From: Coriobacteriia bacterium
Lineage (GTDB): Bacteria; Actinomycetota; Coriobacteriia; Coriobacteriales; UBA8131
Direction: 5' to 3'
DNA length: 34,917 nt
NCBI GenBank assembly: GCA_009783245.1
Contig: WRHL01000011.1
Coordinates: 1 to 34,917 of the forward strand
The notes under the pieces are model-generated. The model worked only from the letters and a program-made list of their open reading frames with translations, was not told the DNA's origin and did not search any database. Both the position numbers and the translations under genes were made by a program. Positions 1-34,917 of the stretch are shown piece by piece (position 1 is the stretch's first letter; each line of letters opens with the position of its first letter).

Positions 1-3
1 CAT

Positions 4-33
4 TTGACAGAATCCCCCCCGTCCCCTTTGTCA
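4..33. repeat. Degenerate palindromic core element
   Basis: The right half reads GTCCCCTTTGTCA, identical to the right arm of the palindromic elements at 1794-1820 and 33136-33162. The left half starts TTGACAG but is broken by a run of seven C. It is probably a decayed member of the same family. Confidence 0.4.
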
Positions 34-66
34 TATTCAGGTTTTACTGAAGGTTTGAGGCGCTAA

Positions 67-97
67 GAGGTTAGTCGTCATTTTGACGACTAACCTC
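67..97 (-). terminator. Hairpin downstream of dgt
   Basis: A perfect 14-bp stem (GAGGTTAGTCGTCA and its complement) with a 3-nt loop lies 20 bp beyond the dgt stop codon. On the dgt strand no clear T-run follows, so it may be a weak terminator or simply another palindromic repeat. Confidence 0.4.
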
Positions 98-117
98 AAA
101 CACCTCTGCTCCCCAAC

Positions 118-1341
118 TCAGCGCTTGAAATAAGGAACGTACGCTATGGCGGTCTCACCTGGGAAGAGGTGGGTGTGCAGGTCGACAAAGTAGTCGTCGG
201 TCATGCTGGCAAGGTAGTCCACCACAATCTGATCGGCCGGCTCTTCTCGGTAGGGGCGGGGATCCTTGTAGCGCCTGCGCCAGGTGTCCACAAAGTTGAC
301 GTGGTGCCGGTAGATGTAGGCGCTCTCATCGCCGGCCAGCAGGTCAGAGCGCAGCTGCTCATACAGGCGCCCAAACATACCCCCCAGCAGCTCGGCGCTG
401 GTTTGGTTCACCTGCTCATTGCCATAGATGAGCTGGTAGTTCTCCTTCTTGATATCACGCAGGGCCCCAAAGGCCTTCCTGCTGAAAAGCAGGTGATCCT
501 TGCCGTAGCTGTTCTCAATGAGGTCTACGTTGAGGTTGTTGATGATCTCGGCGTTCTTGGTGCCGATCTCCGACCGTGGATACTGGGGAACACTGTCCCG
601 GTCCACCGCCCGCTCAGCATCCTGGCGGTCCTTACCCACATAGGCGACCATGTCGCTGACGCGCACAATGCAACCCTCAAGCGTGGAGGACACCAGATCC
701 TCAAGCGGCAAGGTGTGGCTGTAGCAGTCCCCAACCAGGGCGTCAAAGGCGGCAAAGTCCTCCAGGGGTTGCGGGCGGTACTCCTGCTGCTCGAACTCAC
801 CGTTATGGCAGAGGATGCCGCTGAGGGTCTGGAGACTGAGGTTGTGGCGGAAAATGCCGTCCAGCACGCGTACGCTGTGCACGTTATGGTCAAAGTACAA
901 CCCCGCATGCCGGTGGAACAGGGCATCAAGGCAACGTTCGCCGGCATGCCCAAAAGGCGTGTGGCCAATGTCGTGCCCCAGGGCGATGGCCTCGATGAGG
1001 TCGGTGTTCAGCCCCAGCACAGCGCCAACCGTGCGGGCGTTGCGCGAGACCATCTGCACATGCAGGGCGCGGCGGGTCAGGTCGTCGTTCTTATATAACG
1101 AGAAGACCTGGGTCTTATCGGCAAGACGGTTGTAATAGGGTGAATGCAGGATCTTCTCGGCATCTCGCACAAAGGCGGGACGCGACAGCGATGTCTTGTC
1201 ATGGGCGGGGTCGCGGCGAACGGCCTGGGCCTCGGTGGCTCGCCAGGGGTTGCTCCAGCCAGCTTGCTGATCGCGGGCGATGCGCTGTTGCGTGTCCTCT
1301 GAGAGGTTCGCGTAGTTCTTTGTGTAGATACTGCTGGCCAT
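118..1341 (-). CDS. dgt: dGTPase-family HD-domain triphosphohydrolase
   Basis: Deoxyguanosinetriphosphate triphosphohydrolase-like protein, 407 aa. The family cleaves dNTPs, classically dGTP, to the nucleoside and triphosphate in the cytoplasm and so affects dNTP pools. The N-terminal third carries the family block RDAEKILHSPYYNRLADKTQVF-like at residues 59-80. It is followed by His94 (RALHVQMVSRNAR), the HD pair His123-Asp124 within ALGHDIGHTPFGHAGE, and Asp230 in VSDMVAY, which together make the expected metal site. Length is close to that of short dGTPase homologues. The ATG at 1341 has a GGAG about 9 nt upstream and an extended -10 farther up at 1404-1409. It is transcribed away from the surface locus and is apparently monocistronic here. 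The family is clear; true dGTP specificity versus a broader dNTPase is not decidable from sequence. Confidence 0.93.
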   Translation of the reverse strand: MASSIYTKNYANLSEDTQQRIARDQQAGWSNPWRATEAQAVRRDPAHDKTSLSRPAFVRDAEKILHSPYYNRLADKTQVFSLYKNDDLTRRALHVQMVSRNARTVGAVLGLNTDLIEAIALGHDIGHTPFGHAGERCLDALFHRHAGLYFDHNVHSVRVLDGIFRHNLSLQTLSGILCHNGEFEQQEYRPQPLEDFAAFDALVGDCYSHTLPLEDLVSSTLEGCIVRVSDMVAYVGKDRQDAERAVDRDSVPQYPRSEIGTKNAEIINNLNVDLIENSYGKDHLLFSRKAFGALRDIKKENYQLIYGNEQVNQTSAELLGGMFGRLYEQLRSDLLAGDESAYIYRHHVNFVDTWRRRYKDPRPYREEPADQIVVDYLASMTDDYFVDLHTHLFPGETAIAYVPYFKR

Positions 1342-1403
1342 GGGTGTCTGCTCCGGCGGTTGCTCTTGGTGTGCGCAGGTTAGGGAAGCCTGCTGCAGCG
1401 CGT

Positions 1404-1409
1404 ATTATA
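1404..1409 (-). promoter_or_regulatory. Extended -10 element of dgt promoter
   Basis: On the minus strand the sequence reads TGG-TATAAT, an extended -10 with a consensus hexamer, about 62 nt upstream of the dgt start codon. No good -35 is present 17 nt upstream, as is tolerated for extended -10 promoters. Confidence 0.6.
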
Positions 1410-1499
1410 CCAAGCCGACATGTATGCGGTTTTGGGCAGGGCGGCTGAAGTCTGTCTCTATCTTACAGTTGACGCATCCACCTGCGATTCCGTCTACTC

Positions 1500-1790
1500 C
1501 CCGTCATTGCGAGCGCAGCCGCCGAAGGCGGCGCAGCGTGGCAACCTAGGGGATCAAGCTGCGGTCTTGGGGTCGATGGCTGAAGTCTACCCTCCGTCAT
1601 TGCGAGCGCAGCCGCAGCAACAGGACACACGCTGCCACTCCTCCTTGCCTGCCCTTTTCCCTCGTAGTGCCCACAGCAGGAATAGACGACAGCCCCAGTT
1701 GTGCCACAGCCGCTGGGCTAGGCCCCGGGTCAAGCCCGGGGTGACAGAGAAACAAGTCCGGGGTGACAATAAAGTGTGACAGGGGTGACA
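1500..1790. repeat. Mosaic of REP-like interspersed repeats
   Basis: This gene-free stretch contains two copies of a block beginning CCGTCATTGCGAGCGCAGCC (1500 and 1594). It also holds one copy of a roughly 65-bp repeat (about 1664-1727, ending GCTGGGCTAGGCCC) that recurs at about 22843 and 22982, and GTCAAGCCCGGGGTGAC followed by shorter GGGGTGACA echoes. None has a credible reading frame. The block is the counterpart of the mosaic downstream of the first lipoprotein gene. The following bases (about 1830-2230) are visibly AT-richer and I see no supported gene there. Confidence 0.6.
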
Positions 1791-1793
1791 ATA

Positions 1794-1820
1794 TGACAAA
1801 AGGGACCGTCCCCTTTGTCA
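1794..1820. repeat. Palindromic core element
   Basis: TGACAAAAGGGAC, one C, then GTCCCCTTTGTCA: two 13-bp arms with a single mismatch. The same element recurs at 22953, 33136 and, partially, 33163. Confidence 0.75.
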
Positions 1821-2234
1821 ACCCTTTGTTGACGGGAGACGGGCTTCAGCCATCGCCCCCAAAAGCGTCCCCATTCTGTCCTTATGGGGAAAGTGCTTCA
1901 ATTAATGGCAAATTAACACCAGAAAAAAAGCTGTCAAGAGCCTTACGCCGGGGGGAATGGGGCTGTTGGGCTTCATGCTTTTGCCCTATAGTTGAGCCAC
2001 AAGGGTAAGACAGGGTGGGCGAGCTAACAAAATACACAGCAAAGCGAAGAACCCTAGTAAAATTAATAAAGTTTGTAGAAATATGTACCACTGCCAGAGG
2101 TATGGCTACACCCCCCAGGGTGAAGCTGAAAAAGGCAAAAAGGTGTTTGAGCAAGTAGGGTCAACGGGGCATATGAGACGTTCAAAAGGAGAATTTTTGA
2201 CAATTTGTCCTTCCGAGCTTCAAATGAGAGCAGT

Positions 2235-2727
2235 TATGGTATAGAATTGGTGTCAATATTCCTATCTGATACGTCGTACATCACATAAGGTACGTATTTC
2301 ACAGAAGCAAATTGGTGCAGAATTCCTATCTGATACGTCGAACATCATATTAGGTACGTATTTCACAGCAGTAAAATCCTTGAAGACCACAGGGGGCAGT
2401 GCGTGCAAGGGCTGATGGATTCTTTATACCATGCCATTTTAACTGCATAAACGCCCAGCGTGAAAAGCGCAGTGAGCGCTTTGTGTCTTAGCAAGGGAAT
2501 ACGGGGAAGTAAGATTGGGGAGGAGACAGTTGAGGCGGTTTAAGTTTGGCAAGGGTGGCTTAGGGGCTCAGTCTGACTGCGGGCGTACTTGTGACAAGGG
2601 GTCTTCAGGAAGTTCAGGGCATCTAAGACCAAGCTAGCGTCTGTTCAGTACGATGCAAGCTGTTCACCCAGACAAGGGCCTGACAAGCAAACTGCATAGC
2701 ATGAAAAGCGCCTGGTCGCAGCTTATG
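2235..2727 (+). other. Conserved leader / ncRNA candidate, copy A
   Basis: This stretch of about 490 nt is shared, collinear and in the same orientation, with 23241-23727. Both copies begin with an identical 17-mer (TATGGTATAGAATTGGT, which contains a plausible -10). In the middle they share a block like TCCTTGA-GA-CAC-GGGGGC ... CAAGGGCTGATG. They end with about 170 nt of strong similarity from GCTCAGTCT onward, including AGGAAGT, CTAGCGTCTG and GATGCAAG. The spacing between start and end blocks is similar (about 310 nt to the GCTCAGTCT block). In copy A the segment runs into the membrane-protein gene at 2653. I recognise no known riboswitch or ncRNA class. It could be a long 5' leader, an ncRNA or a decayed mobile element. 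Confidence 0.5.
2246..2373 (+). repeat. Two tandem copies of a ~64-bp unit in leader A
   Basis: The units at 2246-2310 and 2311-2373 are nearly identical; both contain ATTCCTATCTGATACGTCG and GGTACGTATTTCACAG. Each unit holds an imperfect inverted repeat (ATACGTC..GTAC / GTACGTAT). Leader copy B lacks this tandem pair. Confidence 0.75.
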
Positions 2728-3606
2728 GCTGCCGTTTTGCCTTTCAGGGCCATGACGCTTGCTACAGCGCCTGCTACAGCGCCTGCTACAGCGCCTGCGC
2801 TTGCCTTCGCGGTTGCCGGCGCAGCTGAGGCTCAGCCGCCCGTTGTGGTCTCTATCCCCAAAAGCAACGGCAACAAAAACACCATCACCCCCAACACCAA
2901 CACCCCCAATAAGAAGCGTCCCGGCTCCAGCCTTTTGAATACAAGGGCCAAGCGCATCGCTGCCATCGTGGTTGCGGCGCTCCTGCTGGGCGAGCTCTTC
3001 TTCCTCACCTACAATGGACTGGGTGGCGCCTCCGGTAAAACGGCAGCCGTGAACCCCAGCCCCGCCGCAGTCATCAGCAGCCAGCTAAGCCACAACAGAA
3101 ACGGGCAGATCGGCGAAGTGGGCTATGACTATGCGCTCAACCTGACAAACGTAGGCCCCTATATAAAGACAGTCGACACCAAGAAGCTCGCGCCCCTGTC
3201 AAACAATTACCTCGCAGAGATCGACAACAACGGCACAAAGCAGGTTGTGCTCATAGACGAGACAGCCGTCGGCCGCGTCATCGCCTTCAACGCTGACTGG
3301 TCAGCCTACCTCGCTGGTAACGGCCGCGCGGTCTTCGATGACGTAAAAGCGGGCAGCAGGGCCGAGCAGCTTGTCAAAGCCTACGACGGTTACCAGATCC
3401 TGGTCTTCCGTCTGGCCATCGGCCAAACCTACACAGACGGCAAGAACGTCTACATACTGGCGCAGCCGCAATACACCGCAATGAAAGACGGCAGATGGGC
3501 CACGGTCGATGACGTCTTCCTCTATACATTAGTAAGACAGGAAAACACCCTGGTGATCAGCGAGATCGAACAGATCAAACTGCCCGCCAGTAAAGATACA
3601 GGATAG
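2653..3606 (+). CDS. Single-pass membrane protein upstream of giant adhesin
   Basis: 317-aa protein of unknown function. A cytoplasmic N-terminal region of about 100 residues contains an Ala/Thr/Pro repeat (residues 37-50) and an Asn/Thr/Pro/Lys-rich stretch ending in RAKR. One membrane helix follows at about 101-120 (IAAIVVAALLLGELFFL), then an extracellular domain of about 195 residues. That domain aligns along its length with the minus-strand gene at 24541-25476, sharing AFNA, a FRLA/HRLAFG stretch and the ending EIEQIKL / DFEQLEL. The gene ends 91 bp before the giant surface gene on the same strand, suggesting co-transcription and perhaps a role in its export, folding or anchoring (inference). 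The start is uncertain: no Shine-Dalgarno is visible at 2653, but the first 25 codons stay open and gap-free in the duplicated copy B. Later ATGs at 2701, 2725 and 2752 are possible. Confidence 0.75.
   Translation: MQAVHPDKGLTSKLHSMKSAWSQLMAAVLPFRAMTLATAPATAPATAPALAFAVAGAAEAQPPVVVSIPKSNGNKNTITPNTNTPNKKRPGSSLLNTRAKRIAAIVVAALLLGELFFLTYNGLGGASGKTAAVNPSPAAVISSQLSHNRNGQIGEVGYDYALNLTNVGPYIKTVDTKKLAPLSNNYLAEIDNNGTKQVVLIDETAVGRVIAFNADWSAYLAGNGRAVFDDVKAGSRAEQLVKAYDGYQILVFRLAIGQTYTDGKNVYILAQPQYTAMKDGRWATVDDVFLYTLVRQENTLVISEIEQIKLPASKDTG
2761..2796 (+). repeat. 12-bp tandem repeat inside membrane-protein gene
   Basis: GCTACAGCGCCT is repeated three times in a row, encoding ATAP units in the N-terminal cytoplasmic region. 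The unit length is a multiple of three, so copy-number change would keep the frame. Confidence 0.8.
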
Positions 3607-3697
3607 TAATAAGTAATAACGATAAGCACGCGTATGACTTAACCGGAGGAGTTTGAGGAAAAACGCAGGGTTAGGAAAAGCAAGGAGAGGGGTTGCC

Positions 3698-6600
3698 ATG
3701 AGCAGCAAGAAACGGGTCACGTCCCACAAGAACCAGATCAGAAAACCAGGTATCCCAAAGAGGATACTTTCCGTTCTGGTGACCATCAGTTTGATCGTCA
3801 TGTTCCCCATGACCGGTCTCAGTTCATTCGCGGATGAGATCATCGCCCCACCAGAGGGCATGGTCGAATACGGCGGTGATGAAGGAGAACCGACAGGGGA
3901 TGATCCTGGGGAAGGCGGCCTGGGTGATCTAGGCGAGACCATCCTGGGTGAACCGCCAGGCGGCTTCATCGACATCTTTGGCCTTGAGGGCGAACTGGAG
4001 CTTGGTGAGCCCCCCGCTGCAGGCCCCATAGAGATCATGCCTCTGGGCGGCCCCATTGGCGGTGACAACACGCGGGTGACGGTTGACAACTGGGCCGAGC
4101 TGGTTGCTGCAGTAGGCAACCCAGTGGTTGTCTACATCGAGTTCTCAACGAACATCGCGCGTACCGGTGGTGATACGGCAGGCAATGACCTGCCCGCCAT
4201 CAATCGCTCGCTGACCATCAACGGTGATGGGAAGACCCTCGACCTTAGAGGCTCGTCTACAACCATTGCACGTAAGACCTTCCAACTCAACAACGGCGCC
4301 CCTGCGGGATCGCAGTTCACGTTGCAGAACATCGACATCATCCGTCCCAATGGAGGCACCTCGCAGTTGATATCTGCCTTCACCACAAACACTACTGCTA
4401 ATTCGAACTCGAATGCCAGTGGAACAGGTGCGAGCTGGACGGTCAACCTCCACAACGTAGACGGCAACGCGGCGGGCCCTGCGCCAAGCGGTGGTATAGT
4501 GACCATCCCCGGCGGCTCAGTTAACGTTACCGGCAACCTTACGTGGGACAACTCCCCCAACTCCACCGGTGGCGATCAAGCCATCATCAATGCCCGTTAC
4601 CAGACCTATGACGCTGCGAAGGTATTCATCAAGGGCAACAACACCGGTACCACAAACGGCCTTGTCTGCGCCCAGCACAATGACAACTCAGCTTCGAATA
4701 TACGTGGCAGCTGGATAAAGGTAATCAATGGGGCAGACGTCTATATTGAGAACACCACCCGTGCGGACACCTCCACCATCATCGTAGGTAACTACGGGGT
4801 TGGTTCCGTTGCTGAGATCTTCGTTGACAATGCGACCTTAGAGGTCCACGGCAATGAGTCTGGCTATGACTACCGCGGTGTTATCTCTCTGTGGGGTGAA
4901 AGCTCCGCAGGTGGTCAGGGCGGCGGCGGCATCAACATCACCAATGGTGGTGTCCTCAAAGCCTACGACGATAACCCCTCAGGTGGTATCACCATCCTCC
5001 AGCGTATCGAGAGCGGTCAGTTCAACGTGAGCGGTGAGGGGTCTGAGCTGTATGCTATCTCGAACACCCACACCAGCGGTTATGCCGGAACCGTCAGGTT
5101 CTATCTGGTAGGCAATCAGGAGCTGAACATCTCCGATAAAGCCAAGGTAACCATCATCAAGCGGACCCCCGCTACTGGCAGCAACAACGGCGACTGCCCG
5201 GCCATCCGTTTTGGTACGGGTACCGGCAACAGCTTCACGGTCACGGGTGGCGCCACGGTTGAGATCATCAACGATGGTGGAACCGGCGCTGCCTCGACAA
5301 CCGCCTCGTCACTGAATGCCAAGGCTGCTATCGCGTATGCCGCCAATAACTGGAGCTTTGAGATCTCTGGTGAGAAATCCAGCGTCAAGCTCTATGCGGC
5401 AAAGGGCGCGGCGGTTGCCGCTGGCGGCCAGAATAACGGCAGCATCACCCTAGGTAAGGGCGCCATCTTCATTGCTGAAGGTAATATTAACGACACCAGA
5501 GACGTGGCCGCCACCAACGGGATTTTCACCACAGGCACTAATTTCACCTTCTCCGCCGACGAACCCCTGTACTATGACTTTGCCAATATGAGCCCCAATT
5601 CTCAGGTGCGTGTCTTCAGTGTGGGTTCCGGCAGCTCTCTCTCCTCAAAGAATTCCGACCTGGCGGTATGGGGCAACGGCAATAACCGTGACGGCTCCGG
5701 TAACGGCGGTACCAACAGCTCGAATAACCCGATCAGCGGTAATCCCGCCAGGTCCTGGTCACTGGTGACCTATACCCTTTCCGGCACGAACATGGCTACG
5801 CTTGCTTCTCCTGATACGCCTTACCTGAGCAGCGTTCCCAGGGATCCGGACGGTCAGATCAACTTTGGCAACCAGGGCATGCGTCCCTACCGCCGCATCT
5901 CAGGCAACAATGCTACGCCAGCCTTCCAAGAGATAGAACGGCTTACCAATGCCGATAAATTCGTACGCGTCATTGGCGTGGTGCCAGAGGGCCTGGAAGA
6001 GCCCCGTCCGCTCTGGGACGGTGAGGTCTTTGGCCGCTTTGAGATCACCCACAACGGCACCACATCATTATCACAGCCAGGCGAGACCGTCTCCCTCAGA
6101 GATGAGTCCATCTATACGGTTGAGACTGGTGTGGATAACCTGGAAGGTGTTCTGCGCTATACCAAGCCCGGTGGTGAGTTCCTCTATCCTGGCGATAAGT
6201 ATGAGCTGATATCCGCATGGCGCGGTGTGGAGGATACGTATCCTGTCTCTCCGCGTGTCCACGTAGCGATACCCGAGGAGCTTCCACAGTATGCCGCAAC
6301 CGTCGAGGACGTGCTACCTCCGGTACCGGCAGGCATCACCACGCCGAACAACAACAAGATGTGGATTGGTGTAACAAGTGAGATCAAAGGTACCTGGACA
6401 CCTAACCAGGCCTTGGCCGAGCCGCACAACCCCGAGCCGGCCGTGAAGATCTATGCCGTGGTCAATTCCGCTGATAACGTCATCACAGAAGGCGGCAGCA
6501 CGGTGTACGGCACGCTGAATGGTGACGGCACCTGGGAATACACCGTTCCTGCCAGCGCGCTTTCCAGCCTCAGCGAGGGTGACGAGGTTTACTTCATATT

Positions 6601-9600
6601 AGAAGACGCAAACGGCAACGCCAACCCGCTGGTCGACACGGCCATCCGTGACACCACCAAGCTGGCGGCGCCTTATCTGACCGTCTCCCAGCCAGATCTG
6701 GCGCTGACCGCCAAGGATGCGGTCATCGGCCTTATCGAGGCTCGTGAGATAGCCGCGCTGGGACAGAACAACCCTGCTCAGTTCGAGGCGCTGAAGGACC
6801 TCATCAATGCTCAGGCCACCAAATCCACCGAAACGACTCTGCGTGAGATAGTCGAAGTTTCCGAGTGCGATCCTTACTGGGATAACGTGGACTATTACGA
6901 TCGCGACGAGTTTGCTCTGGCTCATCCCACCGGTAAGATCTATACGGTTAAGTACCAGGCTGTCGATGACCCGACCATATACAAGTATGCAACAGTGAAG
7001 GTCGAACCAACTGAGACAGCCTACATTGATGCCCATGACTTTACCATGTCGGTGAACAACGCCATCACCATGATGAGCAAGAGCCAACCCGCCCGTGATG
7101 CCCAGCTGATAGCTGAGGCTGAGGCAAAGGCCCGCAAGCTGCTTACTGACACGGAATGGTCCTCCGATAACGTCGAGGTGATCAGCGTATCGATTCCTGA
7201 CCCAGCAATGATGACCGCAGGTGACTATGCGGTGACCTTCCATGTCAAAGACATGCCCGACGCCAAGGAATACAAAGTCACCATCATCGCACACATCATC
7301 CCCGGCAACGTGCCCGTCATTGAGATCGACGGCCCCATCCTTGTTTGGATAGGCGACCCGGCTGAGCCCTTCATCAGCGACACTCCCAGTGGGAACCGCC
7401 CAGATGGCTCCATCCTGCCATCTGAGCTCACGGATGCTAAGTATAAAGAAGGTGTCAGAGCCTGGGACTCCTTTGGCTCTTCTTTTGATATCACAGACAG
7501 GATCACTTACGATGCCTCTGCTGTGGATCTGACCAAGCGCGGCCTGTATTCAGTACGCTACACTGTGACTAACGACGACGACAACACTGCAACAGCTTAC
7601 CGCGTGGTGTCTGTAGGCATAGTTATCTGGGATGACGGCTATGGCCTTGATGCCACAAGCTTTGTGAAGAACATCGACGCGATCAACGCCTCTGAGGCGG
7701 CCATCCTGGCAGACAGCCGCGCCTATGCCTTCAAGATCGATGAGTCAGATCCTAGTGGTTTCACCAGTGCAACAGCACGCCTGGTCTCACCAGGCCTCTA
7801 TGGAACGGGAAGCCCGGTGGGCACCTATCCCGTCACATTGGGTGTTGTCGGATCCACCAATACGCTGGTCATCGATGCCGTTGTGGTAAAGAAGGATAAG
7901 ATCACCGATGCCGATAACCCCGTAGATAATATCCGTTACACCATAGCAGCCAATGACGTGACCATCACCGTCCCAGAGGCTGCAGGTTTCTCGGGCATGG
8001 ATCCTGACGTTCAACTCAAACTCATCAACGAGTCCGTTGCAGAGGCATGGAGGCTGGAAACCCGTTCCACGCATCTGGGCAGCGCCAGCTATCCGCTGAC
8101 CTCTTTGGACAGCGCAGGCGTCTTTGTTGTCTCAAACAATATCCCTGCATCCGGCGGTAGCGCAGGCGATTCCTATACCGTCACCTTTGGCATCAAAGAC
8201 GTGCCAAGCATCCGTGTCCAGGTGACCTATCTGCTCTTTGGCACGCCTCCGGTCATCACCTTCCTCGAAGAACCGCTGGTCATCAAATTCCAGGACAGCG
8301 CCTCGGCTCACAACCTGACCGACACCGAGATGAAGGCCGAGATGACGGTCATCGACGCTGAGGACGGCGACATCCGCCTCACATCCAAGACCACCTACAC
8401 GGTCAACGGCTCACCCACCGCGACCATCAACACGGGCAACGTGGGCGTCTACAAGGTGGTCTACACCGCGATTGACTCTGACGGCATGGATGCCACGGCG
8501 ACCCGCGCCATTGTCATCGACGACGGCCGCTTTGAGATAGACAAGGTAAACGGCGTCATCCTGGGCGCCAAGAACTTTGTTGCCATGTCCAAGGATGTCA
8601 ACGGCAGTCTGGGCCAGGTGAGGAACTGGTCACGGGCTGTCGCCTTTGAGATCGATGGTACGACCATCAACGCCACAGAAGTGGTTGTCACCCCCTTCCC
8701 ACCAGCGGGCTATACTGTTCCTTGTCCCGAAGGTGAGTACAAGTTCACCTGGATGGTGACGGGCTATCCCACCACCAAGACCATCACCGGTTACATCACC
8801 GATGCTGATGTCATCTTCCCCGGTGGCGACAACGACCAATACGCCATGACGGCCAATCACTTCCAGGTCAACACCGCGGATGCCAATGCGATGATGGGCC
8901 CTGGTCTGAACGCAGCGCTCATCGCAAAGTCAGAGGTCAAGGTCATCAAGCTGGTGGACAGCGCCGATAACGCGATACCCTTTGTCATCGCAACCGGTGG
9001 ATTCGGCCCAACAGAAGCCGATTACCCCCTCGCTTTTGGCGCCTGGAACACGGTGAAGGACAGCGCTGTTCTCACCTCACCTTCCACGCGGGTCGACCCC
9101 ATCGGCACCGTCTCAGACGGCAACCGCCCGGTGATCACGCTCTCTACCCCAATCGAGGTCTGGATAGGTGAGACAGCCGCACCGGCTGGCGCTATCACGC
9201 GTGAGCAATATGAGGCTGTTCTCGGTGACATGTACGGCGTCACTGCCGACGACGTCGAAGACGGCGATCTGACCGATGAGGTCATAGTCAGCTTTGTTCC
9301 TCCCACAACCGCCGTTGACCTGAACACACCGGGCATCTACAAGCTCAAGTTCGACGTGCAGGACAGCGACTTCCAATGGGCGATAAGCAAATACCGCGTT
9401 GTGGTAGTCAATGACGGCTCCTACAAGGTGGGCAACGGGCGCATCCTCTACGCCCGCTCCTTTGTGACCCGCCTGACAGACGTCGGCGCTAATATCAACA
9501 ATGACATCCTCGACAAGTCCCAGGCCAAGCTCTTTGACGGCACCTACGGCAACGAGATCGGCCTGGCTGGAAACATCTCAGATATCTATCCTGGGAGCTA

Positions 9601-12600
9601 TGGCCCCTCCAAGGGCATCCATAACATAACGATAGAAGCCCATGACTCGCCCTCGGGCACCATCTCCAAGACCATTGTCGGCGAGGTAACCGATGCCACA
9701 GTAGTCGGCCCGGACATCCCACCGCCCTACGGCTCAGTGACCTGGGTCTTTGGCACCCCTGCCAAGCAGACAGTGGTGGAGGCCGAGACCACGGCAGCCC
9801 TGGGCGCCGCTGAGGTTATAGAAGTCCTGCAGGCCAGCGCTTCCAAGTACCTGGCAAACGGCACGCGGGTGTCTCCGCCTCCTGCTGTGAAGATATTCGA
9901 GGACACCGACAACTACCTCACCACCTTCACCACGGGTACCAAGGCCATGGGCATCTACCGCTTCATCATCTCCGACGTGGATGAAGTGACCAAGATCAAC
10001 CTTACCATTCAGGTAGGCAGTGGCTACGACGACCTCTTCATCAGTGCGACGCCCAAACCGCTCGCCATCGACATGCCGGTGGCCGCAGGCTCCATTGACG
10101 GCTCCGGCAACCTGACGCACGCCAAGCTGATGGAGGGCGTGGTTGCGACCGATGTCAAGGAAATTGATACAGGCAACCCGACCGGTGATGTGCGCGACCT
10201 TGTAACCATCAGCATCGTTGACGCAGAAACGGACGCTGGTGTCTCCTACATCCCGGCGGATAAGGCCGGCATTTATCGGGTCACCTACTCCTATGAGGAC
10301 GAGAACTACCTGACGGTCTCAGACACCCGTGCGGTGTTTGTCAACGACGGCCGCTATGTCTATGACTCCAGCTACATCCTCAAGGCCCTGAACTACGTGG
10401 TGCCCTACTCTGTTGCCAATGGGTCAAGTACCGAGATCCTGACCTTGTCTGAGGCTCGGGCATGGGATACCAATGGGCAGCCGCGTAGCGCCAGCGTGAA
10501 CGACAACGGCGGTTACACAAGGATGCCTGGCGACTACACAGCGATAGTCATCCAGGTGCAAGGTTATGGGACGCTGCAGAAGACCATCCAGGCCAAGGTG
10601 CTCGATGATCGCAGCACGGCAGTCCCCAACACCAACTCGAACGGCGCCAATGGCGAAAGCACCTCCGTTGTTGCGCATAACTTCCGCATCAATGTGATAG
10701 ACGCCAACGCGCATGCCGGCAAGGCGATCACCGATCCGGCTGCCTACCGCGAGCTGTTCTTCACCAAGTCAGAGCTCGCGTTCTATGACCGCACCGCTCT
10801 TAGCTTTGGTACCGCGAGCGTGACCAGGGCCATGACGAGCGACGGTGGCTTTGCGACCTCCGGCGCCTTGACACAGGGCCAGCAGTTCACCATCACCTTT
10901 GCCTGTCCTGAGGACCCCGATGCTTCAACCACCATCACCGTCTTCATCGACAACGGCCAGCCTCCGGTCATCACGGCGCCCATCCGCATCATCTGGGTGG
11001 GCGAAGGCCCTGCTCCAGCAGGGACCATCATGCCTTCTGACTGGACCGGTTCCGGCGGCAAGATCGGTGTCACGGTCACCGATGACTATGACATGGATAT
11101 CCAGAGCAAGCTCAAGATAGGCTCCATGAGCACCGGTAGCTTTGTAGAAGGCGACCCGCTCAAGATGACCGAGGATATGTACAACGTCTGGCAGGATGTC
11201 TCCTATTCGGCGACGGACTCCGACTACAACACCACAGTCGAGACCTTCAAGGTCATGCTGACAACCTTCCCGCTTTACGGTGACTACCTGCCCATGGGCT
11301 ACAGCTTTGTGAAGCTGAAGGGCAGCGTGGACACCAGCAACACTACCATCATGACTGACTCCTATGCCAAGCTCTGGCGCGTTGCGGCTACAGATCCAGA
11401 CCCGGTCGATGTCACAGAGCTCCTGTATGTCGACACCAAGGGCGGCTACACCGATGCCGTGGGCGACTACACCATCCACTTCGAGTCCGGCACTCCTCAG
11501 GTAGGCTATACCGGACATGCTGTGATGGACCTCACCGCCAAGGTGGTCGAGCGCGATGCCATAGGTGACGGCTTCAACACCGCCGGTGGCATCCGCTACA
11601 CCGTGGTTGCCAGCAACGGCCTGGTGGACCTCAAAGACGCCGACCTGGTGCGCAACGGCGCAGGGACCGCAGAGACACTGTTGGTCACCGCTGCCGGCGC
11701 CCTGGCCTGGCAGATACCTGACTCCAGGCTCTACTTCTGGGGCGTGACGGTGGTCGACAACCCGATAGGCACCACGGGCTATGAAATCAAGCCTAACGGC
11801 GTGTACCCGGTCACCTTCGCCCCGGTAGGACAGCCGCATATCACCGTCACGGTGGACATCACGCTATCCTCGGGCAACTACCCGGTCATCAGCTTCCAGC
11901 AAAAGCCGCTCGTGTTCAACCAGACCGCGACCTCCACACCCATCACCACGGCGATGCTCAAGCAGTACATGACGGTCACCGACGTTGAGGATAATGCCCT
12001 TGGCATTGACCTCATGCCTTTGACTAACGTCACGGTAGGCGCCGGCGGCATCACGCTTGACCAACACAACCTGGGCGTGTGGAAGGTCACCTACACGGTC
12101 ACCGACAGCGACAAGAACACCACCACGGCCTACCGCGCCGTTGTCATCACCGACGGCCGCTATGAGTGGGACGAGGCGGATGACATCATCATCGGCGCCC
12201 GCGACTACGTAGCCAAGAGCGGCGGCAGCTTCCAGGCCTCTGAAGGAGAGGCGCGGAGCATGTCGTATGCCGAGGCCTACACCTTCATAGGCGACCTCAT
12301 CCCCTCTGACCAGGTCACCTGGACCGGACGGCCCACGGGCTACACCGCAACGGCCGCCGAGGGCGACTATCCGATCACCTGGCAGGTGGACGGACGCACC
12401 AAGAAGAAGGACATCGTCGCGCACATCACCGAGGCCGAGGTCATCGATGTGGGCACCAAGGACTCCACCTATGCCATAGAGGCCTCAAGCTTCTGGGTCA
12501 ACCAGGAGGACGCACGGGACATCCAGACCGCCGGGCAGCCGGGCTTCATCGCCGCTGCCAAGGTCAAGGTGACCAAACTCGTCCCCTCTGCGCCTGACCG

Positions 12601-15600
12601 CGACGCCCTGCTCACCTCGACGGCTGGCTTCGATCCCAACGTGGAGGCAACCTACTATCCCATCACCTTCAGGATCGACGGCATACCGGCAACCGAGCAA
12701 AGCGTGGGCATCAGGGGAACGGTCTCCCAAGGCAAGCCCCCTGTCATCTACGCGCCCACACCGCTCCATGTCTGGATAGGCCCCGCGGCTGACAAGCCCG
12801 CAGGCGCCATCACCGCCGCTGAGTATGACGACTTCTACAACGTGACGGCAGATGACGAGGAGGACGGCGACCTGACCGCTGACGTCACCGTCACAGGCAC
12901 GGTGGACCTCACCACAGAAGGTGACTACAAGCTCACCTACGATGTGGTCGATAGTGACGGCAACCATCCCGTCAAGGTGACCACCCGCATGGTCATTGTC
13001 AACGAGGGCACCTATGAGGTGGGCACAGACCGCTACATGAGGGCCAACTCCTTTGTCATACTGCTCAAGGACGTCGCTTCAAGCCCCGCTGCCCGCGAGA
13101 CGCAGATACTGCTGAACTCCAGCGCTGCGGTCTACAACGGCGAGACCGGGGAGCCCATCTCCTCGACCGAGCTCTTCGTTGAAGACGACGACGGCTACGG
13201 ACCCATCGAGAAGATATTCAACGTCGTGATCGGTGCCGACGACACCGCCACCACCAGTATCTACAAGGGCATCGAAGTCGAGGTAGTGGACGCGGAGATC
13301 CACATCGAGGAGCCCGTCTACACCATGGTGGGCAACAACATCGAGATGGAGCTCTACGAGGCAACAGCCATACAGACCGCCGCTGACCGCGATAAGGCGC
13401 TCATCGACGCCATCGGTGGCCGTGCCTTCAAGGCCCTGCCCAACGGCACGCTGGATCACCTCACCGTGGTCATCAACAACGACGGCGGCTTCACCGATGC
13501 CGTAGGCACCTACTACGTGACGCTGGCTGATTCAGGCAACAACATCTCCTACGCCTTCCGCGTCAGGGTAGGCGCCACCGAGCTGCCTTGGATCGTGTTC
13601 GACTCCATGCCGCTGGCCTACGACTTCATCGAGGGCTCTGTGGACAACCTGACCCGCGACGACATCATGAAGGACGTCACCGCCTGGGCCAAGGACATCA
13701 CAGGCGCCACCTATGACCTGACCGACCGCATCATCATCAACCCCAACGCCTCAGGCGTTGAGGTACTGCCCACGATCCCGTGGGGCGAGGCCTCTGTGAC
13801 CCAGATCACCTACTCGGTGACCGGGGACAACGGCTTCACCACCACCGAGTCCCGCGCCCTTATCGTCAATGACGACTCCATCATCTTCGATCCCAACTAC
13901 ATCCTGCGTGGGCGCAGCTTCATCATCGAGGCTAAGGATGTCACCGGCGACCTCAACGAGCTTCTCCTGCTCAAGTCAGGCGCCAGGGCCTGGAAGTCAG
14001 ACGGCACGCCTGCCACAGCCATAGTGGCTGACACCGGCGGCTTCAAGGCCGAGCAAGGCGACTGGAACGTGCGTCTGGGCATTGCCGGCTACACGGCGCT
14101 GACCCGCAACATCACCGCCAAGGTGACCGATGGTATACCGGGCAACGGTGATCGCTACTCGATCCTCGCCTACAACTTCCGTATCAACGAGACCGACGCC
14201 GCTGCCCTGCAGGGTCTGTCCGGCGCCGCCTACGACTCCGTCTTCATCACCCGCGCCGGCGCGAAGAGCTATCTGCGCACCGATCCCGCGCTGCCGCTGG
14301 GCGGCACCGTGGCCATGACCAACGATGGCGGCTTCAAGACCTCCAGCTTCCTGCACAAGGGCGATGCCGGCTACCCGTCCACCTACTCCATCACCTTCTG
14401 GGTGGACGAGGACCATAGTGCGACCTGCACCATCACCATGAGCGTCGACAACGGCGATCCTCCGGTGATCTCGGCGCCCACGCGTATCATCTGGGTAGGC
14501 GATGGTCCTGCACCAGCAGGGATGATCCTGCCTTCAGAATGGTATGCATCAGGCGGTAAGATCGGTGTCTCCGTCTGGGATGACTACGACGCTGATGTAG
14601 CCAGCACCCTCAAGATAGGTTCCATGAGCACCGGTAGCTGGGTTGATGGCGACCCGCTCAAGATGACCGAGGATATGTACAACGTCTTCCAGGATGTCTC
14701 CTACTACGCAATCGACTTCGATGGCAATGAGACCATAGTGACCTCCAAGGTCATGGTTACACCCCAACCACTTGTTGGAGACTACCTGCTCATAGGCTAC
14801 AGCTTTGTGAAGCTGAAGGGCGATGTGGACACCGGCGATAGTGCAATCCTATTTGATACCCATGCTAAGCTCTGGCGCGTTGCGGCTACCGATCCAGTCC
14901 CGGTCGATGCCACGCACCTCCTGTATGTCGACACCAAGGGCGGCTACGCCGATGCCGTAGGTGAGTACACCATCCACCTCGAGTCTCTCACACCTGAGCC
15001 TGGCTATGAGGGTCACGTGGCCCGCGATTTCACCGCCAAGGTGGTCGAGCGCGATGCCATAGGTGACGGCTTCAACGCCTCCGGTGGCACCCGCTACACC
15101 GTGGTTGCCAGCAACGGCATGGTCAGCTGGGATGACCGCTTCCTGGTCACCGGCACCGGCACCGAGGCGACCTCTCGCCTTGTGGCTGCCGCTGGCGCCC
15201 TGGCCTGGCAGATACCCGACGCTTCGCTCAATAACTGGGGTGTTGTACTTGTGGACAATCCGATAGGGACCACATCGCCTTACGAGCCTAACGGCGTGTA
15301 CCCGGTCACCTTTGCCCCGGCAGGACAGCCGCATATCACCGTCACGGTGGACATCACGCTCTCCTCGGGCAACTACCCGGTCATCAGCTTCCAGCAAAAG
15401 CCGCTCGTGTTCAACCAGACCGCCACCTCCACGCCTATCACCACGGCGATGCTCAAGCAGTACATGACGGTCACCGACGTTGAGGACAATGCCCTTGGCA
15501 TTGACCTTATGCCTTTGACTAACGTCACGGTAGGCGCCGGCGGCATCACGCTTGACCAGCACAACCTGGGCGTGTGGAAGGTCACCTACACGGTTACCGA

Positions 15601-18600
15601 CACCCACAACAACACCACCACGGCCTACCGCGCCGTTGTCATCACCGACGGCCGCTATGAGTGGGACGAGGCAGATGACATCATCATCGGCGCCCGCGAC
15701 TACGTAGCCAAGAGCGGCGGCAGCTTCCAGGCCTCCGAAGGAGAGGCGCGGAGTATGTCGTATGCCGAGGCCTTCACCTTCATAGGCGACCTCATCCCCT
15801 CTGACCAGGTCACCTGGACCGGACGGCCCACGGGCTACACCGCAACGGCCGCCGAGGGCGACTATCCGATCACCTGGCAGGTGGACGGACGCACCAAGAA
15901 GAAGGACATCGTCGCGCACATCACCGAGGCCGAGGTCATCGATGTGGGCACCAAGGACTCCACCTATGCCATAGAGGCCTCAAGCTTCTGGGTCAACCAG
16001 GAGGACGCACGGGACATCCAGACCGCCGGGCAGCCGGGCTTCATCGCCGCTGCCAAGGTCAAGGTGACCAAACTCGTCCCCTCTGCGCCTGACCGCGACG
16101 CCCTGCTCACCTCGACGGCTGGCTTCGATCCCAACGTGGAGGCAACCTACTATCCCATCACCTTCAGGATCGACGGCATACCGGCAACCGAGCAAAGCGT
16201 GGGCATCAGGGGAACGGTCTCCCAAGGCAAGCCCCCTGTCATCTACGCGCCCACACCGCTCCATGTCTGGATAGGCCCCGCGGCTGACAAGCCCGCAGGC
16301 GCCATCACCGCCGCTGAGTATGACGACTTCTACAACGTGACGGCAGATGACGAGGAGGACGGCGACCTGACCGCTGACGTCACCGTCACAGGCACGGTGG
16401 ACCTCACCACAGAAGGTGACTACAAGCTCACCTACGATGTGGTCGATAGTGACGGCAACCATCCCGTCAAGGTGACCACCCGCATGGTCATTGTCAACGA
16501 GGGCACCTATGAGGTGGGCACAGACCGCTACATGAGGGCCAACTCCTTTGTCATACTGCTCAAGGACGTCGCTTCAAGCCCCGCTGCCCGCGAGACGCAG
16601 ATACTGCTGAACTCCAGCGCTGCGGTCTACAACGGCGAGACCGGGGAGCCCATCTCCTCGACCGAGCTCTTCGTTGAAGACGACGACGGCTACGGACCCA
16701 TCGAGAAGATATTCAACGTCGTGATCGGTGCCGACGACACCGCCACCACCAGTATCTACAAGGGCATCGAAGTCGAGGTAGTGGACGCGGAGATCCACAT
16801 CGAGGAGCCCGTCTACACCATGGTGGGCAACAACATCGAGATGGAGCTCTACGAGGCAACAGCCATACAGACCGCCGCTGACCGCGATAAGGCGCTCATC
16901 GACGCCATCGGTGGCCGTGCCTTCAAGGCCCTGCCCAACGGCACGCTGGATCACCTCACCGTGGTCATCAACAACGACGGCGGCTTCACCGATGCCGTAG
17001 GCACCTACTACGTGACGCTGGCTGATTCAGGCAACAACATCTCCTACGCCTTCCGCGTCAGGGTAGGCGCCACCGAGCTGCCTTGGATCGTGTTCGACTC
17101 CATGCCGCTGGCCTACGACTTCATCGAGGGCTCTGTGGACAACCTGACCCGCGACGACATCATGAAGGACGTCACCGCCTGGGCCAAGGACATCACAGGC
17201 GCCACCTATGACCTGACCGACCGCATCATCATCAACCCCAACGCCTCAGGCGTTGAGGTACTGCCCACGATCCCGTGGGGCGAGGCCTCTGTGACCCAGA
17301 TCACCTACTCGGTGACCGGGGACAACGGCTTCACCACCACCGAGTCCCGCGCCCTTATCGTCAACGATGACTCCATCATCTTCGATCCCAACTACATCCT
17401 GCGTGGGCGCAGCTTCTCCATCAACGTAGCCGACGTCACCGGCGACCTCAACGAGCTTCTCCTAATCGAGTCAGGCGCCAGAGCCTGGAAGTCCGACGGC
17501 ACGCCTGCCACAGCCATAGTGGCTGACACCGGTGGCTTCAAGGCCGAGAAGGGCAACTGGAACGTGCGTCTGGGCATTGCCACCTACACGGCCCTGACCC
17601 GCAACATCACCGCCCGGGTGACCGATGCCACCGTAGGCAACGGCGAGCGTTACTCGATCGAGGCCTATGACTTCCGTATCAACGAGGCTGACGCCGCTGC
17701 TCTGCAGGCAAAGATCGGCGCTGCCTACAACGCCGAGTTCATCACCCGCGCCGGTGCTGTCAGCTTCCTGCGTACCGAGCCCTCCTATCCGCTGGGCGGC
17801 ACCGTGGCCATGACCAATGACGGCGGCTTCAAGACCTCCAGCTTCCTGCGTGAGGGCGAGGCGGGCTACCCGTCCACCTTCTCCATCACCTTCTGGGTGG
17901 ATGAGGACCATAGTGCGACCTGCACCATCACCATGACGGTGTCGCAGGGCAACCACCCCTGGATCAAGGTCCCGGCGCTTAAGTCCGTTGCTATCGGCAG
18001 CGTCTTTGGGGATGAGCAGTACATGGAAGGCGTCACCTACGGGGACGTCGAAGATGACATAGCGCTGCTGTTGGTGACCTTCACAAGGACGGTCAATACG
18101 GCCGTCAGGGGCATCTACGAGGTCATCTACACCGTCACCGACACCGAGGGCAACTCTGCTTCTGCTAAAAGCTACGTGCTTGTGGGCTATGAGGTCGACG
18201 GCGACTACGGTGTCACTGCTGAGAACTTCGTGACCACAGTCAAGAACATCCAGGATGCTGCCTCGCTTGATGCGCTTATCCTAAGCCGCAGCCATGCTGC
18301 CGCGGTGCATGTGGTAAGGGATGCTGATGACAACGTCATAGGCATCGAGGACTGGCCTCCGGTAGTCAAGGACAACGCAGGCCTGACCGATGCGGTTGGC
18401 AGCTATGCACCCATCAAGATAGGCGTCGCAGAGCAGCCTTTGCCGATAGTCTCTATCACCGCACGCGTCATTGCCAAGGACGTGATCAGCAACGAGCCCG
18501 ACGATGACGGCGACGTCAACGACGAGAACACCGATGACCCAACCGACACCAACCGCTACATCGTGGCAGCCAACAACGTGACCATCTCTTGGGTGGAGGC

Positions 18601-21600
18601 AGGCGAGCTCGAGGGCAAGAGTGACGGCGTCACCAACGCCAGGCTCATCGCCTTAGCCGAGGCCGAGGCCATGCGCATCTCAAGCACAGGCACCTTCTCC
18701 GGCTTCACCGTTGCTGTCTCAGCGAACGGTATCGTGCAAGACGCCGGCGACTACGACGTCACCTTCATCCCGCTAGGCATAGGCGGCGTATCCGTCACCG
18801 TCACCTTCACGGTCTCAGATCATCCGCTGCCGGTCATCGGCATCACAGGGCCGCTGCGCATCCCGCAGACCACTTACTCCACCACCGTAAGCCGCACACA
18901 GCTGCTTACCGGTGTAACCGTAACCGACCCAGCATGTCCAACACTGAGCACCGCTGATCTGGTCATCACCGACAAGACCGGTGTGGCCCCTGTCATCAAC
19001 ACCGCACGTGCCGGTGTGACGCGGGTGACCTACACCATAGAAGACCTCGTCATCAAGAACCCCGACGGCACACCTGCCACGGTATCCGCCTCACGGGTGG
19101 TCATCATCAACGACGGGCGCTTCATAGAAGACGATGACAACGAGCTCCTCATCGGCGCCAAGAACTTTGTGGTGTCTGTCGACGACCTCACCTTCACCGG
19201 AAGCTTGGACGACGCGCTTCGCCTGTCATGGGCAGAGGCCTACAATTACGACGGCGATGAGATGGACATAGAGCTCATAGGCTCGCTGCCCGCCGGCTTC
19301 GCAGCCAAGGACATCGGCGTCTACAGCTTCACCTTTGGCATTGTGGGATATACCTCCCCGGTCATCACCATCACCGGTGAGATCGTGGATGCCGACGTCA
19401 TAGACGAAGGCGACGACCCCTACAACTCCAAGTACACGCTCATCGCCTCCAACTTCACCATGGATGTCGTTGACGCCGCCGCCATCACAGGCGACGCAGG
19501 GCTCATCGCAGCTGCTGGCGCCCGCGTCATCAAGGTGGTAGCCGGTGCGCCCGATGCCAGCGTGGTGGTACACGACAACGGAGGCTTCACGGCTCTCAAG
19601 GGCGTCTACCCGATCACCTTTGGTATCTCAGGCTACACCCAGGCTCAGCGCTCTGCGACCATCGAGGCCACACTGACCGACGACACGCCACCGACAATCT
19701 CCTTCAGCTCACCTCTCAAGCTCGCCTTGAACTCCACGTGGGACCGTACGGCCGCCATGTTCGAGGTCATAGCATTCGACTTGGGCGATGGGGACATCAC
19801 CAGCTTAGTGACCTACTTTGACAAGGATCCCGCGAACCCGGTCGATACCTCTAAGGACGGCTCACGCTACACGGTGGTCTACACGGTCACCGACTCTGAC
19901 GGCAACACCGTGGAGAAGGAGCGTAGCGTGGTTGTAGGCGACCGCTTCATATTCGGTGAGTACGTCTACATGGAGGCCAGCTCCTTTGTCATCCTACTGA
20001 GTGATGTGCCGGCTAACGCCACCGCGATACGCCCGCACCTCATCGCCATGACCGATGCCCATGTCTATGACAACGAGACCGGAGCCGAGCTTCCCCAAAG
20101 CCTGCTCTCCATCACAAGCACCGGTGGCTACTCCAGGACCGAAGGCGAGTACGACATCATCGTTGCCGCCAAAGACGGCCCGACGGCCACCATCTCCAAG
20201 TCCGTCAAGGGCCGCGTGGTGGATGCCGACGTCATAGACGACGAGCCGCTTGACCCGGATGACCCATCAGGCTCCAAGGTCTATGTCTATGGCAAGAACA
20301 TCACGCTGCGCATAGCAGAGGCTGCCGCTCTCACCAGTGACGCCGACCTGCTCAAGGCGCTTAAGGCCGGGGCCTTCCTCACCGATGTCAACGACCCCAA
20401 GGGCAACCTGACCGCACAGTCTGTCATCATCACCGACAAGGGTGGCTTTAAGGCGACCCCAGGCGTCTACAAGGTCAAGGTGGCCGACGTCGAAAGCCTC
20501 TGCGAGATCGAGCTGACCATCACGGTCACAAACGGCAACGCACCTGTCATAACCCCGCAGAAACCGGTCATAGTACCGATCTCTGACAGGGGAGGCACCC
20601 TAACCGATGCCCAGAAGAAGGGCGAGGCTACGGCCTTTGACATTGAGGACGGCAACCTGACCTCGAAGATAGAGGTGATAGGCTCCGTGCCTGCCAACGT
20701 GGCCGGTGTCTACCAGGTCACCTTAAAAGTCACCGACTCTGACGGCAACGAGGTCCAGGAGAAGGTCGCGGTAGTGGTAGATGACGGCAACTTCGTCTAC
20801 GGCGACGAGTACATCTTGTACGCGAAAGACTTCACCATCGATGCTGCTGACGTGGACAACGCCAGAAAGACCACCCAGATCCTTGCCCAGACCGGCGCCT
20901 ATGCCTTCAAGAACGATGGCACAGCGGCCCGCGTCGCCGTAAGCGACATAGGTGGTTACCAGGACAAGGCCGGCGTCTACCGCCCGAGGGTCTATGTGGT
21001 AGAGCTTCCCGCCTTGACCAACCAGGTGGCGGCTACTGTCACCACGCCTGCCGTCATGTGGCGCGTGAGCTTCAACGGCAACGGTGGCTACCTTACCGGT
21101 CCGAGCGGCATCTATGTGGCGGAGCCCTCCACCACCATAGGCTACCTGCCCTCCTCACCTGTCCGTACCGGCTACGAGTTCTTGTACTGGTCCACCTCAC
21201 CGACCGGTGGGGCCCAGTTCACGCCTGACTACCCGGTAACGCGGAACATGACGGTATATGCCCAGTGGTCCAAGATCCCCGATCCGGTACCACCGGTCAC
21301 CAACGTGTACCCGCCCAACGTGACGGTGTACCCGCCCAACGTCTACACGAGCTCGCCTGGTGTCACCGTGACCACGCCTCCTGCGAACACCTATGTGACC
21401 GTAGAGGCGCCCGCGACGCCCACCACGCCGCCCGCCGAGGAGCCCAAGCCTCTTGAGATCCCCGAGGATGAGGCACCTAAGGGTATCACCGAGGGACCGA
21501 CCACACACTGGTCACTGTTCAACGTGATCGCCGTGATCGTATCGCTACTGCTCGCCCTGCTCTTCCTGCTGCGCTTCTTCATGGATCGCCGCAAGGACGA

Positions 21601-22003
21601 CACCTATGACGAGGAGGCCATCGACTGGGCAAGCCTGTCAGCCATGACACCTGAGCGTCGCGCGGCCGTCCTGGCCCGCCTCGAGGAGGACCGTCAGGCA
21701 CAGCTCGACAGGCAGCGCGCACAGGAACGCAAGGAGCGGAGCTTCTACGTGAACGCACCGGCGCTCCTGATAGTGGCAGCAGCCTTTATCGAGGCGTTGA
21801 TCATCCTTCTGACCACGTCAGACTTCTATGCTCCACAGGTCATCACGGATAGCTATTCTGTCCCGCTGTCACTGATAGTGCTGGTGCAGCTGGCAGTCCC
21901 GATGATCGCAGCCATGCTGCGCAACCGTGGCAAGGGTAGCAGTGGTACCGGCACCGCCGGCACCACCCTCCCTCCGCAAGACGTTAGCGCCCCCACCGCC
22001 TAG
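3698..22003 (+). CDS. Giant secreted Ig-repeat surface protein (~6,101 aa)
   Basis: Predicted cell-surface adhesin or scaffold. The ATG at 3698 is preferred because AAGGAGAGG precedes it by about 8-10 nt; a TTG at 3653 in the same frame has its SD too close. Residues 1-46 look like a signal peptide (RILSVLVTISLIVMF... ending SSFA-D). An acidic Gly/Pro linker follows, then from about residue 127 to 700 an Asn/Gly-rich region resembling pectate-lyase-like beta-helix adhesin domains. From about 1,000 to 5,780 there are 16 units of roughly 300 residues. Each has an Ig-like DUF5011-type domain (signature G-x-Y-x-V-x-Y-x-V-x-D-S-D-G-N) plus two smaller related beta domains starting A-x-x-F-x-V. An InlB B-repeat lies at about 5,788-5,857 (WRVSFNGNGG...TVYAQW), then a Tyr/Pro/Val/Thr linker. 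Three membrane helices (about 5,940-5,962, 6,019-6,041, 6,055-6,075) enclose a charged cytoplasmic loop. No LPXTG motif was seen. Ligand unknown. Confidence 0.9.
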   Translation: MSSKKRVTSHKNQIRKPGIPKRILSVLVTISLIVMFPMTGLSSFADEIIAPPEGMVEYGGDEGEPTGDDPGEGGLGDLGETILGEPPGGFIDIFGLEGELELGEPPAAGPIEIMPLGGPIGGDNTRVTVDNWAELVAAVGNPVVVYIEFSTNIARTGGDTAGNDLPAINRSLTINGDGKTLDLRGSSTTIARKTFQLNNGAPAGSQFTLQNIDIIRPNGGTSQLISAFTTNTTANSNSNASGTGASWTVNLHNVDGNAAGPAPSGGIVTIPGGSVNVTGNLTWDNSPNSTGGDQAIINARYQTYDAAKVFIKGNNTGTTNGLVCAQHNDNSASNIRGSWIKVINGADVYIENTTRADTSTIIVGNYGVGSVAEIFVDNATLEVHGNESGYDYRGVISLWGESSAGGQGGGGINITNGGVLKAYDDNPSGGITILQRIESGQFNVSGEGSELYAISNTHTSGYAGTVRFYLVGNQELNISDKAKVTIIKRTPATGSNNGDCPAIRFGTGTGNSFTVTGGATVEIINDGGTGAASTTASSLNAKAAIAYAANNWSFEISGEKSSVKLYAAKGAAVAAGGQNNGSITLGKGAIFIAEGNINDTRDVAATNGIFTTGTNFTFSADEPLYYDFANMSPNSQVRVFSVGSGSSLSSKNSDLAVWGNGNNRDGSGNGGTNSSNNPISGNPARSWSLVTYTLSGTNMATLASPDTPYLSSVPRDPDGQINFGNQGMRPYRRISGNNATPAFQEIERLTNADKFVRVIGVVPEGLEEPRPLWDGEVFGRFEITHNGTTSLSQPGETVSLRDESIYTVETGVDNLEGVLRYTKPGGEFLYPGDKYELISAWRGVEDTYPVSPRVHVAIPEELPQYAATVEDVLPPVPAGITTPNNNKMWIGVTSEIKGTWTPNQALAEPHNPEPAVKIYAVVNSADNVITEGGSTVYGTLNGDGTWEYTVPASALSSLSEGDEVYFILEDANGNANPLVDTAIRDTTKLAAPYLTVSQPDLALTAKDAVIGLIEAREIAALGQNNPAQFEALKDLINAQATKSTETTLREIVEVSECDPYWDNVDYYDRDEFALAHPTGKIYTVKYQAVDDPTIYKYATVKVEPTETAYIDAHDFTMSVNNAITMMSKSQPARDAQLIAEAEAKARKLLTDTEWSSDNVEVISVSIPDPAMMTAGDYAVTFHVKDMPDAKEYKVTIIAHIIPGNVPVIEIDGPILVWIGDPAEPFISDTPSGNRPDGSILPSELTDAKYKEGVRAWDSFGSSFDITDRITYDASAVDLTKRGLYSVRYTVTNDDDNTATAYRVVSVGIVIWDDGYGLDATSFVKNIDAINASEAAILADSRAYAFKIDESDPSGFTSATARLVSPGLYGTGSPVGTYPVTLGVVGSTNTLVIDAVVVKKDKITDADNPVDNIRYTIAANDVTITVPEAAGFSGMDPDVQLKLINESVAEAWRLETRSTHLGSASYPLTSLDSAGVFVVSNNIPASGGSAGDSYTVTFGIKDVPSIRVQVTYLLFGTPPVITFLEEPLVIKFQDSASAHNLTDTEMKAEMTVIDAEDGDIRLTSKTTYTVNGSPTATINTGNVGVYKVVYTAIDSDGMDATATRAIVIDDGRFEIDKVNGVILGAKNFVAMSKDVNGSLGQVRNWSRAVAFEIDGTTINATEVVVTPFPPAGYTVPCPEGEYKFTWMVTGYPTTKTITGYITDADVIFPGGDNDQYAMTANHFQVNTADANAMMGPGLNAALIAKSEVKVIKLVDSADNAIPFVIATGGFGPTEADYPLAFGAWNTVKDSAVLTSPSTRVDPIGTVSDGNRPVITLSTPIEVWIGETAAPAGAITREQYEAVLGDMYGVTADDVEDGDLTDEVIVSFVPPTTAVDLNTPGIYKLKFDVQDSDFQWAISKYRVVVVNDGSYKVGNGRILYARSFVTRLTDVGANINNDILDKSQAKLFDGTYGNEIGLAGNISDIYPGSYGPSKGIHNITIEAHDSPSGTISKTIVGEVTDATVVGPDIPPPYGSVTWVFGTPAKQTVVEAETTAALGAAEVIEVLQASASKYLANGTRVSPPPAVKIFEDTDNYLTTFTTGTKAMGIYRFIISDVDEVTKINLTIQVGSGYDDLFISATPKPLAIDMPVAAGSIDGSGNLTHAKLMEGVVATDVKEIDTGNPTGDVRDLVTISIVDAETDAGVSYIPADKAGIYRVTYSYEDENYLTVSDTRAVFVNDGRYVYDSSYILKALNYVVPYSVANGSSTEILTLSEARAWDTNGQPRSASVNDNGGYTRMPGDYTAIVIQVQGYGTLQKTIQAKVLDDRSTAVPNTNSNGANGESTSVVAHNFRINVIDANAHAGKAITDPAAYRELFFTKSELAFYDRTALSFGTASVTRAMTSDGGFATSGALTQGQQFTITFACPEDPDASTTITVFIDNGQPPVITAPIRIIWVGEGPAPAGTIMPSDWTGSGGKIGVTVTDDYDMDIQSKLKIGSMSTGSFVEGDPLKMTEDMYNVWQDVSYSATDSDYNTTVETFKVMLTTFPLYGDYLPMGYSFVKLKGSVDTSNTTIMTDSYAKLWRVAATDPDPVDVTELLYVDTKGGYTDAVGDYTIHFESGTPQVGYTGHAVMDLTAKVVERDAIGDGFNTAGGIRYTVVASNGLVDLKDADLVRNGAGTAETLLVTAAGALAWQIPDSRLYFWGVTVVDNPIGTTGYEIKPNGVYPVTFAPVGQPHITVTVDITLSSGNYPVISFQQKPLVFNQTATSTPITTAMLKQYMTVTDVEDNALGIDLMPLTNVTVGAGGITLDQHNLGVWKVTYTVTDSDKNTTTAYRAVVITDGRYEWDEADDIIIGARDYVAKSGGSFQASEGEARSMSYAEAYTFIGDLIPSDQVTWTGRPTGYTATAAEGDYPITWQVDGRTKKKDIVAHITEAEVIDVGTKDSTYAIEASSFWVNQEDARDIQTAGQPGFIAAAKVKVTKLVPSAPDRDALLTSTAGFDPNVEATYYPITFRIDGIPATEQSVGIRGTVSQGKPPVIYAPTPLHVWIGPAADKPAGAITAAEYDDFYNVTADDEEDGDLTADVTVTGTVDLTTEGDYKLTYDVVDSDGNHPVKVTTRMVIVNEGTYEVGTDRYMRANSFVILLKDVASSPAARETQILLNSSAAVYNGETGEPISSTELFVEDDDGYGPIEKIFNVVIGADDTATTSIYKGIEVEVVDAEIHIEEPVYTMVGNNIEMELYEATAIQTAADRDKALIDAIGGRAFKALPNGTLDHLTVVINNDGGFTDAVGTYYVTLADSGNNISYAFRVRVGATELPWIVFDSMPLAYDFIEGSVDNLTRDDIMKDVTAWAKDITGATYDLTDRIIINPNASGVEVLPTIPWGEASVTQITYSVTGDNGFTTTESRALIVNDDSIIFDPNYILRGRSFIIEAKDVTGDLNELLLLKSGARAWKSDGTPATAIVADTGGFKAEQGDWNVRLGIAGYTALTRNITAKVTDGIPGNGDRYSILAYNFRINETDAAALQGLSGAAYDSVFITRAGAKSYLRTDPALPLGGTVAMTNDGGFKTSSFLHKGDAGYPSTYSITFWVDEDHSATCTITMSVDNGDPPVISAPTRIIWVGDGPAPAGMILPSEWYASGGKIGVSVWDDYDADVASTLKIGSMSTGSWVDGDPLKMTEDMYNVFQDVSYYAIDFDGNETIVTSKVMVTPQPLVGDYLLIGYSFVKLKGDVDTGDSAILFDTHAKLWRVAATDPVPVDATHLLYVDTKGGYADAVGEYTIHLESLTPEPGYEGHVARDFTAKVVERDAIGDGFNASGGTRYTVVASNGMVSWDDRFLVTGTGTEATSRLVAAAGALAWQIPDASLNNWGVVLVDNPIGTTSPYEPNGVYPVTFAPAGQPHITVTVDITLSSGNYPVISFQQKPLVFNQTATSTPITTAMLKQYMTVTDVEDNALGIDLMPLTNVTVGAGGITLDQHNLGVWKVTYTVTDTHNNTTTAYRAVVITDGRYEWDEADDIIIGARDYVAKSGGSFQASEGEARSMSYAEAFTFIGDLIPSDQVTWTGRPTGYTATAAEGDYPITWQVDGRTKKKDIVAHITEAEVIDVGTKDSTYAIEASSFWVNQEDARDIQTAGQPGFIAAAKVKVTKLVPSAPDRDALLTSTAGFDPNVEATYYPITFRIDGIPATEQSVGIRGTVSQGKPPVIYAPTPLHVWIGPAADKPAGAITAAEYDDFYNVTADDEEDGDLTADVTVTGTVDLTTEGDYKLTYDVVDSDGNHPVKVTTRMVIVNEGTYEVGTDRYMRANSFVILLKDVASSPAARETQILLNSSAAVYNGETGEPISSTELFVEDDDGYGPIEKIFNVVIGADDTATTSIYKGIEVEVVDAEIHIEEPVYTMVGNNIEMELYEATAIQTAADRDKALIDAIGGRAFKALPNGTLDHLTVVINNDGGFTDAVGTYYVTLADSGNNISYAFRVRVGATELPWIVFDSMPLAYDFIEGSVDNLTRDDIMKDVTAWAKDITGATYDLTDRIIINPNASGVEVLPTIPWGEASVTQITYSVTGDNGFTTTESRALIVNDDSIIFDPNYILRGRSFSINVADVTGDLNELLLIESGARAWKSDGTPATAIVADTGGFKAEKGNWNVRLGIATYTALTRNITARVTDATVGNGERYSIEAYDFRINEADAAALQAKIGAAYNAEFITRAGAVSFLRTEPSYPLGGTVAMTNDGGFKTSSFLREGEAGYPSTFSITFWVDEDHSATCTITMTVSQGNHPWIKVPALKSVAIGSVFGDEQYMEGVTYGDVEDDIALLLVTFTRTVNTAVRGIYEVIYTVTDTEGNSASAKSYVLVGYEVDGDYGVTAENFVTTVKNIQDAASLDALILSRSHAAAVHVVRDADDNVIGIEDWPPVVKDNAGLTDAVGSYAPIKIGVAEQPLPIVSITARVIAKDVISNEPDDDGDVNDENTDDPTDTNRYIVAANNVTISWVEAGELEGKSDGVTNARLIALAEAEAMRISSTGTFSGFTVAVSANGIVQDAGDYDVTFIPLGIGGVSVTVTFTVSDHPLPVIGITGPLRIPQTTYSTTVSRTQLLTGVTVTDPACPTLSTADLVITDKTGVAPVINTARAGVTRVTYTIEDLVIKNPDGTPATVSASRVVIINDGRFIEDDDNELLIGAKNFVVSVDDLTFTGSLDDALRLSWAEAYNYDGDEMDIELIGSLPAGFAAKDIGVYSFTFGIVGYTSPVITITGEIVDADVIDEGDDPYNSKYTLIASNFTMDVVDAAAITGDAGLIAAAGARVIKVVAGAPDASVVVHDNGGFTALKGVYPITFGISGYTQAQRSATIEATLTDDTPPTISFSSPLKLALNSTWDRTAAMFEVIAFDLGDGDITSLVTYFDKDPANPVDTSKDGSRYTVVYTVTDSDGNTVEKERSVVVGDRFIFGEYVYMEASSFVILLSDVPANATAIRPHLIAMTDAHVYDNETGAELPQSLLSITSTGGYSRTEGEYDIIVAAKDGPTATISKSVKGRVVDADVIDDEPLDPDDPSGSKVYVYGKNITLRIAEAAALTSDADLLKALKAGAFLTDVNDPKGNLTAQSVIITDKGGFKATPGVYKVKVADVESLCEIELTITVTNGNAPVITPQKPVIVPISDRGGTLTDAQKKGEATAFDIEDGNLTSKIEVIGSVPANVAGVYQVTLKVTDSDGNEVQEKVAVVVDDGNFVYGDEYILYAKDFTIDAADVDNARKTTQILAQTGAYAFKNDGTAARVAVSDIGGYQDKAGVYRPRVYVVELPALTNQVAATVTTPAVMWRVSFNGNGGYLTGPSGIYVAEPSTTIGYLPSSPVRTGYEFLYWSTSPTGGAQFTPDYPVTRNMTVYAQWSKIPDPVPPVTNVYPPNVTVYPPNVYTSSPGVTVTTPPANTYVTVEAPATPTTPPAEEPKPLEIPEDEAPKGITEGPTTHWSLFNVIAVIVSLLLALLFLLRFFMDRRKDDTYDEEAIDWASLSAMTPERRAAVLARLEEDRQAQLDRQRAQERKERSFYVNAPALLIVAAAFIEALIILLTTSDFYAPQVITDSYSVPLSLIVLVQLAVPMIAAMLRNRGKGSSGTGTAGTTLPPQDVSAPTA
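10961..14458 (+). repeat. Large in-gene tandem duplication, unit 1
   Basis: Four Ig-type units (signatures near residues 2497, 2792, 3075 and 3367). The block is repeated immediately downstream with an offset of 3,495-3,498 bp. By eye, 12280-13869 is base-for-base identical to 15775-17364, while the outer parts have diverged at many positions. Confidence 0.85.
14459..17953 (+). repeat. Large in-gene tandem duplication, unit 2
   Basis: Second copy of the four-unit block (signatures near residues 3663, 3957, 4240 and 4532). It differs from unit 1 mainly in its first third and in the last about 580 bp. A further partial echo of the unit boundary (the GGTVAMTNDGGFKTSSFL segment) lies at its end. 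Confidence 0.85.
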
Positions 22004-22065
22004 CCTAGGTTAGACCCTGGCCAGACGGGAAACATGCAAGCACAAGCATGCGGGCTAACGAACTA

Positions 22066-22105
22066 CTGGGCACCCACTCCCCCTGTGGGTGCCCAGCTTC
22101 TTTTC
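22066..22105 (+). terminator. Rho-independent terminator of giant gene
   Basis: A perfect 11-bp GC-rich stem (CTGGGCACCCA and its complement, loop 9 nt) is followed by CTTCTTTTCT, 63 bp after the stop codon of the giant gene. Confidence 0.85.
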
Positions 22106-22115
22106 TACAACTGTG

Positions 22116-22168
22116 CAAACGTGGTACAAAATGGGACAGTTGGTACCGTCCCTTTTGTCCCACATTTG
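22116..22168. repeat. Palindromic core element with variant arms
   Basis: Imperfect arms of about 22 bp (GCAAACGTGGTACAAAATGG... against CCGTCCCTTTTGTCCCACAT...) share the GGGAC/GTCCC core of the family, with an extended centre AGTTGGTACC. It lies between the terminator and the lipoprotein promoter. Confidence 0.6.
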
Positions 22169-22186
22169 TTCAATGAGTAGGGTGCA

Positions 22187-22207
22187 AGCGGTTACCACCG
22201 CTATACT
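22187..22207 (+). promoter_or_regulatory. Lipoprotein 1 promoter with inverted repeat
   Basis: The inverted repeat AGCGGT-TACC-ACCGCT abuts a TATACT -10 (22202-22207). The surrounding motif GAGTAGG...AGCGGTTA...CGCTATACTTATCGT is conserved in front of the paralogous lipoprotein gene at 23987. It is a likely promoter with a possible operator; no consensus -35 is seen. Confidence 0.6.
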
Positions 22208-22257
22208 TATCGTAATGGCCTGATTATCATCGAAACATGAATTGAGAGGTTGGGGAT

Positions 22258-22767
22258 ATGAGAAAAAGAGCGATTGCCCTTGTTATGGCTATAGTGATGG
22301 TCTTTGGTACGGCCGGTGTGCTGGCAGCCTGCGGCAAGAGCAATGGACAGGCGCCCCCGCAACCATCCGCCGTAAAGGAGATCAAGACCGGCAAGCAGGT
22401 CTCAGGAAACGTGACTTTCACCAACTACTCGGTGATCATCACCGCGGAGACCGACTGGGCAGCCATGTCGGAAAGCGACAAGCAGAAGGTCATAGACTAC
22501 GCATTCTCAGAGGTCTATAGGCTGAACGCGGAAAACGATGTGAGGAACTACAACGTCATTGGCACCACCGAGACGGGTGAGGGCCTGTTCATCCTGGACC
22601 ACGACAACCACAATGTGGTTATCTATGCCAACGGCTCAAAGGCTGGCACGCTGGAGATCCCTGAGAATAAGGCCAAAGCGGCCACCACGCCTGCCACCAC
22701 ACCTGCCACCACCACTCCCGAGCCCGAGGATCAGGGCGCGGACGACGGCGAGGGCGAAGACGGGTAA
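22258..22767 (+). CDS. Small secreted lipoprotein, copy 1
   Basis: 169-aa predicted lipoprotein. A lipoprotein signal peptide (MRKRAIALVMAIVMVFGTAG) ends in the lipobox VLAAC, with Cys25 as the expected acylated residue. The mature protein has one domain of about 100 residues (about 36-135; conserved blocks SGNVTFTNYSVIIT, DWAAMSESDKQKVIDYAF and AGTLEIPEN). A Thr/Pro-rich, then acidic Glu/Asp/Gly tail follows. I do not recognise the domain. The protein is highly similar to the product of 23987-24493. It lies 254 bp downstream of the giant gene, behind that gene's terminator and with its own promoter, so it is probably a separately transcribed partner of the surface locus. GGGGA lies a few bases before the ATG. 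Confidence 0.85.
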   Translation: MRKRAIALVMAIVMVFGTAGVLAACGKSNGQAPPQPSAVKEIKTGKQVSGNVTFTNYSVIITAETDWAAMSESDKQKVIDYAFSEVYRLNAENDVRNYNVIGTTETGEGLFILDHDNHNVVIYANGSKAGTLEIPENKAKAATTPATTPATTTPEPEDQGADDGEGEDG

Positions 22768-22825
22768 GAAGAGCAGGCAAGGAAAAGTGGCAGCTTTACT
22801 GTCAGCCACGCCTTGCATCCTCTTC
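22768..22825 (+). terminator. Hairpin after lipoprotein 1
   Basis: Outer near-complementary arms GAAGAGCAGGCAAGG and CCTTGCATCCTCTTC surround an inner GTGGC/GCCAC pair, right after the stop codon. T-rich sequence (TGCTCTTTTC) comes shortly after. It is either a terminator or part of the adjoining repeat mosaic. Confidence 0.45.
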
Positions 22826-22842
22826 ATTGCTGCTCTTTTCCC

Positions 22843-23095
22843 TCATAGCGCCCACGGCAGCTTACGCCGACAACCCCTGTGGTTCCAACCCGCTGGGCTA
22901 GGCCCTCCTGAATCAAGTTCAGGACAGGCTTGTCAAGCCCGGGGTGACAATATGACAAAAGGGACGGTCCCTTTTGTCATACTCATAGTGCCCACGGCAG
23001 GAATAGACGACAGCCTTGCTAGTGCTACAACCGCTGGGCTAGGCCCTCCTGAATCAAGTTCAGGACAGGCTTGTCGAACCCGGAGGGACAGGGCT
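22843..23095. repeat. Mosaic of REP-like interspersed repeats, second block
   Basis: Two copies (about 22843-22906 and 22982-23049) of the roughly 65-bp repeat also found at about 1664. Each starts CTCATAG-GCCCACGGCAG and ends CGCTGGGCTAGGCCCTC. Each is followed by the inverted-repeat module CCTGAATCAAGTTCAGG and then ACAGGCTTGTC. The palindromic core element is sandwiched between the two copies. No gene is supported from 22768 to 23986 apart from the remnant described separately. Confidence 0.65.
22951..22981. repeat. Perfect palindromic core element
   Basis: Two perfect 15-bp arms, TATGACAAAAGGGAC and its complement, separated by a single G. This is the best-preserved copy of the element in the window. 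Confidence 0.85.
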
Positions 23096-23240
23096 TTTTG
23101 CCTCACTTGTGGATGTTATAACGGCGTCTGGGTGGAAGCATTGCCTTCCAAAACAAGCGATGTGTGTGACACGATTCTTAAATTCTCAGTATCATTAAAA
23201 AATATGAGAAATTTCCAAGATTACAACACAATTCAGAAAA

Positions 23241-23727
23241 TATGGTATAGAATTGGTCGCAAAATGTGGGAGAGCGAAAAGAAGAACATATAGATGCAGA
23301 GACGGGCAAATACAGGGGGCAATTATTAGTTAAAAAATTTAGCATAATAGGTACTGACAAGTATCAAAACGATTCCTTGAGAATCACGAGGGGGCTGTGA
23401 GAACAAGGGCTGATGAGGAAAAGAAAACCATTTCCAACAATTGCATAGAAGACCTTACGTGGTGACACGCAGGGTTCTGCTGTGCAGAATGGGGCATGTC
23501 GGGGAGGACCGGGGAGGAAGGTTTTGGAGTACAGAAAGCTTGGCAATGATGGATCAGGGGCTCAGTCTTACTGCGGGCATTCTTGTATAAAGGGGCCTAC
23601 AGGAAGTACGGGGCTACTGAAGCAAAACTAGCGTCTGCTCAGTCTGATGCAAGTTATCTATCCAGGTAAACGCCACATACAGGAACCGCATAGGGCACCA
23701 AGCGCATGGCCGCAGCTGATGCTGGGT
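23241..23727 (+). other. Conserved leader / ncRNA candidate, copy B
   Basis: Collinear homologue of 2235-2727: the same 17-mer start, the same middle block at 23373-23414, and about 170 nt of strong similarity at the end. It lacks the 64-bp tandem pair. Here it is not followed by a full gene but, about 105 bp later, by a strong hairpin that matches the terminator of the giant gene. The arrangement fits either a stand-alone RNA of about 600 nt or the leader left over after loss of a downstream surface gene. Confidence 0.5.
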
Positions 23728-23742
23728 CATGTCTCCATATAG
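23647..23742 (+). pseudogene. Possible 5' remnant of a second membrane-protein gene
   Basis: A 31-codon frame starts at the position homologous to the ATG of the 2653 gene. Its first 25 codons align with that gene without gaps (both begin MQ, with shared P-x-K, H, SAW-x-QLM), at about 65% nucleotide identity by hand count. Similarity then stops and the frame ends at TAG. This could be a truncated gene start or merely part of a conserved RNA; confidence is low. Confidence 0.3.
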
Positions 23743-23831
23743 AGGGAAGTAACAGGGATCCAGCGAAAACGTTTCAATGACAAGCAGGAAGGAAAGACCT
23801 GCATGAGAGCATGAGAGCTGGAGAGGTCGAC

Positions 23832-23878
23832 AACTGGGCACCCATCCTTCACCCCCCCGTGGGTGCCCAGTTCTCATC
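23832..23878 (+). terminator. Orphan terminator-like hairpin
   Basis: A perfect 13-bp stem (AACTGGGCACCCA and its complement, 15-nt loop) is followed by CTCATCT. It is the homologue of the giant-gene terminator at 22066, but no intact gene lies upstream on this strand. Confidence 0.65.
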
Positions 23879-23916
23879 TACAGCGTCGTAACCTTTCCAG
23901 AAACGAGTAGGACGCG

Positions 23917-23937
23917 AGCGGTTATAGTCGCTATACT
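23917..23937 (+). promoter_or_regulatory. Lipoprotein 2 promoter
   Basis: AGCGGTTATAGTCGCT abuts a TATACT -10 at 23932-23937, matching the motif upstream of lipoprotein 1. The inverted repeat is less perfect here. Confidence 0.55.
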
Positions 23938-23986
23938 TATCGTGAATGCTCTTTTATGGCAAAACATGAATTGTGAGGGAGGGGAT

Positions 23987-24493
23987 ATGAAGAAGAGGAT
24001 TCTTGCCCTTGTTATGGTTCTGATATTGGCCCTGGGCGCGGCTGGCGTGCTTGTGGCCTGCGGTGACACCAACGGGCTGCCGCCCGCGAAGCCCGCTGCT
24101 GTGAAGGAGATCAAGACCGGCAAGCAGAAATCTGGCAATGTGACCTTTACTAATTACTCGGTGATCATCACCGCTGACACCGACTGGGCAGCCATGTCGG
24201 AAAGCGACAAGCAGAAGGTCATAGATTACGCCTTCTTTGAGGTTTATAGGATGAGCGCGGAAAACGACGTGAGGTACTACAACGTCTTGGGCACAAGCGA
24301 GGACGGTAATGTCCTGTTCATGTACGACCGCGATAATAACAACGTCATTATCTATAGCAACGGCCAGAAGGCCGGAACACTGGAGATACCTGAGAACAAG
24401 AACAAAGCGGCCACCACACCTGCCACCACCACTCCCGAGCCCGAAGACCAGGGTGTGGACACCGGTGACGGCCAGGGTGAAGGCGAGGAGTAA
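23987..24493 (+). CDS. Small secreted lipoprotein, copy 2
   Basis: 168-aa paralogue of the product of 22258-22767, aligned almost without gaps until a shorter Thr/Pro tail. The signal peptide ends in the lipobox VLVAC with Cys25 as the expected lipidated residue. The domain at about 36-135 keeps the blocks SGNVTFTNYSVIITA and DWAAMSESDKQKVIDYAF. The tail is acidic (PEPEDQGVDTGDGQGEGEE). The ATG at 23987 is chosen because GGGAGGGG lies just upstream; an in-frame ATG at 23942 would add 15 residues before the signal peptide. Function unknown. The duplication with its own copy of the promoter points to a tandem duplication of the 3' end of the surface locus. Confidence 0.85.
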   Translation: MKKRILALVMVLILALGAAGVLVACGDTNGLPPAKPAAVKEIKTGKQKSGNVTFTNYSVIITADTDWAAMSESDKQKVIDYAFFEVYRMSAENDVRYYNVLGTSEDGNVLFMYDRDNNNVIIYSNGQKAGTLEIPENKNKAATTPATTTPEPEDQGVDTGDGQGEGEE

Positions 24494-24540
24494 AGCGTCG
24501 CATGCACCGTTTGCGCCGCTTGCGTTGTCTCTAATGGTAA

Positions 24541-25476
24541 TCAGAGTTCAAGTTGCTCGAAATCAGTGATGAGCATGGTGTTGTTAACAGCTTGTAGCTG
24601 GTAGATGAAGATGGTCTTATGCGCGACGGGCCAACCGCTGGATTCTCCGTCAGTGCGGAGTGTGTAATTGGCTTGCACAATGAGGTAGTAGTTGGGGCCG
24701 TTGTGAAGGATCTCCCCAAAGGCCAGACGGTGGTATTCGATCTGTGAATCCGGAGCCAGGTTGGCGAGCTTAACCCGCGCCTTACTACCAAAGGCGATTG
24801 TGGAGAATATTGCCGGATCACCGGAGTTGAGGTAGTTGACCAAGGTGGCGTTGAAAGCCAGGGTCTGCCGGACAATCAGCTCATCATAGAGAAGAACGGG
24901 TCCCTGCGAGGAAGAAGCCTCCTGAAAGAGGTTGTTCTCGATAGGCTTGAGGCTGGAGAGGTCGATGAAGCCGATGTCTGTGCCGTTGAGGCTGGCAAAG
25001 CTGAGATCGGTGTCAAAGCCGATGGTGGAGATGTTCCTTTGCGGGTCGGCATCAAGCTGATTGGAGATGAGCGCGAAGGGATCCGTATGCGGAGGCATGT
25101 CTGCGGTGGCTGTGTTGGCGCCCTGCAACTGCCAGAGACCCAGGATAGCGAAGTCGAAGACGAGAAGGACAAGGAAGAGCCCCAGCAAAAACCGCCTGGA
25201 GAAGCGTTGTGAACGGTGACGGCGGGCTTTCTTTAGCCTTGTGGTAGGCCGCCTTTCAGCTGGACGTGTCGCTCGCGAAGTGCGCGCCGCGAGTGTGGGG
25301 CGCTGCGTTTGCCTGGTGCGTGAGTTGTGTGCCGATTGCGTGGCGGACCTGGCGCTGGCGCCGTTTGAACGTATGGATGAGGTGCGGGTACTGCGAGCCG
25401 AAGAAGGGATAGTTTCCCGGGCTCCCCTGACAGGTGGCATAGTCCACCTAGCTTGAAATATCGCCTGCGCCCCCAT
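24541..25476 (-). CDS. Single-pass membrane protein, paralogue of 2653 gene
   Basis: 311-aa protein of unknown function. The N-terminal 95 residues are strongly basic and Ser/Arg/Thr-rich, probably cytoplasmic and disordered. A membrane helix follows at about 97-116 (LLGLFLVLLVFDFAILGLW) and then an extracellular domain of about 195 residues. That domain is homologous to the one encoded at 2653-3606: shared pattern ISNQL / ISSQL, a G-F/Y-I-x-x-x-x-x-x-L-x-P-x-x-N-N segment, AFNA, and the C-terminal DFEQLEL versus EIEQIKL. GAGGA lies a few bases before the ATG at 25476. It points toward the two lipoprotein genes (convergent with them), with only 47 bp between the ends. It may work with the surface proteins, but nothing in the sequence proves this. 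Confidence 0.75.
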   Translation of the reverse strand: MGAQAIFQARWTMPPVRGARETIPSSARSTRTSSIRSNGASARSATQSAHNSRTRQTQRPTLAARTSRATRPAERRPTTRLKKARRHRSQRFSRRFLLGLFLVLLVFDFAILGLWQLQGANTATADMPPHTDPFALISNQLDADPQRNISTIGFDTDLSFASLNGTDIGFIDLSSLKPIENNLFQEASSSQGPVLLYDELIVRQTLAFNATLVNYLNSGDPAIFSTIAFGSKARVKLANLAPDSQIEYHRLAFGEILHNGPNYYLIVQANYTLRTDGESSGWPVAHKTIFIYQLQAVNNTMLITDFEQLEL

Positions 25477-25587
25477 GATTCCTCACCGAACAGGAAATAG
25501 CTGAAAGACATACTATTTCACTTGTGATAGTAGCAGAGGAAGGCCGTATCCGCAATATGTTGCGGTATTAGAGGGACAAAAGGAGCG

Positions 25588-25664
25588 GTGTAAGACAGAA
25601 TAGGGACGGTTCTTTTTTGGCCTTTCATAGGCCACAATAGAACCGTCGCCATTCTGTCTTACAC
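25588..25664. repeat. Long palindromic core element
   Basis: Arms of 26 bp (starting GTGTAAGACAGAATAGGGAC) match with two mismatches. The centre holds a second small inverted repeat GGCCT/AGGCC. The GGGACGGTT core links it to the family, but the outer arms (GTGTAAGACAGAAT) are unique to this site. It sits between two divergent genes. Confidence 0.75.
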
Positions 25665-25690
25665 AGCCTTACACAGCTCAAAAACAGTGC

Positions 25691-25719
25691 TTGCGTCGAA
25701 CAGGCGTTCGGTGTATAGT
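25691..25719 (+). promoter_or_regulatory. SOS promoter with LexA box
   Basis: The -35-like TTGCGT (25691-25696) and -10 TATAGT (25714-25719) are separated by 17 nt. Lying over the spacer is TCGAACAGGCGTTCGG (25696-25711), matching the Gram-positive/actinobacterial LexA operator pattern TCGAAC-N4-GTTCGA at all but the last base. LexA bound here would block RNA polymerase directly. Confidence 0.8.
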
Positions 25720-25768
25720 AGTGCAAACAAATGTTCGACTTTAAGAAAGGTAGCTGGGAGGAGTCAGG

Positions 25769-25909
25769 ATGAGAGAGGCATTGCGTAGCGAGAGTTCCCG
25801 CGGCATCACCCTGCAGGGGGTCACTTTTGGGCAGAAGCTCTTCTCCTCAACGGTTGCCGGTGTGATAACTGTTCTCCTGGTTGTCATCCCAAGTCTCTTC
25901 AGCGTATAG
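25769..25909 (+). CDS. 46-aa SOS-controlled membrane peptide
   Basis: A small gene directly downstream of the LexA-box promoter. GGGAGGAG lies 5 nt before the ATG at 25769, which is ideal spacing. The product starts MREALRSESSRGITLQG and has a single hydrophobic helix at about residues 26-45 (STVAGVITVLLVVIPSLFSV) reaching almost to the C-terminus. The N-terminal half is polar and basic, so N-in topology is likely. Known LexA-controlled peptides with one membrane helix are either division inhibitors (SidA of Caulobacter, YneA of Bacillus, DivS/ChiZ-type in Actinobacteria) or depolarising toxins (TisB). I see no specific sequence match to any of these, so the function is inferred from promoter and topology only. 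It is followed by nrdR and dut on the same strand, whose products act in nucleotide supply. Confidence 0.7.
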   Translation: MREALRSESSRGITLQGVTFGQKLFSSTVAGVITVLLVVIPSLFSV

Positions 25910-25924
25910 AGCCTCTCAGTTGAT

Positions 25925-25940
25925 ACACAAGATATAGTGT
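25925..25940 (+). promoter_or_regulatory. Candidate NrdR box before nrdR
   Basis: ACACAAGATATAGTGT matches the NrdR-box consensus (ACACWATATATWGTGT) at all but one position. It overlaps a TATAGT hexamer and sits 37 bp before the nrdR start, so it could give autoregulation. Only one box is visible; NrdR sites usually occur as pairs. Confidence 0.5.
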
Positions 25941-25976
25941 GGTACCCTCATGAAGACGACAAGAAATGGGGGTCCG

Positions 25977-26423
25977 ATGCGCTGTATATCCTGTGGTTAC
26001 CTCGAATCAAAGGTTGTGGATTCCCGGCCATCTGAGGATGGCTCTTCCATCCGTAGGAGGCGGGAGTGCCTTAAATGCGGTAAGCGCTTCACAACCTATG
26101 AGCGACAGAATGAGTCACCTCTGATAGTGATAAAGAATGATAAGAGCTCGGAGCCCTTTGACCGCACCAAGTTATTACGCGGGTTACTTATAGCCACAGC
26201 GAAGCGCGATGTGCCTGCTACTGCGCTGGAGTCTCTGATAGATGACGTAGAGACCGAGATCCGCAACACCATGAAGAACGAGGTCCGCTCCAAGAAGCTT
26301 GGCGAAATGGTCCTTGGACGCCTGCGCGAGATAGATGACGTCGCCTATATCCGTTTTGCTTCTGTGTACCGCGATTTCAAGGACATCGATGAGTTCCAGA
26401 AAGCCCTGAAGGGTATGAATTAG
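25977..26423 (+). CDS. nrdR: Transcriptional repressor NrdR
   Basis: 148-aa NrdR, the zinc-finger/ATP-cone repressor of ribonucleotide reductase genes, which senses ATP/dATP in the cytoplasm. The N-terminal zinc ribbon has Cys3-x2-Cys6 (MRCISC) and Cys31-x2-Cys34 (CLKCGKRFTTYER). The ATP-cone domain covers about 49-139 (PLIVIKNDKSSEPFDRTKL ... VAYIRFASVYRDF). The ATG at 25977 is preferred over the in-frame ATG at 25950 because NrdR proteins begin MRC-x-x-C. It is separated from dut by one base, so the two are surely co-transcribed. A possible NrdR box lies upstream, and the SOS peptide gene precedes it by 67 bp. Confidence 0.96.
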   Translation: MRCISCGYLESKVVDSRPSEDGSSIRRRRECLKCGKRFTTYERQNESPLIVIKNDKSSEPFDRTKLLRGLLIATAKRDVPATALESLIDDVETEIRNTMKNEVRSKKLGEMVLGRLREIDDVAYIRFASVYRDFKDIDEFQKALKGMN

Positions 26424-26424
26424 T

Positions 26425-26871
26425 ATGGCGGATGCCCTGCGGGTCTGTATCCAGCGACTTTACGAGGATATACCCCTTCCTTCCTATGCCTATGAGGGAG
26501 ACGCAGGCCTTGACCTGCGCGCTGCCTGCGACTGTACATTGCCTCCAGGTGGGCGGGCGCCTATCCCAACCGGGATAAAGATCGCCATACCTCAGGGGTA
26601 CGCGGGCTTTGTATTGCCGCGAAGTGGTCTTGCGATCCGCGCGGGCCTTTCGCTGGTGAACACCCCGGGGCTCATAGACAGCCAATTCCGTGGCGAGGTG
26701 ACGGCGCTTGCCATCAACCATGACACAACTGAGTCTATAATTATCAAGAAGGGCGAACGTATCGCCCAGCTTGTCATACTGCCCGTGCCTCAGGTGGAGC
26801 TTGTAGAGAGCGTAGAGCTTGATAAAACCACACGCAACGAGAAGGGCTTTGGCAGTAGCGGCGCAGGATAA
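26425..26871 (+). CDS. dut: Deoxyuridine 5'-triphosphate nucleotidohydrolase
   Basis: 148-aa trimeric-type dUTPase, converting dUTP to dUMP plus pyrophosphate. This keeps uracil out of DNA and supplies dUMP for thymidylate synthesis. All five signature motifs are present: I DAGLDLRA (26-33), II PRSGLA (65-70), III NTPGLIDSQFRGEV (79-92, catalytic Asp85), IV RIAQLVI (112-118) and V RNEKGFGSSG (137-146). Length is normal. The start codon is one base after the nrdR stop, so translation is likely coupled. With nrdR, dgt and the upstream SOS peptide it gives the neighbourhood a dNTP-pool theme. Confidence 0.97.
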   Translation: MADALRVCIQRLYEDIPLPSYAYEGDAGLDLRAACDCTLPPGGRAPIPTGIKIAIPQGYAGFVLPRSGLAIRAGLSLVNTPGLIDSQFRGEVTALAINHDTTESIIIKKGERIAQLVILPVPQVELVESVELDKTTRNEKGFGSSGAG

Positions 26872-26894
26872 CAAGAGGCAAGGAAGTCGGATTC

Positions 26895-28088
26895 ATGGAT
26901 TGGGACGGTTTTTTCAGGGATAACCTCACGCCGGTCATGGCCTATCAGCCTGGTCTGCGTGAAGAGCAGATACGCGAGAAGGTAGAAGTCGATAGCATCT
27001 ACAAGCTCTCCTCCAATGAGAGCCCTCTGCCACCCTTCCCCTCGGCGCTAGCGGCCATACAGGAGAGACTTGCTCTGCTCAACGAGTATCCGGAGGGTTC
27101 CTGCTATCGGCTTGTGCAGCTACTGTCGCAGCATTACGGCATTCCCGCTGAGCAGGTCATAGTGGGCAACGGCTCCAATGAGCTCATCGACCTTATCGCC
27201 ACCACCTGCCTTGAACCGGGCGATAACGTGGTCTATTGCTGGCCCTCCTTTGTGGTCTACCGCTCCAGCGCCCAGATCGCCGGTGCCCAGCGTCGCGAGG
27301 TTCCTCTGGCTGCAGACGGCTCCTTTGACCTTGCTGCCCTTTTGGCGGCTATTGACGAGAAGACCAAGCTGGTCTTTATCTGCACTCCCAACAATCCTAC
27401 GGGTGCGGCAGTAGGGCGGGCGGCGTTCGAGGCATTCCTTGAGCAGGTTCCCAGTCATGTGCTGGTAGTGGTGGACGCTGCCTATGAGGAGTTCCTCGAC
27501 GATGAGCAGGCGGATGGACAGGCGGATGAGCAGGCAGTCAGGCCGGCGGATGGACAGGCGGTCAGGCTGGCGGATGGACAGGCGGTTGGACAGGCGGTCA
27601 GGCTGGCGGATGGACAGGCGGTCAGGCCGCTTGACTACTATGATGGCGTCAGGCCCTATGTGGTACTGCGTACCTTCTCCAAGATCTACGCCCTGGCCGG
27701 GCTGCGTTGCGGCTACGGCTTTGCTCCGGCGCCTCTTGTGGACATGTTGCACAAGGTGCGCGAGCCCTTCAACGTCAACACGCTGTCGCAGGTTGCCGCA
27801 GAGGCCTGCTTTGAGGATATCGCTGAGATACAAAAGCGCGTTGCCTTGAATGCTGCCGGCAAGAAGCAGCTACAGGCCTGCTTTGAAAAGCTGGGACTTG
27901 TGACCTATCCCTCGCAGGCGAACTTCATCTGGGTCGAGGTGCCAGACCCGCCCGCTACCTTTGAAGCCCTGCTGAAAAAGGGGGTCATCGTGCGCCCCTT
28001 CCCCGGTGCACAGGGCCTGCGCGTTGGCATCGGTGACGCCCAAGGCGTTGCCGCGACAATATGCGCCTTCACTGAGCTGTTTGGGTAG
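26895..28088 (+). CDS. hisC: Histidinol-phosphate aminotransferase
   Basis: 397-aa class I/II PLP-dependent aminotransferase of the HisC type. It makes histidinol phosphate from imidazole-acetol phosphate and glutamate; relatives also transaminate aromatic keto acids. Seen: KLSSNESP (37-44), NGSNELI (92-98), NNPTG (166-170), VVDAAYEEF (192-200, with Asp194 for the PLP ring nitrogen) and the PLP lysine Lys263 in TFSKIYALAGLRCGYG. Residues 203-246 are a low-complexity insert (ADGQAVRL units) not expected in HisC, placed between the Asp and Lys motifs; it raises the length above the usual roughly 350-360 aa. AAGGAAG precedes the ATG by 8 nt. It lies between dut and tyrA, so a role in tyrosine/phenylalanine transamination is also plausible. 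Confidence 0.93.
   Translation: MDWDGFFRDNLTPVMAYQPGLREEQIREKVEVDSIYKLSSNESPLPPFPSALAAIQERLALLNEYPEGSCYRLVQLLSQHYGIPAEQVIVGNGSNELIDLIATTCLEPGDNVVYCWPSFVVYRSSAQIAGAQRREVPLAADGSFDLAALLAAIDEKTKLVFICTPNNPTGAAVGRAAFEAFLEQVPSHVLVVVDAAYEEFLDDEQADGQADEQAVRPADGQAVRLADGQAVGQAVRLADGQAVRPLDYYDGVRPYVVLRTFSKIYALAGLRCGYGFAPAPLVDMLHKVREPFNVNTLSQVAAEACFEDIAEIQKRVALNAAGKKQLQACFEKLGLVTYPSQANFIWVEVPDPPATFEALLKKGVIVRPFPGAQGLRVGIGDAQGVAATICAFTELFG
27501..27632 (+). repeat. 24-bp tandem repeat inside hisC
   Basis: Roughly four to five imperfect copies of a 24-bp unit (GCGGATGGACAGGCGGTCAG plus four bases) encode ADGQAVR-L/P. The block is in frame and shows internal shortening (ADGQAVGQAVRL), typical of slippage. 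Confidence 0.85.
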
Positions 28089-28156
28089 GGAGACAGCACC
28101 AGCATCACATCCATTCATCTATACTGTAGTGCAGTAGCATTCACAGGAGGTAGACT

Positions 28157-29389
28157 ATGGTTGAAACCATGGAGTTGGGTGAGGAACGAGGACAGGCTGG
28201 CCTGCCTTTCTCGTCAGTTTTGGTGATTGGCGTGGGGCTTATTGGCGGGTCGGTTGCCGCCGCGCTCAAGGCGCTCGAGGGGGCTCAGCCCTACGTGCGC
28301 GGTGTGGACATCAGCGCGGCCGCCATAGAGGGCGCGCTTTCACGCGGCTATTTGGATGAGGGTGCGGTGCTGGGCGCCGGTGCGGGCGCGGGCAATGCTG
28401 GCGGTTCGAGCAGCGCGGACGCAGACGATAAGCGCATCATCCAGTGGCTTAGCGATGAGACCACGGACCTGGTGGTCCTGGCTACGCCGGTGTCTGGCGC
28501 CGAGGAGTGGTTCGAGCGCCTGGAGACCAGCGGCTACACCGGCGCCATCACCGATGTCGCCTCCACCAAGGGCGTTTTGACCGGGCTGGCCCAACGCATC
28601 CTGTCGCAGCCCGAGCGCTACATCCCTGGGCATCCCATGGCCGGCAGCGAGGTCAACGGCATCGAAGGCGCCCGCGCCACGCTGTTCCAGAACGCGCACT
28701 GGATACTCTGTCCCAACCAGGACTCCGACCCCGACATCTACGCCGGCCTACATGAGCTGGTCACCTCCCTGGGCGCACGTAGCATCAGCCTGCCGCGCGA
28801 GGAGCACGACGAGACCATCGCCGTGGTCAGCCACGTGCCGCATATGGTGGCCAGCGCCCTGGTGAGCCTGGCCGGCTCCTACGCCAAGGACAAGCAGGAG
28901 ATCTTCCGTCTTGCTGCCGGAGGCTTCAAGGACACCACACGCATTGCCGCAGGCTCACCGGAGCTGTGGTGTGGTATAGCGCTGGACAACCGTGAGGCGC
29001 TGGCGCAGGGTCTGGGCGAGATCAAGGAGATTATCGGCGGCATCGAGCTGTCGCTGCACAACGGCAACGCTGTGGAGCTGAAGCGCCTGCTTGCCGAGGC
29101 CGCCCGGCTGCGCTCATCCATACCCGCCACCTGGGTGCCGGACTCGGCGCGCCTGGTGGAGGTGCGCATCCCCATGGCCAACCACACTGGTGTCATCGCG
29201 CAGGTCACCGGCTTTGCCGGCAAGGCCAACTGCAACATCCAGTCCATCAATATCGACCACATCAACGAGGCGACCGCTATCCTTGAGCTCATCTTGACCG
29301 ACGAGGGCGACAAGGGCCGCTTCATGAGCATGCTCATAGACGGCGGCTTCGACGTCAGCTTCCGCCCGCTTGGCTACAACGTGCAGTAG
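28157..29389 (+). CDS. tyrA: Prephenate dehydrogenase with ACT domain
   Basis: 410-aa TyrA: NAD(P)-dependent oxidative decarboxylation of prephenate to 4-hydroxyphenylpyruvate for tyrosine synthesis. The Rossmann motif GVGLIGGS lies at 25-32. DLVVLATPV (104-112), TDVASTKG (132-139), GHPMAGSE (158-165) and SHVPHMVA (225-232) are the substrate-site and catalytic blocks. Residues about 331-405 form an ACT domain (VEVRIPMANHTGVIAQVTGF), the usual site of tyrosine feedback. A Gly/Ala/Ser-rich insert at about 69-92 is longer than in typical homologues. AGGAGG lies 6 nt before the ATG. A TATACT hexamer at 28120-28125 in the 68-bp gap after hisC may be a weak internal promoter. Confidence 0.95.
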   Translation: MVETMELGEERGQAGLPFSSVLVIGVGLIGGSVAAALKALEGAQPYVRGVDISAAAIEGALSRGYLDEGAVLGAGAGAGNAGGSSSADADDKRIIQWLSDETTDLVVLATPVSGAEEWFERLETSGYTGAITDVASTKGVLTGLAQRILSQPERYIPGHPMAGSEVNGIEGARATLFQNAHWILCPNQDSDPDIYAGLHELVTSLGARSISLPREEHDETIAVVSHVPHMVASALVSLAGSYAKDKQEIFRLAAGGFKDTTRIAAGSPELWCGIALDNREALAQGLGEIKEIIGGIELSLHNGNAVELKRLLAEAARLRSSIPATWVPDSARLVEVRIPMANHTGVIAQVTGFAGKANCNIQSINIDHINEATAILELILTDEGDKGRFMSMLIDGGFDVSFRPLGYNVQ

Positions 29390-29410
29390 CTGACGGTAAG
29401 TTTTACGATA

Positions 29411-29446
29411 GCGGGCAGGCAAGCGGGCAGGCAAGAGGGAAGGCAA
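29411..29446. repeat. Three tandem 12-bp repeats
   Basis: GCGGGCAGGCAA occurs twice, followed by the variant GAGGGAAGGCAA, just after the tyrA stop. Non-coding. Confidence 0.75.
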
Positions 29447-29480
29447 GCGGGAGCAGTGCTGCTGCTGCGTTGGGTATTTT

Positions 29481-29523
29481 AGTTGGCTGAAACAGGGGTC
29501 TGAATACCAAGTTTCAGCCAACT
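29481..29523 (+). terminator. Hairpin between tyrA and TA module
   Basis: A perfect 13-bp stem (AGTTGGCTGAAAC and its complement) with a 17-nt loop. It follows tyrA and is preceded by TATTTT. There is no clear T-run downstream, so termination would be weak or in the opposite direction. Confidence 0.45.
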
Positions 29524-29561
29524 ATTGGTTTAGTCAGAAAAGTTACCGGCCATGCTTGTGC

Positions 29562-29583
29562 TATACTTTTGTTTGACAAAAGT
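29562..29583 (+). promoter_or_regulatory. Promoter and candidate operator of TA module
   Basis: A TATACT hexamer (29562-29567) overlaps a perfect 8-bp inverted repeat ACTTTTGT-TTG-ACAAAAGT (29565-29583). It lies 18 bp before the toxin start, the expected position for an autoregulatory site bound by the ribbon-helix-helix antitoxin. Confidence 0.5.
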
Positions 29584-29600
29584 CTGCAAAAGGAGTCCTC

Positions 29601-29864
29601 TTGTTGGAGAAGATTACTGTTCATCCACGCGTTCACCAAAATCATCCAGAGATTGATGAAGAGGATGTTTTGACAGCATGGAGAAACGCAATTGCACTCT
29701 ATCAAAGAAACTACGATCCCCCCGAGTACTTTGCGGCGGCAGGGCTAGATGGAAAAAACAGATTGCTGGAGATGGTAGGAGTTGCGACGGAAGATGGTGG
29801 TATTAGTATCTTTCATGCTATGAAGTTGACCAAAAAGATGCAAGTTGAGCTTGAGATGGCGTAG
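29601..29864 (+). CDS. Putative BrnT/RelE-like toxin
   Basis: 87-aa protein, first gene of a two-gene cassette with a ribbon-helix-helix partner. The pattern is a conserved N-terminal H-x-E-I-x-E-x-D-V, then R-L-L-E-M-V-G-V, then a Gly-Gly turn and I-F-H-A-M-K-x-T-K-K-M. This resembles the strand order of BrnT-type RNase toxins of the RelE superfamily, though I cannot assign the family firmly. The start is TTG (29601, or the adjacent TTG at 29604), with AGGAG 5-8 nt upstream. In-cell role, if correct: mRNA cleavage under stress. The cassette sits between tyrA and aroA, as if inserted into the aromatic block. Confidence 0.6.
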   Translation: MLEKITVHPRVHQNHPEIDEEDVLTAWRNAIALYQRNYDPPEYFAAAGLDGKNRLLEMVGVATEDGGISIFHAMKLTKKMQVELEMA

Positions 29865-29879
29865 AACGGAGTGATGGCG

Positions 29880-30158
29880 ATGGAAATCAGGACAAAGAGT
29901 GGTCTATTATTGACCGACGAAATGATAAATGAACTGGGAGAAGCCTGTGAGCGCGGGGAGTATCCGGGAACACGCGGGAAGGCCATTATTCCAGGCCCCA
30001 TGGGACGACCCCCGCTCTTTGCTGGAGAAGATCTTGTCACGGTTGCATTTAAGGTTCCTCGCTCTCGTCGTGATCTTTTAGATAGACAAGCTGAAAAAGA
30101 GCACAAAACACGCTCGCAACTCATGCGAAGCATTCTCGATGACGCGCTTGTTTCCTGA
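29880..30158 (+). CDS. Ribbon-helix-helix antitoxin
   Basis: 92-aa protein following the putative toxin by 15 bp. The N-terminal half (to about residue 47, GPMGRPPLF) probably wraps the toxin. The C-terminal half (LVTVAFKVPRSRRDLLDRQA ... SQLMRSILDDAL) is a ribbon-helix-helix DNA-binding fold with a beta strand followed by two helices. The ATG at 29880 is chosen for its GGAG at 8-nt spacing; GTG 29871 and ATG 29874 are in frame. Toxin-before-antitoxin order with the DNA-binding domain at the C-terminus resembles brnTA-like modules. It likely represses its own promoter through the inverted repeat at 29565-29583. Confidence 0.75.
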   Translation: MEIRTKSGLLLTDEMINELGEACERGEYPGTRGKAIIPGPMGRPPLFAGEDLVTVAFKVPRSRRDLLDRQAEKEHKTRSQLMRSILDDALVS

Positions 30159-30178
30159 GGGGGGGGTTGGCGCCAGTG

Positions 30179-31549
30179 ATGGCAACACAGGTGGGGCGAG
30201 CACCCAAGGCGCTCAGAGGCACCATCCGGGTACCCAGCGACAAGTCGCTGTCCCACCGCGTCGCCCTGTTCTCAGCCATGGCTCAGGGGACATCCCGCGT
30301 CAGCGGCCTGCTCGACTCGCTGGACGTGCGTTCAACCCTGCGCGCCGTTGAGGCGCTGGGGGCAACAGTCGAGCTCGCAGCTGGCGAGGAGGGCCTTTCT
30401 GGGACGATAAAAGGCTGGCCTGCGGCGGGCCCCAGCTCTCCCGTTGTGCCTCTGGATTGCGGGAACTCGGGAACAACCGCGCGCCTGCTGCTAGGCGCAC
30501 TGAGCGGCTATGAAGTTGTTGCCTGTCTCACTGGTGACGAGTCCCTGTCGCAGCGCCCCATGGGTCGTGTGACAGAGCCGTTGGCTATGATGGGCGCAAC
30601 GTTTGCTGAAGGGGATGGGGAGCACAGGGAGCACAAAAAGGTACGTCCCCTTTGTGCTCCCTGTGCTCCCCATCCCCTTCAGCAAACGTTACCGCTGACG
30701 GTTTACGGCAGTGCGCAGCTCAAGGCGCTGGACTATGTCAGCCCGGTTGCCTCGGCGCAGGTGAAGAGCGCCATCCTGCTGGCGGGTCTTACCGCTGATG
30801 GCGTGACCAGGGTCACCGAGCCGCACAAGAGCCGCGACCACACCGAGCTTCTGCTGCCAGCCTATGGCGTGCAGGTTGCGGCCTGCGGCCTCAGCGTGAC
30901 CATTGAGGGCGGACAGCGGATGAGGGCGAGTGACTGCATGGTACCGGGCGATCCCTCATCGGCAGCGTTCTTATTGGTGGCCGCGGCGCTCATCCCCGAC
31001 AGCGAAGTGACCGTGCGTGACGTGTTGCTCAACCCCACGCGTACCGGCTTTATTGCGGTCATGAGACGTATGGGGGCAGACATAGAGATTCTGGAGAGCG
31101 AGCAGGGTGGGTTAGGCGCTGAGCGTATGGGCGCTATTCGGGTTACCCACCGTGCTGGCCTGCAGGCGACCACCGTCAAAGCCCATGAGATAGCATCGTT
31201 GATCGACGAGGTGCCCATTATGGCCCTGCTGGCCGCTGCCGCTCAGGGCGAGACCGTCTTTGAGCAGGTAGGGGAGTTGCGCCACAAGGAGTCAGACCGC
31301 TTTGCTGCCATTGTCGCCGGGCTGAACCTTCTGGGCGTTGAGGCTTTTGCGCAGGGTGATGACCTGCATGTGGTGGGCAGCGCGCTCCAAACGAGCGGTG
31401 TTCCGCTTGAGACACACGGCGATCATCGACTTGCAATGACCTGGTCCATTGCAGCCCTGGCAACTGGCCAGGAGCTTGCCATTGATGGCCTGGAAAGCAT
31501 CGCGGTGAGCTACCCCGGCTTCTTTGAGGACCTGAAGCGGTTATCATGA
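30179..31549 (+). CDS. aroA: 3-phosphoshikimate 1-carboxyvinyltransferase (EPSP synthase)
   Basis: 456-aa EPSP synthase, the sixth step of the shikimate pathway: shikimate-3-phosphate plus PEP gives EPSP. Motifs present: PSDKSLSHR (19-27), GNSGTTARLL (95-104), DESLSQRPMGR (120-130), the VASAQVKSAILLAG block, and LRHKESDRFA and HGDHRLAMTW near the end. All point to a working enzyme. Residues about 140-171 are encoded by a 93-bp palindromic insert between MMGA and LPLTV, two elements that are close together in normal AroA; this explains the extra length. A TTG at 30167 with a G-rich run directly upstream could add four residues. It starts 20 bp after the antitoxin gene, and cmk follows after 30 bp. 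Confidence 0.95.
   Translation: MATQVGRAPKALRGTIRVPSDKSLSHRVALFSAMAQGTSRVSGLLDSLDVRSTLRAVEALGATVELAAGEEGLSGTIKGWPAAGPSSPVVPLDCGNSGTTARLLLGALSGYEVVACLTGDESLSQRPMGRVTEPLAMMGATFAEGDGEHREHKKVRPLCAPCAPHPLQQTLPLTVYGSAQLKALDYVSPVASAQVKSAILLAGLTADGVTRVTEPHKSRDHTELLLPAYGVQVAACGLSVTIEGGQRMRASDCMVPGDPSSAAFLLVAAALIPDSEVTVRDVLLNPTRTGFIAVMRRMGADIEILESEQGGLGAERMGAIRVTHRAGLQATTVKAHEIASLIDEVPIMALLAAAAQGETVFEQVGELRHKESDRFAAIVAGLNLLGVEAFAQGDDLHVVGSALQTSGVPLETHGDHRLAMTWSIAALATGQELAIDGLESIAVSYPGFFEDLKRLS
30598..30690 (+). repeat. Perfect 40-bp-arm palindrome translated inside aroA
   Basis: The left arm (30598-30637, beginning AACGTTTGCTGAAGGGGATG) and right arm (30651-30690) are exact reverse complements, with a 13-nt centre AAGGTACGTCCCC. 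The central region, AAAAAGGTACGTCCCCTTT, differs little from the core of the elements at 1794 and 33136. The insert keeps the aroA frame open. Confidence 0.9.
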
Positions 31550-31579
31550 TAGGCGGCAAAGCGAGTTGAGAGGATCTGT

Positions 31580-32377
31580 ATGATCATTGCGATTGACGGC
31601 CCGGCGGGCTCGGGCAAATCCACGGTTGCGAAGCTTGTCGCAGGTGAGCTGGGTTTTGCCTACCTCGACACCGGCGCCATGTACCGCTCAGTGGCCTGGC
31701 GCGCCTTGGAGGAAGGGCTCAACCTGACCGACCCGCTGTGCGTGGCAAGCGTCAACCGCATCCGCCAAATAGCCCAGGCAGAACCCATCAGCTTTGGCTA
31801 TACGCAGGGTGAGCCGCTGCCTTCAAAGGTCTTCATCAACGGCAGGGACGTCACCACGCAGATCCGCACACCAGAATGTGACAAGGCCGTCTCCCCGGTC
31901 TCGGCCGACCCAGAGGTGCGCCAGGCCCTCACCCAGCAACAACAGGACTTCGGCCGCGAGCATGACACCGTCATGGAGGGCCGCGATATTGGAACGGTGG
32001 TCTTCCCGGAAGCTGAGCTCAAGGTCTTCCTTATCGCTACCGCAAAGGAGCGCGCGCGGCGCCGGGCCCTGCAGAACGCCCAAAAAGAAGGCAGGCAACA
32101 GGCAGATGACGATGAGATCGAGCTCATCCTCGCTGACATCCTGCGTCGCGACGCCTATGACTCCTCTCGTGAGGCCGCTCCGCTTGCCGCTGCCTCAGAC
32201 AGCTGGGAGCTGGACACCACCGATATGACCATTGAGCAGGTGGTCGCGGCTATTGTCGCGGCGGCGCAGGAGCGCAACGGCGCGGTGGCGCAGGAGCGCA
32301 GCGGCGCGCAGGCGCAGGAGCGCAACGGCGCGGTAGCGCAGGAGCGCAACGGCGCGGTGGCGCAGGAGAGGAAATGA
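31580..32377 (+). CDS. cmk: Cytidylate kinase with repeat tail
   Basis: 265-aa CMP/dCMP kinase (CMP + ATP to CDP + ADP). P-loop GPAGSGKST (7-15), LDTGAMYR (29-36) and INGRDVT (86-92) are present. EGRDIGTVVFP (133-143) is the family signature, followed by the lid with RARRRALQ (158-165) and DILRRDAYDSSRE (186-198). The catalytic domain ends near residue 226; residues 227-265 are four to five copies of AVAQERNG, which are not part of the family fold and give a longer protein than the usual roughly 220-230 aa. GAGAGGATC precedes the ATG. The cmk-plsC order with 10 bp between is common in Gram-positive genomes. Confidence 0.96.
   Translation: MIIAIDGPAGSGKSTVAKLVAGELGFAYLDTGAMYRSVAWRALEEGLNLTDPLCVASVNRIRQIAQAEPISFGYTQGEPLPSKVFINGRDVTTQIRTPECDKAVSPVSADPEVRQALTQQQQDFGREHDTVMEGRDIGTVVFPEAELKVFLIATAKERARRRALQNAQKEGRQQADDDEIELILADILRRDAYDSSREAAPLAAASDSWELDTTDMTIEQVVAAIVAAAQERNGAVAQERSGAQAQERNGAVAQERNGAVAQERK
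32258..32374 (+). repeat. 24-bp tandem repeat at 3' end of cmk
   Basis: About four and a half copies of a 24-bp unit (GCGCAGGAGCGCAACGGCGC plus GGTG) encode AQERNGAV. Copies differ at few positions, so the expansion looks recent. Confidence 0.9.
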
Positions 32378-32387
32378 CTGCCAGGCC

Positions 32388-33083
32388 ATGAAACCGCTCG
32401 ATTACTTCTTTGACACACCAAGCTCGGGGGAGGGCCATTTCCCCCAGAAGTTCTACATCTTCCTCAGCGGGCTTGTCCGGGTGGTCTTTGGATTGCTCTT
32501 CAGATACAAGGCCTATGACCTGGACAAACTCAAGGAGCTGCCTCCTGGCACCGGCTTCATCCTTGCCGGCAACCACCGTTCCTACCTCGACCCGGTCTTC
32601 TTGATTCCACTATTGCGCCCGCGCCATATCCGCTTCATCGGCAAGGAGGAGTTCTTCACTCTGCACCCTCTGGTCTCCCGTCTGGCCGCCTGGGTGGGGG
32701 TATTCCCGGTCAGACGCAACACTGCGGATATGACCGCCATCAAACGCGCGGTGCGCATGCTCAAGCGCGGCGAGGTACTGGGCATCTTTCCCGAGGGCAC
32801 CCGCATCCGCCTTGAGGGACAGGAGGCGACCTACCATGAGGGCATCGCCCTGTTCGCTTCGCTCGCGAAGGCCCCAGTGGTTCCCGTACGCCTGTGGAAC
32901 ACTGACAAGATCCAACCCGCAGGCAAGCGTTTCTTCCGCTGCCCCAAGGTCATCCTGCGTTTTGGGGAGCCGCTTTCCATAGAGGAGGAGCCGTTTTTAT
33001 CGTTGTCCAAGGATGAACGCCACACCGCCTTCACCAATGAGGTCATGCGGCGGGTCTATGCGTTGGAGCTCCCAAAGGTGTGA
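32388..33083 (+). CDS. plsC: 1-acyl-sn-glycerol-3-phosphate acyltransferase
   Basis: 231-aa PlsC-type acyltransferase, making phosphatidic acid from lysophosphatidic acid at the inner face of the membrane. Motif I NHRSYLD (62-68; catalytic His63 and Asp68), motif II GVFPVRR (104-110), motif III FPEGTR (134-139) and motif IV VVPV (164-167) are all present. A hydrophobic stretch at about 22-38 (FYIFLSGLVRVVFGLLF) may be a membrane-associating helix. It starts 10 bp after cmk without an obvious SD, so translation is probably coupled to cmk. Length is normal. Confidence 0.94.
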   Translation: MKPLDYFFDTPSSGEGHFPQKFYIFLSGLVRVVFGLLFRYKAYDLDKLKELPPGTGFILAGNHRSYLDPVFLIPLLRPRHIRFIGKEEFFTLHPLVSRLAAWVGVFPVRRNTADMTAIKRAVRMLKRGEVLGIFPEGTRIRLEGQEATYHEGIALFASLAKAPVVPVRLWNTDKIQPAGKRFFRCPKVILRFGEPLSIEEEPFLSLSKDERHTAFTNEVMRRVYALELPKV

Positions 33084-33090
33084 AGCAGAG

Positions 33091-33186
33091 GTGAAGCAGA
33101 GGGACGGTCCTTTTGCTTCACAATGTCTGATGACATGACAAAAGGGACCGTCCCCTTTGTCATAAAAGGGACCGTCCCCTTTGTCA
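33091..33186. repeat. Cluster of palindromic core elements
   Basis: Three elements lie in a row: 33091-33121 (arms GTGAAGCAGAGGGAC, two mismatches), 33136-33162 (arms TGACAAAAGGGAC, one mismatch) and a partial tandem copy 33163-33186. An 11-bp direct repeat GTGAAGCAGAG precedes the first. Outer arms differ between the first and the other two, while the centre is shared. Confidence 0.85.
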
Positions 33187-33208
33187 TATGAGAACAGAGG
33201 AGAGCAGG

Positions 33209-33985
33209 ATGCCATACTTTGAGAACCAGGGAGCGCGTCTCTATTACGAGGAGAGCGGGCAAGGTGACGGGCCACTGGTTTTCCTCCATGGTCTTTCCCT
33301 GGATGGGCGGCAGTGGGCCAGGCAGGTGGAGCGCTTCTCGTCACAGTATCGGGTGATCACGCTTGATGCCCGTGGCCATGGGAAGTCCTCGCTGCCACCG
33401 GGCAAGGTGGACAACAACCTGTACTGGCAAGATGTTGTCGCTCTGCTGGATCATCTGGGCATCAGCCGTGCGACACTCTGCGGCAATTCCATGGGTGGAC
33501 ATGTGGCCATACAGGTGGCCATCAACGCTGCTGAGCGTGTGGATGGGCTTATCCTTATCGGTGCGATATGCACCAACAGTTTCAATAGGTATGAGCGCTG
33601 GGTTGGCCCCATCAACCGATTCTGCTGCCGACTGATGCCCATAAGCTGGATCGCCTGGTCCATTTCTGTGGGTATGGGCAGCTACAACCGCGCCGACAGG
33701 CCATATATCAAGGAGGCCGTGAAGGGCATGGGGTATAGCGGATTCAACCGCAGCTGGAAGGCGGTGAACACCATGGAAAGCCGCGGGGGGCTGCCGCAGA
33801 TCAGCTGCCCTGCCCTGTTGCTCATAGGTGAGGATGACTCCATGACGGGAAGACAGCAGCCCTATATGCTGGAGCATATCGCGGGGTCGCGGCTGGTCAC
33901 CATCCCAAGAGCCCACCACGCCACAAACCTGGACAACCCTGAGCAGGTGGAACAGGAGATCGAGGCGTTTTTGCAGGGTCAGTGA
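33209..33985 (+). CDS. Alpha/beta-hydrolase
   Basis: 258-aa alpha/beta-hydrolase-fold enzyme of unknown substrate. The oxyanion-hole region is FLHGLSLDGRQW (25-36), with LDARGHGKS (52-60). The nucleophile elbow is GNSMGG with Ser94, the acid is in GEDD (Asp209/210), and the catalytic His is in AHHATNLDNP (His236 or 237). The lid region (about 125-180) is rich in aromatic residues and Arg. The start at 33209 is chosen for GAGGAG at 6-nt spacing; the upstream in-frame ATG at 33188 lies inside the flanking palindromic element and lacks an SD. It is convergent with the PIN-toxin gene, overlapping it by 7 bp. Esterase, lactonase or peptidase activity cannot be told apart from sequence. Confidence 0.88.
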   Translation: MPYFENQGARLYYEESGQGDGPLVFLHGLSLDGRQWARQVERFSSQYRVITLDARGHGKSSLPPGKVDNNLYWQDVVALLDHLGISRATLCGNSMGGHVAIQVAINAAERVDGLILIGAICTNSFNRYERWVGPINRFCCRLMPISWIAWSISVGMGSYNRADRPYIKEAVKGMGYSGFNRSWKAVNTMESRGGLPQISCPALLLIGEDDSMTGRQQPYMLEHIAGSRLVTIPRAHHATNLDNPEQVEQEIEAFLQGQ

Positions 33986-34437
33986 AGGTCGAGTTCCTCA
34001 AAGACAAGACCTTCGTGTTGCTCAAGGTAGGAAAAGAATCCCGTGGCATCAAGCGTTCTGATGGAAGAGAGCGCGAAGTCCTGTTGGTTGCGCGTAATGA
34101 TGAAATCAGCCTTAAGACTGAGGCCTGCCTGATAGAGACAGGCATCTTCCAGGTCTGCCCAGCTTGAGTCGAGGGCGGCATCGATCTCTGGCTCGCCAAC
34201 CCGGTAAACATGCACACAGTGTCTGAGCTTCTTCAGGGATTGCCGAGCAACTTCGTTGTAGGCTGGTTTCCCGCCCTTGGTCAGCACGTAGAAGAGATCA
34301 TTTATCTGCGCTCCGCTGATCCAGATCTCGGCTTCCTTCAGGTAGCCAAGCAGCATAAGCTTGCGTGCGTCAGGGTAATAGGGTTCTCTTGCAAGCATGA
34401 AGTCGAGGGCAATATTGGTGTCAAGGAGAAGTCTCAT
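33979..34437 (-). CDS. PIN-domain toxin (VapC-like)
   Basis: 152-aa PIN-domain protein, a predicted Mg-dependent ribonuclease toxin. Asp6 and Asn8 in LLLDTNIALDFML form the first acidic motif. WADLEDACLYQAG (93-105) supplies further acidic residues. DFIITRNQQDF (111-121) is the typical C-terminal D...TRN..DF block of the PIN_3-type family. The ATG overlaps the stop codon of the upstream antitoxin gene by 4 bp (ATGA), so the pair is translationally coupled. The 3' end overlaps the hydrolase stop on the other strand. Confidence 0.88.
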   Translation of the reverse strand: MRLLLDTNIALDFMLAREPYYPDARKLMLLGYLKEAEIWISGAQINDLFYVLTKGGKPAYNEVARQSLKKLRHCVHVYRVGEPEIDAALDSSWADLEDACLYQAGLSLKADFIITRNQQDFALSSIRTLDATGFFSYLEQHEGLVFEELDLH

Positions 34438-34748
34438 TCAAAATAGCCTTCTGGTACCAGGCCCCTGGCGATCAGGCGTTCTTGCATTATCTGATCGTCA
34501 GTTATTGAGGAGAATCTATCTGAAGCTGGCAAGGGGATACTGTCAATGAAGAACATCGCTTCTTGAATGTTGTATTTACGCTTGCCAATGGATTCATCGA
34601 AGAAAGGCAGTTGCCCGTGTGTTATCACATAGTCATAGGAATCATTGATGAAACGGGAGGGGTTGGTTCCCAGATTGCGCAGAATGGAATCCCCCGCCTC
34701 CTTTTTCCCTTGAGACATACGAGCTGTCACCATTCCATCCATCAGCAT
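34434..34748 (-). CDS. RelB/DinJ-like antitoxin
   Basis: 104-aa partner of the PIN toxin. The N-terminal part (residues 6-50: MVTARMSQGKKEAGDSIL then RFINDSYDYVITHGQLPF) resembles the RelB/DinJ ribbon-helix-helix antitoxins. The C-terminal half probably binds the toxin. The start is either the ATG at 34748 or the one at 34733; the latter would begin directly with the DNA-binding strand MVTAR. A perfect 30-bp palindrome 9 bp upstream of the first ATG is a natural operator. Coupling of a RelB-like antitoxin to a PIN toxin instead of a RelE toxin is a mixed pairing. Confidence 0.8.
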   Translation of the reverse strand: MLMDGMVTARMSQGKKEAGDSILRNLGTNPSRFINDSYDYVITHGQLPFFDESIGKRKYNIQEAMFFIDSIPLPASDRFSSITDDQIMQERLIARGLVPEGYFE

Positions 34749-34757
34749 ACTCCATTA

Positions 34758-34787
34758 GTAGTATTGTTGTACGTACAACAATACTAC
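34758..34787 (-). promoter_or_regulatory. 30-bp perfect palindrome, TA operator
   Basis: Two 15-bp half-sites, GTAGTATTGTTGTAC and its exact complement, meet without a spacer just upstream of the antitoxin start. The position and symmetry fit an autoregulatory operator bound by ribbon-helix-helix dimers. Confidence 0.75.
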
Positions 34788-34812
34788 AGCACCTGGCGAT
34801 TATGGGCAAGTA

Positions 34813-34917
34813 GTGTGACGGAGGGTCGGGGTGTGACAGGGGGTCAAACGTGACAGGGGGTCAAACGTGACAGGGGGTCGGTACGTTTTTGTCACACTGG
34901 GTAGTGTGACAAAAACG
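34813..34917. repeat. Tandem GTGACAGGGGGTC repeats and terminal palindrome
   Basis: Four direct copies of a unit like GTGACAGGGGGTCAAAC (17 bp, the first degenerate) lead into a perfect 15-bp-arm inverted repeat (CGTTTTTGTCACACT, loop GGGT). Its right arm ends at the last base of the window, so the element may continue. It is related to the other GTGACA-type repeats. Confidence 0.75.

Follow-up and report, generated by a model that had tools for sequence, protein, structure and literature searches.

The proven SOS division inhibitors of Gram-positive bacteria are single-pass proteins encoded near lexA; among the proteins so described, SosA of S. aureus and DivS of C. glutamicum are reported to be without a LysM domain (PMC6851548). 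YneA of B. subtilis reaches FtsW via its helix and requires its LysM domain to block wall synthesis; without that domain division is not blocked (PMC13396833). For M. tuberculosis, inference of a regulatory network assigned the entire Rv2719c-nrdR-Rv2717c operon to LexA control (PMC4181829), and SidA of C. crescentus is a 29-aa inner-membrane peptide which interacts with FtsW (PMC4211646). Our search of the literature for an SOS division inhibitor in Coriobacteria found no description of one.

We analysed a contig of 34,917 nucleotides from a Coriobacteriia bacterium (the whole of this stretch is called the window here), in which a first-pass annotation had pointed to an undescribed, SOS-controlled 46-aa membrane peptide. 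The window's nearest named relatives are MAGs of the Coriobacteriales, the order to which Eggerthella, Collinsella and Olsenella belong; these MAGs presumably come from termite guts. On re-reading, the promoter, operator, Shine-Dalgarno sequence (SD) and frame of the first-pass annotation were all present at the correct coordinates (Table 1). The claim of a LexA operator between -35 and -10 elements at a spacing of 17 was borne out, the operator being a perfect palindrome in a spacer of exactly 17 bp within a promoter of sigma-70 type, and the SD is indeed a good one; a second operator, 27 bp from the first, had been missed. The stop-free open frame around the 46-mer is only 51 aa long, therefore the protein cannot be much longer than 46 aa.

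Table 1. Coordinates of the peptide gene, its control elements and its neighbours in the window
Feature	Position	Strand	Remark
Promoter, -35 TTGCGT (25691-25696), 17-bp spacer, -10 TATAGT (25714-25719)	25691..25719	+	read from sequence
LexA operator 1, CGAACAGGCGTTCG, perfect palindrome	25697..25710		fills promoter spacer; kept in homologues
LexA operator 2, CAAACAAATGTTCG	25724..25737		directly 3' of -10, over expected transcription start
Shine-Dalgarno GGAGG	25757..25761	+	7 nt 5' of ATG; read from sequence
Peptide gene, 46 aa, MREALRSESSRGITLQGVTFGQKLFSSTVAGVITVLLVVIPSLFSV	25769..25909	+	ATG at 25769; TAG ends 25909
Putative nrdR promoter, TTGATA, 17 bp, TACCCT	25920..25948	+	NrdR box ACACAAGATATAGTGT at 25925-25940 in spacer
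nrdR	25950..26423	+	ATG at 25977 a possible start codon; orthologues in relatives
dut (dUTPase)	26425..26871	+	translation; same gene order in relatives
Dispersed inverted repeat, REP/MITE-like hairpin	25585..25667		ends 24 bp 5' of promoter

The hairpin upstream of the promoter is a neighbour, lying outside the peptide gene. Its arms are 39 nt long with a complementarity of 87%, and strand-wise matching finds it 69 times in the genome, at some 35 places; because several of these copies stand at contig ends, the repeat probably breaks the assembly. Further upstream, a minus-strand gene (24541-25476), divergent from that of the peptide, encodes a membrane-anchored protein of unknown function, and genes resembling it stand upstream of the peptide at five homologous loci (L003, L004, L005, L006 and L009). 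A repetitive surface-type protein of 6116 aa, encoded at 3653-22003 in the window, contains long internal repeats that are nearly identical and has a membrane region at its C-terminus; two similar, tandem, small lipoprotein-like genes (22258-22767 and 23942-24493) lie 3' of its gene. On the other side of nrdR-dut, a hisC-like aminotransferase gene (26895-28088) contains a series of DGQAVRLADGQAV-type repeats in frame; a repeat has apparently expanded within this enzyme.

Within the window the pattern CRAACN4GTTCG is found at the two operator places only, while 100 shuffles gave 0.06 matches on average and none of them reached 3; the two-box unit had no match in any shuffle of the window. Counted over the 2-Mb genome, the 10-base palindrome shows no enrichment (9 sites versus 12 for the reversed control), and since it is thus no commoner than its control, we rejected genome-wide rarity as an argument that the operator is meaningful. 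The case for the operators rests on their placement, pairing and conservation, together with LexA sites before SOS genes in the same genome. Such sites stand directly upstream of recA (C12:32040), ruvC (C12:27604), dinB (C62:8226) and lexA (C81:4436), the first three genes being named from a reading of their translations and lexA found by its model; these sites fix the LexA motif of the organism, and both peptide boxes fit it. Among the 14 homologous loci without a locus-specific promoter rearrangement, 12 (L002-L011, L013 and L014) have a LexA box in a promoter spacer of 17-18 bp. In the homologues a second box stands 27-30 bp from the first, giving two or three boxes per locus, and most have SDs comparable to GGAGG.

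When the frame was followed into relatives, as the first-pass annotation had proposed, its conservation held, with 16 loci and purifying selection. Among the 33 searched genomes of the window's family, these 16 loci fall in 15 genomes, representing 10 of the family's 19 genera. The homologues are 43-49 residues long (in one genus, two genomes have forms of 99-101 residues, L013 and L014) and are 27-55% identical to the window peptide. In all 66 compared pairs pN is below pS (medians 0.40 versus 0.76), which shows purifying selection in every pair, at the amino-acid level and over the whole frame. The peptide frame holds no stop among the homologues, where the two alternative frames have 46 and 12, and codon position 2 is the least variable in it; across 12 sequences P41 is invariant and K23, G12 and A30 are near-invariant. 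More diverged peptides of 45-51 aa, with the same build and paired boxes, are present in five genomes (G006, G012, G014, G024 and G025). About half of the family is without a detectable copy, with several genera empty at this place (for example g3, g6 and g14), these MAGs being incomplete. No convincing homologue was found in 268 further genomes of the order; weak matches outside the family, in three genomes (E 2.6e-4 to 8e-4), were treated as chance.

It could be argued that a frame of 46 codons is short, and that a palindrome which alone is not enriched genome-wide might fall beside it by accident. Against a chance frame with a chance operator stand the conservation, the selection and the paired operators; we consider such a coincidence scarcely credible, and the presence of conserved copies in 15 genomes refutes it. 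The homologues, the selection and the conserved two-operator promoter thus support the claim of an undescribed, and also unannotated, 46-aa membrane peptide, and it is very likely, judged from sequence, that the gene is real and under SOS control.

The membrane helix which the first-pass annotation had placed at the C-terminus of the frame was borne out by AlphaFold2, which predicts a short N-terminal helix and a helix over residues 20-44, with pLDDT of about 90-95 over the helix core; hydropathy gives a single membrane helix in the homologues. Positive charges are found only N-terminal to the helix, residues 24-46 being without charge, hence the N-terminus should be inside; in this model the topology should be N-in/C-out with nothing outside the membrane. 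The frame ends where the helix ends, both in the window and in every short homologue, leaving no extracellular C-terminal part. Conserved A30, L37 and P41 lie on one side of the helix, a periodicity that is weakly significant (p=0.036).

Such an architecture raises the second possibility offered by the first-pass annotation, next to a stop of division: depolarisation of the membrane, as by TisB. An SOS-induced toxin of the TisB/DinQ kind would lower membrane potential and ATP and bring damaged cells into dormancy. TisB and DinQ of E. coli are, like the 46-mer, short SOS-controlled membrane peptides, so that LexA control, shortness and the single helix would all fit, and DinQ is a 27-aa single-pass SOS peptide which depolarises the membrane (PMC3567139). 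However, they are depolarising members of type I toxin-antitoxin systems whose loci carry antisense RNAs (PMC3567139), and they differ from the 46-mer in locus context and in helix character. In a comparison with Rfam no known antisense family was matched, the only matches being spurious microRNA ones to the upstream hairpin. The helix of the peptide, uncharged from residue 24 onwards, is not amphipathic in the manner of TisB, whose helix has charged residues and is amphipathic. Furthermore, homologues of the peptide adjoin lexA, where YneA-like proteins sit. We consider a depolarising role unlikely, and of the two functions named in the first-pass annotation it is division inhibition that we favour, because the relatives place the peptide by lexA, in a slot where other Coriobacteriales have LysM-bearing YneA/ChiZ-like proteins.

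This slot was read in genomes of ten Coriobacteriales families (f1-f10). Its order across Coriobacteriales is a lexA gene, LexA boxes from which lexA diverges, a gene X in the opposite direction, and nrdR; most of the ten families have two or three LexA boxes at a spacing of about 28 bp, then the small membrane protein X, then nrdR. In many relatives of the window lexA is divergent from and adjacent to the peptide gene, the box cluster being common to both, and nrdR-dut comes next; the genome of the window itself has its lexA on a different contig (C81). A LysM or LysM-like domain is the norm at the C-terminus of X in three families (f3, f5 and f10), while in f1, f2, f4, f6, f7, f8 and f9, as in a single genome of f5 (G083), no LysM was seen and X ends at or near the helix. 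The LysM slot proteins of these other families match PF01476 with E of 2.6e-10 to 1.1e-7, and those scanned against the YneA model NF010723 scored 48.8-51 bits, below its curated cut-off of 60 bits. The 46-mer itself has no match to NF010723, no Pfam match to a LysM domain (which is confined to slot proteins of other families), and no match in Pfam, NCBIfam or PHROGs as a whole; the shortest slot members match no Pfam or NCBIfam model. In a tree of NrdR, LysM and LysM-less slots split in two groups (SH-aLRT 98) and the LysM state changes twice overall. The domain was therefore lost or gained a single time at depth, apart from one or two exceptions where the tree is poorly resolved. One contig (L177, G027:C25:14000-33900) carries two diverged lexA-peptide-nrdR-dut-hisC sets about 14 kb apart with their neighbours doubled; either the module was truly duplicated or the assembly is chimeric.

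The profile of the peptide matches LysM-less X proteins from other families in their C-terminal module, with hhalign probabilities of 83.5% and 94.5% (E 8e-6 and 7e-8), against 1.5% for the reversed control; the aligned module reads LR-x-G-S-x-x-G followed by the helix. LysM-less and LysM X proteins match each other in their N-terminal profiles (89-93% probability), a match that was 4% in a first, small comparison and became significant only with more sequences, and they share a GTSAL-like N-terminal motif (20 of 23 LysM-less and 14 of 15 LysM forms; shuffles reach at most 3). The 46-mer has neither this motif nor the N-terminal region and corresponds to the C-terminal module only; the relatives of 99-101 aa in its own family have both the GTSAL region and the module. 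Directly compared with the LysM forms, the peptide profile gives 5%. The chain appears to run in two links, with the GTSAL motif joining LysM-less to LysM forms and the C-terminal module joining the 46-mer to the LysM-less ones. Descent of the 46-mer from the same lineage as the slot proteins is likely on these alignments, and among the X proteins of the Coriobacteriales lexA-X-nrdR slot we read it as the shortest kind. It stands outside the YneA family in the strict sense, as a minimal form of a known kind of protein.

YneA of B. subtilis and ChiZ (Rv2719c) of M. tuberculosis resemble the peptide in LexA control, in the single helix and in a gene beside lexA; the order Rv2719c-nrdR is the same as peptide-nrdR (PMC4181829), and the LysM relatives in the peptide's slot match the YneA model, though below cut-off. 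In contrast to both proteins the peptide is far shorter, is without LysM or any extracellular part, and has no direct sequence match to them. SosA and DivS are likened to it by description, as LexA-controlled, single-pass, LysM-less proteins encoded near lexA (PMC6851548), but they have a predicted extracellular C-terminal part whereas the peptide ends at the helix. Closest to the 46-mer in design, again by description, is SidA, a LexA-controlled short membrane peptide whose host is an alphaproteobacterium, a lineage distant from Coriobacteriales.

We propose that in undamaged cells LexA on both operators would block RNA polymerase; upon DNA damage, active RecA would cause LexA self-cleavage, and a burst of peptide would enter the membrane with its charged N-terminus inside. 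Less certainly, the helix could then bind the septal cell-wall synthase (FtsW and partners) in the membrane and delay septation until repair is done, in the way proposed for SidA, SosA, ChiZ and YneA. Because the peptide is without a LysM domain, it would not hold nascent glycan strands as proposed for YneA and would act by helix-helix contact alone, in a more SidA-like way. FtsW/RodA-type proteins are present in the window's genome. The best explanation, which we hold with moderate confidence, is an SOS-induced division inhibitor cut down to a cytoplasmic tail and one helix: by analogy, inhibition of division by the 46-mer is probable, and FtsW contact as its mechanism is a reasoned guess to be taken as tentative.

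Counting against division inhibition, a helix-only relative might have changed its function, and the YneA helix without LysM is not inhibitory (PMC13396833), unlike the role proposed here for the peptide. The lack of a known family match for the peptide, the missing copies in about half of its family and the weak significance of the conserved helix side weigh against it as well. As function is not readable from sequence, and as loss of LysM may mark a change of role in a type of protein where YneA needs that domain, the peptide could be an SOS membrane peptide that has no action on division and some other target, such as the nucleoid, a protease or an envelope stress factor. We think this rather unlikely, in view of LexA control, linkage to lexA and nrdR, and a single-pass form that match proven division inhibitors (PMC6851548; PMC4181829).

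The first-pass annotation had also found the position before nrdR-dut meaningful, and here the link is weaker than was claimed: nrdR has its own putative promoter, and the linkage is dispensable in relatives. The NrdR box matches 15 of 16 positions of the NrdR-box consensus ACACWATATATWGTGT, and most relatives have a similar element. Since this NrdR-box promoter sits between the peptide and nrdR, nrdR-dut can probably be transcribed independently, with possible read-through during SOS. The peptide and its LexA boxes are kept in G017, G007, G022 and G004, in which nrdR lies at a distance of 1-2.6 kb or on a different contig; in G007 (L007) a DNA-methyltransferase-like gene and a partner stand between the peptide and nrdR. 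In the window the peptide frame lies 40 bp 5' of the nrdR frame on the same strand, as would suit a regulatory leader or upstream frame whose translation tunes nrdR-dut while the peptide itself is inert. A leader would, however, have to be reconciled with a putative nrdR promoter and NrdR box 3' of the peptide, with loci where the peptide and LexA boxes persist away from nrdR, and with amino-acid-level selection across the whole frame; these largely refute it, and we rejected it as very improbable.

Returning to an SOS division inhibitor, the slot presents a natural series of one gene, from LysM through LysM-less to bare-helix forms. It is possible, though we would advance it only tentatively, that a LysM-bearing, lexA-linked inhibitor was pared down within one order, with LysM lost or never gained, the conserved N-terminal region lost thereafter in the family of the window, and the bare helix still able to halt septation through contacts in the membrane alone. 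If true, a YneA/ChiZ-like mechanism would here have turned, in nature, into a SidA-like one. The series makes it testable whether a helix is enough to block the septal synthase or whether LysM is needed, as in B. subtilis YneA, and the peptide offers a candidate SOS division checkpoint for Coriobacteriales.
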